A stretch of DNA of 64,000 bases, from contig JAJGOT010000131.1 of the NCBI GenBank assembly GCA_022457155.1, positions 163,501-227,500 on the forward strand, in the 5' to 3' direction. Both the position numbers and the translations under genes were made by a program. The DNA is from Cladopsammia gracilis (taxonomy: Eukaryota > Cnidaria > Anthozoa > Scleractinia > Dendrophylliidae). The notes beneath the pieces are model-generated. The model saw only the letters and a list, made by a program, of their open reading frames with translations. It did not search any database and was not told the DNA's origin. Below, piece by piece: positions 1 to 64,000 of the stretch; the stretch's first letter is position 1; every line of letters starts with the position of its first letter.

Positions 1-2216
1 ATGTTGCCGAAGAATACCAGAGATCCATAACTGATGTGGACTCATGTTGTGTTCTGTTGAAAGACCATGGTTATTGTAGGTTGACACAAACTGTCCAAGG
101 GCATGATTGATTCTTGGTAAATAAACATAATGCAACGAGAAAAGATCAATGTCACTGGTACGGTTCAGCACTCCAATATTTTCCAAGTGGAAAAAAATGT
201 TGCGAAAAATAAATAGAATACAGTGGACAACTTCCCGCCATAATCTTTCAATTCTGGTGTTGTGAACACTTGGTCCTTTCAGAAAGCTACCACGGTCAGC
301 CCCTCGGTGGTGTACCATAAGTTCACCAACTGCAATATTCTCTCCACCGTCATCAGCACGTACTCGAGAAGGCAAACCCCACCTGTTGATTGCCTCACGG
401 AATAGAGCAAGAACAGTTGAAGCTCTGTTATTGTTGTTGCACTGCAGGTAAACAATAACTCGTGAGTAGCCATCAATTGCACCATGAACAACAAATCTCC
501 AGTGACGCAACTTCAAGTTACTGTCTATGTGCCATAAGAAATTAGGGTGTGGCACTCTGTAAGGTCTTCTAGGAATTTGCTGTGCCCAGCGACAAGCTCT
601 ACTAATTGGATCAATGGCAATCAATGCATCACGTACTCTCCATCGTTGAACAAATATTCCACGCTGTCTCAGGGCCCCTTGCATGTAACGCTCTCCACAG
701 CGAGGCATCCTCAATAACTCCTGCTGCACCTGATTCTGCAAGTCTGAGTCAGGAATTGGAGAATAGGACAAAAAAGCTTCAGGTATCTGCAGAGCATTTA
801 CACGTCTATGAATTGTCCATCTTGACACACCCATAATGTTTGCAATGGCAGTCCAAGAGAAATAGTATGAACGCAAAAGCATTAACTGTTCACTGGAAAT
901 GTCATATGATGGCCGTCCAACTGAACCTGTATGTAAGACAGGAGCCCTATAGGAACTGGGAGTGAACACAGGCAACTCCCTGAATAAATTTTCAATAGCC
1001 TGAAGTTCTGCCACAAGATCCTGAAGCTGACTCACTTCACTTCTTGTAAATTGAGGTAACCTCTGAACAAATACCAATACTTGATGTGTGTGCCGGATAG
1101 CACCAGATAACCTGACAAGAAGGAAGTCAGCAGTCTCTCGACTAAGAGGAGAATGACGGCAGTTGTCTACTTCACGAAGTAATGATATAATGCTTGCTAC
1201 AAATTGCTGCAAGTTCTGGTTGGCTTCAATTCTGTATAAATTTGACAGAAAAAATATGTTATTGAAGGTCAATATGAATGCAACATCGAGCAGAAAGCAC
1301 TTTGATGGTGTCAATTACATGTACCATTGCTCAAAAGTAGACTTACAACTAAAACTTAAACATTTTGGAGTTCAAAGATCTCAACAAAATTAAGGTACAT
1401 ACTAATTAACAAGAATAATTATTAACCAGTCAATATAGTTCTGGTGCCCACTCAATGGGGGTAAAAACAATAGGAAAACCCATACCAGGGCCGCCAAAAA
1501 GGGGCCATGACCGCTCAATAGGTGTAGAAGAATAGAAGTTTTGTTTACAGTATTATAGTGACAATAAATTTAGAATTTAATAACTGGCCGCTTAAAATGG
1601 GGTAGCTGCTTAATAGGGGTGACTGTATACAGAAAGCAATTGATCACATTAAATTTACACATTAACCATTCTTATGAAAAGTCAGTTCTAGTCAGAATAA
1701 AGCTTACACAGTTAGGTAAGCTTAAATATCTTTTGGCCTTTAAACTAGGATCAATAGATTTTTAAAAACTACCTAAGATGAAAAGAAAAAAATATCAGTA
1801 GGGTTGCAGCTCTTCGAAACCTCTATTTTCAAAAATATAATTGATAATATCAAAAACCTTGTTTCTTCATTGATGAAATCTTAGTTTTGTATGTGAACAT
1901 GACTATAAAACAGAGTATAAAATTTAGCTTTCGAAACCGTCAATGTTCTCAACTTTGTGCTCATTGATACGACGTTTATGCTACATGTATATATGTAAAC
2001 TTCTTATTCTTAACCAAATAGAAGATGGTTTTACCATGTTCTCTACGAAAATAATACACCAGTTTTTTATCAAACATCAGGCATGCATTATTTTCTTAAA
2101 GAACATGGAAAACCATCTTTTCTATTTATTAAATAGAAATACATAAGACAACCTTACCTTTGATTCACATGGATGAAAAGGGACAAACTTAAAAACAACA
2201 TCTTCACTGTACCCAT
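1..2216 (-). CDS. Integrase-core (DDE) domain protein, 3' end outside window
   Basis: Two exons are visible: 2216..2158 and 1231..1, the second running off the window. The first exon starts with ATG after an in-frame stop, ends at a GTAAGG donor, and leaves phase 2, which matches the acceptor at 1232 (TTTATACAG). The joined frame stays open for 1,231 bases. Seen in order: an N-terminal helical region, a helix-turn-helix-like stretch (SWTAIANIMGVSRWTIHRRV), then an integrase-like core with candidate acidic residues in WHIDSN, VRADDGGEN and RIERLWRE. This matches the integrase core domain family that is multi-copy in cnidarian and fish genomes and probably derives from a transposon or retroelement integrase. 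The ordered D, D, E residues suggest a possibly active nuclease/transferase, but function is unknown. The first exon is short and less certain than the second. Confidence 0.75.
1430..1635. repeat. Decayed Tc1-like MITE remnant in intron
   Basis: The stretch has repeated GGCCGCTTAAAATGGGG and CTGCTTAATAGGGGTGACTG motifs and ends in CTG followed by TA. These resemble the ends of the TA-flanked element at 60907..61976. The left end is not clear. It lies in the intron of the integrase-like gene. Confidence 0.35.
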
Positions 2217-2344
2217 GATCTCTATTACCAGAAATTTAGAAAATGGCGTAGAATATTTAAAGGACTACGAATAAACCGCTCCGCGTTTGATATGCCTTGT
2301 GCGTTATCGAAGTGAGCGACGTAAAAACGCAAATTCACGAAAGG

Positions 2345-3262
2345 TTTGGAAAATCAATGAAAAATATCCCAGAAAGATGTCGAAAACGGCAACGTTTATG
2401 GATACAATAGATACAACGCGTGTGTAATGGGTCTCGGAAGACTGAGCATGCCCAGTAGATATGACGCCAGCGATCCAACAGCGGTATCATATCTCCATGG
2501 AAACCAAACACAACATTGCCAAACCATAGCAACCGGGTGTTACGAGTGTCTAATTTCATGTTAGCTTATATATTATGAGTTTCTAATTTCATGTTGACTG
2601 ATCACATTACATGGTTCATGACATGATCACATTACATGATATGTCATACTTTCGAAACGTAATTTTGCTACAGATGGCGCGCCATAGTCAGACACGAGGG
2701 GTCATGTAGCAGGGACATGTCGCAGCGACATGTAGCAGCGAGAAAAAAATGTGTAGTACACACTGAGGGACATGTAGCAGGGACGTGCAGCGGGGACATG
2801 TAGCAGGGACAAAATCATAGCGTTGCACACACATGAAAATGTTGCGGGGACATGTCTCAGGGACATGTTGCAGCGACACGTCCCCTCGTGTGAACTGATA
2901 CTTTCACAATTGTGCAACGCCAATTTTGGGGACATTTTGTCCCCGCGACGTGTCCAATGAAGTTCAACAAGTTGAACTCCGTGCGACATGTCGCGGGGAC
3001 AAAATGACCCCAAAATTGGTGTTGCACAATTATGAAAGTATCAGTTCACACGAGGGTAAGTGTCGCTGCAACATGTCCCTGAGACATGTCCCCGCAACAT
3101 TTTCATGTGTGTGCAACGCTATGATTTTGTCCCTGCTACATGTCCCCGCCACATGTCCCTGCTACATGCCCCTTAGTGTGTACTACACAAATTTTTGTCG
3201 CTGCTACATGTCGCTGCGACATGTCCCTGCTACATGACCCCTCGTGTCTGACCACCTTTAAG
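2345..3262. repeat. Interspersed repeat, copy 1 (interrupted)
   Basis: About 350 bases of this stretch match 27328..27661: AGAAAGATGTCGAAAACG at the left, GACTGAGCATGCCCAGTAG in the middle and TTTTGCTACAGATGGCGCGC at the right. Copy 1 is split by the palindromic insertion at 2693..3246; its right flank resumes with TCTGACCACCTT as in copy 2. Small ORFs in it are not convincing genes. Confidence 0.7.
2693..3246. mobile_element. Palindromic foldback MITE, 554 bp
   Basis: The element runs from CACGAGGGGTCATGTAGCAG to the inverse complement at 3246, and the arms fold over nearly their whole length with the centre near 2967. The 15-base word ACATGTAGCAGGGAC and variants recur inside each arm. Direct flanks are TCAGA and TCTGA, which reads as a 5 bp target duplication with one change. 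The same host repeat at 27641..27661 lacks the insertion (CCATAGTCTGACCACC), so both boundaries are fixed by an empty site. No transposase is encoded; the two mirror-image 103-codon frames are by-products of the palindrome. Confidence 0.8.
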
Positions 3263-4445
3263 CAGTCATTTTTGAATAGTCAGTAGTAAAGAAGAAAACG
3301 ATAAAATCTGTGTCGGATAGTGTGTATTGATCTAATTTTAAATGTCAAGGGTCACGACAAACACCCTAACAGCAACTACTCAAAACTTAGTATCAAACAA
3401 ATAAGAGCAATAGTCAGAAGTTAATGCTTGGGCTGCTCACAGTTTAAATTACTTCATTGTTTTAAATGAGTGCCATGAGCATTTTCTAACATTGGTTATA
3501 TCTATGCGTGTGACGTCATAAAATGATAACCGGCAGTGAATGTATTGGATGTATCCCAGTGCTTATAATTGTGAGAACATATATAGTTGGTAGAGGGGAC
3601 TGGTTATGATAGCCAGTAACTTCAAAGGAACAAACAATAGCGCGGTCTTGAATGTTGAGTTAGCCCGTCACGTGACTCTGACTATGCACAGCTTAGTAAA
3701 TGAGTACGATGCGAACCATCTTTTTAGATTTGGAGACAATTTTGAAGCGATTTTGGAGAATTCTTGATGTCTTGAAGACTGAACCTTATTTTAGGCTGTT
3801 ATCTTCTGAAGCTGGCTTGTAAAAATGCACCGTCTGATAAAAATAATTAAAATTGTTTCCATTTTTTGGAGTTAAAGTGATTCCTTGGTATTGCGTTACG
3901 ACTCACTATTGCACAGTATCACGATACTTGTCTGCTTTTGAGACGTCAATATAAAGTCGTATTGTCGTCTCAAAAACCAGCCTGTGATTGGTTAAAAATT
4001 TCCCGCGGCAATTTAATGGGTTCCTTGCGTAGAAAACCAAAATTTAAAATTATCTTCAAAGAAAGGCAAAAAGTGTTGATTATTTTGTCAAGTTTGGCAG
4101 ATAAACAACGCTGTATTCAATGCAACGACCCTTTCTATCGAAAGTTAACGATAAGATGAGTTTAAAAGCTGCTTTTGTTCGTTTGAGCGGTTTGTTTACA
4201 TTGAGTTATGCTGTGCGCACGCTGTCACGCCATCAAAACTTGAAAAAAGGTTTGGGCTAAAACCTCGACAGGTTTGCGTTATTTACTCATTTTTTCGACG
4301 TTTGTAACTTTGAAAAACTTCGAAAAGATGTTCTATCAAATTTGTTCGATTTCAATGAGCAATTTATAGCGTGAAAAGTCCGTGTTTTTAAAACTTTTTT
4401 GCTAAACAAAAACATGATAACGCGTACAAAACATCGTGTACGTCG
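3263..4445. other. No gene seen
   Basis: AT-rich sequence with short frames only. I see no splice-consistent exon, RNA gene or clear repeat. Confidence 0.5.
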
Positions 4446-4616
4446 AGGTTTAAAAGCTTAAAGTGAGAAATATACATAAATAAAGCCTTTAAAGAAACAC
4501 AGCCAAGCTTCAAAAAAAAGCGGATCCAAAATGCTTCCAGATGATTGGTTACTTTCTATAAATATGGGACCAATGAAAATACATTATTTTCGATCCCCAT
4601 CAATCACCCGTATACA

Positions 4617-4624
4617 TATATAAA
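4617..4624 (+). promoter_or_regulatory. TATA box (copy 1)
   Basis: TATATAAA followed by GG lies about 157 bases upstream of the ATG at 4781, with GGGACCAATG about 50 bases further up. The spacing fits a polymerase II core promoter for the small ORF. The same motif occurs at 5460..5467 in the second copy. Confidence 0.45.
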
Positions 4625-4780
4625 GGTCACCCGTCACAAATTCTACAGGAACGGAATTGAGAATTTACTCTACCTTCCTGCCACATATTACTGTTGTCAG
4701 TAAATAGCAACTGAAGAGATTCGTACAGAATCGAAACCGCCGGTCTTGCTGGAGACCATACAGTCAATTATCAAACACCA

Positions 4781-4996
4781 TTGATAATGTCAACAGACAA
4801 CAAAGAACTACAAGAACTAGAAAAATACCTCACGCCGTCCGCGGGAGAGGGAGACTCAGATATATTCGAGGTGCCAAAAACACCAGAAGGAATACCAGAT
4901 AAAGACGAGCTGGAACTTAATACAAAATCAGCCTCTGCTGAGGAACATTTTCAAAAATCCGCCAATTATATCCTACAAAAGAGGAAAATCTCTTAA
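4781..4996 (+). CDS. Acidic 71-residue hypothetical protein, copy 1
   Basis: A 71-codon frame starting MIMSTDNKELQELEKYL, rich in Glu, Asp, Ser and Lys, with no recognised domain. A TATA box lies upstream. The reading frame +1 to its last third (4959..5024) gives PPIISYKRGKSLKDKLVRAK, which looks like the segment after the reverse transcriptase in Penelope-like and related GIY-YIG retroelements. The ORF may therefore be a shifted remnant of such an element rather than a host gene. Confidence 0.3.
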   Translation: MIMSTDNKELQELEKYLTPSAGEGDSDIFEVPKTPEGIPDKDELELNTKSASAEEHFQKSANYILQKRKIS

Positions 4997-5024
4997 AGAC
5001 AAGCTCGTAAGGGCAAAAATATAA
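4959..5024 (+). pseudogene. Penelope-like retroelement fragment, copy 1
   Basis: Translation gives a 21-residue segment with the core SYKRGKSLKDKLVRAK, then a stop. The pattern (PP, aliphatic, SYKR, SLKDxLVRAK) is familiar from the region between reverse transcriptase and GIY-YIG endonuclease in Penelope-like elements. It is too short for certainty. An identical copy is at 5802..5867. Confidence 0.4.
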
Positions 5025-5288
5025 GGCAGCGTTCATAAAAAATGTAAACAACATCACGCAGTGAGTCGCGCAGGCCTGTCATTTTATTATTATCACTGTT
5101 GAACTTATCCAGACAGGCCCCGTCACTGACGTGAAATCACACAGTTAAAAACATGAACTTTACAAGGTTCTAACATGCAACGCAACATAATTTCGACATC
5201 GCACGCTACACAAGCAAATCGAAACCCTTTTTTTCAAAAAGGCAAAGGAAGAATAACACAGCGTGTAAATATCACCGTATATTACCAC

Positions 5289-5939
5289 AGGTTTAAAAGC
5301 TTAAAGTGAGAAATATACATAAATAAAGCCTTTAAAGAAACACAGCCAAGCTTCAAAAAAAAGCGGATCCAAAATGCTTCCAGATGATTGGTTACTTTCT
5401 ATAAATATGGGACCAATGAAAATACATTATTTTCGATCCCCATCAATCACCCGTATACATATATAAAGGTCACCCGTCACAAATTCTACAGGAACGGAAT
5501 TGAGAATTTACTCTACCTTCCTGCCACATATTACTGTTGTCAGTAAATAGCAACTGAAGAGATTCGTACAGAATCGAAACCGCCGGTCTTGCTGGAGACC
5601 ATACAGTCAATTATCAAACACCATTGATAATGTCAACAGACAACAAAGAACTACAAGAACTAGAAAAATACCTCACGCCGTCCGCGGGAGAGGGAGACTC
5701 AGATATATTCGAGGTGCCAAAAACACCAGAAGGAATACCAGATAAAGACGAGCTGGAACTTAATACAAAATCAGCCTCTGCTGAGGAACATTTTCAAAAA
5801 TCCGCCAATTATATCCTACAAAAGAGGAAAATCTCTTAAAGACAAGCTCGTAAGGGCAAAAATATAAGGCAGCGTTCATAAAAAATGTAAACAACATCAC
5901 GCAGTGAGTCGCGCAGGCCTGTCATTTTATTATTATCAC
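5289..5939 (+). repeat. 651 bp direct repeat, copy 2
   Basis: Second copy of 4446..5096, carrying the same TATA box, small ORF and retroelement-like peptide. Beyond its right end the two copies diverge at once (TGTTGAAC after copy 1, AGTTCATT after copy 2). Confidence 0.85.
5624..5839 (+). CDS. Acidic 71-residue hypothetical protein, copy 2
   Basis: The protein is identical to the frame at 4781..4996. Identity at the protein and DNA level reflects the recent duplication and is not evidence of selection. Function is unknown. Confidence 0.3.
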   Translation: MIMSTDNKELQELEKYLTPSAGEGDSDIFEVPKTPEGIPDKDELELNTKSASAEEHFQKSANYILQKRKIS

Positions 5940-7415
5940 AGTTCATTTTGGTTTTGCAAACCATTGGGGGCTGGTTTACTTATATTCCAGTTTGACTCCC
6001 ACACCCTTGGTCGCATTTTTTTGACTCGCCTCAGTTCGCAGAAAAACTCAGTGATCGTTCGCCCCCAAAAATATGCCTGCAGCCTAAAATGACCATAATG
6101 TAATAATTTCTAATGGTATGTGGAGCAACTAAATTCAAAACGAGCGGACCTACATGATTAGTACAAAACGTTATTAAATAGGATTTTTCATTTACTTTAC
6201 AACAAAGTCTACATATTAAAGTTCTTGTTTAAATGTCTATGGCTCTGAAAAGCATGTTATGCATTAAGAAGCACAATATATACATAAAAATTGATCAAAA
6301 GCTTATTTAAAATAGTTACATGTAAGATATCAATAATTGATATCTTGATCAAAGATGATCATGGTAGTTATTTTCTATTCTAAACTGTAAAATGCCAGCA
6401 TATTGTAAAATAGTATGGAAATGATAGCACCTTTAGTTAAAATGGCAAAATGAATGCCAGACACATTTGCCCTGCAAAAGACATAGTGGGAATCTGATGC
6501 CACCAATTTTTAATGACACTCCAATATAAAAAAAGAACAGTTTGTCTTCCTTTTCCTTTGTCATTTTTTCCATTAAACAAATAGGGCTAAGACTGACTTT
6601 TGAACTTAATACTAGACTTAAATGGCTATATTGAACTCCACTTTAGCTGAAATAACTATTTTAAAAGTTATTATTTAAATAATTTGATTTCACTAAAAAA
6701 AAAATTTCATTTCACAACTATTCATTCCATCAGGTTGGTACTATTTGGGACATACAACCTTATTCACATTTTGATCACAGTATCCAGTAATCCACAGACT
6801 GTGACTACTGACTGTTTCTAGGACTGACAAAGGCAAAGAAGACATCAACATGGCCTCTTTAAAGGTCCATCTTGACCCAAAATGCTGTGCGTGCCGTGAT
6901 CACTTTCTGTGCTGAATTTTGTGAAACCCGAAATTGATGCTTGAATGTGTGCAACCAATCAGATCACGGGAATGAACAATGGAGCATTTCAAAACAAAAA
7001 CAAACGACCGCAACATCTTTTGGGTGCAGGTGGGCTTTTAATAAGAGTACAAAAGAGTCTATAAAAACAAATTTTATGTATCACTAATAATGACAGCAAA
7101 ATACTGTATGGCATGACATCCTTGCATAAGTTTAATTTAGCAAATGGGCAAACTTCTGCCTTCTCTCTAGACGATCTCTGTCTTTTTTTGGTGATTTGCA
7201 ACAACAACAAAAAAACAAACAAAAAAAATTTCTTAATTTACTAGAACTGTTACCAAATAAAATAACAATTGTAGCAGAAACTGGTCCTTCAGGTTGGGGG
7301 TTTTCGAGTGGGGGCTTATCACTTCACATTGTAAAAAAAATCAGAATCAAATCAGAATCGAACCCTATTCCCAAACATAGGAAAACAGAACTGACGATGA
7401 TGATGAGTAAGGTTT
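5940..7415. other. No gene seen
   Basis: AT-rich with several A-runs and short frames. Nothing in it has splice sites in phase or a recognisable motif. Confidence 0.5.
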
Positions 7416-8462
7416 AACTTAAGATTAACTTTAGGTACTTGCCCAGGTTATATTTGCCCTCTCAGAATATCTCCCAAAAATGTCTCAGTAACATGATGTC
7501 TGATTTCAAAATCCAAAATTTCGGTACTTTCTCGGTGTTGTGGATGGTGTGATCACCAAATGACATAAAACAAAAGATTCAAAAGACACTGAACAATACC
7601 CACACCACAACACAAAAGCTAACCAACAATGGCTTCGGCAACACCAAGAAACACCCAAAATTTCAGGCCAATATCTTAAATCGTTCAGAAGATATGGACA
7701 TTCAAAATTTGGCCTTTTGATCTCCTTTGAGCATTCTGATTGGTTGAATTAGGTCACATGACCCTTTGGCGGGTAATTCAAAATACAGTATTTTCAAGTG
7801 TTTCTGTAGAAGAACAGAGTTGTGTTAGCAAATTCAAATCACAGGGAATTACCAAATAAGGAAATCACAAAAACACATTTTTCTCTTTCGGATTTTAACA
7901 TTTTTCTATTCTGTTTTCAGCAATGCATTTCAACAGCCAATTGGCACAATTGTGTGGGAGGGAACTTGAGTTGCAAAATTAACCGAGAAAAATGTCGATT
8001 TATATTTTTTAACAAATTATCCTGCACCTTTATATACAACAATGCAACTCACGTTCCCTCCCACACGATTGTGCCAATTGGAAACAGAATCGATAAATGT
8101 TAAAATCTGAATGAGAAAAACGTGTTTTTGTGATTTCTTTATTTGGTAATTCCCTGATTGACAGCTGTCAAACTCCCTCAACTATTGACTTAACATCAAA
8201 ATTATATTAAAAGAATGTTTCCAATACTCAAAATACTATATTTTAAATGTCCTGCCAAAGGGTCATGTGACCTAATTCAACCAATCAGAATGCTTAAAAT
8301 AAGTCAAATGGCCAAATTTTCAAATATCTTCTGGACGATTTAAGATATTTACCTGAAATTTTATGAAATTAGACATCAGGATGCTTACTGAGACATTTTT
8401 GGGTGATATTCTGAGAGGGCAAATATACCCTGGGCAAGTACCTTAATTTAGTCTCAAGTTAC
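7416..8462. mobile_element. Palindromic foldback element, about 1.05 kb
   Basis: The left arm reads AACTTAAGATTAAC, then AGGTACTTGCCCAGG and TTTGCCCTCTCAGAATAT. The right arm repeats these as inverse complements ending near CTCAAGTTA. Matching pairs continue inward (GAATTACCAAATAA, GAAATCACAAAAACAC, CAATTGGCACAATTGTGTGG) to a centre near 7990. No transposase is visible, so this is a non-autonomous hairpin element. A target duplication could not be fixed. Confidence 0.65.
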
Positions 8463-8900
8463 GTGACGTCATACCTAACTGTAGTTAGTGTTTTTGGTCA
8501 ACTTTGCGGTCACACCATGTAGTTAAACTACATATAGCTCTAATTAGCGTACGGATGACTTCAGAATTAAAAGAGGTTCGTGACGGCCCTTATTGTTGAT
8601 CTGTGAAATGTCAACATGGTTGACCAACGTAAAGTGTGTCTAGTTTTTCTTCTTATTTATTTTTTTTGTGCGGCAAACCATCAGAGAAAAATGAGAAATA
8701 AGCTGAGAATTTTAATAGATGCTTGATAGTTGCATGTAATTTTTTGTTTGTTGTTTTTGGTTTCCCCTTCGCTTCACGCTTGGTTTCTTATTTGGCATAT
8801 TTATATATGTTCATCTCGCACGTACATAAAGAATTGTCACATTCTGATTGGTTGTTTGTTTGTAAACTTAAGACTAACCCATGAACCCTGCTTGGGCATA
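8463..8900. other. Left flank of the CACTA element; host repeat module
   Basis: At 8478..8540 a module reads CTAACTGTAGTTAG, then about 20 bases, GCGGTCACA, and TAGTTAAACTA. A similar module in the same orientation is found beyond the right end of the CACTA element, near 24165..24220. The rest is AT-rich with no gene. Confidence 0.45.
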
Positions 8901-9190
8901 CACTACCAGAGTGAACAATGTGAAAAATATGTGAAGATCATGTGAAATACATGTGAAAATTTTTACCCTGTGAAAAATGCAGTGAAAGAAAATATGTGAA
9001 ATTTTAGACTGTGAAAAAACATGTGAAAACCTTATGTAAATTTCACATGCTGTTTCACAGGTATGGACTATGTGAAATGTCATGTGAAAACCTTTATCCA
9101 TCTCACATTGAGTTTCACATGTATGTGAAGTAAAAAGACCCTGTGAAATATTATGTGAATTGAAAGTTGGGTGACAATACTGACATGTGA
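8901..9190. repeat. Left subterminal TGTGAAA array of CACTA
   Basis: About 17 copies of TGTGAA or its complement, mostly within ATGTGAAA, spaced irregularly at 10-30 bases and in both orientations. Plant En/Spm elements carry arrays of short motifs here that bind the accessory protein; the same role is inferred. Confidence 0.8.
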
Positions 9191-10287
9191 AAAATGAAGT
9201 TAACTAAACTTTTTGATCATGATCAAGCTTTTATATAACCTTATTAGTTATGTACACTGCATGCTTATAATTAATATGTATAAATGCTATATTTAATACT
9301 GAATGTTCACTACTTGCACTTTGACCTTTTTTTGTAATGTGCATGCATGGGCATTTTCTTTTCTAGCATGCACACCACTGCTATACATGCATGTATATAC
9401 CATTATATATTTACATTGCTAGTGTTTATTTTACAGTACGTTTAATTCAGTTTACCCATGTGAATAAATTGTGGAGGCACCTCCACACACATACTATTAC
9501 ATTTTTCAGGCTTTCTTTTCAACTGCTAATTATTTTAAGTTGCTATATAACTTAGATCCCTTTCAATCTTTCCACCACTGCCTTCAGCCTATATGACAAG
9601 AAAACATTTGATCATGATCATGATGAGCAGTTCTGATTATTTTAAAGAAATTCAAAAGTTGCACTGAATAATGTACACTTCTCCATTTCTATATCCTTTG
9701 CTGAACTTTAAGAAAAATCCATCATTTCTGTATTTTAATTAACTCTGTACATTTAAACTTAACCATTATTCACTGCTCACCTGTCAAGCGAATGCGGTCA
9801 TATGTTAGAAAGTGCATGCATGAAACTGAAACACTTAAATATTATAGAAAACTATGTATAATCTGATTTCACTGAAAATCTCTAACAGAAGTCTGGAAGT
9901 TCTCTGGGTCATCTGGAGATACTTCATCTACATTATATCAGTTTCCTCTTAAGGTAATTGACTTTTCTGTGAACCATGCCAGAGTATGGTGAGAGATATA
10001 AACCTGTAGATTAACTGTTGGTCAACTTGTGTCAAGGGGGTCACCTACCCATTCCCCAAGCTAAGGGTGACTATGTTAATATGGCATGGGTTTGACTAAA
10101 TTGATCATGAGAGGAAGTTAATTAAGTTGAATGAATAAAATTATATGTTTTGATTTTCATTATTTAGTTCAACAATTATATATAATGTGAATAAAATGAT
10201 GATTTGTAAACAAGATACAACATTTCAAAAGGCAATTGAGGCCTGTATAAAACATGTGGCATAATTCCATGGCCACTAGCCATTTGC
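9191..10287. other. Non-coding part of CACTA downstream of transposase stop
   Basis: AT-rich sequence between the left subterminal array and the stop codon of the transposase. It probably holds the 3' UTR. No further exon was recognised. Confidence 0.5.
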
Positions 10288-13200
10288 TTAAATGTTCAAA
10301 ATCCATAAAAGCGACTCATTCTCATCATCCACAGCTGTCACAAGTGGGAAAGAAAGGCAATTAAGTGCAACAGTCTTCATTTCAAATAATGTTGTGTCAA
10401 CATAGTACAGAAGGCTCTCAAGGTCTTGTTTGCATGATGTGTAAAGTTTCATGGTCACAAATTCACTCTCCTTGCCAGAAAGCTGATCATGCAATGTAAT
10501 GAAATGAATTATCCTTCCAATTTGTGCCTTGTCTCCACAATTGATATTCACTACCGAAGAGACAACAGCTCCAGAATCCAGTGTGAAGGATTTCAACACT
10601 GATGTCTTTCCATGCAGTTGCTTCTCCATGGAAAATGTTCGCTTAACATGTTGCTCGCTGTCGGTAGCCAAAGAAAAGGCACCACAGCCCACCAGGTCCT
10701 CTGTTTCTTGTTTAGTTAGTTGATACTGATTGGAAGGGGTTTCCTTGGTGTCTTTTTCAGTATCCAAATCCAAAGGCAAAAGGCGTCCTGAAAGTTTCAT
10801 GTACTGTACCCAATCAAATAGCTGATAAAAAAAAAAATAACATGATTAAATCATCTTAAAATTATCCACATTTGGTGCCTAATAACAAAAGAAAACTCTT
10901 AAAATATAAAACTTTGCTGGCTAAATATTGTAACATTAAGTTATTCTGCAACCAATATTTTAAACTAGTTAAATGAATTGAAACCATCATTTATTCGTCT
11001 CTTTTAGCTAGGGATGGACCATTATTTGTTTCTTCCATCCCTTTCCTTTTGTGAATTTTTATTAATAAATCAGGGCTGTCACTAAGATTTCAAGTTACCG
11101 GGTATATGCAATTAGTAAGCGGGGAATTCAACAGCTAGGAAGTTCTTTTGTTTTTTTTTTCTTTTGTTACCTATGCCAAAGTAGCCGGGCTCATGCTCAT
11201 AGAAGCCGGGGGAAATCCCTGGCCCTTGATGACAGCCCTGATAAATACATTACATGTGTGTATTTATTTGCAGCTTTAATTTGACTGTGTTTACAAACAT
11301 GAAGAAACCCTAAAAGCTTGTTTTTTAGAAGGAAGTGTTAATTAATGGAAAGGGGCACTCAGTCAAGGGAGGGGTCCGTTATGAACAAAATACAGTAAGC
11401 AATCTCACACGTATGTTATCCAAACTTATACATATATACTGAGTAAGCAGTTCTTTTGGACTCACTCTGTATGTTTCCATAACAGTAGCTTCTGGAAAAC
11501 GGCGATTTTTGACCCTCTGACAGATCCAACTGTTGAATCGTTCATAGCAATACATCCACCAACTGTGGACTGGGCCTTGTTGCTGAATCCCATTTACAGA
11601 ATGGCGCAAGATGTGAAGACTTATGGTCTAGACAAAGAATCATCATGTAATGTACAGTGTAAGTAACATGTGGTCTGAACATGCTCAGAGAAACATAGTT
11701 TCTGATATATAATATATAATCCACTGGCAACAGTACAGTGCCACATTGCAATATTCTCTGTTTAGTTTATTTTTCATGCACACCCGTTTGTAATTTAAAG
11801 CTTTTCTGGAGGACATGCATCTTATTCTTTATTACAAAAGGTACAGTAAACACCCACATAAAAGAACAAGTGGATTAAGAACCCTCAGGCTGACATTTGG
11901 TCAATAAACCACCATACGTATATAATATAAAACAGTTGGGCTGATCTAAGTATGTGTGCTGGACCATTACAAACACATGTTACAGTATTTCACAGAAGGG
12001 ATTGGAGTTGCTCGAGTACAGGCTGATTTTCTGGTTTCCTGTTATAAAACAGTGATTGCATAATATTTAACCTCTCAGTAATCTTGATCACTGTACCTCC
12101 ATTTCCAGAAACAATTTTAAGAACCTTTCAATAACATCTTTAGCCTGATTTCTCACTAAGCACCCAATATATTATAAGAAACGCATCAGCCTGCTGTACC
12201 CCCAAATCACTTGTTTTTTATGCAGGTGTTTACTGTATTAGAGAAACCAATAGCCATTAGTACAGTGTAAGTATTTCTCAAAAAAGTGGAAAGAGAGTAA
12301 TGTTGACTTTTGATTATGTAATGATTACTACTAAAGTACCTGAATACTGATAGGGAAGTCACGTTCTAACTGTGCACAGACTTCATTTACTTCCTTTTCC
12401 AAGGCAGGCAAGTCATGCAAGTCCTGAGTGTCACTACAAATCTTCTCAAGAACATCCAAGAGGCGGAAGAGTGAAATCCTTTGGTTTCGTCCAAGAAGGC
12501 CTCTTAAGCAGAACTTTAAGATCCCATCTGTGGCAAGCTATCACAATATGTTATAAAGAATAACAGTCAAACCCCACTTTTCAGCCTACTCTGTAGCTAC
12601 ATGTAGTAAGTAACCACCTTACTTTTCTAGTCAGAAAAGTTTTGTCACAACCTTTCTACCTCTTTTAAGCTGCCACAACCAGTTCTTAGGACTGGTGGTT
12701 TAAAAATTTATATAAAAAAACATTTTTCATCTCTGGAAGGAGATCAATGAACATAATTTCACACACACATGTATATTCAATATACATGTTCACAAACAGC
12801 TAACACACGTTAACAATATATATCATAAGTCAAAAGATGTAACTTATGTTTCATTCACTACATGTACAGTAGACAATCAAAACCTAAAAAAAACTGCAGC
12901 TCAGGACTGTGTAAATGTACACACAATGGCCACCTTCTATTTGGTAGATACTCAACATTACTTAGCACATATATACAGTACATATACATAATTATACAGT
13001 ACAAATTTTTTTGTACCTGTTTCCAGTCATGTGATTTGAGGTATGGTTTCTTACAGAAGAAAGCACATGGCTTCCAGCCATAACCTGAGGGCACGCACAC
13101 ATTTAGTGCACGCTTATCAGCCAGTTTGAGGTCAGCACTAGATAGACGGAATGGGGCAGCAGGTAGCATGATTTTCTCGCTCTTTGATTTGCCTCTTTTT

Positions 13201-16200
13201 CTCGCTGTTTGTTCTGTTTTGGTTTTGTCATCTAGAAAACAATAAAATAATGATAAAACAGATCAGACCATTAGAAAAACCTTAATGTTTTTTACTTTGC
13301 AGATGGATTTAAACATTCTGAATTGAGCCGTTTTGCTTTGTAAACTTCAGTGCAATACAAGAAAGCAAATACAGAAAGCAAATTTGTTGTGTGAATGTTT
13401 TCATGACTAAGTTGAAACCGAAAAAGGAAGTTGCCCACCCAAATACTGTTGTTCAATTGGAAACAACATCAGAGGTTTTTAAAGGTTTTTTGACTGGAAA
13501 GTCACCTTCAAATAATGTTAAACTGCAGTAGATCTTTGGATAAAGCAAAAATTTATTGTGTACTTTGTTCATTTCATGAATAAATTTGCAAGTTTTGATT
13601 AATGCGATCAGATGCAATTTGAGGTTCGTGATTATGAAAAATCACACCACTGGCTAGCCACTTTTGTGAGGTACATGTAACTGTATAAAAAATAATAATA
13701 ATGACTTAATTAAACCTAAATTGCAAAAAGGTACTGTTATAATAATGAGGTGGCTATATAAATGTGGCCACTGCAATAAAATGTAGAAACCTACTTTGTG
13801 TGGCCTTTCCAGCTGCTTCAGGCTCATCAACTTGCTTTTCCTGTAGCCAGCATCCTTGAAAACGACCCAACTCCTTTTCTGCCTTTCTAACTTTTATGCT
13901 ATCACCTTTACCAGTAATTAAGTCAAAAAATGTGCAGACAATATTTTTGAGGTCATGCATCAGGTCAGGAAAAGCTTGATTTGGCCTGTCATGGTTGGGC
14001 AACAACATGAAACAGTTGACACCTCGTGATCCAGTAGCTTTAGCGACATTACTGGCTTGAGCTTTGTTTTTTGCTCTGTTGTGGGCAACTGAATTCCAGA
14101 GAATATCATTGATATTGGCTTCTTCTGGTTTGGACCTTTTTTCTGGTTTGGAATCTGGAAAGGACTTTTTCTTTTTACGCAACGGGTGATCCTCACTAAG
14201 ATAGCGTCTGTTTTCCAGATAGACTACCTTGTCCAAAGAAGACACATATTGGCCTAGAAACAAACAAACAAAGGAACCTTTGTACACTGCATGCATTTAA
14301 TGACATTTTGGCCACAATATTCAATATTCATTTCATTCATTGGTTAGCTTTATATTAAGTACTGGGCTTGTCAGATCAAATTATGACTTACATTTGAGGA
14401 CTGAAAAAAATAATTACTCACCCCATAAAATTCCAAAAAACTGAGATGCAAAACTCCTTCCTCCCCTTTAATGAACTTAGCTATTCACTTCTGACATCCA
14501 TTTGAACACTAGAAATTGATTTGTGTTTCATATTGGCATGGTATATGTTATGTAGTTTGAATTTTACCAGTAACCTGATGTTCTGACAACACATAAAACC
14601 CAAATATCAGTCAAATGTAAAACTCTGTCCAAGAATTACCTTCCCCTAAAATTAATAAGTCCACCCAACATCTTCTCAACAGAAATAACCCAGAGCTGGT
14701 ATAGAATAATGTACCGGTCAAATCGAAGCATCAACTCCACCCCCGCCCCGCCCCACCCTCCCTTACGGCATACCTCGGGAAGGAAATTTGATAATCTAAG
14801 TTTTCCAGGGGACGGGGAATTTAATTGATTTCCTGTGACATGTCTCCCCTGCACGAGGCATGCTGGAAATCATGGCAGAGGTGGACATGGTGAAGTGCTG
14901 TATAGAAGATTTTAAAGGAAAAAATTGTGTGTACGTGGCTGAATGGCTGAAAAGCCAAAGCTTGCATAAGCTTTGCGCTGTATTTAAAGGCATTTGAAAT
15001 GTTTTTTTTATCATGCTTTGAATATGAATGTATTGTTGTGTTTACAATATTAAATAACAAAGGTCAATTACTTTAACCAGCTGCATGTATTTATGCATAT
15101 TTTAATACATGATTTCAGTGAAAAGGCATGAATGTCTTCAAATGTAGTAATTTAAGTAGGTGGAGTGATTTAATAGGAAGCTTTAGATGTTGCATGATTT
15201 GCGGTATAAAAGCTGTGCATTCAGAGTGTTGTATATGTTGTGGGTCAAAATTTTCCTTGGTTCAAATTTCATTTTCCTTTGTTTTTGGCTATGGTAATGT
15301 GTGATAATGAGTTTTAAACAAGTTTAAAGGAAAATGAAATTTGAACCAAGGAAAATTTTGACCCACAACACATACAACACACTGAATGCACAGCTTTTAT
15401 ACCGCAAATCATGCAACATCTACAGCTTCCTATTAAATCACTCCACCTACTTAAATTACTACATTTCATACATTCATGCAATGATTAAAAGCTTATAGAA
15501 TAATAAGTACAAAATTAAAAAATTATGATGTCTATTGAAACCTGTCTGCAGACTCGGCATCAGGAGCACTGGAAAGCTACATGGTTAAAGGAGTAATATG
15601 GTCACATATTACATGTACTTTCCCAGGGGTGGCGGCATTTGATCATCTAGATTGGAGCGTTTGAATGCCTTTTTGGATTGGGGAGGGTGGAATTTGAACA
15701 CTAATTTTCTACAAATTCAAATGCCCAAAGGGGTTGCCTGGGGAAGGGGGGGGGGGGGGGGCGTTGGGGGGGATGTTGAAGCTTTGATTTGACCGCTTCA
15801 CAAGTTTGCAATAGTATCATCCAGCTGTTATCATTTTGTCGAGGTATTCAGGGTTCTCCCTAAATTTTAGCTCAGCAGGTAAGGGATTTTTGCTAAGCGG
15901 TAAAGGGTAAACTGTGTGTCTTAAAAATTTTCCGGGGGCAAGTGGTTACGGGCGGTAATAAGTGCTGCTTCTTCAAACGGTAAATTTTACCGGTTACCGC
16001 CTGATAAGGAGAACCCTGGGTATTTAAAAAGTTAACCATTGATAAGATAATGAGTAATGATGGCAACATGGTTCACTTTTTAGTTTTATATTGATCAGGT
16101 TGCCTTACCTCTAATCTCACACCACATGCAACCTTGTAAGGCAGCCTGGGCTGCTGCTGTAAAAACCTTTCCCAGACCAGGATAGTCAAGAACATAACTC

Positions 16201-17606
16201 ATCAGGGCAACTCTGAATGTAAATGAAGCATTTCTGAAGGCATCAAAAAATGTAGCACCAGAAAGTTCCAGAAATTCATCTACAACTATTTCCAGGTATG
16301 GATCAAGGTGTTTTGGCTCTTGGCCATCTGTTTGAGCTGGAACTATACCAGCTAGCATGATATTCTCAAACAGATTGCGTACGTTCCTAGGTAGGTTAAG
16401 GAGAGTAAGCATAATTGGCCACATGGAGTAAGTGACCTTGTTGCTGCTAAACGGATTGACGCCATCAGTGGAAAGTTGTAACAGCATTCCTCGGAGATCG
16501 CCATTGCAGACTCCTTCCTCAGAGAAAGCTTGTTTCCAGGAAGGGGAATCATGAATGTCACGCATAATGGAAGGGTCTTCACACGCATCACGATCATCAG
16601 CATGGCTCTGAATGACTTCTGAAATACTTGCGCTTCCAAACATTCTTCTCCAACGAGGTCCAAGAGGAAAATAAAGGAACCTTCTTCTAGCACTCTTGTT
16701 GGCCCAATATCGATTGGATCCGCAAACAGGACACTTTTGCAGCTTTGAATAATCGTATCTACCAGTCTTGCGAAAGATGACACAGTCATTCGGACAAACA
16801 TGGTAACATATTGTCGGAAGCAGAAATGGCTTGACAAAGTTGTACGCTGCATCATACGACCCAGGAAGGTTATTTGGCTGTGGCAACAAACGCTTCTTCA
16901 ATCGCAAAAGATCTGATAAGGCACTTTTGCTTGTTGATGGGTGTTCAGTAAACCACATAAAATAACTCGCTAATGCTTGAAGAACAGTGACATCACTATT
17001 TTCAAAAAGAGGAATCTTGGCATTTTCGCTGTCATAAATGTCGTGTTCCATTTCAAGGTCACAGTCTTTGTAAGAGCTACTATCAGAAGGTAAAGATTCA
17101 TTACTCCCACTATCGTCGCTTAACGTGGCTAAATCATGTTCTATCGAGACTTCATTGTCACTTGATGACTGTGAACTCGTAATGTCGATTTCGTTTTGAA
17201 TTATTTCGCTATCACTTTGCTCACTGATACTTGTCGAATCTATCCGACGTCGTTTGAAATCTTTACCGCTGTTTTCCTCACATGAATCTGATAGTTCCGC
17301 AAATGAATCATGTCTGTAATCGTTCGACTTGGCCAACAATTCATCCTCGCTCCCGCTTTCAGATAACTGATTATCATGATCACCTGCATACTGGCCAAAC
17401 ACTTCTAGATGCCTCTTCACGATCTTACTTGATTGGGTGCATTCGGATTTGCAATTTTTACAAGGACAAAGATTGCCTTTGCTCCTAGTTCTCTTTGCCG
17501 TACTTGCTTTCTCGATTATGTGCTGCTCAGCGTATGGCATCTTCCTCGCTCGTCGTCGTTGAAAGTCGTCCGCGTTGCAACCTCGAATGCACGGTTGCAT
17601 GGTCAC
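10288..17606 (-). CDS. CACTA (EnSpm) transposase, 6 exons, 1,021 residues
   Basis: Exons: 17606..16109, 14253..13795, 13231..13017, 12537..12340, 11627..11466, 10821..10288. Lengths 1498, 459, 215, 198, 162 and 534 sum to 1,022 codons including stop, and each junction keeps frame at a GT donor and AG acceptor. Seen: a Cys cluster CPCKNCKSEC (about 47-56), an acidic Ser-rich linker (95-200), two zinc-binding pairs CPNDC and CPVC (271-295), then FPLGPRWRRMF, STDGVNPF (380-386), LPRNVRNLFEN, CMWC and DLMHDLKN (about 596). The D in STDG and the D-x-M-H motif match conserved positions of the Transposase_21/TnpD family. The C-terminal part has WWMYCYERFNSWI, also typical. It should act in the nucleus, cutting at the CACTA ends. 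M23 (MPYAEQ) is an alternative start. Introns carry MITEs at 11071, 15122 and 15849. Confidence 0.9.
11071..11240. mobile_element. MITE with CAGGGCTGTCA termini, 170 bp
   Basis: Terminal inverted repeat CAGGGCTGTCA/TGACAGCCCTG, flanked by ATAAAT on both sides (11065..11070 and 11241..11246). It lies in the intron between transposase exons 5 and 6. Ends look hAT-like, but the duplication is 6 bp. Confidence 0.8.
15122..15480. mobile_element. Nested hairpin MITE, about 360 bp
   Basis: Outer arms pair TAGTAATTTAAGTAGGTGGAG with CTCCACCTACTTAAATTACTA and extend through GCATGATTTGCGGTATAAAA. The inner hairpin (about 15236..15371, GTTGTGGGTCAAAATTTTCC and its complement) belongs to the same family as 20918..21050. 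Lies in transposase intron 1. Confidence 0.75.
15746..15761. repeat. Poly-G run, 16 bases
   Basis: Uninterrupted G tract in a G-rich stretch of transposase intron 1. Confidence 0.85.
15849..16018. mobile_element. MITE with CAGGGTTCTCC termini, 170 bp
   Basis: Terminal inverted repeat CAGGGTTCTCC/GGAGAACCCTG with GGTATT directly repeated on both sides (15843..15848, 16019..16024). Internal GCGGTAA and ACGGTAAATTTTACCGG motifs. Lies close to the donor end of transposase intron 1. Confidence 0.8.
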
Positions 17607-18090
17607 TAGTTACATATTGACCTTTCGTTTACCATATACGGTGCGTACACAGGAAACCCGAGCGCTTTTTAATATGGTTGCGTATGTGCGAGTCTCGGGT
17701 TTCAAAACTTTTGGCGCATACATACATATCAAAACCGCACAGTCAAACCGACTTCATTCTGATGCTGATCCCTTGCAAAACGACGAAAGAAAGACACGAC
17801 CACAAAGGTATTTCGTTTTTAATTTTTTATTTCAAAATACATAAGTTTTTATAGCGATATTTAAAGCTTTAAAGCTCTGATCTAGCTATAAAGCGGTCGG
17901 GTTCCCTGAGGTGCATGGAATCGAGTCGGTGATCAGTTGTCGGTAAATTGACCCCACCTTTACCATATATGTAATACAATCAGAGCTTCAAAACGAACGG
18001 CGCCAAAAGTGTAGTGTTCGTGGTTCCTATCACTGATCTCTATATACTTCGATCTAAAAGAATCGTTTTCGTGGCTTTTTTCATTTTAAA
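17607..18090. promoter_or_regulatory. Divergent promoter region of the two CACTA genes
   Basis: 484 bases separate the two outward-facing start codons. TTTGGCGC at 17710..17717 and its complement GCGCCAAA at 18000..18007 match the E2F-type consensus TTTSSCGC and lie in mirrored positions. The region is richer in CpG than its surroundings. A TATA element is not evident. Confidence 0.5.
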
Positions 18091-20886
18091 ATGGCAGATC
18101 ACGAGCAAGCCGTAATTTCCGAATTTCTCGCTTTGTTGAAAAGAAACCCAAATGCGTTGTCCAGCGTTTTGCAAACGACACAGGCAGCGATTACCTCCAA
18201 CGAGCAAACGGATGCGTCGAACCCATCAGCAAGCACGAGCTCTAGATCTAGTTTACCCACTTCTGACGAAGAGTCTCCACAGGACAGGGCAGTCGACATC
18301 GTTTCCACCGCTTATAGCGCAGAAGATCTGCTGGCAAAACGAGGGGCAAAGGGCAAAGGATCGAAAGCCCAACAAACATTTAGGGTAAGTCGAATCTTAT
18401 ATTTAGCCATTTTATAACAACTTGCATTGAGACAACCGAATAATTATCTCGAAAGATCTTGAAATGCATATATTTTTCTCGTGTTCTTTTACTCGTACAC
18501 ACCAGCTACACGTATTCTTTACACATAAATTATGTAATTAACTTACTCTCAGCTCTAGCGCGGATCAATCGATGACATGCATGCACTCCGATCGAATCGA
18601 TCTGCAAAATAACACTTTTTGGTCATGAATATGCATTCAATGTAATGGAGAAAATTGCTATTGTGGCTATTGTTGACTTAAAATTAAAGTGTGAGTGATT
18701 TGGCGGTGATACAGAGGTGCATGAAGCCAAATGACGCTTTTCTTCGTTCAACACACTAATCTCGATCGGTTGGCAGTTGCCTTCATGCGATCAGTATAAA
18801 CTTCCAACGATCCCACGCGCGCAAACTGATGCTCATTCATCAAATCTTCGGGTAAACACGCTCAAATGCATGGGAAGAAACGTCCAGCGTATTTAATGGC
18901 TTTTCCTTTTCTTTTCCCAACTTGGAATTAAAGCTGTTTGTTTCATTATTTAAGCTTATACGCTAAAATGTCGATCTGCTGCACGTTCGTTGGATTCGCG
19001 TTTTAAAAAGCGCGGGAATATTGAGTTAATAAGTACGCGTGCGTAGTAGAACTCGATCTAGAAAGCCTGTAAGCCTGCAGTACAGTGTGGGACAAGGTTT
19101 TGAGAAATAACATTTCGGGGGTAAGATTGTGCATGTGCATTGTGTGGCAGTTAGCAGCTAGGCTTCACAGGAAAAAAAGAAATCAAATTTTAACACTTTT
19201 AATGATATGGCTTCCCACTACCCGCTGAGTTCATCTTTGTCTACAATTGTTTACAGTTTGTGTTGAGGGAATCTGCAAAGAAATGTGGTCTATGGGAAAA
19301 ACCTCCTCTCATTCGAGAGATCAGCTGCAAAACCCTTGAAGTTTTTACTAAAAAGGTAAAGACAGGATTTCATGATAATCTTCACTTACATGTACCATAC
19401 TTAAAGGAACTGTGTCGTCACGGATTTTAGCAAAATTTTTAGAGACACGAAATACACAAGAAGGTACGGAATTTAAACTATAACGCTTGGGAGATTAGCT
19501 TATATTTGTTTATAATGATCGAAGCTATGCGTCACTTAGATCCACATAAGTAAGCTTATTTCTTCGCTATTATTAAGTTTCATAGCGAGTATTTTGCAAT
19601 TATAAACTCAGCCGTGACACAGTCCCTTTAATTATTTTAAACTATTCCTGTCATTTATGGTTTTATTATATTCCACCTTTAATTCTGAACCGATTGCTTA
19701 ACAGTTAACTTAATCTACATTCTAGTGTCGCAAAAAAACATAAAAGAAAAACGAGGCAATAGCTTTTATTGTTGCAATATGTACTTGTACTTTCTGGCTG
19801 TGGTCAACGTGCATACATTGTACAAGTTAAAATAATTAAAAAAAAAACTTTCAATATTTTCTACAAATTATAAGATAATTAGATAACAATGACTTTCATG
19901 TTTAAAGGTGATCAGTGCACTTCCCCAACTGGAAGGCCATGCCCACAACATCAGGAGGAGGCTTTCTGAAAGTTTGATTTACAGAAGAAATCAATTAAAA
20001 AATACAAAATTTTGGAAGCGTGCTTTAAAGGTAATATTTTAATTGTCATTTTATCCATGGAAAGATTAATCTGTACTTATTAGATGGAATGAAAAACAGT
20101 CTATTTATATAAGCTACATGTAGTACAGTACATACATCTAGTTATTGACACCCTTAATAATTCATCTGTTGACTCACAGTTGGTAGAATGTCACATGGTC
20201 AGTTAGACAATACTTGTGGATTTAAAAAGGGGTAAAGTCTGCATTCGGGCCTACTGGCCTATCAGTCTAGAGTTTATGACTTAGTTTCTGTTTCAGCATT
20301 AAATTCGCCATTACCCATTGATACACCCAAGTGGAGGTGAAGACAGAAACTATGAGAGTTATGTGGGTTGCCAGAGAATGCAATGGACACTCTCCTGTGC
20401 TCGAACCTGGACTGCTTGATCCGGAGTCCAGCATGCCAACAATTATGCCCCCTCCCCCTCCCCCCCCAGTGGATTAAACCTTTACCTTAATATTCTACTT
20501 AATAAGTGCGGTCTGGCTTCAAAAGAACTGTTATTTTTTTTTTAGATTGCAATCTCATAAAACCAGTTGGAAAATTAAATAATACACTACATACAGTGCA
20601 TGTAGGTTTAAATTAAATGTTAATATTATATTATTGGCTGTTCATGTCCAGGAGCAATGCAACCAATTGATCACCTTATATAATGTATTTGTAAGTGTAT
20701 TATGTATATTTGTTTGTGTTTGTATATACCTAATTCAATAAAGGTTGCTTTGGTCATTGGTAATTGGGCATTGGGAAGCTATTGTTTGGCGGTCACTCAA
20801 GCGAAGCATTGCATTGTGTTCTGTATGCTAAATGCTAATTCCCAATTACCAATGACCAACTGCCAAAGCAACCTTTATTGAATTAG

Positions 20887-20923
<37 letters not shown>

Positions 20924-23222
20924 GGTTCAATTTTATCCTTGGTTCAAATTTTATTTTCCTTTGTTTTTGGCTATGGTAATGTATAATAATGAGTTTTAAA
21001 CAAAGGAAAATAAAATTTGAACCAAGGATAAAATTGAACCACAACATATATATATATACATGTATATAAATAATGGAGTCGTCTTTTGTGACTTCCTTTT
21101 AGTTTTCCCTTTCATATTAGTGATTATGTCATTTTTCTTGTAGATGGATAAATATAAAGGTGAGGCCTGCCAGAGGCCTTTAGTTCCTGAAAAAAGCCAG
21201 GAAGTAAACACAACACTTCTCCTGGTGGAGAAGTCTCTGCAGGCTGTTAATGAAGATGTAGATCTAGATGAGGAGACAGGATTCTCCTTTTCTTCATCGT
21301 AAGTAAAAAAACAAATAAGTTAATATACAATGATCAGCTTTTTTTCATTGAATATCTCCATCCCAAATGTATAGCCTTTATCAGGGGCAGATCCAGTGGG
21401 GGATTGGGTGGCTGGCCACCACCCCCCCCCCCCCCCCCTTTAGATCATCTGCAGGGGTTTCATTAAGGGTGTGCCCCACCCCTTTCTGCCCTTCCAATCA
21501 TGTGCTCACTTGCTCAAACTCATTGCCCTATTGTTTAAAATCTTAATGGACCTTAATGAAATCCATGCATTGATTTTAACAGGTTTTTTTTAGTTGCAAC
21601 AATTTAAAAAAACAATTACTGACTTAGGCATATACCCGTAGCCACGCCATATAAAAAAATCCTGGATCTACCCCTGCTTTATGCATGTACATGTATGACC
21701 TCTTGGTTTCATGTTAAGTGTACAAATCATTATGCATGAGAGGGTAACAACTGAAAGCCACAAGTTAAATCCTGCCTAATATTTTCTTGTTACAGGGAGG
21801 AGCTGTTCGTAATGGATGGGACAAGAAAAATTGCACGAGCAACTTTTCTACGCACATCAAAAAAAGACAGTAAGTACAGCAGAAATGTAAACCTGCCTTA
21901 AGGCCATTTCATTAAAAATATCCAATGTACATGTATAACTTAAGTATTATAAATATTTTATAGCCAAAGATCTGTCCAGTATTTCTCCTAGTCACTGCCA
22001 CCTGTCTTGTGCACAGCAATTCCTTAATTAATGCATCATCAAAGGATTTCCTGTTATTGACAGTCCATATTTTAAGTTAAAAACATAGTCTTAAGAGTAG
22101 CTGTGTCTTGTGATGACCTTATCTACAATCATTGTAAGCCTGTTAAACTCCCTTGATCAGTTACCTACTCGCCAAAAGGTAAAACCACCTACTTAAAAAG
22201 TTTTATCATCCCAAGGCTTATAACCATGTTTTTATGATATATGTGTATGTACTAATCTCTGTTTTTTAATTGAAGGTGACTTTGCAAAGCTTGTTATGCA
22301 GTCAAACTTTCTGAAGACTAATGAGGAAAAAGACAAAATAAAGTTAACTGGACCTAACTCGGAACAATTTCTCCACAACATCAAGGTAACCACAGTTAGG
22401 TGTACTTAAAATCGAAATTAAAATAGCTAAAATTCCTTGAAAGAAACTAGTAGTGTCTAATTTTTTGTGCTATTTATTTAATTTAATTAGGTTGGTGAAA
22501 AATTTTATTGGCCTGAAAACCAGTTGGTTAGCAAGTCCAGTGCGCCCAAAGAGGGTAGGGGTCGAGAGGTGACAACGGTACAAGTGCCAGCAAAGTCTAC
22601 CTCTAGTTGCAACAAGAAAAGCAATCATGAAGGGGTGGAACTGGGCCATAGAAAGGCAAATTCTGCACCCAAGGAAAAATCTGTGCCCAATGAAAAATCT
22701 GTGCGCAAGGAAAAATCTGTGCCTAAGCAAACATCCGTGCCCAAGGGAAAATCCGTGCCCAAGGGAAAATCCGTGCCCAAGGAAAAATCTGTGCGCAAGG
22801 AAACATCTGTGAACAAGGAAACATCTGTGCCTATTGAAAAATCTGTGTGCAAGGAAAAATCTCTGCCTAAGCAAACATCTGTGCCCAAGAGAAAATCCAT
22901 ACCCAAGGAAAAATCCGTACCCAAGGAAACATCTGTGCACAAGGAAACATCTGTGAACAAGGAAACATCTGTGCCCATTGAAAAAAACGTGCCCAAAGAA
23001 CTGGAAACACCTGATCGGGATGTGCCCAAGGAAACAAATGTACCTAATTGCATGGAGAAAGGGGATGATCATGGGGTGTTGCATGTGCCAGAAAAACGCA
23101 AGTACAAGGGTTATGTATATGTACCTGTAGGCAATGATGACAAGAGCACCTGTACTCCTGAGCCAATACCAAACAAAAGGCGCAGGCTGCCAAAAGTCAG
23201 CTTGGACTTTGATTATATGTAA
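18091..23222 (+). CDS. CACTA accessory (TnpA-like) protein, 7 exons, 528 residues
   Basis: Exons: 18091..18384, 19257..19355, 19908..20030, 21144..21298, 21796..21869, 22276..22385, 22491..23222. Their sum is 529 codons including stop, with all six junctions in phase at GT-AG sites. The N-terminus (MADHEQAVISEFLALL) is helical, followed by a Ser/Thr-rich linker. Exons 2-3 encode a basic, aromatic segment (KKCGLWEKPPLIREI, NIRRRLSESLIYRRNQLK) that could bind DNA. Exon 7 begins FYWPEN and then holds about 19 six-residue repeats of the type SVPKEK (residues 343-456), ending with a basic NKRRRLPK that could be a nuclear signal. I recognise no named domain. Position and basic character suggest the partner that binds the TGTGAAA arrays, as TnpA does in plant En/Spm; this is inference. 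Confidence 0.85.
20729..20887. mobile_element. Hairpin MITE, 159 bp, TGTATATA duplication
   Basis: Arms CCTAATTCAATAAAGGTTGC and complement; TGTATATA sits directly outside both ends, fitting an 8 bp hAT-type duplication, though the right copy merges into a TA run. Lies in intron 3 of the accessory gene. Confidence 0.7.
20888..20921. repeat. (TA)n microsatellite
   Basis: Alternating TA between two adjacent MITEs in intron 3 of the accessory gene. Confidence 0.85.
20918..21050. mobile_element. Hairpin MITE, about 130 bp
   Basis: Arms TGTTGTGGTTCAATTTTATC and complement, with a loop TGGCTATGGTAATGTATAA. Same family as the inner hairpin near 15236..15371, so two copies of one family have entered the same CACTA element. 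Confidence 0.75.
21382..21676. mobile_element. MITE with CAGGGGCAGATCCAG termini, 295 bp
   Basis: Terminal inverted repeat CAGGGGCAGATCCAG/CTGGATCTACCCCTG, flanked by CTTTAT on both sides (21376..21381 and 21677..21682). Contains a long C run. A relative with CAGGGGCGGATCCAGG ends is at 61063..61336. Confidence 0.85.
22662..23003 (+). repeat. 18 bp coding minisatellite (SVPKEK repeats)
   Basis: About 19 units of 18 bases in frame within exon 7 of the accessory gene. Variation is mostly at the third to sixth residues (R, N, H, C or I for P; T, Q or G changes). The pair SVNKET-SVPIEK occurs twice, showing a higher-order duplication of several units. Confidence 0.9.
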
Positions 23223-23826
23223 CTTAAAATTTATATCATTTTATCAATGACATTTTATAGCTAGCTACAAATATGTATGGAAAACTACTGATCAAAAATT
23301 TCAATAATTTTAAACAGATATAGATTTTGTAAATAAATAATTTTTTTACACATTGACGACATTTGCATTACATGTACTTTTATTATATTATATTTATCAT
23401 GATCATACATAATTATATATATATATATATATATGCTTGAATCAAATGTTGAACATTTTAATTTATGATCGGAAAACATTATTGACTTATATAAAAATGA
23501 TGCTTAAATTGTCAGGATTATTAATTAATTTATTCTTCAATTGCCCATTTCATCAAGATAAAAATTAAATATTTGCCATGGTTTCCTAAATCAATATTTA
23601 TGTTAATGATTTATTTTTTCTTTAGTGTATTTGTTTTAATTTGACTAGGCTGGCTTGAAGCTAAAAATAAATTGTTGTTTCAAAGGTTTCAAATTACCTG
23701 TTTTTGCTTTTAAAACGTTATGATATGCTGTGCATGCATGTATTTGAGATCAAGACAATAACTCATGATATGGCATGCTATACATTATAATGGAACAAAT
23801 TAACACATTTTGAAAAAGTCTGAATT
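23223..23826. other. 3' non-coding region of accessory gene
   Basis: AT-rich stretch with a (TA)n run near 23417 and several AATAAA-like words, consistent with a 3' UTR and polyadenylation region. No gene seen. Confidence 0.5.
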
Positions 23827-24110
23827 TCACATACTTTTTCACAGTAAATTGGGTTATTGGGAGATTTCACATACTTTTTCACATCATGTCATTTAGCCTA
23901 GTCCCATGCAATGCATGATGTGAATTTGTTATTTCACATGACTATTTCACATCATCCCATGATGTGAAAAGGAGGACCCCATTTCACTTGGTTTTCACAT
24001 GGCTATTTCACATTATTTTTCACACATGTGGATGTGAAAAAGCAGATGAAATTTTCACACCTTTTTCACATTATCTTCACATGTTTTTCACATGGTTTAC
24101 TCCAGTAGTG
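23827..24110. repeat. Right subterminal TTTCACA array of CACTA
   Basis: About 16 copies of TTCACA or TGTGAA, in both orientations with TTCACA dominant. This mirrors the left array and runs into the terminal CAGTAGTG. Confidence 0.8.
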
Positions 24111-24365
24111 ATAACTATAGTTAGTCTGTATTTTTCTGGATCACCGAGGCATAAATTTCCTAATTATAGTTAGGGCGAACAGAGAAGCGGTCACATTACC
24201 GAAATAGCTAACTATAGTTATCCCTGTCTTAACTATAGTTAGTAGCCCAGATGTGACTGCATCCATTGAGTGTAGTTATATGGTACAAAGTTTAAAACTA
24301 CTTTGTAAAAGCTAGGGGAAAAAAACTTAGCAAAAAAAAGTCTGCCATACAGTGCCTAAAGGAAA

Positions 24366-26735
24366 CTAAACAATCACCTGTAATAAAAAGTCAAAAAAAA
24401 GAACATTATTTGAAGTCAGTAACTTGTTAAACTTAGTGAGGGCAATAGAGTCAATGATTTCCAATGTTGCCATCTTTGAATCTAATGGAACACTGGGACT
24501 TTTAAATTTAATCTTCTCCTCTCCACAGCGAAAGCAACACCTGTGAAATTAAGAAAAAAAATAGACATGTTCAGAAAGAATGTAAACTCTTTGAGAATTT
24601 CAACAATGTAACACACCTCAGTAAATAACAGCCAAACACAACTTACTAATCACAATCAAAATAATTTGAGTCATTTTTACTTGCAACACATGCTACATTT
24701 TTTAGGAGGATTCACATCCATAGACTAATAATAAATCTTGCTGACCTACAGCTGTAATTTCTCTCATTTAAAAAGTGCAGAATTACTAAGCTTTTTGTAC
24801 AATATATATTCCCGTGCGAATAAGCAATGTGTCGACTGCTGAGCATGCCTTATCAACCAGGGCCTGCAATTAGTGCCAATTCCAAATGCTTTAAACGTCA
24901 GTGTTTTGTTGCATTGAGAATCATAAAATGTCATGATTCATTCAGTTGACTTAAAATTAATGTTTTAATTTTGAAGGGCCAATTTGTATTTCCCCATGCA
25001 ATAATCTCAGTACTTTATAACATTCCCTGCACTGACCTGACATCAACACGAAAGCAGGGTATACTCCACAGGCACTCCATGTGTATTCTAATCCCAACAC
25101 TCCCAAGGAGCTGATACAGTTCAGCCCTGACAACCACTCCAAACGTCTTAAAAAGGGGGCTAAATGTTGGCAGGACCATGTTGTCATTGAGCATCCACGT
25201 TGCACCAAAACATGTGCCTTGCTGGGGGGCATTATTAGGCTAGAAATATGAAAAAATGAAATAAAAAAGGTAGAAGAAAATGATAAATAGTAGTTAACAA
25301 TATATTATAATGAACAATAATTTAAGCAGGTGTAGAACTGAGAATTAAGCTCAATTCTTTATTGTTGTTGCTATTATTATTTATTTTGCCATTGAAGGGC
25401 TCCGGGCAAGAACGTCCTAGGTATGGTTTTGGCATATTTCACTACATTTGTATGTTTTAGGCCTTTAAAAGCACAGTTTTGTCAAATTAATGATTTATTA
25501 TCGTTAAGGTACTTAAAACAGATCCAAAAGTTTTGGGCCCCTATGACACCCTCTGTATCTTTTTTTTAATATTATGTTCGAAGACAGAAGATTTGTTGAC
25601 CTGGTTTAAATCCTTTCAGTCATATTTCGAGATCCAGACATAATATAGGCAAGTAAGTCCCCTTTGGCGCCAAAAATCCAAGATTTCAGTGAAAATTTTC
25701 CAAACAAGTACTTAGGACTGTACTTGCCCGAAGCCCTTCAATTAAATTTTTGAAGGTCTGTTGAATATTGACTTACATAAAAAATGTGGGCTTTTAAAAG
25801 CAGATCAGCATGAGATTCAGCATCTTCGTGACCTAATAACTTCACACAGCCAACTGAGTTTAGAGGGCAGGGCCGACTCTCTTTCTCACAGGCGAAAGCC
25901 AAATGAGAGAGCATCTTGCACCTTGAAACATAAAAGTAACAAAGGCCATGAATTAATTGTACATTAGGATGATTAGATGCTGTGGTTAAATACTATAAAT
26001 TTCATTGGTTGTGGCTTAAAATTAATTTCCCAATCAGAAAATTCTTTTAGCTAAGTTCTATTACAATAATTGTTTGATTTGAAATTGTCTTATCCTACAC
26101 CATGTCGTGTATGCAAATTGATTCCCTCAGTTGAAAGACCAAAATGGCACATGTTCAAACAATTTGGTGACATAAATTTCCCACCAAAAAGGAGGTTTGA
26201 AAGGATCCATGTCCTTCTATGTAAGAAAGTCATTTTCCAAAATCAAACGAAAACAAATTCATACCTTTCAACTTCAACCCCACAAATATTGATGCAGGGT
26301 ACTAGCTTTGCATTACAACTGTCGTCGTGAAGTATAGCATCTTGCAGTGACATCTCTTGATTGCAAGAGGGGCATTTCACCGTCCTATAAGGGCAAACAA
26401 GAAGATGGCCCTCCAATTCACCCCTATAGGTACGAAGAATGCACCCTCTTGACTTGAAATTGCACTCAGCAATTGTCATCGGGCAGTCTTCAAGATGTCT
26501 ATCGAGAGAACTTAATTGTCCCGTCCAGGGGCAGCCTGTAACTGTTTGTGTTGAAGGGCATCTAATGATTTTTTTTTTTAAAGCACCCAACACAGCGAGG
26601 TTCCTGATAAGGGGCCTGGTTATACTCTGCCGGTCAACAGGGCAGGTAGAGTGGCTTGACCTCCACTGGCGGATGCAATCTCTGCAGAAGGAGTGCCCAG
26701 ACTCACATGATTCAGGCTCGTTGAAAACCCCATGG
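24366..26735 (-). CDS. RING/TRAF-type zinc-finger protein (probable E3 ligase), 5' exon missing
   Basis: Exons: 26735..26265, 25921..25777, 25239..25037, 24540..24366 (stop TAG at 24368..24366). Lengths 471, 145, 203 and 175 join in phase at GT-AG sites and give about 331 codons. The first visible exon enters at phase 2 inside a RING finger: VFNEPESCESGHSFCRDC, then STCPVDRQ, so the first Cys pair must lie on an unseen upstream exon. It is followed by TRAF-type zinc-finger patterns (GCPWTGQLSSLDRHLEDC, CNFKSRGC, HLLVCPYRTVKCPSC). This is the architecture of RING/TRAF E3 ubiquitin ligases of the NRDP1/RNF151 kind. The C-terminal half (CFGATWMLNDNMVLP onward) is not recognised. Its stop lies 256 bases outside the right end of the CACTA element. 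Confidence 0.75.
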
Positions 26736-26791
26736 CTGAAATACAAATATAAAATATGCTATTTATTACGTGTGTGTTTATGAATATTTAC

Positions 26792-26838
26792 CAGACAAGC
26801 AGTCTCTGCAGAATGCGTGGCCAGCTTCAGCCAGCTTC
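26792..26838 (-). pseudogene. Partial duplicate of a RING exon
   Basis: Minus-strand translation gives EAGHAFCRDCLS followed by a GTAAAT donor, matching the second half of the RING in the next exon (ESGHSFCRDCI). It ends against the hairpin at 26842, which may have cut it. It could be a decayed alternative exon. Confidence 0.5.
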
Positions 26839-26841
26839 ACA

Positions 26842-27011
26842 TAAGCTTATTCACTCTTAAACTCCAATTGTTATTTTGAGAACCTAATTGTTAAAACAAA
26901 TCGACAGGTAAGAACTTAAAATTAAAACAACAAAAAGGTTCTTTCCTGTCGATTTGTTTCAACAATTTGGTTCTTAAAATAACAATTCGAGTTTAAGAGT
27001 GATTAAGCTTA
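26842..27011. mobile_element. Hairpin MITE, 170 bp
   Basis: Arms TAAGCTTATTCACTCTTAAA and complement, continuing through AACAAATCGACAGG; loop about 40 bases. Lies at the 5' side of the RING/TRAF gene, directly beside the broken RING exon. Confidence 0.75.
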
Positions 27012-27327
27012 TTACATGTGCGAGTTTAAGAATACTTACCAGACAAAACCACAATCTATTTACATCCCGAACATCTGAATTACTTCTCACTTTTTAAACA
27101 AAATAATGCTTCCGTTTTGCTCTAAAGAATCTGTTTGGTCCGATTCAGTTGAATTAATGGTGGCATTCGGCGATAAAGTTTCACGATTACGGCGGGATAG
27201 GGTCTCTTAAAGCTCACTTTACACAAACCCACTTGGGTTCTACAAACTCACCAAATGCTGCAAACAAATTCCTCGTCTATTGGTTCCACAAAAAGCTCTC
27301 TTGAGAAACCAGACATCGTTATAAAAC

Positions 27328-27661
27328 GAAAAATCACTGAAGAATACCACAGAAAGATGTCGAAAACGTGGGTGTTCTGTCGCGTCTCTTGCCTCGTGCG
27401 AATTTAACGAGACTGAGCATGCCCAGTAGATATGACGCCAGCGGTATTATATCCCCATGGAAACCAAACGCAACTTTTCCAAACCATGGAAACCGGGTGT
27501 TACGAGTGTCCAATTTCATGCTAGTTTCAATATTACGAGTTTCTAATTTCATGTTGACGGATCACATTACATGGTTTGCATTACATTATATGTCTTTACT
27601 TTCTAGTAACTTCGAAACGTGATTTTGCTACAGATGGCGCGCCATAGTCTGACCACCTTAA
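27328..27661. repeat. Interspersed repeat, copy 2 (empty site)
   Basis: Same repeat as 2345..3262 but without the palindromic insertion. It defines the pre-insertion sequence CCATAGTCTGACCACC. Confidence 0.75.
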
Positions 27662-27879
27662 TATTGTTTCGCGGGTTTTGTGAAAAAATTCAATGCGTCG
27701 ATGTTCTAACAAACGTTTAAAATCTATTATAACCCTTTTGAGACCGGATTGGAGCGGTTTATGTAATGTTTACTACATGAGCGGGAGTGTTGTATCGGCC
27801 TATACAATCACGAGCCGAAGGCGAGTGAATGTATAGTGTCGATACAACACGGACGCGAATGTAGTAAACAACTTGTGAA

Positions 27880-27975
27880 ATTCACATTCACATGTAAATT
27901 AGATACAACCACTCGTGAGTTGTATCTGGAATGCAAATTAGATACAACCACTAGTGAGTTGTATCAAGATTGTAT
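27880..27975. repeat. Tandem AAATTAGATACAACCACT units
   Basis: Two direct units of about 40 bases (AAATTAGATACAACCACT, then GTGAGTTGTATC), each itself a small palindrome. They lie at the outer end of the inverted duplication. Confidence 0.6.
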
Positions 27976-28285
27976 CGGCCTATACAGGGTAATCATGTGA
28001 TTGGAATGGCTCATTTCTATTTGTTTGTACTATTATGAATTATTAATGAAGTTTACAAAGTATGTTGAAATATGTATTAGGTAAGTTAAGTAGCGTGACA
28101 TGGTGACTTAAAATTACATTGGAAATGTGTATTACATCCATCTCTCACAGCAAAATGTTCCCAGATAAATATCAGAAAAAGTCACGAGGTTTGGTGGGTG
28201 TTAAAAGTAAGCGCGAGCAATTTCCACGTTTACTTTGTTTCGCATTTACAGGGTTTTAAATTCTTAATGCTGTTATTCTTTTCAG

Positions 28286-28357
28286 ACATTTACCTGTAAA
28301 TGAAATTCGTGATCTGCCCCCTGGAATATTTTCTAATTTATCGAAGTTGGAGTATTT
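28286..28357 (+). pseudogene. Orphan 72 bp LRR exon in left arm
   Basis: An AG acceptor (TTATTCTTTTCAG) and a GTAAGT donor bound exactly 72 bases encoding one leucine-rich repeat (HLPVNEIRDLPPGIF, SNLSKLEYL). It is the inverted copy of the LRR exon at 32443..32372 and faces away from the rest of that gene, so it is probably not spliced into it. Confidence 0.7.
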
Positions 28358-28590
28358 GTAAGTATGGTTTCCTTTTAATCTCTTTGTGTGGCCTGTTTAT
28401 GATCTCGTATCCCTTATACAAGTTAAAAATGTACTTTATGTTATAAAAATCCAAACAGAGTAAAAAGGGGGATAAATGATGGAATAATTCCTACCATTTC
28501 GGTATTCAAATCAAACGTCCTCACTCGATAAAAAATCTGAGAGAATGAATAACTATATTTGGGAGAACACCAGAAAATACTGGAATATTA

Positions 28591-29931
28591 CAGTGCAACT
28601 ACCTCAACCGGGGACCTCCGAGGACTTTCAGCCAATCAGAGACCGATTCTTAAACAAAGAATTGGGCATGCGGACCTCACGGGAAACTGTATCATTTTTC
28701 GATCCTAGATTTTTGGCCGTCTTGTTCGAAAACCTTGCGCGTTTTCTTTACGGCTAAATTGCAAAAGCTATTGATTTTACAGTGGAATCCCGATTTTTCA
28801 AACCTCCAAGGGAAACGGAAATTGGTTTGAAAAATCGAAGGTGGTATCGACTGGACTCCACTGCACTTCTACAACAAGAAATTATTTTAGATCTGGATCT
28901 AAAAAATTCAGTTGCAAAACAAAAAGAGAAACAAATATCCCGTTATCGGAAGCGCTTGCGTATCGGAAAAAATCATCCTGGTAAGCGGCTGGGATGTTTT
29001 TATGTCAACGAGACAAGTGTTCAGATTTGGGTTTTTGGCTATAGAGCGTATGCACATGACGTCACGGCGGCCATATTGGTGTACCAAAACAATAGAACGG
29101 CGGCCATGTTGGTGTACCAAAACAATCCTGTGGGATTTGAACGCTTTTCTTATGTTAACACTTTCTTTTGTTCCAATAAATTTGCATAGCTGCTTGCCAC
29201 GTGAGTGCATACGCTCTATACGGGATTTCTCTACATGTCGTTACTGTATGAAATTCGTAAACTTCTCGTTCGAAATAAAAAGCGTTTTATTTGCATTTCC
29301 GTAAAAATAGTTTTATAGCAATCGAAGAGGAAAAATAGCAGGGTCAATCGCAGGAAAGCCGCTGAATGTTGCGTGACGATTTCATTTCCCGAATTAATTT
29401 CTCTAAACTACATGTTGAGGGCTCCAATTTTTCCGTAAAACATTTCGTTGTCGACGAAAGGATCTTTTTCTTATTTTTGGTTTACAAAGTTTTTCAATTT
29501 CAATACTTTCAACTGCATTTGGCGTGAGAACGATGCGCCCTCTGTGACCTTTTGGAGCATGAAAACACGAGTTGTTCAAATCGTAGTCGCGTAAGACATT
29601 TTGAACAAAATGACGTACGGCTGGTTCCAAGTTCTCGAGCAATCTGGCGCTGAGATGCCCCATTGTGATGCAGATTCAAGACTCTTTCGCGAATAAAGTA
29701 AGGCAAATTTCTCCCGTTATCGAAACGTCCACCAGCCTGATTGATTCTGAGCTGAACAGACATAATTTTGACTTCTGTTTGCGGGAAGGGAACATTAACG
29801 GATGAAAATTGAACAAACGGTCATGAATTTGGTTATATGAAAGCAAATTTCTTTCGAAAAATGATACAGTTTCCCGTGAGGTCCGCATGCTGAAAGTCCT
29901 CAGGTGGGCCCCGGTTGAGGTAGTTGCGCTG
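28591..29931. mobile_element. Tc1/mariner-like transposon, 1,341 bp, internally decayed
   Basis: Ends CAGTGCAACTACCTCAACCG and the complement of CAGCGCAACTACCTCAACCG, each bordered by TA. The right arm of the inverted duplication has the empty site (GGAATATTAATGAACGCG at about 32125), confirming insertion at TA. Terminal repeats extend at least 75 bases (GCATGCGGACCTCACGGGAA). It carries the start of a transposase on the minus strand. Confidence 0.85.
29403..29763 (-). pseudogene. Tc1/mariner transposase, N-terminal paired-type HTH only
   Basis: The frame begins MSVQLRINQAGGRFDNGR and shows the helix-turn-helix RVLNLHHNGASQRQIARELG, typical of paired-like DNA-binding domains in Tc1/mariner transposases. 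The frame shifts after GTSRTS and continues in another frame as VQNVLRDYDLNNS and KGHRGRIVLTPNAVESIEIE. No catalytic D-D-E core is found in the remaining 0.8 kb of the element, so this copy cannot make a working enzyme. Confidence 0.7.
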
Positions 29932-30061
29932 TAATGAACACGTGGACAGCGAACTAACATCCACCAAAATTGAACTCGAACAGAAAACAGCCAACCTTTA
30001 CAAAACCACACCACACCAAATTTAAGCATTAAAAAAGAAAAAAACAAAAGGGTATATTTCT

Positions 30062-30304
30062 CTAGATTATCCACGCCGCCAGAACTCTCACATTCTGTCG
30101 AATCCTTCTGTAAAGTGCCAGTGGGTACAATTTCAGTTTCACTTGCCAAAGCCGTAGACGCTCGAGCTCCAGCTTCATTTGCAACTTGTAGAGTTTAATG
30201 CTCCGATTCTGCAGTCGGTTGAAGGGGCTAAATGGTCGTTGCAAGACTGCAACTTCTTCAGCAGAGAGGCCAGAGAGGTTGGCAGGACGCGCTGGAGTCG
30301 TCAT
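30062..30304 (-). CDS. Small hypothetical protein in left arm
   Basis: Starts MTTPARPANLSGLSAEE, continues AVLQRPFSPFNRLQ, then is rich in Leu, Arg and Lys. Present in both arms of the inverted duplication, but the two copies diverge by small indels after FNRLQ, so at least one C-terminus is not conserved. Function unknown; it may be a relic. Confidence 0.3.
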   Translation of the reverse strand: MTTPARPANLSGLSAEEVAVLQRPFSPFNRLQNRSIKLYKLQMKLELERLRLWQVKLKLYPLALYRRIRQNVRVLAAWII

Positions 30305-31754
30305 CTTGCCGTGACTTGTCAGTTTTGGACTTAGCGCAAATAACACCCATGCATAATTACTTGAGTCTGATATAATGCTTATTACGTCATCAGGGAGGAT
30401 ATGAATATTCATGGGGTTTGAATAAGTCCAGTGATTCAAAACATAAAAAAATTATATTCACAAGCAAATAATTCTTACTTAAGTTGTTTCAAGCCAGAAT
30501 ATGTACAATTTCTTATGACGCAGCTGACTATTTTGACTCCACTAACACGAGACATTCAATTAGGCCCTTACACATATGCCGAATCTAATGTAAATGACAA
30601 GAACAACATATTTTGCCAGGAGCCATAATCAGGATGGAAACCGTGAGCGTTCCGGCTCCACGCAAACCCATGTTTAAGGACGTGTTGGGCTATTTTTAGC
30701 AGAAATTGCGCAACCCTTAACGCAATGAGAGCGCCGGAACCTATTACCTTTCACTATCAAGATTCTTCTTTTTTATTAACCTCACGTTCTAACGCATTAA
30801 CGAGATAGCTTTAAGAGCCCTTTGATTAAGAGAGACGGTCCCCTCGCAGATTTCTAGCTTGGACTAACTTAATGTACAATTCATTCATAAATAACACCAT
30901 TAACAACCATCTACTCATAACTTTAACATTTGAATTACATTTTTGGTGTATGTTCCTGGACAATCAAGTGTCTCAAAACTTACAGCAGGAGTCAACTGGA
31001 ACACAATTCCCGATTGGGTCAAAAAAAAAAGGAAACAAGCTAAGTTTTTTAAAGCCAGTGAATAAAAAACAATCAAAACGTGAATTGCCTCGTAAAATAA
31101 AATAAAATAAACATTTTTTTTAGCTTTAATTATAAAGAACTTTAAGTATATTTTTAACGTATATAAGAAATATAACATCATCAACACATATTAACTCCTT
31201 CTAATCAAAACTTGATGTCATAATATTACAGTACGACGCGCCTTACCCTGAGCACTTAACAAACTTTTTTAAAGCTTTCCACGATATCACCAACTAATTC
31301 TTATAATCTTTTCGTAACTGCGGATGCCACATCTAGAGGGTGGTATTTAGTGGTTTTTCGTAGCTGGCGTGGCACAAGTTTCTGAACTTTTGAAATATAA
31401 TGTAAGTGAAATTAATTAAAAAGGATCAAGGTAATAGACAGAATATGTTATTAGGATACACTGACTAATTCGTCCTAAATAAACTATTTCACATTGAATG
31501 TCTCGTGTTAGTGGAGTCAAAATAGTCAGCTGCGTCATAAGAAATTGTACATATTCTGGCTTGAAACAACTTAAGTAATGAATTATTTGCTTGTGAACAT
31601 AATTTTTTTATGTTTTGAACCACTGGACTTATTCAAACCCATGAATATTCATTAACCTCCCTGATGACGTAATAAGCATTATATCAGACTCAAGTAATTA
31701 TGCATGGGTGTTATTTGCGCAAAGTCCAAAACTCGGCTGACAAGTCACGGCAAG

Positions 31755-32042
31755 ATGACGACTCCAGCGCGTCCTGCCAACCTCTCTGGCCTCTCTGCTG
31801 AAGAAGTTGCAGTCTTGCAACGACCATTTAGCCCCTTCAACCGACTGCAGAAGCGGAGCAAGTTGCAAGTTGCAAATGAAGCTGGAGCTCGAGCTGGAGC
31901 TCGAGCGTTTACGGCTTTGGCAAGTGAAACTGAAATTGTACCCACTGGCACTTTGCAGAAGGATTCGACAGAATGTGAGAGTTCTGGCGGCGTGGATAAT
32001 CTAGAGAAATATACTCTTTTTTTTTTTCTTTTTAGTGCTTAA
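31755..32042 (+). CDS. Small hypothetical protein in right arm
   Basis: Mirror copy of 30304..30062: same first 32 residues, then a different frame (ETEIVPTGTLQKDSTECE). The small repeat GAGCTCGAGCTG, absent from the left copy, accounts for one length change. Function unknown. Confidence 0.3.
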   Translation: MTTPARPANLSGLSAEEVAVLQRPFSPFNRLQKRSKLQVANEAGARAGARAFTALASETEIVPTGTLQKDSTECESSGGVDNLEKYTLFFFLFSA

Positions 32043-32371
32043 ATTTGGTGCGGTGTGGTTTTGTAAAGGTTGGCTGTTTTCTGTTCGAGTTCAATTTTGG
32101 TGGATGTTAGTTCGCTGTCCACGCGTTCATTAATATTCCAGTATTTTCTGGTATTCTCCCAAATATGGTCATTCATTCACTCAGATTTTTCATCGAGTGA
32201 GGACGTTTGATTTGAATACCGAAACGGTAGGAATTATTCTATTATTTATCCCCCTTTTTACTCTGTTTGGATTTTTATAACATAGAGTACATTAAATTTT
32301 TTAACTTGTATAAGGGATACGAGATCACACAAACAGGTAACACAAAGAGATTAAAAGGAAACCATACTTAC

Positions 32372-35300
32372 AAATACTCCAACCTCGATAAATTAGAAAA
32401 TATTCCAGGCGGCAGGTCACGAATTTCATTTACAGATAAATCTCTGAAAAAAAAAATAACCGCATTAAGAATTTAAAACCCTGTAAATGCGAAACAAAAT
32501 TAACGTGGAAATTGCTCGCGTTGACTTTTAACACACACCAAACCTCGTGACTTTTTCTGATATTTATCTGGGAACATTTTTCTGTGACAGATGGATGTAA
32601 TACACATCTCCAATGTAATTTTTTTTATGTCACGCGACTTAACTTATCTAATACATATTTCAACATACTTTGTAAACTTCATTAATAATTCATAAGAGTA
32701 CAAACAAATAGAAATGAGCCATTCCAATCACATGATTACCCTGTATAGGCCGATACAATCTTGATACAACTCACCAGTGGTTGTATCTAATTTACATGTG
32801 AATGTGAATTTCACAAGTTGTTTACTGCATTCGCGTCCGTGTTGTATCGACACTATACATTCACTATCCTTCGGCTCGTGATTGTATAAGCCGGATACTG
32901 TAAACAGACTGGTAGTTCAACTCAAGTAGTTTATTCAGCCATTACTACAAAAGCACGTGCTCGAGTAAAAGTACTGCATGCAATAAATTACACGTGACGT
33001 AATCAACACGCGTGACAAAGAAGAATCGTTACGTTACATACAATCATACAAGATTAGATACTGTTACATCTCCCCTCTTTTAAACAAAACAAATTATAAC
33101 GATAATATAAAGAATGATATGCATAACTTATGATAGTGTTCATGACTAATCTCCAACGGTAGTGTTCAACATAGTTCAAGTGTTCTGACAAGTATTTTAA
33201 ATTTCTAGTCTGTCTGGAGGTTTTGAAATGCGTCGAGATCTTGTTGTGTAGGCTTGTCCGTCCTTATTAGGTGGGGTAGCTGAGTTATCTTGCGATGCTG
33301 TTGTTTCAGGAGTGGTGGTTCATTAATGCTGTCGTCCGTTACCTCAGGTGTAGGTTTCAAGTGTGATCGAGTGCGACGGTAGACACCTTCTGTTCGGTAG
33401 TTCTTAATGATGAAGGATCTTGGTTCCTTCACAGGTCTGATAACTGTTCCTCGTTCCCATCTCTGAGTGTGGTTGTCATAGATGTTGATTGGTTGACCTG
33501 GTTGGAATGGTTGTAGTGTCGGACTTGATGTATGCACCTCGTGCTTCAATGCAGAGCGAGTCAAACACATTATCCTCAGGCTTTGAAAAATATCAAAAAC
33601 GAGATTTCTAAACAACTTTACTCTGAAATTATAAGACTGTTAAACTTACCCACAGATCTGAAACCTTCTGAAAAAACCTTCTGAACAGCAGACGAAGAAT
33701 GTCGCGTCAACAACGTAACCTCCGAGCTACCCGAACAGCATGACCTCGAACTGACAGCTCTCACAACGTGACCTCGAGCTGACAGCTCATGGAAGCAAGC
33801 AGAAACTTGCTAAAACCCCGCTAAAAGCTGTCGGAAATTTCGATTTTTCATGGGTGAGAACACAGGCATACCTATTCTATGAATACCGATGGAGAAATCA
33901 ATATTGCTCTGCGTCTTCAACTAGCGATGTTGACCAATGAAAAATAGATATGAGCGGATTCTCGGACCCTACTGTATTATCCAAAGTCACCAGTTTGGCT
34001 TCTGTTACTTGCCGAGAGGCGCCTGGTGTCTTTTTAAGCGTAAATGGCGCGTGGTGCATCATTCTATACAATATGTAAAGTTGACCATTACGTTTTGTTA
34101 TTAATAAGAACACAACAAATGTTCAGCCTTTGATCGTTTCTTTTATTGAACCCAGTATACTTATTCAGTTGGCGTTTTGCATGGATATATGGCATTAAGC
34201 ATTATGCAATGCAAATATTGGCGGGTAAACATCTGGTAGAAGACATATTTAAAACGTTTGTGATAACGTCCAGTATGCATGATGCCCAACATTCTACGAC
34301 TTACAAATGCGATATCGACGACAGACTGTCAAATATCCTTTTGGGAAGATTTTGAAGCTCGTTGGATGACAAATCCCTAAAGAAAGCAGCAGATATTTGT
34401 TGCAACATTCAATTTCAAAAACGTCACTCAAGAGCTAAGAAAAATATCTTCAGTTTCATTTACAAATTTTACAGAACACAGATAAGCAAGGGGAAAGAAT
34501 AAGTTTATTCGCACGCAAAATTACGTTTATAAGTATAGTGAATTTTGTAAAGAGTTCCGATTACTTTAGATACAGTCGAACCTCTCCTTACGGATACTAA
34601 TACGGACACCTCTCTATTACGGACAGTTATCTTGGTCCCGAAGACACCAAAATTCATACAATCCCTACCTCTATAATACGGACACTTTGGTCTGTCCCTT
34701 TGGTGTCCGTATTAAGGAGGTTCGACTGTAACTCCATTTATTGCAAAGTTATCACAATCATCCACCAAAGCCAGTAAGGGTTATAAGGAGGATGTCTACT
34801 CTTGCCAACAAATGTAGACAATTTCATCCTACTTTATATTGACATAAAAACACCCGAAACGAACCATATTGTGTTGATTATAATTAACTATAAATTTAAG
34901 AGGTTCTTTCGTAGTCACCGTTTTTCGGCGTAGAATTGTAAACTTCTCTTAGTTTGGGCTCTTAACCTTTTTTTGCAACTGCATGATTATAAGATTGCAG
35001 TGAGGAAGGAAGGCAGCGAGATGAAAATCTTACTTAAACATTCTCTACAAAATGTGTAAATGTACAACTATTAATTCTAGTCAGTACCACAAAGCAGATA
35101 ACTGATTGTCTTAAGTCTTATGGTGAAAGCTATAATTTTATTTCAGTTGCTGCTAACAATCAAACTGTGTATTTTACAAATTCTTATACTTTATACTTAC
35201 AGCAATTGCAGGGTTCCCAAATAAGAAAAAATGTCTTCTGTCAAATTCTTCTGAAGTTGATTTTGTGACAGGTCTCTATGATAAAATAAAAAAAAAAACG

Positions 35301-38300
35301 TTTAACCCTATTTCGCCTTGGCAGGGGCATAAAGTGACCACGCTAGCTTTCAACATTCATACCATTTTAAAGATTAAAGCAAACGCCACCAAACTTTGTG
35401 ACTTTTCTTAAATATGTGGCAACAATTTGGTATGACAGCTCATTGTTCACGTGATGTTTCCATGGCAACAAAATGTTGACAGCCAATTTTTTTTCGAAAT
35501 TATGATTTCTTGTTTACCTTTTAATGGAAAAAAAGGTGAACTTCGTAACATTTACATTTTTACGCCATTTTAGTGTTTCTTTATTGGTTTTGATTCCGAG
35601 GTTTCTGAGAAGTCCAGAAATCCAAGAGGATGGATTCAAGATGGCGGCTGTGTAGAACTGATGATGTAATTCCCACGTCAAATCATCGTCCATTTTGCGG
35701 TTAGCAGAGGAAACAGTTTTGGACGTATCATACCTTGCAAATTTCATTGTCATAGCTCTTAAAGTTATGGAGAACTCAGCCGACGACAGGCTACAATAGA
35801 GATTTGAATAGGGATCCCAAAATTGACCATTTTTTTATATGATGGAAATTTTTTCAATATTCAGATAAATCTTTTTGAAATCTGTCTTTTGCAAAATGGA
35901 TCATGAAAAAAGATTGTTCCTACGCAAAGTTATCGACGAGAAAAGGATCTCCCCATTAACTGTTTCTCATTGAATGCTGACACTCATTTGTCATGTATAA
36001 ATTCACATGCAGTGTTGTGCATCACAAGAGAGTCGTGTCACAAAGGGTTAAAGACTAAAAAGCTAAAAGCATTCGTGTAATATTCGATTCCTGATTGAAA
36101 CGAAAATAATTTGAGTCGCTTGCGGGCTTAAAAAAGCAAGAGAAACAAGAAGGTTCCAAACGCTTAGTTAAGAACCGGTCGCCAAACTTTTTTTTTTTTT
36201 TTTTTTTTTATTAATCATTTTTTTATTTTTCAAATATACATGAATACAATTGTTACTATTAGTGTTATTAATAGCAGTATTGAAGAAAAGGAAAGTGTAC
36301 AATCGAAATAAACTATATATATATTAAGTTTAAAAAAAAGGAAGAAAAAGTAACTGGTGCACAGGCCACCCAAGGAAAAAAAGAAGAAAAGAAAAGAAAA
36401 GAAAAGTAGTAAGTAGTGCAGAAGTGCTATTGGATCGAAAGTTTGGGCCAGATATCTCACTCAGATATCGCCAAACTCATTAAGAGCGACATATATAACC
36501 AAGATGTCCTTGCTGTATACAAAGACAGGAAAATAGCTCAGATGGGTTCTGAGCGCCCTGCACAGCTGACGGTAGTGCCGATAAAGCCGAAGGCGAAAAA
36601 AAGAGCAGAAAATGTAGGCAAAGAGTACTTGTTCACGCCGCTTTCCCTCTTATATAAACCACACTCGCTTTTCTTAATTTCCTTATATCTCCAGCTTGCC
36701 GTTTGCTCTTCTTTTTTGAACCAGCCGTGCCGTTTAAAATTTATTGTTATCTTAACGTTGCAATTATTGATGTAAATATTTTAGGGGGAGAAATGGGGGA
36801 AAATGCCGCTGCTCGCCAAACAGCGCTACTGGTTGTGATATCATTGTAGTTGTTCCAAGCAAGTTATAAACTGCGCGTTATCATTTTCACGTCTAGCCAT
36901 GCTAGGTGTTAAGGAATTTTATTTCGTCGCTTTTCTCGTAACCAAAATTTGTATTTTTTGTGCGCACGTTTTATGTTCACATTCAATAGATGAAGCTGAA
37001 ATTTGGCGACAATATTGCCAAATAATTTTCAATTAAAACCGTGTCTCCGATTCAATTTTTACCTTTCTTTAAAAGTTATGAGCAGTTAAAAACGAAAACA
37101 GCTATATATTTCCGAACTCAAAAGTTCAACCGCGTGCATTAAAGAAAGACGTGTTATCAAAATTCTCCGACAAACTATTTTCGACAAAAGTGTTAAGTAT
37201 TTGCCACGTTTTTCATCCATTTCTTTAGTAGCGGAACCCGATTTTGGGAAACGAAGGACGTACTTTTGATGCACTTTCAACGTGCCTGTTCGATGAACTA
37301 TTTTTCAATTCGAGTTTAGGAAGACCGTTTTTTTTCCACTGTACATTTTGCATTTTTTCGGCCGCAGATTAAATTTGCATAATCCGAAAATTAAAGACGT
37401 GTAGCAAGGACAGCCAGCGGAAGTGACGTTATGTGGCGTCTGAGACTCAACGAGCAGATATGTGTTAACAAGATTTCACTGGAGAGTTAGATCGTCAACA
37501 AGACAAGGTTTCGTCAATTTTCAAAGGAATCAAAAGGCTCTAAGAACCATATCGTGAATACGAAAGCGTGGATTCTCAGCGCTTCTCAGCACTTCTGCCA
37601 GCGAATGAAGTACCTCAAAATGCCCCCTACCCTTCAATTTATTACAAATGCATCTAGGTTATTTATAGCATTTTGAAGGTTAAGTGGAAGTTATAGACAT
37701 ACTGACAATTCGTTGTTCTCCTCATTGTTGCAGTTTCTGTTCAGCACTGTTTCGTCAGACAATTTTCGTTGATAACTCAGCAAAAGACCGGCAAATTTCG
37801 CTGTATTAAATTTTTCATTCGCATATAATAGCAAATATAAAGAAGGGAAATGGAATATAGAATAAAGAAGGGAATGGTTGCAAACCATCTATTGTAGAAG
37901 TCTGCAATGAGGAACAACTCGATACTAGGAAGTATAAGGCTATTTTTGAGCCAAAATGAAAGAAATCTGAATGAATGAATAAATGAATAAATGATAACTA
38001 TATTTAGACACGGTAAAAATTCCTTCAGCATACAGTTATTTAAAAAGATAAAATGAAGACCTTACTAAACTAACTAACTAACATTAGACTAAAATTACAA
38101 CTAATTGCATACTAAAGCTGCTTTTCAATGATGCCGTGTATAAAACGTATTGAACTCATTCAAAACTGTAGTGACGCAGTTTACGTTTAAAATCATTTAA
38201 AGACGCTGCAGATCGTAGATCATGAGATAGGCTCAGTTCCACAACCCAGCTCCACTATAAGAGAAACTTTTCTTTAAATAATTGGTACGGGGCTGTGGAA

Positions 38301-41300
38301 GAGCCAATTTATTTCCAGTATTCCTTAATCGATTAGTCAATTGATTAATAATACACGAATAAATAACTTGATTGTAACAAAATATCAGTAAGATTTTATT
38401 TATATCGTTGATTGATTACTCACAGGTATTTAAGTGCCGTCATATGAAGAAATGCGCCCGTGGGTATATTCCTGATCTTGGTTCCCCTTAAAATCCTTAA
38501 AAAATATAGTTGCATTGTTATAATAATAATAAGCTGACGCAATGGCTCTTGCACATAAAATGATAAAATTGCTATTTTTACCCATAAAAAACGTCCAAGG
38601 TCATCGCATTTTTGTTGGTTCTAGTGGCTGATCACACAACACCTATTTGTTAACAAGGAAGCATTGCCTCGTGTTACATAACTATCTTCTATTTAGCCAA
38701 ATGTTTCCCCCTATTTGACTTAAAATAATTAAAATGTCAACTGGGGACATGTTAATAGCGGAGCTCTGCGGGCCGAAGGCCCGCGCGAAGCATCATACTC
38801 ATAGAACCAGAGAACCATAGAACCCATGCCCGTCATTTTTCATGGTCATGGCTAGCGGAATGTTTCGCAGGCGCGTTGTGTGCCCGCCGCCGCCGCCGCG
38901 ACGTCCGTCGCTTAGGGTTAACTCGCGGGCGCGTAGACTCGACCGTCGCAAAACATGCGTGTATGACGCCACACACCAACCGATATCTTTGCAATTTCAC
39001 GTCACCTGGGAAAACACTGCTGTGTTTAGCGGAGAAAACTAAAGTTAAAGTCGTTATTCTCTTGCATTTTTTTCGCGGTTTGCTACTCAAGACAGGGATA
39101 CTAATTAAGGGATACTCAGAAGCCGCTATAGTGGAAATAGTGGAAATAGAACAGCTTTCAGAGATAAAATCTTGTTTCGAGGATTGGAGCAATGCGGGAA
39201 GATGTTTGTCACTTCGGGTTTCAGAACTGAAGAAGCGGAGATTTAAACAATTTCCAAGCAGTGGAGGGACTCAAAGGTAAATCAAAATAAATTTTTCGAA
39301 GGGAATTTATGTTGATATCAATCTGTGATTGACGTTTTCTTTGTTCTCGCTAGTTTTGGAGAATTGTTTATAACACACGCTCAATTAAATTCAGTTGTTT
39401 TGATTTCTTTTATCGGAGACATCTCGGCCTCGATGAGCTTTTTTAATGGTTCGCGTTTTGCTTTTAAACATGAACTTATGGAGATTTGAATAACATTTTT
39501 CGAAAGAAGATTGTGTTGTCCATTTTTATGTGTTTGTTCATTCATTACATAAGTTGAAAAGCGATTTTATGTGAACAAAACAAAACAAGACTTAGATTTT
39601 ATAGTTCTAAACTTCACTCGCGTGGTCTTAATTATGCAAATATGTTTGTGTATTTTTTGCAATTTTGATTTCCAAATCAGTTTCTCGGACAATTTTTTAT
39701 AAGCAGCAGGTGTATTTTATTTGGAAATTAGTCGTACTAGTTATTCTAGACGGAGAAAAAGTTGTTTTTGTGAACTTTTGTACGGTCTAATGTATTGAGA
39801 ATTGCTAAAATAAAAAGATAGCCCGGTCGTCAATTTTATTCTTGTGCTTTCGACCTTTCACCTTAGTTAAGTTTATCATCGGCTTTCTGTTCAAAGAGCG
39901 ACGCTGTTAGGCTCAGGCTATCTATGTATATTATGAAACAGGGTAATATAATACATGTAAATACATTCCAAATATCCAGGGAATGTAAACTAGCATATGT
40001 TGAAATTATTTTAAAACTATTTCAACATAAAAAACGACGTTAACTCGTCCCGTCTCAGTCACAACTCCTGCATGAGTAGCAAAAGCTTAAAATTCAAATC
40101 TGTATATATATAATTCAACCGTGGAAGCGATGTGTTTAGTCATAATGCGGTTGAAATATATGAAAACAATTAGTCAAGAAGAATAAAATCTTACAATTTT
40201 GTCGCAGTTGTTGGGATGCATTTTAACAAGTCAGTTGGCAATTGTTTATCCGTGCAGTCAAATACATTCACAACTTGGTGGTTTATTGTCCTGCCATTGG
40301 TAAGGCACTGATTCTCGCAGTCTGAAAGAATGAAATATATGGTGTCTTTTAATTGAATATGCACGTCTTGACCGGCGTTTAACCCTATTTTGCCCGGGGG
40401 GGGGGGGGGGGGGGCACAAAGTGCCAGCGCTAACTTTCAACATTCATAACTTCCTTAATATGTATTCAAACGCCATCAACCTTTGTGACTTTTCTTAAAA
40501 TTTATCTGGCAACAATTTAATATGACGTTTTATTGATCACGTGACTTGATGTTTCCATAGCAACAAGATTTTGACAGCCATGTGTTTTGTAATTTCCTTA
40601 TTTTAACCTTTGAATGAAGAAAAACAATGTTTATTGGTATAACTTTTACATTTTTACGTTATTTTGCGTTTATTTATTGGTTTTAATGAATTTTGAGTCA
40701 ATTTGACGGTTTTTAAGAGGTTTTGAAAAATTCCAGAAATCCAAGATGGCGGATCCAAGATGGCGGCCGTATAACTAATTACCTAATAACTACGTCATAT
40801 GACGTCATCGTTCCATTGTGTGGACCGCAGTTTTGGACGTACTATATACCCTCCGGGCTCTTTACAACAGGCTAATACAATGTAGTGTTCAAACTTGTTA
40901 CCTGGCAGGACACAGCCAGGTAACAAGTTTGAACTAGCATTGTATTAGCCCATTTCATAAGAAATACATTATTTTATTGTTTTATCATTCAGCAGCGGGC
41001 AAATAACCTTGGGGATTTATCGCCACCTATTTAGCTCAATTGGTGTGGCGCAAGTCTGCAGAGCGGGAGATCAAGGGTTTAAATAAAGGAAATCAGCATT
41101 TAGTAGAAAAAATAGTTTACACAAAACACACCTGTTAAAGTAACTGGGATATCTCTCGAATCTGAGCCAGCTTTGTTAGTAGCCACGCAAGTGTATGTTC
41201 CCTCCTCATAGATTTTTGCTGTGACCATTCCTGAACCATAAGCGAACGGTGTGGAGTCTTTGAGTAAAGACATGTTAACGGGTGGGGTTCCTTCGGCTGA

Positions 41301-44300
41301 ACACCATAAAATATGACCTGGGGCCGTCCGTACAGATGGAATTTCAATAGTAATTTTCGGTTTATCTGCCGATAAAAGTAAAATACCAATAAGATGCCGC
41401 TCAAAAGACAACGAAGTTAGTACAGTTGCATTGTGAAATAAATAATATCGAATACCGTATGCAATTTTTTTTCTATTTTCAAATCCGCTTTTGTATTAGC
41501 TTGTTTCAAAGGGGTTCATTTAAACGAGGCCATTTTGCTTGAAAGACTCTGTCAGTGTTCTTCTCGACTCAGTTTATGGAGTTTACAACTAGTAATTGTA
41601 TAAATAGTAACGGGACCTTTTATCTCGTTAATGCGCATGCGCATTAAACGAGATTTCGGAATCAGTCGACGAAAAAAGGGACAAAAGTTGTTAACAAGAT
41701 TTTGTGGACTTCTGTCCGGGGGGGTTCTTCTTTCTTCTTTATAGAAGCTATATTAGGGCATTGAGGATATGGTTGGTTAAAGCGGTTAGGATTCCAAGAA
41801 GGGCGTCACATACCGTCACTAAAATTTTTGAGGAACACCCCCGGTCCTATTGTTATTTTCCCTAGGGTATTGAAATGTCATGAACTTGTCATGTCTTACG
41901 TTACGTCACCACAAAGGTATTACAGTTCTTATTAAGTTTCGATATCTCACGTTACCTAGCAGCTTCAATCATTTGTCGTAAAGCCATTAAAGCTGCTTTA
42001 GAAGGGTAAAAATAGGTCAAATGCGTTTTTTTTGATAAACGCAGTTTGAGAATTTCACGGTTTATTTTTACGAATGGAGACGTTTTAAGAAAGTTAAATG
42101 GGACGGGAAAGTTTGTGTTTTAATATGAGCGATATAGCAGAGCAAAATAGCATGACCTTTCGTGTGTTCTATTTTGAAATACTGAATCATTGCTATTACG
42201 GTTTGATTATGCAATAGTATGGGAAAGACGTCATAGTTTTATTGATTTAGCTACCGTGCACAAGGAAATTTTGCGGATTGTCCGACTGAATTTGTTTTGC
42301 GGGAGGAAATTTTTGCGGGTCGCGGAGACAGCTAAAATTTCTGACCCCGGTTGTCAAAAGGTGGATAGCGCAATCTACCCGATAAATCACTATCCAGTAG
42401 ATAACGCAATTGGTTTTGCACACCTTTATCCACTGGATAGTGATTTATCCGGTGGGTAGCGCTATCCACCCTTTGAACAACTTTGAAATGCTTGCGGATT
42501 TCTGGTCAAGTATAAATGAAATCCAAGGCATCGGTATTAAACTGCAATTTTACTTCCTGACCGGAGGTTTGTATAGTTTCCATAGTTATGGTTGTTGTTC
42601 TGGCGCTGGCGCCAATACGAACATAAACAACGAGAAAACTAGTGAGCGAATTATTGTACGTTGTTGTAAAAACGTATCAGTATTATGATAACAGTCTCTG
42701 GTTCCTTTGAGGACGTGTCTGGAGTTGAATCGGGAATACAAGTGACTGTTGTGCCGGTCGCCTCGGAGTTCATTGTTATGAGAGTTATAAGTTATTAGAG
42801 TTCACCGTTAAAAAGTTCCTGTTTATAAGCCGATATACATCATATACATATACATCATTAAAACAAGTTTGAAATTACTGTTTTCCTCAAAAATCTCGAC
42901 AAACTATCAACACACAAAAAAAAAACAATCTTTTAGGAACAAAATTTTACTGCTAAACGAATCCAATAGGTATATTTCACTAAACACAAAAATTCGCTGT
43001 GCAATCTCCGCGAGAATTAAACGTGACATCACCTATTTATACATTACAATCTGTCGAATCTCTCAGAAGTGTTGAATAAATTGGATATTATATTTCGTTA
43101 TTACAAAAATTCACTCTGCAATCTCCGCGAGAATTAAACGTGACATCACCTATTTATACTTTACAATCTGTGAAATCTCTCAAAAGTGTTGAATAAATTG
43201 GATATTATATTTCGTTATTTCCTAAATTGATTATTCCTCCCGGATCAGAAAAAGGTTTTCAAAAGTACTGCGGTCAGGAATCCCGCATGTTTGATTACTT
43301 TAGTACAAATTTTGTAATCTGTTTTTAACAGAAAAAAAAATTGGTTGCCAGTTTTTCAAGTCTAACTTGTCGTCCTTCTTGTAAAGCGGGCGGATAATTC
43401 CTTTACGTTGTGTGTCAGAGAGTGATCCGTGTTTAAAAGAGTAATTGATTAAATCGTGACTTAATAGTACTATATCCAAACTGGCCTTTGTTTCACGGAT
43501 CACTGATTAAGAATTGGGAAAGGATTGGACCCATTGTTCTGTGTATGAACAATGAGGTGGATCACTCCGCAAGGCACCGGGATCGTAGTCCCGCAGCCTC
43601 CTCCCACCCAAGCGACCCATTTTCCCATATCTCATTATCCTTCCCCAAACCTTACTCCCAAACCTTACTCCCAAACCTAACATTGCATCCCAACGCTAAC
43701 ATTGCATTCCTAGCTGTTCCATGTGGTCCCCTTTGGGTCATGTACCCATGGGGGGGGGGGGGGGGGGGGGAGTCGTGCCTGATGCAGTACAAAGCAGTTC
43801 TCTCACAACAACAAGTTCACTATCCGGGACTGATGCCACATCACAGGTCCCCAGGAGGGTTGTCGATTGGATTACCCGTTCGTGAAAAGATGCGACTCCT
43901 TCAATTGGGGTTAAGTTGGGTACAATCTCCCATTGAGGCTAGGATGACGGCTAAAAGACACCGAAGAGAAGACGGGCGAGAGCTGGGAGTCCCCCGGCGA
44001 CCAGTAGAGAGTAACAGTCCCGGCAACAACTGCAAGAGTCGGGCACTAAGGGCTTTAGATAGCCCCGGGACAATTAAACTCTCTAGTGGGAAAGGTGTGA
44101 AGCCCCCCTGGGCGTGTGGTCCATAAATAACGAAAAGAGAAAACAAATGAATCCAATAGGGAATAACGACTGAGTTCAGCCACCGCCAAACACACCAAAT
44201 TAACACCTGAACGTAATTCAGAATTCATCCGCGGCCAGGGAGGCGCAGGGGTAAACAAGTTTCCACTAAACACTGAGTTCAAACTATCACCAAACACACC

Positions 44301-47300
44301 TAATTAATACATGGGCCTCAATTAGTATTCCTGCCCGGCCAGGGAGGCCCAAGTTTAAATATATTCCCACGGAACACTGAGCTCAGGAACTGTCAAGCAC
44401 ACCTAGTTGACACCTGAACCTAGATCAATATTCGTGCCCAACTAGAGAGGCCCACACCTTAATAAATTTCCACCGAACACAGAGTTGAACTATTGCCAAA
44501 GACACCTAACTGACACCTGAACCTGGTTCAGTATTCGTGTCACGGCCCGGGGGGGGGGGGGGGGGGGGCAAGCGTAGATAAATTTCCACCGAATGCCAAG
44601 TAGAGATATTGCCAAACACACTTAATTGGCACCTGAACCAAACACAGTGCCCAGTCAGGGAGGCCCAAACGTAAAGAAATTTCCACCGAACACCAAGTTT
44701 TGCCATTGTCAAACACACTTTATTGACACCTGAACCTAGTTCAGTATGCGTATCCAGCCAAAGAGGTCGAAAGTGAAATAACTTCCACTGAACACATGCG
44801 CAGAGGTCAGTTATTATGAAACACACCTTATTGACACCTGAACCTAGTTCAGAGTTCGTGCCCGGCCAGATAGGCCCAAACGTAAATAAGACTCAACCGA
44901 ACACAGAGTTCAGCTATGGCCATCACACCTTGTTGACACCTAAACCCAGTTCAGTGTTCGTGCCTGGCCAGAGAGGCCCAAAGTAAATAAATTCCATCGA
45001 AAAAAGAGGTCTGCTATGGCCAAACACACCATATTGGCACCTGAACCTAGTTCAGTATTCGTGCCCGGCCCGAGAGATCCAAAGTAAATGAGTTTCCACT
45101 GAACAGAAAGTTCAGCTACACTGTATGGCCACTTATTGGCACCTGAACCCAGTTCAGTATTCGTGCCCGACCCGAGAGGTCCAAAGTAAATGAATTTCCA
45201 CCGAACACAAAGTTCAGCTATGGCCAAACACACCTTATTGGCACCTGAACCTAGTGCAGTATTTGTGCCCAACCCGAGAGGTCTAAAGTAAATGAATTTC
45301 CACCGAACACAAAGTTCAGCTATGGCCAAACACACCTTATTGGCACCTGAACCTAGTTCAGTATTCGTGCCGGACCCGAGAGGCCCAAAGTAAATGAATT
45401 TCCACCGAACACAAAGTTCAGCTATGGCCAAACACACCTATTGGCACCTGAACCTAGTTCAGTATTCGTGCCCGACCCGAGAGGTCCAAAGAAAATGAAT
45501 TTCCACTGAACACAAAGTTCAGCCGTGGCCAAACACACCTAATTGACACCTGAACCTAGTTCAGTATTCGTGCCGGACCCGAGAGGCCCAAAGGAAATGA
45601 ATTTCCATCGAACATTAAGTTCAGCTATGGCCAAACACACCTTATTGGCACGTGAAGATAGTTCAGTATTCGTGCCGGACCCGAGAGGTCCAAAGTAAAT
45701 GAATTTCCACCGAACACAAAGTTCAGCTATGGCCAAACACACCTAATTGACACCTGAACCTAGTTCAATATTCGTGCCGGACCCGAGAGGCCCAAAGTTC
45801 AGCTATGGCCAAACGAACATATCGAACACCTAATTGACAACTGAACCTAGTTCAGTATTCGTACACGACCAGAGAGGGCCAAACATGACTAAATAATTTC
45901 AAAATGCACTCAGCAACACCTACCCTACAAACGCGAAAAACCAGTCGATGTGACGCCAACTGAATAGCGGAAAATATATTTGCCCCTGTGTTGGTAGCTT
46001 GAGGCTGAACTTGTGGAGCTTGTTGCCGTAACTGAAGGGCCACTTGTAGAGGTTGTTGGGGCGGTTGAACCGGTGGCTGTAGCGCTGAAGAACGGGAACT
46101 TGAGCCGAGCAGTGGAACGCGCTTCGAAACGGGTGGCCGTGGGTTTTACGGCAAAAGAGGCCCACAAGAAGGGAATGTTTACATTTATAGTCTTGAATAT
46201 ATTAACTGGTGTGAATCCCATGCTTTCTGTCACATTCCAGCGCTTAATCCGCTTCCGTGAAACATATTGGCCAGTTTGAATAGACCCCAGAAGCGACGAT
46301 AAAATTCAACCGGAAAGCGATTTGCATGATTGCATTTGTGAAAGGGCCTCTTGACATTCAAAGAGTGTGAGGTCACCTTCGCATTTCTCCTGGTCTTCGG
46401 ATGCCAGAGTTTTATCCAGTTGGTCTAAAAGCCTTGGCTTGATAAATAAACCTGTTCAGCCGAATAGAGGTTACGATAAAAATCGCGACATTCGCGAATA
46501 ATATTTTTATCGGAAGTCACGGTTGAATTGTTGGCACGTAACTCTGCAATTGAGTCGTGTGCCTGTCCACAGGGTCCAGAGGAACTCTATTTGATCGTAC
46601 AAGACGCTATTTTCTTCGAACCGTCGCCAGAGTTTTATCCAGTTGGTCTAAAAGCCTTGGCTAGATAAATAAACCTGTTCAACCGAATAGAGGTTACGAT
46701 AAAAATCGCGACATTCGCGAAGAATATTTTTATCGGAAGTCACGGTTGAATTGTTGGCACGTAACTTGTAATTGAGTCGCGTGCCTGTCCACAGGGTACG
46801 TACAAGACGCTATTTCCTTCGAATCGTCGCCGTCTTGAAAGGTTAACTGATTGCGTTACACAAAATATGTACCGCGGACCAAATTACTAAGGGCGCAATT
46901 ATCTTCGGAAAGCGAAGCTTTCCGAACAAGGCACGAAGTGCCGACAACGAGGCACGAAGTGCCGAGAGAAATTATACTTGTACCACGTGACGAGTTCGAT
47001 GTGAACCGCATCATCTGGTGACGGAAGTGGCAATGACCGGATGTGCGGTAAGCCGTTACTAATTCAAAACATCAGCTGTGGAGGGAAAATCAAAAACATG
47101 GAAAATTCTTCTTTGAAAAGGTCTGCTCCTGCAAGAAAATCCGACTAAGAAGAAAAAAAAAATTATCGAGCAGGACAAAACATGCTTACGTTTCGAAACG
47201 GTGGAAAGATTATTGAAAATTTAACGCGTGTTTAATTTCTTTTGGTGTTCAAACGGAAGCAGTTGCCAGACTGTCGATTTTAGTATAAACAGCGAGCTAA

Positions 47301-50300
47301 AATTACAACCTTGACTGAGACAAACTTCAACTCTCTACAAGTTGAATAGCTTATTAAGCTACAGCTCTCTCTGCTATAAAGCTTGGATCCTGCCAATTAA
47401 AATCCTGCAAAGACAAAACTAAAATAGCTGGGCCCAGCGTGACATTACGAATAGCAGGAAAGACATTCACGCCAAAAGATCATTTCAGATCCTGTCATGT
47501 CCGGTATTTCAGAGAGAAAAGTACAATAAATTTAAACGGCTTTCTTACGTAAAAATCTACATGCTAATATTAGTGGCGAAAACAACACACCAACCGCCAG
47601 GCAAAAAAGGAGGCCAAAATGAGGTCGAAATCTACAAGCGCAACACCATGGGAAACCACAACCGACCTCTAGTCCGTTGCTCGCGGCTTTTGAAAGGTTT
47701 TAAAACCCAGTCCACACTAAAATCCTTCTTAACAAACGGCTAAATGTAGAATACCCATTTTACACTAGAACAGTAGAATTTGCGAAGAATTTCAGCAGAC
47801 TTCTCAAGATTTACATCTTAAAATCCAGCGAAACTGCACACGGGCAATCGAATCATAACCTTCGGCGGATGCGATAACGTCTGAAAAAACTTCCGATCAT
47901 GCGCACAATAACCTGATGGCGTCATTTCCGCCACCAGCTGTTGCGGTGCACATTGAACGAAAGCGATGCTTTCAAGCCGTAAATTTCGGTCGCCGCAAAT
48001 GTAGGTTTACCTACTTTTTTCGATGGATTTCTTCGATATTTCATTAGAATATAGAAATTACAGATCACATACTTAAAATGAGGCGTTTTTATTAAATTTC
48101 GTCTGAGTTACAGGGATTTGAAGAAATATGCTTGAATCGGTTTCCTCCCTTTCCGTAGTTACTGTGCGCCGATTTCGCAGCTTCTGAGCCCGTAGTAATT
48201 TGGCCCGCGGTACATTTTTTGTGTAACGCAATCAGTTTAACTTTCAAAACAGCGACGATTCAACGAAAATAGCGTCTTGTACGATCAAATAGAGCTCCTC
48301 TGGATTTATTGATAAATACTTATTGATGTATTGATGTTAGTAGATAGAACGTGGCCAATCCATGGAACATTTTTCTTTCATAGTACGTTTCATAGCCTCT
48401 GAAAACCTCTCCAGGTTTAGTACATTTCTGAATAATCCTATGTGTCGAAGCCAAGAACGTGTTAGAACATCATATAGAATATTCATGCAGACGTGATGTC
48501 GCATGAATATTCTATATGATGTTCTTTCAAATCCCTGCACACTGGTGGTCGAACCAGCGCCCCTTTCGCATGCATTAGAAAAACACTTCAAAGAAGAATC
48601 ATCGCCGTAAGGCCCAGCTACAACGATGGATTTTGGCTGTCAAAAAAAAAAAGGCAGAAATAAGGCCGAAAGGAAACGGCGATTGACAAAATGTACGCTT
48701 GGTCTAAACCATAACAAATCACCAATTTTGATAACTGAAAAGAAAAGCTTGTCCTCTTATAATAACAATTTATTTACTAGAATATATCTCACCTATGGTA
48801 GTAGCAGAAGTAAAAACACCTTTAAAATAATGAAGAGAGTGTTCATTTTGCTTCATTAACATAACCAGCAAAAAGCGTCCACTTGACTGTACTGTGAAGG
48901 GTTTTCTTGCTCCGGTATAAACCCCCAATAAGGTGTTATCGGTGCTTTTTCCATTGTAAACTCGAATCCAGCTTTGCAGGCCTTTCGATGGTAAGGCTGA
49001 CAGCTGAAAACGGATAAACTTTAGATGGATATTATGGTCACGTGGTGCTGTGATAATCCAGCAGCAATTTTTGTAGTTGCCTGATGAATCAGAGGTGATA
49101 GTACCATTGGAGCCAGTAACGTCAAAGGTACATGGCGTGGAATCCACTATATGATTAAACACAATGTATGTTAATAGTTAAACCTTTTTTAAGTGATCCA
49201 AAATCTTTTCACAAGACTATTAACCATCTGATGTTGTGTCTGTCCTCTATTAATGTGTGTCCTTAGTCTGTACTCAACCCTCCGAAGTACAATTAGCAAA
49301 TATGGTATAAGCGGTGCATGGGACGTAGCTATACCACAGTCCGCCAACGACTTTGAGTTTTTGCTGTGTTACGATTTTTAACCTCGTTCTATCTTCTATA
49401 GAGCGCCCAAGGGGTGAGAGAAGGCGAAAGAGGAGAGAGGATGAGAGAAACAAGAGTACGAAACAAAAAAAAAACGGGTTTAGAAAGGCATCGTGGACAA
49501 CGGAATGGTGGGAATGATAAATGGAAGGGTAGGGTGAGAAGGGTGAAAGGTTAATGGTGGTGGCACATCGGAGCTCATGGTACGGCAGGGTAGGTTGGCG
49601 TAGAGTATGTTAGCACTAAAGGGTGGGAATGGAGTGCTTGCGCCAAAACAATCGCCTGCACTATAAGCAAGAAAGTTTGTCAAATGTGCAAGTTATTTTA
49701 TTTTGAGGTATCTACATCGTGATAAGCCCTTTCACCGTGGCAGTTGCACGGGTCCCTCTACTGTAGTTAAATAATAATCTAAACATTACAATTCAGCATT
49801 GGATTTTACGGTTGTCGCCAAGCGTGCTTTATATAACACACCAAAGAGAACTTTCATGTATCTGGGCCATGGATGTTAGCAAGACTTAGAGCATGGCAAG
49901 GAAGGAGGGACATGATTTTTCGTGCGGCTTGCATAAATATCTCTTCATAATGGTATAAACCGCTGTTAGGAGCGCTGTGTCACGGGCTCATAGTCACGAT
50001 ACAGATGGAGGGGTGAAACACCACGATATTTACTCTTGAGTAAAGGCTGCTGACCGAAAATACTGTACAGAATTTGAAAACCGATAGAAAACGGAGTAAA
50101 GTATCTTCCGAACGAGATGTTTAGCAGGAATTTTGGATGATTTTTGGTGGAGATATTGCAGCTTGAAGATCGTAGGTTTTAGCCCTGGGGTATTTCCTAA
50201 GTGGCCTTGAAAAAAGTCGAACTTCAATGTGAATTACCGTGGTGGATACAAACGTTTATGGAAAATCAATTTAATGGTCAAGGACGACATTGTTTCGAGA

Positions 50301-51137
50301 CAATAATTTAGATTGATAACAGGGAGTTGTTTGCCGCTCTGGGTTGCCGTGTTAAATTTTACGAAGGCGATTCTGCAGGAAATGGCATTACGCCATATAC
50401 TGTTGTTACTCAAGAAGGAAGGTTTGCTTTCAAAGCCAATACCATGGAGAATAAACCTTGAAATGGAGTGATTTTTATGTCAGAGAACGGCCATCGATGT
50501 CAAAGAACAGGATCCGATTGATAAAAGTAGAAAAGTCGAAAGCTTAGAGAGGTATGTCAAAAAAATCTATTTTATTTCACTCAAGCTTCTCTACTTACGT
50601 CTGACATGTTTTTACGCGTTTTTTTTTTCTGTGTCGCTACGTACTGCGCACGCGTGTCCCTCCTTCCTGAGTTGAATGATTAGTAAGCCAACGGTTGTTT
50701 CGTTCCTGGGCTAAAAAATGTAAATAAGCCTCGCGTAACGAGGCTATTAAATAAGCGCCCACGCCAACTTGAAAGTGTCAAGGCGTGATGAGGCGTGATG
50801 AGGTAAACTGGGACAAGACTGATGATTCACCGAAGGCATCAGGACGCAGGCTTTCTTCGTTGTTTTTCAGTGCATAGTTACAGCATGGACAAACATATGA
50901 CTAAATGAGATATGTTTGTTATATAAATAGGTGACTGTGATACCTGACCGATTTGTAAGGGCTCCATATTACAAATAATGTTGGAAAAGGACTTTCTTGA
51001 TCTTCCTTTTGACAGTAAGTTTACTTAATGGTGTCGCTGTTAATTATTTCTAAAAGCTATCAATCTTAAAACATACCTTTTACTATCCCCACCAATAACA
51101 CATTCAACAACAGAATTTTGCAAAGCCACTCGTCCAT
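32372..51137 (-). CDS. CUB-Ig-LRR extracellular protein, 8 exons seen, 3' end not found
   Basis: Exons: 51137..51077 (signal peptide), 49146..48793 (CUB), 41365..41132 (Ig), 40321..40195 (LRR N-cap), then LRR exons 38495..38424, 35275..35201, 34376..34305, 32443..32372. Every junction fits in phase (1,1,1,1,2,2,2,2). The start MDEWLCKILLLNVLLVGIVK is a hydrophobic signal. The CUB exon has CTFDVTGSNGTITSD, CCWIITAP, LKFIRFQLS and GRFLLVML. The Ig exon has ILWCSAEGTPP and GTYTCVATNKAGSD, with both Ig cysteines. The N-cap has CENQCLTNG and VFDCTDKQLPTDL. LRR exons are 72 or 75 bases, one repeat each (LDLSSNELQNLPKRIF, DSLSSI). Such proteins act outside the cell or as receptors in recognition or adhesion. 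C-cap, membrane segment and stop were not found, so the 3' part may be lost in the inverted duplication or lie on unseen exons. Confidence 0.75.
32899..33068 (-). mobile_element. LTR of a Gypsy-like retroelement
   Basis: On the minus strand the LTR starts TGTAACAGTATC and ends CTGTTTACA (TG..CA type, 170 bases), directly preceded by a polypurine tract AAAAGAGGGGAGA at 33069..33081. This is the 3' LTR; no 5' LTR was found in the window. GTATC at the LTR outer flank may be target sequence. Confidence 0.65.
33205..33615 (-). pseudogene. Retroelement pol 3' end (integrase C-terminal region)
   Basis: The frame includes PGQPINIYDNHTQRWERGTV, then FIIKNYRTEGVYRRTRSHLK, a pattern typical of the last part of Gypsy-type integrase in metazoan retroelements. 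It ends about 120 bases before the polypurine tract and LTR. No protease, reverse transcriptase or integrase core is present upstream, so it is a 5'-truncated relic inside an intron of the LRR gene. Confidence 0.65.
33660..33800. repeat. Short tandem TGACCTCGA-CTGACAGCTC units
   Basis: Imperfect direct repeats of about 35 bases containing TGACCTCGA, CTGACAGCTC and CAACGTGACCTC. Confidence 0.5.
34573..34728. mobile_element. TA-flanked MITE, 156 bp
   Basis: Ends CAGTCGAACCTCTCCTTACG and complement of CAGTCGAACCTCCTTAATAC, bordered by TA on both sides, as in Tc1/mariner MITEs. Internal words TACGGACAC are repeated. Confidence 0.8.
35301..35739. repeat. Interspersed repeat family with AAGATGGCGGC, copy A
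   Basis: Begins TTTAACCCTATTTCGCC and ends CAGTTTTGGACGTATCATAC; about 75% alike by eye to 40378..40851. Contains CACGTGATGTTTCCATGGCA and TCAAGATGGCGGCTGTG, the latter like a YY1-type initiator site. Lies in an intron of the LRR gene. Confidence 0.7.
36188..36209. repeat. Poly-T run, 22 bases
   Basis: Uninterrupted T tract; could be the poly(A) tail of a minus-strand retroposed sequence, but no body element was recognised next to it. Confidence 0.8.
36416..36775 (+). CDS. Hypothetical ORF, possible retroposed exon
   Basis: The first 75 residues look protein-like (SDIAKLIKSDIYNQDVLAVY, IKPKAKKRAENVGKEYLF); the remainder is low-complexity hydrophobic and probably not coding. A GTAGGC at about 36611 could be a donor. 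I do not recognise it; it may be a fragment of an element ORF. Confidence 0.2.
   Translation: MQKCYWIESLGQISHSDIAKLIKSDIYNQDVLAVYKDRKIAQMGSERPAQLTVVPIKPKAKKRAENVGKEYLFTPLSLLYKPHSLFLISLYLQLAVCSSFLNQPCRLKFIVILTLQLLM
38758..38960. other. CpG-rich island with GC palindrome
   Basis: GCGGGCCGAAGGCCCGCGCG forms a hairpin, followed by a GCC-repeat and many CpG dinucleotides in otherwise AT-rich intron sequence. Could be a promoter or a transposon end; GCCGAAGGCC also occurs in the repeat at 63261..63522. Confidence 0.45.
38876..39276 (+). CDS. Hypothetical first exon at CpG island
   Basis: A frame of about 133 codons, open from the CpG-rich stretch to a good donor (CTCAAAG, GTAAAT) at 39277. The C-terminal half (VEIEQLSEIKSCFEDW, SLRVSELKKRRFKQFP) looks protein-like; the N-terminal half is Arg-rich and may be non-coding. 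No downstream exon was matched. It would lie antisense inside an intron of the LRR gene. Confidence 0.2.
40378..40851. repeat. Interspersed repeat family with AAGATGGCGGC, copy B
   Basis: Relative of 35301..35739 with a 19-base G run near its start and two AAGATGGCGG words 15 bases apart. Ends CAGTTTTGGACGTACTATAT. Confidence 0.7.
40870..40950. repeat. Hairpin, 81 bases
   Basis: GGCTAATACAATG and GTTCAAACTTGTTACCTGG pair with their complements around a loop of about 10 bases. Probably a MITE end or stem. Confidence 0.75.
42350..42482. mobile_element. Hairpin MITE with GTGGATAGCGC ends, about 133 bp
   Basis: TTGTCAAAAGGTGGATAGCGC and complement of GTTGTTCAAAGGGTGGATAGCGC at the two ends; GATAAATCACTATCCAGT pairs with ACTGGATAGTGATTTATC inside. 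Confidence 0.75.
42983..43222. repeat. Tandem duplication, about 119 bp x 2
   Basis: ACAAAAATTCGCTGTGCAAT through GGATATTATATTTCGTTATT occurs twice in direct order with few changes, sharing CTCCGCGAGAATTAAACGTG. Confidence 0.85.
43262..43503 (-). pseudogene. LINE reverse transcriptase fragment
   Basis: The minus-strand frame reads YSFKHGSLSDTQRKGIIRPL, then YKKDDKLDLKNWQPI, the N-terminal end of the reverse transcriptase domain of L1-like LINEs. A shift at a T/A run follows, after which KTDYKICTKVI continues in another frame. No endonuclease or rest of the domain is nearby. Truncated and shifted, in an intron of the LRR gene. Confidence 0.7.
43750..43770. repeat. Poly-G run, 21 bases
   Basis: Uninterrupted G tract; another of 20 bases is at 44549..44568 and one of 19 at about 40396. 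Confidence 0.85.
44150..45900. repeat. Satellite array, unit about 102 bp, about 17 copies
   Basis: Each unit has GTATTCGTGC, CCCGAGAGGTCCAAAGTAAA, TTTCCACCGAACACAAAG, TTCAGCTATGGCCAAACAC and GGCACCTGAACCTAG. Copies at the right are near identical; those at the left are more diverged. The unit length is about 102-103, a multiple of 3 in places, which creates long minus-strand frames (up to 165 codons) that are artefacts of the array. Lies in the intron between the CUB and Ig exons. Confidence 0.9.
45925..46233 (-). CDS. Ser/Thr-rich hypothetical ORF
   Basis: The frame holds TATGSTAPTTSTSGPSVTAT and is bounded by a GGTAGG donor-like site near 45913. Other frames over the same bases are also open (one Gln-rich), so coding cannot be decided. 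No known domain. Confidence 0.2.
   Translation of the reverse strand: MTESMGFTPVNIFKTINVNIPFLWASFAVKPTATRFEARSTARLKFPFFSATATGSTAPTTSTSGPSVTATSSTSSASSYQHRGKYIFRYSVGVTSTGFSRL
46391..46830. repeat. Tandem duplication, about 220 bp x 2
   Basis: CAGAGTTTTATCCAGTTGGT through GTACAAGACGCTATTT occurs twice in direct order; the second copy lacks CCAGAGGAACTCTATTTG. It lies over the left end of the inverted-repeat element. Confidence 0.8.
46577..48305. mobile_element. DNA element with about 130 bp terminal inverted repeats
   Basis: CCAGAGGAACTCTATTTGAT, GTACAAGACGCTATTTTC and GTACCGCGG are matched by the inverse complement at 48155..48303. Between them is 1.3 kb with small palindromes (GGAAAGCGAAGCTTTCC, GGCACGAAGTGCC twice) and no clear transposase. 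Probably non-autonomous. Confidence 0.6.
49147..51076. other. Intron 1 of CUB-Ig-LRR gene; no other feature seen
   Basis: Contains purine-rich stretches near 49400-49560 and a small GCCTCGCGTAACGAGGC palindrome near 50731. No second gene was found. Confidence 0.5.
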
Positions 51138-52297
51138 GTTTGACGTGCTGTTTAAACGTTGATCATCATGCCATGATGCTCTGTTATATTCAGCAACTGC
51201 AAAGCAATAAATAGCAATAAACTGCTTCTAATAATAGATTGAGGAAGAACCTATTTGATATTGCTGGCACAAAGTGTTGTAAGAAAGATGATAACTGCTG
51301 CAGATATTTTAGCCTGCCAACAGACCATACTACTTCGATTTCTTCGTGCGTGTTGGCTTTCGCACAAGTGTCTAAGGTAGCAGTTAAGCAGGAGTAGGTC
51401 TAGGAGAAGAGGCCCCGATTTTAAAATTACCCGCCTGTGTCTACAAATGCAGCAGAAGCTGGTAAGATAATTACTTATTTAATTAACACACAAAGCAACA
51501 ATAAAAATAATACACCAAAATTGAAGGCGACATACTGAAAATAATGAAAACAAAATTTTGCTTTAAATTTTTTGGGCAGTTACGTTATTTTAAACATTAT
51601 TATGAGCGAAAGGTGCCATTAATGACTGGAAATCATGAGAGGTTCGCAGATGTAAAGGTTACTAACATTCTGGTGCTGTATAATGTCAGTATTCTCAGTC
51701 TGGAGTTTTTACTCGCTACTCAAGATAAGATAAGAAAATTGATCAAGATAAGAAAATTGTATACATGTAAGCACCGGTGAAGATCGTATGATATGCAAAG
51801 CGATTTCAACGTTTTCACCCCTCTCTATGTTGTTTCACCTTAAAATACTCGCAAAGGAATCCTCCGAGAGTAACAGCTAACGGCTACATATAAAAATTAC
51901 TTAGGGTTTTTACATAATGTGATTTTCACGGACCAGAAAGACTTTAACAACGGCTGTGGTTGCGGAATCGATACTAGTATTGATTTTTAAGTTATGCATG
52001 GATAAATACAATCTAGAATAGGTCACGAATCTTATGGACCAAAAGTTCAATGTGGTATATAAATACTTTTAGTTATAGACTTCAGGTGCGTGGGGGTGAT
52101 GATGCGCAACTTGTGGACCGTCAGTTCGTTAGGCGTTTTTGGGCATCTTGTAAGTTCCGGACTGTCTAATCACCTATCTCATCCTAGGATAGCGTGGTCT
52201 TTTGGCTGGGCAAACAGAGAGAGATATGGCATGAAGCTGGAAGAGCTAATCACTTCCAGAGTGGTTCTGGTTACTGAAACGTATAATGTAGTTGCCA
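51138..52297. other. Upstream region of CUB-Ig-LRR gene; nothing definite
   Basis: AT-rich sequence that should contain the promoter and 5' UTR. No TATA box or further exon could be supported. Confidence 0.4.
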
Positions 52298-52558
52298 CCT
52301 TGCCTCGACCACTAGCGACCTTTAGATTTGACTACGAGTACGAGATTGAGTACGAGTACGAGTTTTCAAACCAAATTCGTGTGCCTCATATAGTTAATTA
52401 TCACACCAATCTTATCCCTAACGTTTATTTATGTGCTAGTCAGCAATAGGAAAGAGTTACAGTTCGGGGAATACAATTATCTCGAAATTCCAAAGTCGGA
52501 CTCGTACTCGATTTCGTACTCGTAGTCAAATCTAAAGGTCGCTACTGATAGAGGTGAG
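52298..52558. mobile_element. Hairpin MITE with TACGAG repeats, about 260 bp
   Basis: GCGACCTTTAGATTTGACTA followed by CGAGTACGAG repeats pairs with the inverse complement at 52496..52542. No target duplication fixed. Confidence 0.7.
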
Positions 52559-52659
52559 GCAGAGAAGGACGTTTTCTCAACTGAAAATGACAGAAGCAGG
52601 CAGACGCGAAGGCCGATGACTTAAAGTTGCTCTCTACCAATCTAGACTAGACTAGGAAC

Positions 52660-53350
52660 GTGAAACGTGCGTACACTCTACCAAACCAGGTGGAACGCGC
52701 ATGTGGGGCTGAGATGAACCTCTATAACATTAAAGTTCTTCGACTAAGCGAAGTAAGATGGAACACTTTTGGAAACGTGACACTATCAACAGGACAACTG
52801 CTGCTATATTCGGGGAAAAGGAACGAGGGCCACCCACATGAGGCAGGTGTGGGCGTTATGCTGTCCAGGAAGGCTAGCAAAACCCTTATAGAATGGGAGC
52901 CAATATCAGCAAGGATCTTCACAGCAAGGCTGGACTCAAGACATCAGAAGATCACCATCATCCACTCCTACGCTCCCACCAACAATGCTACTGAAGGAGA
53001 TAAAAACAGTTTCTACGAGGAACTACAAAGCATAGTGGCCATAGTGCCCAAAAGAGATGTACTTCTCCTGATGGGAGACCTAAATGCCAAGGTGGGATCA
53101 GAAAATGCAGGAAGAAGAAAAGCCATGGGACAACATGGAATTGGACAGAAGAATGACTTTTAGCAGATTTCTCTACTATCAACCACTTAGTCATAGAAGG
53201 TACTCTGTTTCCTCACAAGCAACTTCATAAGGCAACCTGGGTCTCCCCCGACGGACATACCGCAAATAAATCGACAACATTGCCATTTACTGTCGTTGGA
53301 GGTCTTTACTGCTAAATGTTAGAGTAAAACGAGAAACAGATTTCCATCAG
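52660..53350 (+). pseudogene. LINE endonuclease (EEP) fragment
   Basis: The open part (52660..53163) shows NIKVLRLSEVRWNTFGN, GVGVMLSRKASKTL, SYAPTNNATE and LLMGDLNAKVG, the order of an apurinic-endonuclease-type domain found in LINEs often labelled craniofacial development protein 2-like. A stop at 53161 and shifts follow, with GTLFPHKQLHKATWVSPDG still recognisable near 53200-53255. The reverse transcriptase is missing. A dead fragment. Confidence 0.75.
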
Positions 53351-54869
53351 TTGTCATTTAAAAAATGTACGATTTTTCCGGAAATCCATCTTATCCATCC
53401 AAGATGTTGTTGCGTGTTACTTTGAGTGACTTAATTAGTAACCGTACTTGATGATCCTATCAGGATGTCACAGCGCAATGTTGTTGGCAAGATTTTTCGC
53501 TGATTTTAAAGTGTAACTAAACGAATTTAAAAGTGTCATTGTCTGAGAAAGTGTTCCAGAAGTTGGAAATGGGGGTTTACCCATTTTGATGAAACTTGCT
53601 GCAGAAGTTGACCTTGGTAAGATATCCAAAAAGCCGAAGTGTTTTTTTTTCTGACTTTTAGTTCAGAAGTTTCAAGGGGGTACCGTTTGAAGCCAGCGGT
53701 TCATGGGAAATCATGTTTTACAAGGGGTAAGTTTGGAATAGCATAAAAACAAACAAACAAATCCTATCGACTAATTAATTGTATGGTGTGCTTCTATTAC
53801 AATGTGCAGATTTGGCAGAGAAGGTTCTGGCAGTGTGGGGGCTAGCACGAGTTTTGGCCAAATTTTGAAGAAACAACCACCATCCAAAATTCACTCATTT
53901 AAAAAGTCTATATTTCTTAACTGCAATTGGCCCTTTTAACTTTTAGTTGCTTTCAAGACCAAATTTGCGTATTGTAAAAAGCAATAATTTAACACCCATT
54001 CTAGCTCTATTTAGTTTTAAACACTTCAGTTTGCTTTAGTGAATCTAAATCTCTTCACGAAACCTGTGAAAATCAATAAATGTGGCAGTAAACACTGCCT
54101 TAGAATTTTAAGACATTTGAAAAATCAAAGGGCTCTAAGAGCCATCTCGTTAATACGAAACAAGGTAAGTTAGTTTTAGAGGCCGCAAGAAACCAAATTT
54201 AAGCGGCTACTGCTTTTCTTGCAACAAAGACAAAGAAACTCTTGCCCTATTATTTTTCGAGTTAGCAAACAAATGATGGCATAACTAAACATTCTAAAGA
54301 CGTAAGAGCTAAACTCTGAAGGTCTAGTACACATCACCACGAAACCCACAGGAGTCATTTCGGGCCTGTCAACATAGTCCTTAATAGTGCCAATCGAGCA
54401 CTGAAGTGGCTTGTTGAAATGCTTGGTTTGTCATTCAATTCACGGCAAACACAATTTGACTTGTAAACGAACGCAATTTTAGAGTGAATTCAACCAAAGT
54501 AAAACTTTCTTCCTTTCCACAAAATGATAAACTTTAGCTAAGTCAGCAAAATCATGACTTCTCTTGCATACTATTGCATAATCAAACCGTATTTTTTTTA
54601 TCAGGGCATGTGGCTAACTTTAATAATGGCAATGATTCAGTATTCCAAAATAGAACAACACCCAATATGTCCATGCTATATCATGGCAAACGAAATCTTC
54701 GGAGAAAAAATATACGCTAAGAGCCGGAAAGACTTGTACTGACTAAGAATACAATAAATACTACAAAATCGCTGTTCTCGACGCTTAGAAGAAAACAATT
54801 ATCGCATCGAGTCGCGACTTTACAAAAACTATTTCTAGCGTATTCAAAACGTGCATCTTAACGTGACAT
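53351..54869. other. No gene seen
   Basis: AT-rich. A 45-base stretch near 54121 (GGCTCTAAGAGCCAT, TCGTTAATACGAAA) resembles one near 37531. Nothing else stands out. Confidence 0.45.
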
Positions 54870-54975
54870 AAATGGGCCATTGTCTGAAACGAAACATTAC
54901 ATATTAAATTCCCTAGCAGACACGCGTAATCTGAAACGAAACATTACATATTAAATTCGCTAGCAGACACGCGCA
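54870..54975. repeat. Tandem duplication, about 47 bp x 2
   Basis: TCTGAAACGAAACATTACAT through GCTAGCAGACACGCG occurs twice in direct order. TCTGAAACGAGACAAT after an (AGT)n run at about 55167 may be related. Confidence 0.8.
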
Positions 54976-55319
54976 AGAATCCACGCTTTCGGCGCTTCAT
55001 GCCTTTGCGAGCAGCGAGCAGCGATTTGAGCGAATAAGCCTGAAACAAACAGCGAAAAAAAAACACATAACTGATAAATGTTAACATGCCATTTTATTTC
55101 CATTTGCAGTTTAAAAATAAGCGTATTCAGTTTACAAATAAGAAAACTTCTTAGCGTGACATAAATAGTAGTAGTAGTAGTAGTCTGAAACGAGACAATA
55201 CCCTCGGGAGTTGCCGAAAAAATTAGGGTGGGGTGTTCGGCGCGCTTCTTGCAACCCTTACCCTATTTCAGACCACATCCTTTGGTGCGGTTATATAGCT
55301 TATATAAAGGAGTATCCAC

Positions 55320-55367
55320 CCACCACCCAACCCCCCACCCTCCCCCCCCCTCCCCCCCCCCCCCCCC
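55320..55367. repeat. C-rich tract
   Basis: Runs of 9 and 16 C separated by T, following CCACCCAACCCC. Confidence 0.85.
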
Positions 55368-55689
55368 GGAGAAGCGTTTTCGACTGAGAGACATGGAGTG
55401 ACTAATTTGCATATCTGTACCCGTATACCATATCTCGTATACGCTTGCTCATTAACGAGAAAAAAAATCAAGTTTGACTTGTACTTTACTCTGGCGCGAA
55501 CTTGACTCGTGAAATGAACACACTTCGTCGTATCGCTCCACTCTAAACCTACACGCACAAAATTATTTTGGTGTAGGAGAAATTATCCAAAAACATTTTT
55601 ATTACAAGTTTTTTTTTATTATTGAGTATAATATTATTATATGTTTTTATTGTGAAAAGGTGCATAATTTAGCATTTTGTTATCTGAAT

Positions 55690-55990
55690 TCTGGGCACAT
55701 TAACCCGTGCGAAATGATTTCCGAGAATTCTCGAGAAAAGCAAAATTCTCAGTAATTCTCAGAATTTCTCAGGATTTCTAAAGAAATCTTGGTACGTTTT
55801 GGTGCGACCGAAATTTCCCGGAAATTCTTGGGAAATTTCGAGATCACCTCTCGCAGGATATAACACCTTCTCGGTTATTGCCGAGAATTCTCGGGATTTG
55901 GCTGAAATGTGTGAAAACCAGAAATAAGCCTGCTGAAAAGAAGGGGTTCTCAGGTTTTCTCGGGAAATCCCAGGAATAACTTGAGACGCT
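55690..55990. repeat. GAATTC/GGAAATTTC palindrome repeats, left cluster
   Basis: Many overlapping words such as GAGAATTCTCGAG, TCTCAGAATTTCTCAGG and GGGAAATTTCGAG. Opens with ATTAACCCGTGCGAAATGAT; a related word occurs in 62470..62815. Confidence 0.65.
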
Positions 55991-56639
55991 TAATTCACTA
56001 TTTACTGAAAACACGTTTGAGTTTGACTTCAGTCTACAGGAGTGATTGTCAAATAAGTTTACTTTCACTACGAAAGTATGGAGGCCGAAGTTAATCATCA
56101 ACCTCACATGTTGCCCATTGTCGGCTTGTGGGCCGGGACTTGAATGCAAGGCGATATCGCACGGCAAGATACATTTGATGTTCGCTTTTTTTGGCTCATC
56201 CACTCATTCCACACTCGTTATCCCGACACAATCATTTTTTGAAATAGTATTGACGCCGTAACGAAATGAAACCTTGGCCGGTATAAAAGGTAATTCCTCG
56301 ATTAATGACATCTTCAAACGCGTTTGTAGATCGAAGCTTATGCATAACATAGCAAGATGTTGTTATTATTCGGCGAGATGCAAATAGCTTAGTGGCCCCA
56401 GCTTATGTTGTATTCTATATTTTGCCGTATAAAACGTGTGTTTAGGGTAAGTAGGCAATGCGATCGCATTTCAGAGCACACATTTGTAAACAAGCAATTT
56501 ATGGAACGTCCCGCAAAGAAAATATTAAGCTCAAAGTATACATGAAAGATGACTCACAATTGCGTCTCTTCTTAAGATTAAATTGACGTATTAAAGTCAT
56601 ACCTTGTACGTGTTTTATGAGGGACCTCTCATCATGGAA

Positions 56640-59046
56640 TCCTGCACTTTTTTATGGTGTACAATTTCCGCCAAAATTCGATGTTGTAAATTCAGCATCC
56701 TACTTTTTAATTTCTTGTTATTTTTACTATTCAACATTCAAGTTTATACATTTTGACATATCTCGATTGAACTTTGTAGTACTTACAATTCAACTTTGTA
56801 CTTTTTATGATTCAACATTGTAGATTTTACAATTCAACATCGTACTTTTCATAATTGAACATTGTAGTTTCAAGAATTCAACACTGTACTTTGTGTAATT
56901 CATCTTTGTAGCTTTTGTAATCCAACATTGTTGTTTTCATTATTTAACATTGAACTTTGTGTTATTCAACTTTCTATTTTTGACAATTCAACATTGTACT
57001 TTTTTACGTTATTCAACATTCTTCGTTTCACAATATCCAACCGCAATCCAGTTGTCTGTGGGCTCAGAAAATGCAAAATTACCCCCAGTAGGGGAGACTC
57101 GAATATAACAATTCCGCTCCTCTCCGCCGACATTGGTTGTTATTGGTTCAATATTGGTTCAATTAAACGAGCCAATGAGAAAACGGAACATTCGATCCTT
57201 CCCAAGAGTACAAAAGCGGCAAAGATTTCATGACCAACGGAATAATTTCATATTATTCCGCGAGACATTCACTTATGGGAGCAACTGATGAGGTTCACCT
57301 TAGAACCGAAACTCGAGTCTTGCTTAAGAAAGAATGTAAAAGCTAAGCTATGGAGGCTTTAAAATTCATTTGCGAACTGTAGGAGTCGTGCAGGAGTCGT
57401 GCAGGCCCGTCAACACTTTTTAACTCTGAATGATATTTAATGGACGGGCCCCGTTCTGCCTCGCATGAGATTATAGCGCTTCCCACGTTTACTACTGCAG
57501 GTTTAAACACCATTGAGAGCAGAAGATTTACATGTTCAAAGAACGTATCGCTCTTAAAGAAAATACATCTTGCCTGCACAAAAACATAAATATCTAGGAA
57601 GCCGAACATTGGCCTGTGACCGGTAGCATAGCTTAAGAAAGAATGTAAGTAATCTCTAGCATCCATGAGATTTTCAAAACAGATCACCACATCTGTAAAA
57701 GGCATGTTGGATGCGATAACGTCATTATGAAACAACGGAGGTCCTTCTAGCTCCATGAAACACAACTCTAAAGCAGAATAAAACAAGGAGCTAAAACATG
57801 TAAACTGCAAAAAGTCTTGATAATTCCAATAGACACGGCAGCTTCAGACTTGGATCTTAGACGCCTACATCCGTGATAAAGATCTACTTTCTCACAAGTC
57901 TAGCACACCGCAGACTTCACGGGCAGAGAGATTTCTGATCCGAGCATTTTCATAGCAATTACAAAAATTGCAGCCGTCCACTACTTATCTTGCAGCAAAA
58001 GCTAGCCAAAGAAGCCCTAACATATGCCAAGAGAGCGAGCATAACGAAGGCATAGAGAAAGAATAATTCTATAAATGGCTAAACACAGCATGAAAACTCC
58101 CTGTCAGTTATAGAGATTTATATCCCAAAGATCAAAGAACCAAAGAGTCACACAATATCAAGCATGCAAAACAAATAGATAATAGTGACTTGTCACAATT
58201 CTATTTTGGTGATCTAAGGGAACAAATATCTCGAAGAATTTCTTGGGAAAACTATTCTAAATGCTTCTTTATACATTTTGCGACTAGCGGGAGTCGTGTT
58301 TGGCCTGTCACTTTTATAATACTGAGATCTCTTTCACCATTAGAATGCTCGTATCTCTCCAAGACTCTTAGTACGTCGTAAACAGCATTTTGCAAATATG
58401 AAAGGTCATCCATTTGTTTGTAAAATTTAAGTTAAATAAGTTTTATAAAGCACTTTGTAAGAAAGAGTTCTTTCGCAGCCGCCATCTTTGATTCAGCAAC
58501 AAATATCATGTGAGGTGCAAAATAATTCTTTTGTCGGGGAGGGGACAAACTGACTTCGTTTACTGTCGGGGGAGAGGAGCGAAATTGTTATATTCGAGTC
58601 TCCCCTACTGGGGGTAATTTTGCATTTTCTGAGCCCACAGACAACTGGATTGCGGTTGGATATTGTGAAACGAAGAATGTTGAATAACGTAAAAAGTACA
58701 ATGTTGAATTGTCAAAAATAGAAAGTTGAATAACACAAAGTTCAATGTTAAATAATGAAAACAACAATGTTGGATTACAAAAGCTACAAAGATGAATTAC
58801 ACAAAGTACAGTGTTGAATTCTTGAAACTACAATGTTCAATTATGAAAAGTACGATGTTGAATTGTAAAATCTACAATGTTGAATCATAAAAAGTACAAA
58901 GTTGAATTGTAAGTACTACAAAGTTCAATCGAGATATGTCAAAATGTATAAACTTGAATGTTGAATAGTAAAAATAACAAGAAATTAAAAAGTAGGATGC
59001 TGAATTTACAACATCGAATTTTGGCGGAAATTGTACACCATAAAAA
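56640..59046. mobile_element. Foldback element with minisatellite arms, about 2.4 kb
   Basis: Ends TTTTTATGGTGTACAATTTC and complement. Arms of about 485 bases (56640..57130 and 58560..59046) are inverse complements and consist largely of units like ATTCAACATTGTACTTTT. The inner 1.4 kb is single copy with one minus-strand ORF. The identical protein frames in both arms are repeat translations. Confidence 0.8.
57343..57810 (-). CDS. Hypothetical 155-residue ORF inside foldback element
   Basis: Starts MQFTCFSSLFYSALELCFME; includes SDTFFEHVNLLLSMVFKPAV and AIISCEAERGPSIKYHSELK. No domain or DDE motif recognised. It is the longest frame in the centre of the element, so it may be cargo or a transposase relic, or chance. 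Confidence 0.3.
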   Translation of the reverse strand: MQFTCFSSLFYSALELCFMELEGPPLFHNDVIASNMPFTDVVICFENLMDARDYLHSFLSYATGHRPMFGFLDIYVFVQARCIFFKSDTFFEHVNLLLSMVFKPAVVNVGSAIISCEAERGPSIKYHSELKSVDGPARLLHDSYSSQMNFKASIA

Positions 59047-59566
59047 TCTACTAAATCAGTCAATGGATAAATTCTATATTCTATAATCTTTTACTGCCAT
59101 TCTCGATTGATTTTATAACAAGCTTGTACTGAGAAGTTTCAACTTGTCAAGTTGTCAACTTCCTATTACATTACAACTTTCCTTCAATAAAGTTTGGTCA
59201 TAAATATCATTCAAGTTGATGCCCAGAATCCTGGAAATTGCATTTTCCAAGCCTCTAGATTTCAAAATTTTCTTGGGGGGGTGCGGGGGAGGGCAGGGGC
59301 AGGGGTGGCATGTCCCCAGACCCTGGGGTCAATATCCCACTCCCACCACCTAAACTATCCCTGACAGCCGGATACAACAAAACTTATTGAAACCCCTGGC
59401 AAGATCAGGAAAGTTGAACTTGCAAAGAATGAATTGAAACTATTATGCCTTCAAATTGTTTTTTCAAGGAAAGGAACTACTGTACAGTGTCTGAACACAT
59501 TTGAGGTAAAAGCGAGTTTAAATTCATTCATGGGATAATTCATTGCAAATTGAATGAAAGTTAAAA

Positions 59567-59568
<2 letters not shown>

Positions 59569-59604
<36 letters not shown>
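59569..59604. repeat. (ATTG)n microsatellite
   Basis: About eight ATTG units. Confidence 0.9.
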
Positions 59605-59605
<1 letters not shown>

Positions 59606-60004
59606 TAATGCTACTTGACATAACAAATCATGCTGTGAATTTGCAGTCAACAAAATTGATCATGCAATGAACGTTTTTCAAACTGCGGAATGAAACCAAT
59701 GGTGCACGAAGCAGGCTGATTTTCAAGGCATTTCAAAGAACACGCGAGATGAATAGTACCAGTAATCTTTCAACATGTGGCACAAACTGTCAGTGATACA
59801 TGTACATGTATGTACCAATTTTATTTACATCAGTGGGTTTAAAAAGCTTAAAGGTTATGCAATAGTGCTGAATGACAAAACGTTTAAGTGTCATATCGTC
59901 AGAAAGCAAAACCTATTTTCTCCATTTATTCATTAAAATCCATACTGTAAAATCCTGGTTATACAGTAATATCACCCACTTGCATGTTAGGATCAATTGT
60001 ACCA

Positions 60005-60290
60005 TAGGTAGTGTCAGTGCGATGTCGGTCGACATATCAGTAGATGGTCGGCCAAAAAAAATCGGTCAATACATGTACGTATGACGGCCGATGGTCAGTC
60101 GACATGTCCACCGACATGTCGGTGTCAAGTCTCGGTGGAATATCGGTCAAGTGTCGGTAAGCTATCGGTCAAGTGTTGGTATATAGTCCATCGGCTAAAT
60201 GTCGGTAGTCTATCGGTGAAACATCGGTCAAGATACATGTATCGGTCGAGCATTGGTTGTGTATTGTTCCAGTGTCGGTATTGCAAAAAA
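60005..60290. repeat. TATCGGTCAAGTGTCGGT minisatellite
   Basis: Irregular units of about 10-20 bases ending in TCGGT (TGTCGGTCGAC, TATCGGTCAAGTGTCGG, ATCGGTCAAGATAC), at least 14 TCGGT words. Confidence 0.75.
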
Positions 60291-60672
60291 GACAGACAAA
60301 ACTTATCAAAGTCACTATGCTACTCTTGAAAATTTGGCCTTCCTCAACAAACTTGCACGACATGCAAATGACCCATAACTATTTTTGTGACGAAACCTTT
60401 TCGCTGCTTGCGTACAGTATACATGTAGTTGCATTGTTCTTGTAATATAAAACTCGTACAAAAATTTCATGCTACAGCTGTACACGGTAGTCCTTACGTT
60501 AGATGTTAAATTAGGTCATATATCGTAACGTCCTCTGTCGCGTTATTATAATATAGCCTTTTATATTGTATTTTATTTTAACTTATATGAACATTTTCTT
60601 TAATAAAAAAAATTCCTTATTAAATGTTTCTATGAATTGTGACACTAATTGAATTTTTCTTTTGTTTTTCAG

Positions 60673-60748
60673 TGATCAATCATCCCAAGGAGAAATTAAC
60701 AACATGATACTGAAGGGGACAACAAAAATAACTGAGAAAGCAGTTTAA
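60673..60748 (+). CDS. Possible terminal exon
   Basis: Follows a good acceptor (TTTTGTTTTTCAG) and reads SSQGEINNMILKGTTKITEK, AV, stop. No upstream exon was found, so this rests on splice context alone. Confidence 0.2.
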
Positions 60749-60906
60749 AGCATACATTGTAAAATATTAATGATGGTTATTGATGTTTTTAGACTGCAAC
60801 AATTATAATTATTGATGACAAAATATAGCGTACACTGATAAAAAAGATGAATGTTTTGTGAAAATTATTCATACTGTATAGCAAATTTTTATTGATTACG
60901 ATAATA

Positions 60907-61976
60907 CAGTGAAACCTCTATAAAGCGGACACCTTCGGGACCTTCCCAAGTGTCCGCTTAATATAGGTTTGTAAAAATTGCACAATGTTTGCTAACAATT
61001 AACATTCAACCGTTACTCTGTACTGTGATAAAGTTCCATGTTGTTAAGGAAGCTATCCAGAGCAGGGGCGGATCCAGGAATTTCTCAAAGGGGTGTCTGG
61101 GTGCATGCCCCCCAGAAAACTTTTCCGATTATACCATCTAAAATGCCACTTCCAGCATTCCTGAGACTCAAAAAGCGTTTGTTAAGTAAAAAACTTGACA
61201 ATCAGTCAAATGGTGGAAGTGAAACAACTAGGTATAAAACAATTTTATTCTATTATTTTTAAGAACCACATGGGAGACACAGTTCTGGTGGGTGGGGGGG
61301 GGGACTCACCCGACCCTCCCCCTGGATCTACCACTGCAGAGTTCAAGTTCATTACCTTTAATTACCAACTTTAATTGTTTGTAAATGCAAAAACATAACA
61401 ACAAAACAGCAAGGACAAAGTTTTTGAAGAGATAACAAATTCTGGCAAGGTAACAATTACGGGGAAAGGAGTAAACTGAGGTGCCGGATATGGCTTAGAA
61501 CTTTCCTGCGAATACCTCTTTTATGGCGATAAGTTTTCATGTGAGTGGCTAAAGAAAAAATTATTCAAAGAAGGATTTGATTGTGAATAGCTGTACTGTA
61601 CTTTGTGCAAGACTTTTAGGTGAACTTTGATCGCGGATGATAATCATAAAGCCGGATATCGGTCTAATCTACAGTTTATTGACAGCTAAATGTATTGATT
61701 TATCTTTATTAATCAACTACAGTACGTATTTCAAGGACGTAATCCAATACTACCATTGTCAATTCCGTCCGGTGTCCGCTTAATAGAGGTTTTTAACAAT
61801 ATAAATTAGCCAAATACAATTTATTTTGGTGTCCACGTCTGCTTAATAGAGGTGTCCGCTGAATAGGGGTTCGTTATAAAGGGCAATATAAGACGTTAAT
61901 TTCTGGACCCGGCTTAGTGTCCGCTTAATAGAGGGTGTCCGCTTAATTGGGGGTCCGCTTGATAGAGGTTTCACTG
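60907..61976. mobile_element. TA-flanked Tc1-like element, 1,070 bp, with nested MITE
   Basis: Ends CAGTGAAACCTCTATAAAGC and complement of CAGTGAAACCTCTATCAAGC, each bordered by TA. Repeats of GTGTCCGCTTAATAGAGGT cluster at the right end. No transposase frame. The MITE at 61063..61336 lies inside. Confidence 0.8.
61063..61336. mobile_element. Nested MITE with CAGGGGCGGATCCAGG termini, 274 bp
   Basis: CAGGGGCGGATCCAGG and complement of CAGTGGTAGATCCAGG. CAGAG occurs on both sides. Relative of 21382..21676. Confidence 0.75.
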
Positions 61977-62469
61977 TATAGCCTTAAGGATTTTTTAATT
62001 TACAATCTTCTTTTCGTGCCAGTCGTCTTACATGTAAGTAACAAAAATAGGTCCTTATTTTATTCTCAGTTCCAAATTTACTTTTTATTTTTTGGTTTTC
62101 GGAAGCGATATATTTCTTTAAAGAATTCTCCTTTATTTACAAAAATTATTTTTGGTTTTCTCAAGTGATACATTTCTTTACATAGGTCTGCTTTATTTAC
62201 AAGAATTATGTACATAAAGTAATTTTCATCTTTTCAGGTTTCTGAAGTGACATCAGGTTTTTTTTATAAAAGTATTTTATTTACAAATGTATGTACATAA
62301 AATTATAGAATGGATCCAACATTCATGTAAGTGGTAATAACGTATCTGTGAAATGGAAATTGATTCTGTGTTGTTCTTGGTTGGTTTAAAATTGTGATAC
62401 TGACTGCTGAGCTCACATTTTTCAGTTTCTCATTAACTAATCTTAAATGTATCCGAAATACCAGGAATT
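61977..62469. other. No gene seen
   Basis: AT-rich; TATTTACAA and TTTTGGTTTTC words recur about every 65 bases between 62090 and 62290, a weak tandem repeat. Confidence 0.45.
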
Positions 62470-62815
62470 CTAAACAATTATTGAGATTCTCAGAAAATCC
62501 TGTTCCTGGGAGTTCCCAGGATTTTCCTGGGAACTCCCAGGAAATTCCTAAGAATTTCCGGAAGATTTGTGCAAATTAACACAAAGGTAATTTTTCTGGG
62601 ATTTCTAGGGATTTCTTGGGATTTATTCTTGGGAATTCTAAGGATTTACCAGGATTTACTCCGCCGTTTTTCTTACCTTTTCCCAGGAATTTCTGAGAAA
62701 TCCCGGGAAATTTGTGCAAATTAACACGAAGGATTTTCTGAGAATTCCTGAGATTTCTTGGAATTTTTTCTTGGGAATTCTGAAGATTTCCCAGGATTTC
62801 CTTGAACAATTTCGC
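62470..62815. repeat. GAATTCC/GGGAAATTC palindrome repeats, right cluster
   Basis: Units of about 139 bases marked by TTTGTGCAAATTAACAC at 62566 and 62709, with GGGAATTCT, CCCAGGAATTTC and CCTGAGATTTCTTGG between. Same style as 55690..55990 and apparently in the same orientation. Confidence 0.65.
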
Positions 62816-63260
62816 ATGAATCGAGTGACTTTAATCCTCCATGTACTAAAATAACAAACGAGTACTAGTGTTATATCCGCAATATCCTCCACGATCAACA
62901 ACAAATAGCACACAGGCTCCTCTTGCCATCGGATAAAAAAATATTTCAAACGGGTATCCTTTAATGCGTCAGAGGTTATCAAATGGGTAGAACGCTTTTA
63001 GTTTCAACATCATAACACCCTTAGTTTTGTTAAAAATGTCAGCTTGTACAAGGCTGATTTAATTGTGCCCGCTCTACCCAATAGCAAAAATTCAGAATAC
63101 TGAACAGCCATAAAAGCTGTCTCCAGTGAACGAACATTTTTAAATTGTTTTTTTGTTTTCACAGTTTTAACTCCGATCGCCGTGAAACAGTGAATTTTGT
63201 TTCCCCTCGACCCCCAATGTTTCCCTCGGCAAACTCACTGTTTCCCTTAGGGTCAGTCAT

Positions 63261-63522
63261 TCCTCGCGAAGCGAGGGCTGAAGGCCCGAGCGTAGCGAGG
63301 TTAATATATTTGGCGGCCGAAGGCCGCTCGGGTGCTCTGGTCTTGGGAGCTGAGCCGCGCGAATTCGCGCGAAAAATATATTTATATTCATTCCTCGCGA
63401 AGCGAGGGCCGAAGGCCCGAGCGTAGCGAGGTTAATAAATTTGGCGGCCGAAGGCCGCTCGGGTGCTCGGGTCTCGGGAGCTGAGCCGCGCCAAATCGAG
63501 CGAAAAATATATTTATATATAT
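63261..63522. repeat. GC-rich palindromic tandem repeat, 131 bp x 2
   Basis: Each unit contains CCTCGCGAAGCGAGG, GGCCGAAGGCC-type and GGCGGCCGAAGGCCGC hairpins, then GAGCTGAGCCGCGC and GAAAAATATATTTATAT. Two direct copies begin at 63261 and 63392, ending in a (TA)n run. Strongly GC-rich compared with the surroundings. Confidence 0.85.
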
Positions 63523-63530
63523 ATATATAC

Positions 63531-64000
63531 TGAAGATGTCGTGCAGTTGCCTGGCAACAACAATCGCGACCGCGCGCTCATGTTCATGTGCGCGCGCTCA
63601 TGTTCATGGAGAATGTCTCAACTTTAAATTTCGGGGCCATTGCCGGCATGCAACCAACCTCTCCAGTAAAATCAGAAATTGCATCTCTCCCACATCGCTA
63701 AAATTTTGCAGTGCATCCTTCCCCGAGCTTCGCGAGGTTCTGCGAGACACGTATTTCTAGTATATATATATGTATATGTTTAAAAATTGAAGTCCTTATT
63801 CTAAATAAAACTAATTAAAAACTAATTCTAATAAAACCCTAGTTAAAAACGTATTCAAAAACATACGCTAATCACATAATTACGATCACTTATCTTCCTA
63901 AATTAACTATAACATAAATAGCAGTTCTTGCAAGTCCTGTCCTCAATTAAGTGCGTTAAGTCTCCTTTCTCCTTAAACAGCGTTCTCGAATTTCATTAAG
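63531..64000. other. No gene seen
   Basis: CGCGCGCTCATGTTCATG is repeated twice near 63571-63608; the rest is AT-rich with CTAATTAAAAAC-type short repeats. Confidence 0.45.

Follow-up and report, generated by a model that had tools for sequence, protein, structure and literature searches.

The question raised by this locus is whether the genome of the coral Cladopsammia gracilis carries a complete CACTA transposon, and what part the second of its two genes plays. Within the window, that is, the whole stretch of 64,000 nucleotides that was analysed, a CACTA element of 15,210 bp was confirmed base by base at positions 8901 to 24110 (Table 1). It is very probably a complete, structurally autonomous cut-and-paste DNA transposon of the CACTA/EnSpm type, whose divergent genes would encode a DDE transposase with, judged by homology, a RAG1/Transib-like fold and an element-specific protein. 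The five features required of a CACTA element are all present, namely, CACTA ends with terminal inverted repeats (TIRs), a 3-bp target site duplication (TSD), subterminal arrays, the domains Transposase_21 and DUF4218, and a D-D-E series with the C2C and H3H motifs. The initial annotation had proposed a full-length 15.2-kb CACTA/EnSpm element at this exact position, with CACTAC termini, some 50 bp of inverted similarity, ATA on either side, subterminal arrays at both ends, and two genes of intact frame with 5 and 6 introns (13 exons). All of this was borne out by the sequence, and GT/AG splicing of the predicted exons yields two models free of internal stops.

The ends stand out clearly from the background. 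The TIRs, CACTAC...GTAGTG, are inverted-identical at 51 of the 60 terminal bases, and the runner-up among the 77 CACTAC/GTAGTG pairs of the window reaches 28 of 60; in the six best pairs, matching 3-bp flanks were found for that of the element only. Units of GTGAAA or TTTCAC occur 15 times in each of the terminal 300-bp segments and 6 times in the 14,610-bp interior, and the arrays have a period of 11 bp. Subterminal arrays made of 10- to 20-bp units in both orientations serve as a CACTA criterion in the accessible part of PMC8978399, and those of the present element are of this kind.

Table 1. Positions of the element's features in the window
Feature	Position	Strand	Remarks
Left TSD, ATA	8898-8900	.	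Read in the window
Left TIR, CACTACCAGAGTG...	8901-8962	+	51/60 against the right end; 62-nt arms 85% complementary
Left subterminal array, GTGAAA units, direct and inverted	8901-9200	+	12 GTGAAA and 3 TTTCAC per 300 bp
Transposase gene, 6 exons: 17600-16109, 14253-13795, 13231-13017, 12537-12340, 11627-11466, 10821-10288	10288-17600	-	Gene model, GT/AG splicing
Hairpin insertion	15140-15466	.	141-nt arms 98% complementary; inside transposase intron 1
Spacer separating both start codons, presumed common divergent promoter	17601-18090	.	490 bp; placed by position, promoter activity presumed
Gene 2, 7 exons: 18091-18384, 19257-19355, 19908-20030, 21144-21298, 21796-21869, 22276-22385, 22491-23222	18091-23222	+	Gene model, GT/AG splicing
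Two hairpins, arms 20701-20777/20839-20915 and 20892-20966/20998-21072	20701-21072	.	Gene 2 intron 3
In-frame tandem repeat of 18 bp, about 19 copies	22653-23000	+	Last exon of gene 2
Right subterminal array, TTTCAC units	23811-24110	-	13 TTTCAC and 2 GTGAAA per 300 bp
Right TIR, ...CTCCAGTAGTG	24049-24110	-	Pairs with the left TIR
Right TSD, ATA	24111-24113	.	Read in the window

The transposase, modelled from sequence, comprises 1,019 amino acids encoded by 6 exons without internal stops. Its Pfam matches to Transposase_21 (residues 345 to 549, E 5.1e-34) and DUF4218 (residues 756 to 842, E 3.2e-10) both exceed the curated cut-offs. In an alignment with 27 animal-type and 24 plant relatives, residues D379, D472, C491 and C494 (C2C), H793 and H797 (H3H), and E817 are each kept in all, or in all minus one, of the rows that cover the position. 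Judged by the published motif order, the two aspartates and the glutamate are the putative catalytic residues; the predicted protein thus carries the D-D-E arrangement of CACTA/EnSpm transposases, in which C2C and H(3-4)H separate the second D from the E. The N-terminal transposase-associated domain is usual in this superfamily and absent from some of its members; here, PF13963 was matched below the cut-off (E 1.4e-4, 22.4 bits against 27.7). In its catalytic part, the predicted structure of a homolog of the transposase matches RAG1 at about 10% identity.

The C terminus, about residues 846 to 1019, is less easily placed. DUF4216 gave no Pfam match at this end of the protein, and a profile comparison with 23 plant C-terminal pieces cut by motif, a weak test, returned an hhalign probability of 0.1% and no profile match. 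DUF4216 is reported to be missing from some plant CACTA proteins in the accessible part of PMC8978399. None of the ten C-terminal pieces tested for a BAH domain by sequence was positive, and the fold provides a weak hint that this region may be BAH-like. No mention of a BAH domain in CACTA elements was found in the literature searched.

Further copies were sought in the assembly to which the window belongs (877.8 Mb, 1,469 contigs) using the end sequences, a check that the initial annotation had suggested. The terminal 200 bp gave, self included, at least 6 matches for the left end and at least 7 for the right end, and the search revealed one more full-length copy as well as a 467-bp derivative (C1269) that has retained both CACTAC ends and is flanked by TTA on either side. 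The second full-length copy, C247:13514-28763, measures 15,250 bp, has both full ends of the CACTAC type, and differs from the window copy by 16 substitutions in 15,201 aligned bases (99.89% identity) and 11 gaps of 1 to 21 bases. Both of its genes are open; a single amino acid distinguishes the two transposases, the gene 2 proteins are identical, and all splice dinucleotides are kept. The remaining matches are partial: C228 is a 3' fragment with a right end identical over 200 bp, 91.9% identity to window positions 21427 to 24114, and pieces of gene 2, and the 17 kb examined there contain neither a transposase match nor a left end; C1281 matches the left end only (75%), C1112 both ends weakly (68% and 79%), and C467 (two overlapping matches), C261 and C70 show short end matches. 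Two full-length copies of this family, family A, were thus found, the window copy and C247.

Because the second full-length copy is 99.89% identical, recent movement of the element, as the initial annotation had proposed, is well supported. The same annotation had called the element apparently autonomous, which agrees with its ends, duplication and arrays, with an open transposase whose catalytic-type residues are conserved, and with the finding of another complete copy between unrelated flanks. The element may also be mobile at present, and the identity of the two copies lends this indirect support. Across the families studied, a 3-bp TSD was read in five of the seven copies with both ends available, i.e., ATA in the window, TTA in C1269, ACA in C716, TAA in C434, and TAC in C1137. 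The TSD is lacking at C247 (AGC / TTT) and at C27 (GAA / TCG), and these two cases, together with the low copy number, speak against the autonomous reading.

Gene 2 is arranged head-to-head with the transposase gene, and its model encodes 528 amino acids in an uninterrupted frame, with a lysine-rich repeat tail. The protein has no Pfam domain above cut-off, RAG2-type domains included, and its predicted structure (one model, of low confidence) matched nothing. A search with residues 1 to 320 identified 5 homologous proteins among 3,357 candidates: three Montipora models with 56 to 60% identity, one further protein with 57%, and one from the sea anemone Actinostola with 43% over 42% of the query. 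A profile search of 7,996 candidates gave at least 18 matches at an E value of 1 or lower, which are the first 5 and 13 new ones of 72 to 150 amino acids, mostly corresponding to one exon each. The N terminus and the core are common to the three Montipora models, the extreme end is found in two of them, and exon 3 is missing from all three. There was no plant homolog among the matches of these searches.

Further information on gene 2 comes from related elements of the same genome. Transposase exon 1 has 46 matches in the genome, of which only the window copy and C247 show about 100% identity. Four further loci (C434, C716, C1137, and C27) form family B, whose genes are known from exon matches; the four pairs compared, out of six, are 98.4 to 99.7% identical. 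All four copies have CACTAC-type ends, CACTACTAGG...CCTAGTAGTG, and the two ends have CACTACTAGG in common and agree at 31 of 60 bases overall. Three of the four copies bear the duplications listed above, and C27, which lacks one, also holds extra sequence. In C716, GTGAAA/TTTCAC units number 18 and 12 in the end regions against 18 inside. The family B transposase is 57% identical to that of the window over 812 codons, and in all four copies three or four exons of gene 2 were matched, at 41 to 62% identity and head-to-head with the transposase. Exon 1 of gene 2 in C716 ends at the identical AQQTFR junction, and that of C27 is 99% like it; for the remaining junctions, C716 was the one copy read. 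In-frame stops in transposase exon 1 number one each in C434 and C27 and zero in C716 and C1137. In the gene 2 region, C716, C434, and C1137 have one stop each, located in intron read-through just 5' of exon 5, and C27 has two. A third, decayed lineage (C408) has a transposase of 48% identity with two stops and a single gene 2 exon in head-to-head position (in a search of a small set, E 4e-4 against the window protein and 4e-5 against the exon of the sister family).

Gene 2 was hence present at seven of the nine loci examined (window, C247, C434, C716, C1137, C27, and C408), a pairing assessed from the transposase side and with the weak transposase matches C1246 and C285 left out of the count. 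No gene 2 match was obtained in the controls, for which the short loci L034 and L036 to L040 were used together with a 6-kb segment lying upstream of C1261, an outgroup transposase. On this sequence evidence, gene 2 belongs to the element, because the gene pair recurs in sister family B and a third lineage retains one of the exons. Differences between the window and family B at the first, second, and third codon positions amount to 0.36/0.24/0.56 (C716, 119 codons) and 0.39/0.25/0.59 (C1137, 150 codons) for gene 2 and to 0.35/0.25/0.60 for the transposase, and these patterns point to selection acting on both proteins. The NG86 estimates for gene 2 are a dN of 0.37 and a dS of 3.8, the latter saturated, and the transposase dS was unusable. 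The decayed relatives C56 and C1276 have no gene 2 match in the 6.2 to 6.4 kb upstream, an observation that runs against a helper function of this gene.

Several other readings of these data were weighed. The element may have moved recently and now be silent, complete in sequence and deprived of expression or mobility through silencing or a missing host factor. With two full-length family A copies and hairpin elements lodged in the introns, this is a serious possibility, albeit one that we regard as somewhat doubtful, since the two copies differ at so few of their aligned bases, have both frames open, and give no sign of decay. Segmental duplication, or a join made in assembly, is an unlikely origin of C247 compared with transposition: its similarity to the window copy sets in exactly with the CACTA end on the left and breaks off no more than 6 bases from the right end, and the flanks of the two copies are unrelated. 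The absence of a 3-bp duplication at C247 would favor such an origin, as would the minisatellite that forms its right flank, but in a minisatellite flank the repeat may have been lost by slippage.

Gene 2, in turn, could be a captured host gene that travels as a passenger with no role in transposition, as might be suggested by its lack of a known domain, by the lack of a plant homolog among the matches, and by the annotation of its Montipora relatives as "uncharacterised protein". We consider this improbable, given that the sister family keeps the gene head-to-head and with the codon pattern of selection at a transposase identity of 57%, and that an exon is retained in the third lineage; moreover, two Montipora foliosa relatives are located on contigs of different length, as for a repeat, and gene 2 exon fragments have 15 and 28 member sequences, which is repeat-like. 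The remaining alternative, that the element is of the Transib/RAG or TRC type and no CACTA at all, is suggested by the RAG1-like predicted fold of the homolog and by the description of earlier animal relatives as TRC elements (accessible part of PMC1636069). It is highly improbable in view of the CACTAC ends and 3-bp duplication, the joint presence of Transposase_21 and DUF4218, and a midpoint-rooted tree that places the lineage with plant CACTA and apart from five other EnSpm loci.

That transposase tree is based on 349 columns. The window, family B, the Exaiptasia sequence P0022, and the sequence P0030 form one clade with a support of 0.998. Together, the animal-type rows make up a group (0.984) whose sister is plant CACTA, and the five additional EnSpm loci from this genome lie outside both groups. 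Because of the midpoint rooting and a sample chosen for its resemblance to the window, only the close grouping can be taken as firm. The closest named transposases are the Transposase_21/DUF4218 proteins of Mizuhopecten (43% identity over 99% of the query), Montipora (45% over 79%), and Exaiptasia (54% over 62%), each known from the protein alone. The named homologs are thus from corals, sea anemones, and molluscs, consistent with the animal genome recognized by the initial annotation.

For the two-gene transposon that we favor, the following mechanism can be proposed. Both genes would be expressed from a shared divergent promoter presumed to lie in the spacer. The transposase would bind the terminal repeats as well as the subterminal GTGAAA arrays, the latter acting as candidate binding sites, and the gene 2 protein would probably assist it in end recognition or control. 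Cleavage would then occur at the CACTAC ends, and staggered insertion would generate the 3-bp duplication. By analogy with maize Spm, which requires TNPA and TNPD (accessible part of PMC1636069), gene 2 may be an accessory factor with a TNPA-like job, a role to which domain and fold searches lend no support. Tentatively, and with considerable doubt, a larger scheme may be envisaged: an anthozoan plant-style CACTA lineage with an obligate partner, in which the gene 2 protein, without kinship to any named family met in the searches and made from the shared promoter, binds the GTGAAA arrays in a TNPA-type job and in which a BAH-like module of the transposase, gained or kept, steers integration by chromatin state.

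In kind, the element is a CACTA; what is new is the combination, in Anthozoa, of the plant-style form with a divergent partner gene that has been conserved, together with the weak hint, from the fold, of a BAH-like C terminus. Of greater interest is the conservation of this partner across a lineage, which the initial annotation had missed. CACTA-ended elements with two genes and a 3-bp duplication are not confined to plants, and with the partner gene named, its need in transposition becomes a simple plus/minus question. Since both genes are open and a near-identical second copy exists, excision is directly testable in cells. The literature searched contained no divergent two-gene CACTA of an animal; Repbase, which may hold relatives, lay outside the search.

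The comparison with known systems defines these similarities and differences. As in plant CACTA such as En/Spm and the Jozin element of Chenopodium, there are CACTA ends, subterminal units in two orientations, a 3-bp TSD, Transposase_21 with DUF4218, and a second gene, described as of unknown function in the accessible part of PMC8978399. In contrast to plant CACTA, no match of gene 2 is a plant homolog, and DUF4216 was not matched; the listed plant transposases are 22 to 30% identical to that of the element. Its genes diverge from the center, whereas maize Spm, the only layout compared, is one alternatively spliced unit (accessible part of PMC1636069). With the animal TRC elements, i.e., SmTRC1 and Spongebob of Hydra, it shares Transposase_21, the CACTA superfamily, and an animal host; membership in TRC was rejected, as TRC elements have CCC ends and a 2-bp TSD in the accessible parts of PMC1636069 and PMC4298943, whereas the present element has CACTAC and 3 bp.

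RAG1/RAG2, BbRAGL, and Transib resemble it in the predicted catalytic fold, as seen in a homolog at about 10% identity. RAG also has a two-gene layout, as does this element, whereas the ends and the duplication length of these systems differ from those found here. The RAG1-like fold predicted for the homolog makes the element a useful comparison for the line that leads through CACTA, Transib, and RAG.

Divergence from the window CACTA element is uneven along the fragment on contig C228 (locus L016), a 3' remnant of the same family: its terminal 200 bp are 100% identical, versus 91.9% over the whole 2.7-kb match, which suggests either conversion of, or constraint on, the end of this fragment. 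The C27 copy of the sister CACTA family B carries approximately 3 kb of extra sequence and lacks a matching duplication. It thereby resembles the second full-length copy of the window element, on C247, as both look complete and have no target site duplication.

The introns of the CACTA genes hold MITE-like hairpin structures, and similar arms are common to that of the transposase gene and the second of those in gene 2. Elsewhere in the window, a large inverted structure, longer on its left side, is a candidate foldback-like element or inverted duplicate. A candidate DNA transposon, whose perfectly complementary end repeats are built largely of 22-bp ATTCAACATTGTA-type units, is likely a recent insertion.

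Coordinates of the features (window positions unless a contig is named)
Feature	Position	Details
L016 right-end match	C228:259759-259958	
Family B copy	C27:19848-35314	
Hairpin, transposase intron 1	15140-15466	
Hairpins, gene 2 intron 3	20701-20915; 20892-21072	
Inverted structure	27796-30560; 31493-32893	complementarity 92-100% across successive arm pairs
Minisatellite	44186-45798	102-bp unit; higher-order periods 305 and 407 bp
Candidate transposon	56649-59046	end repeats 356 nt, 1.7 kb apart

The same genome contains further EnSpm families (L036 on C1261, L038 on C804, and L040 on C1092), whose open frames are long, at 893-1005 aa. In the midpoint-rooted tree, these families branch outside the clade formed by the plant and window elements.
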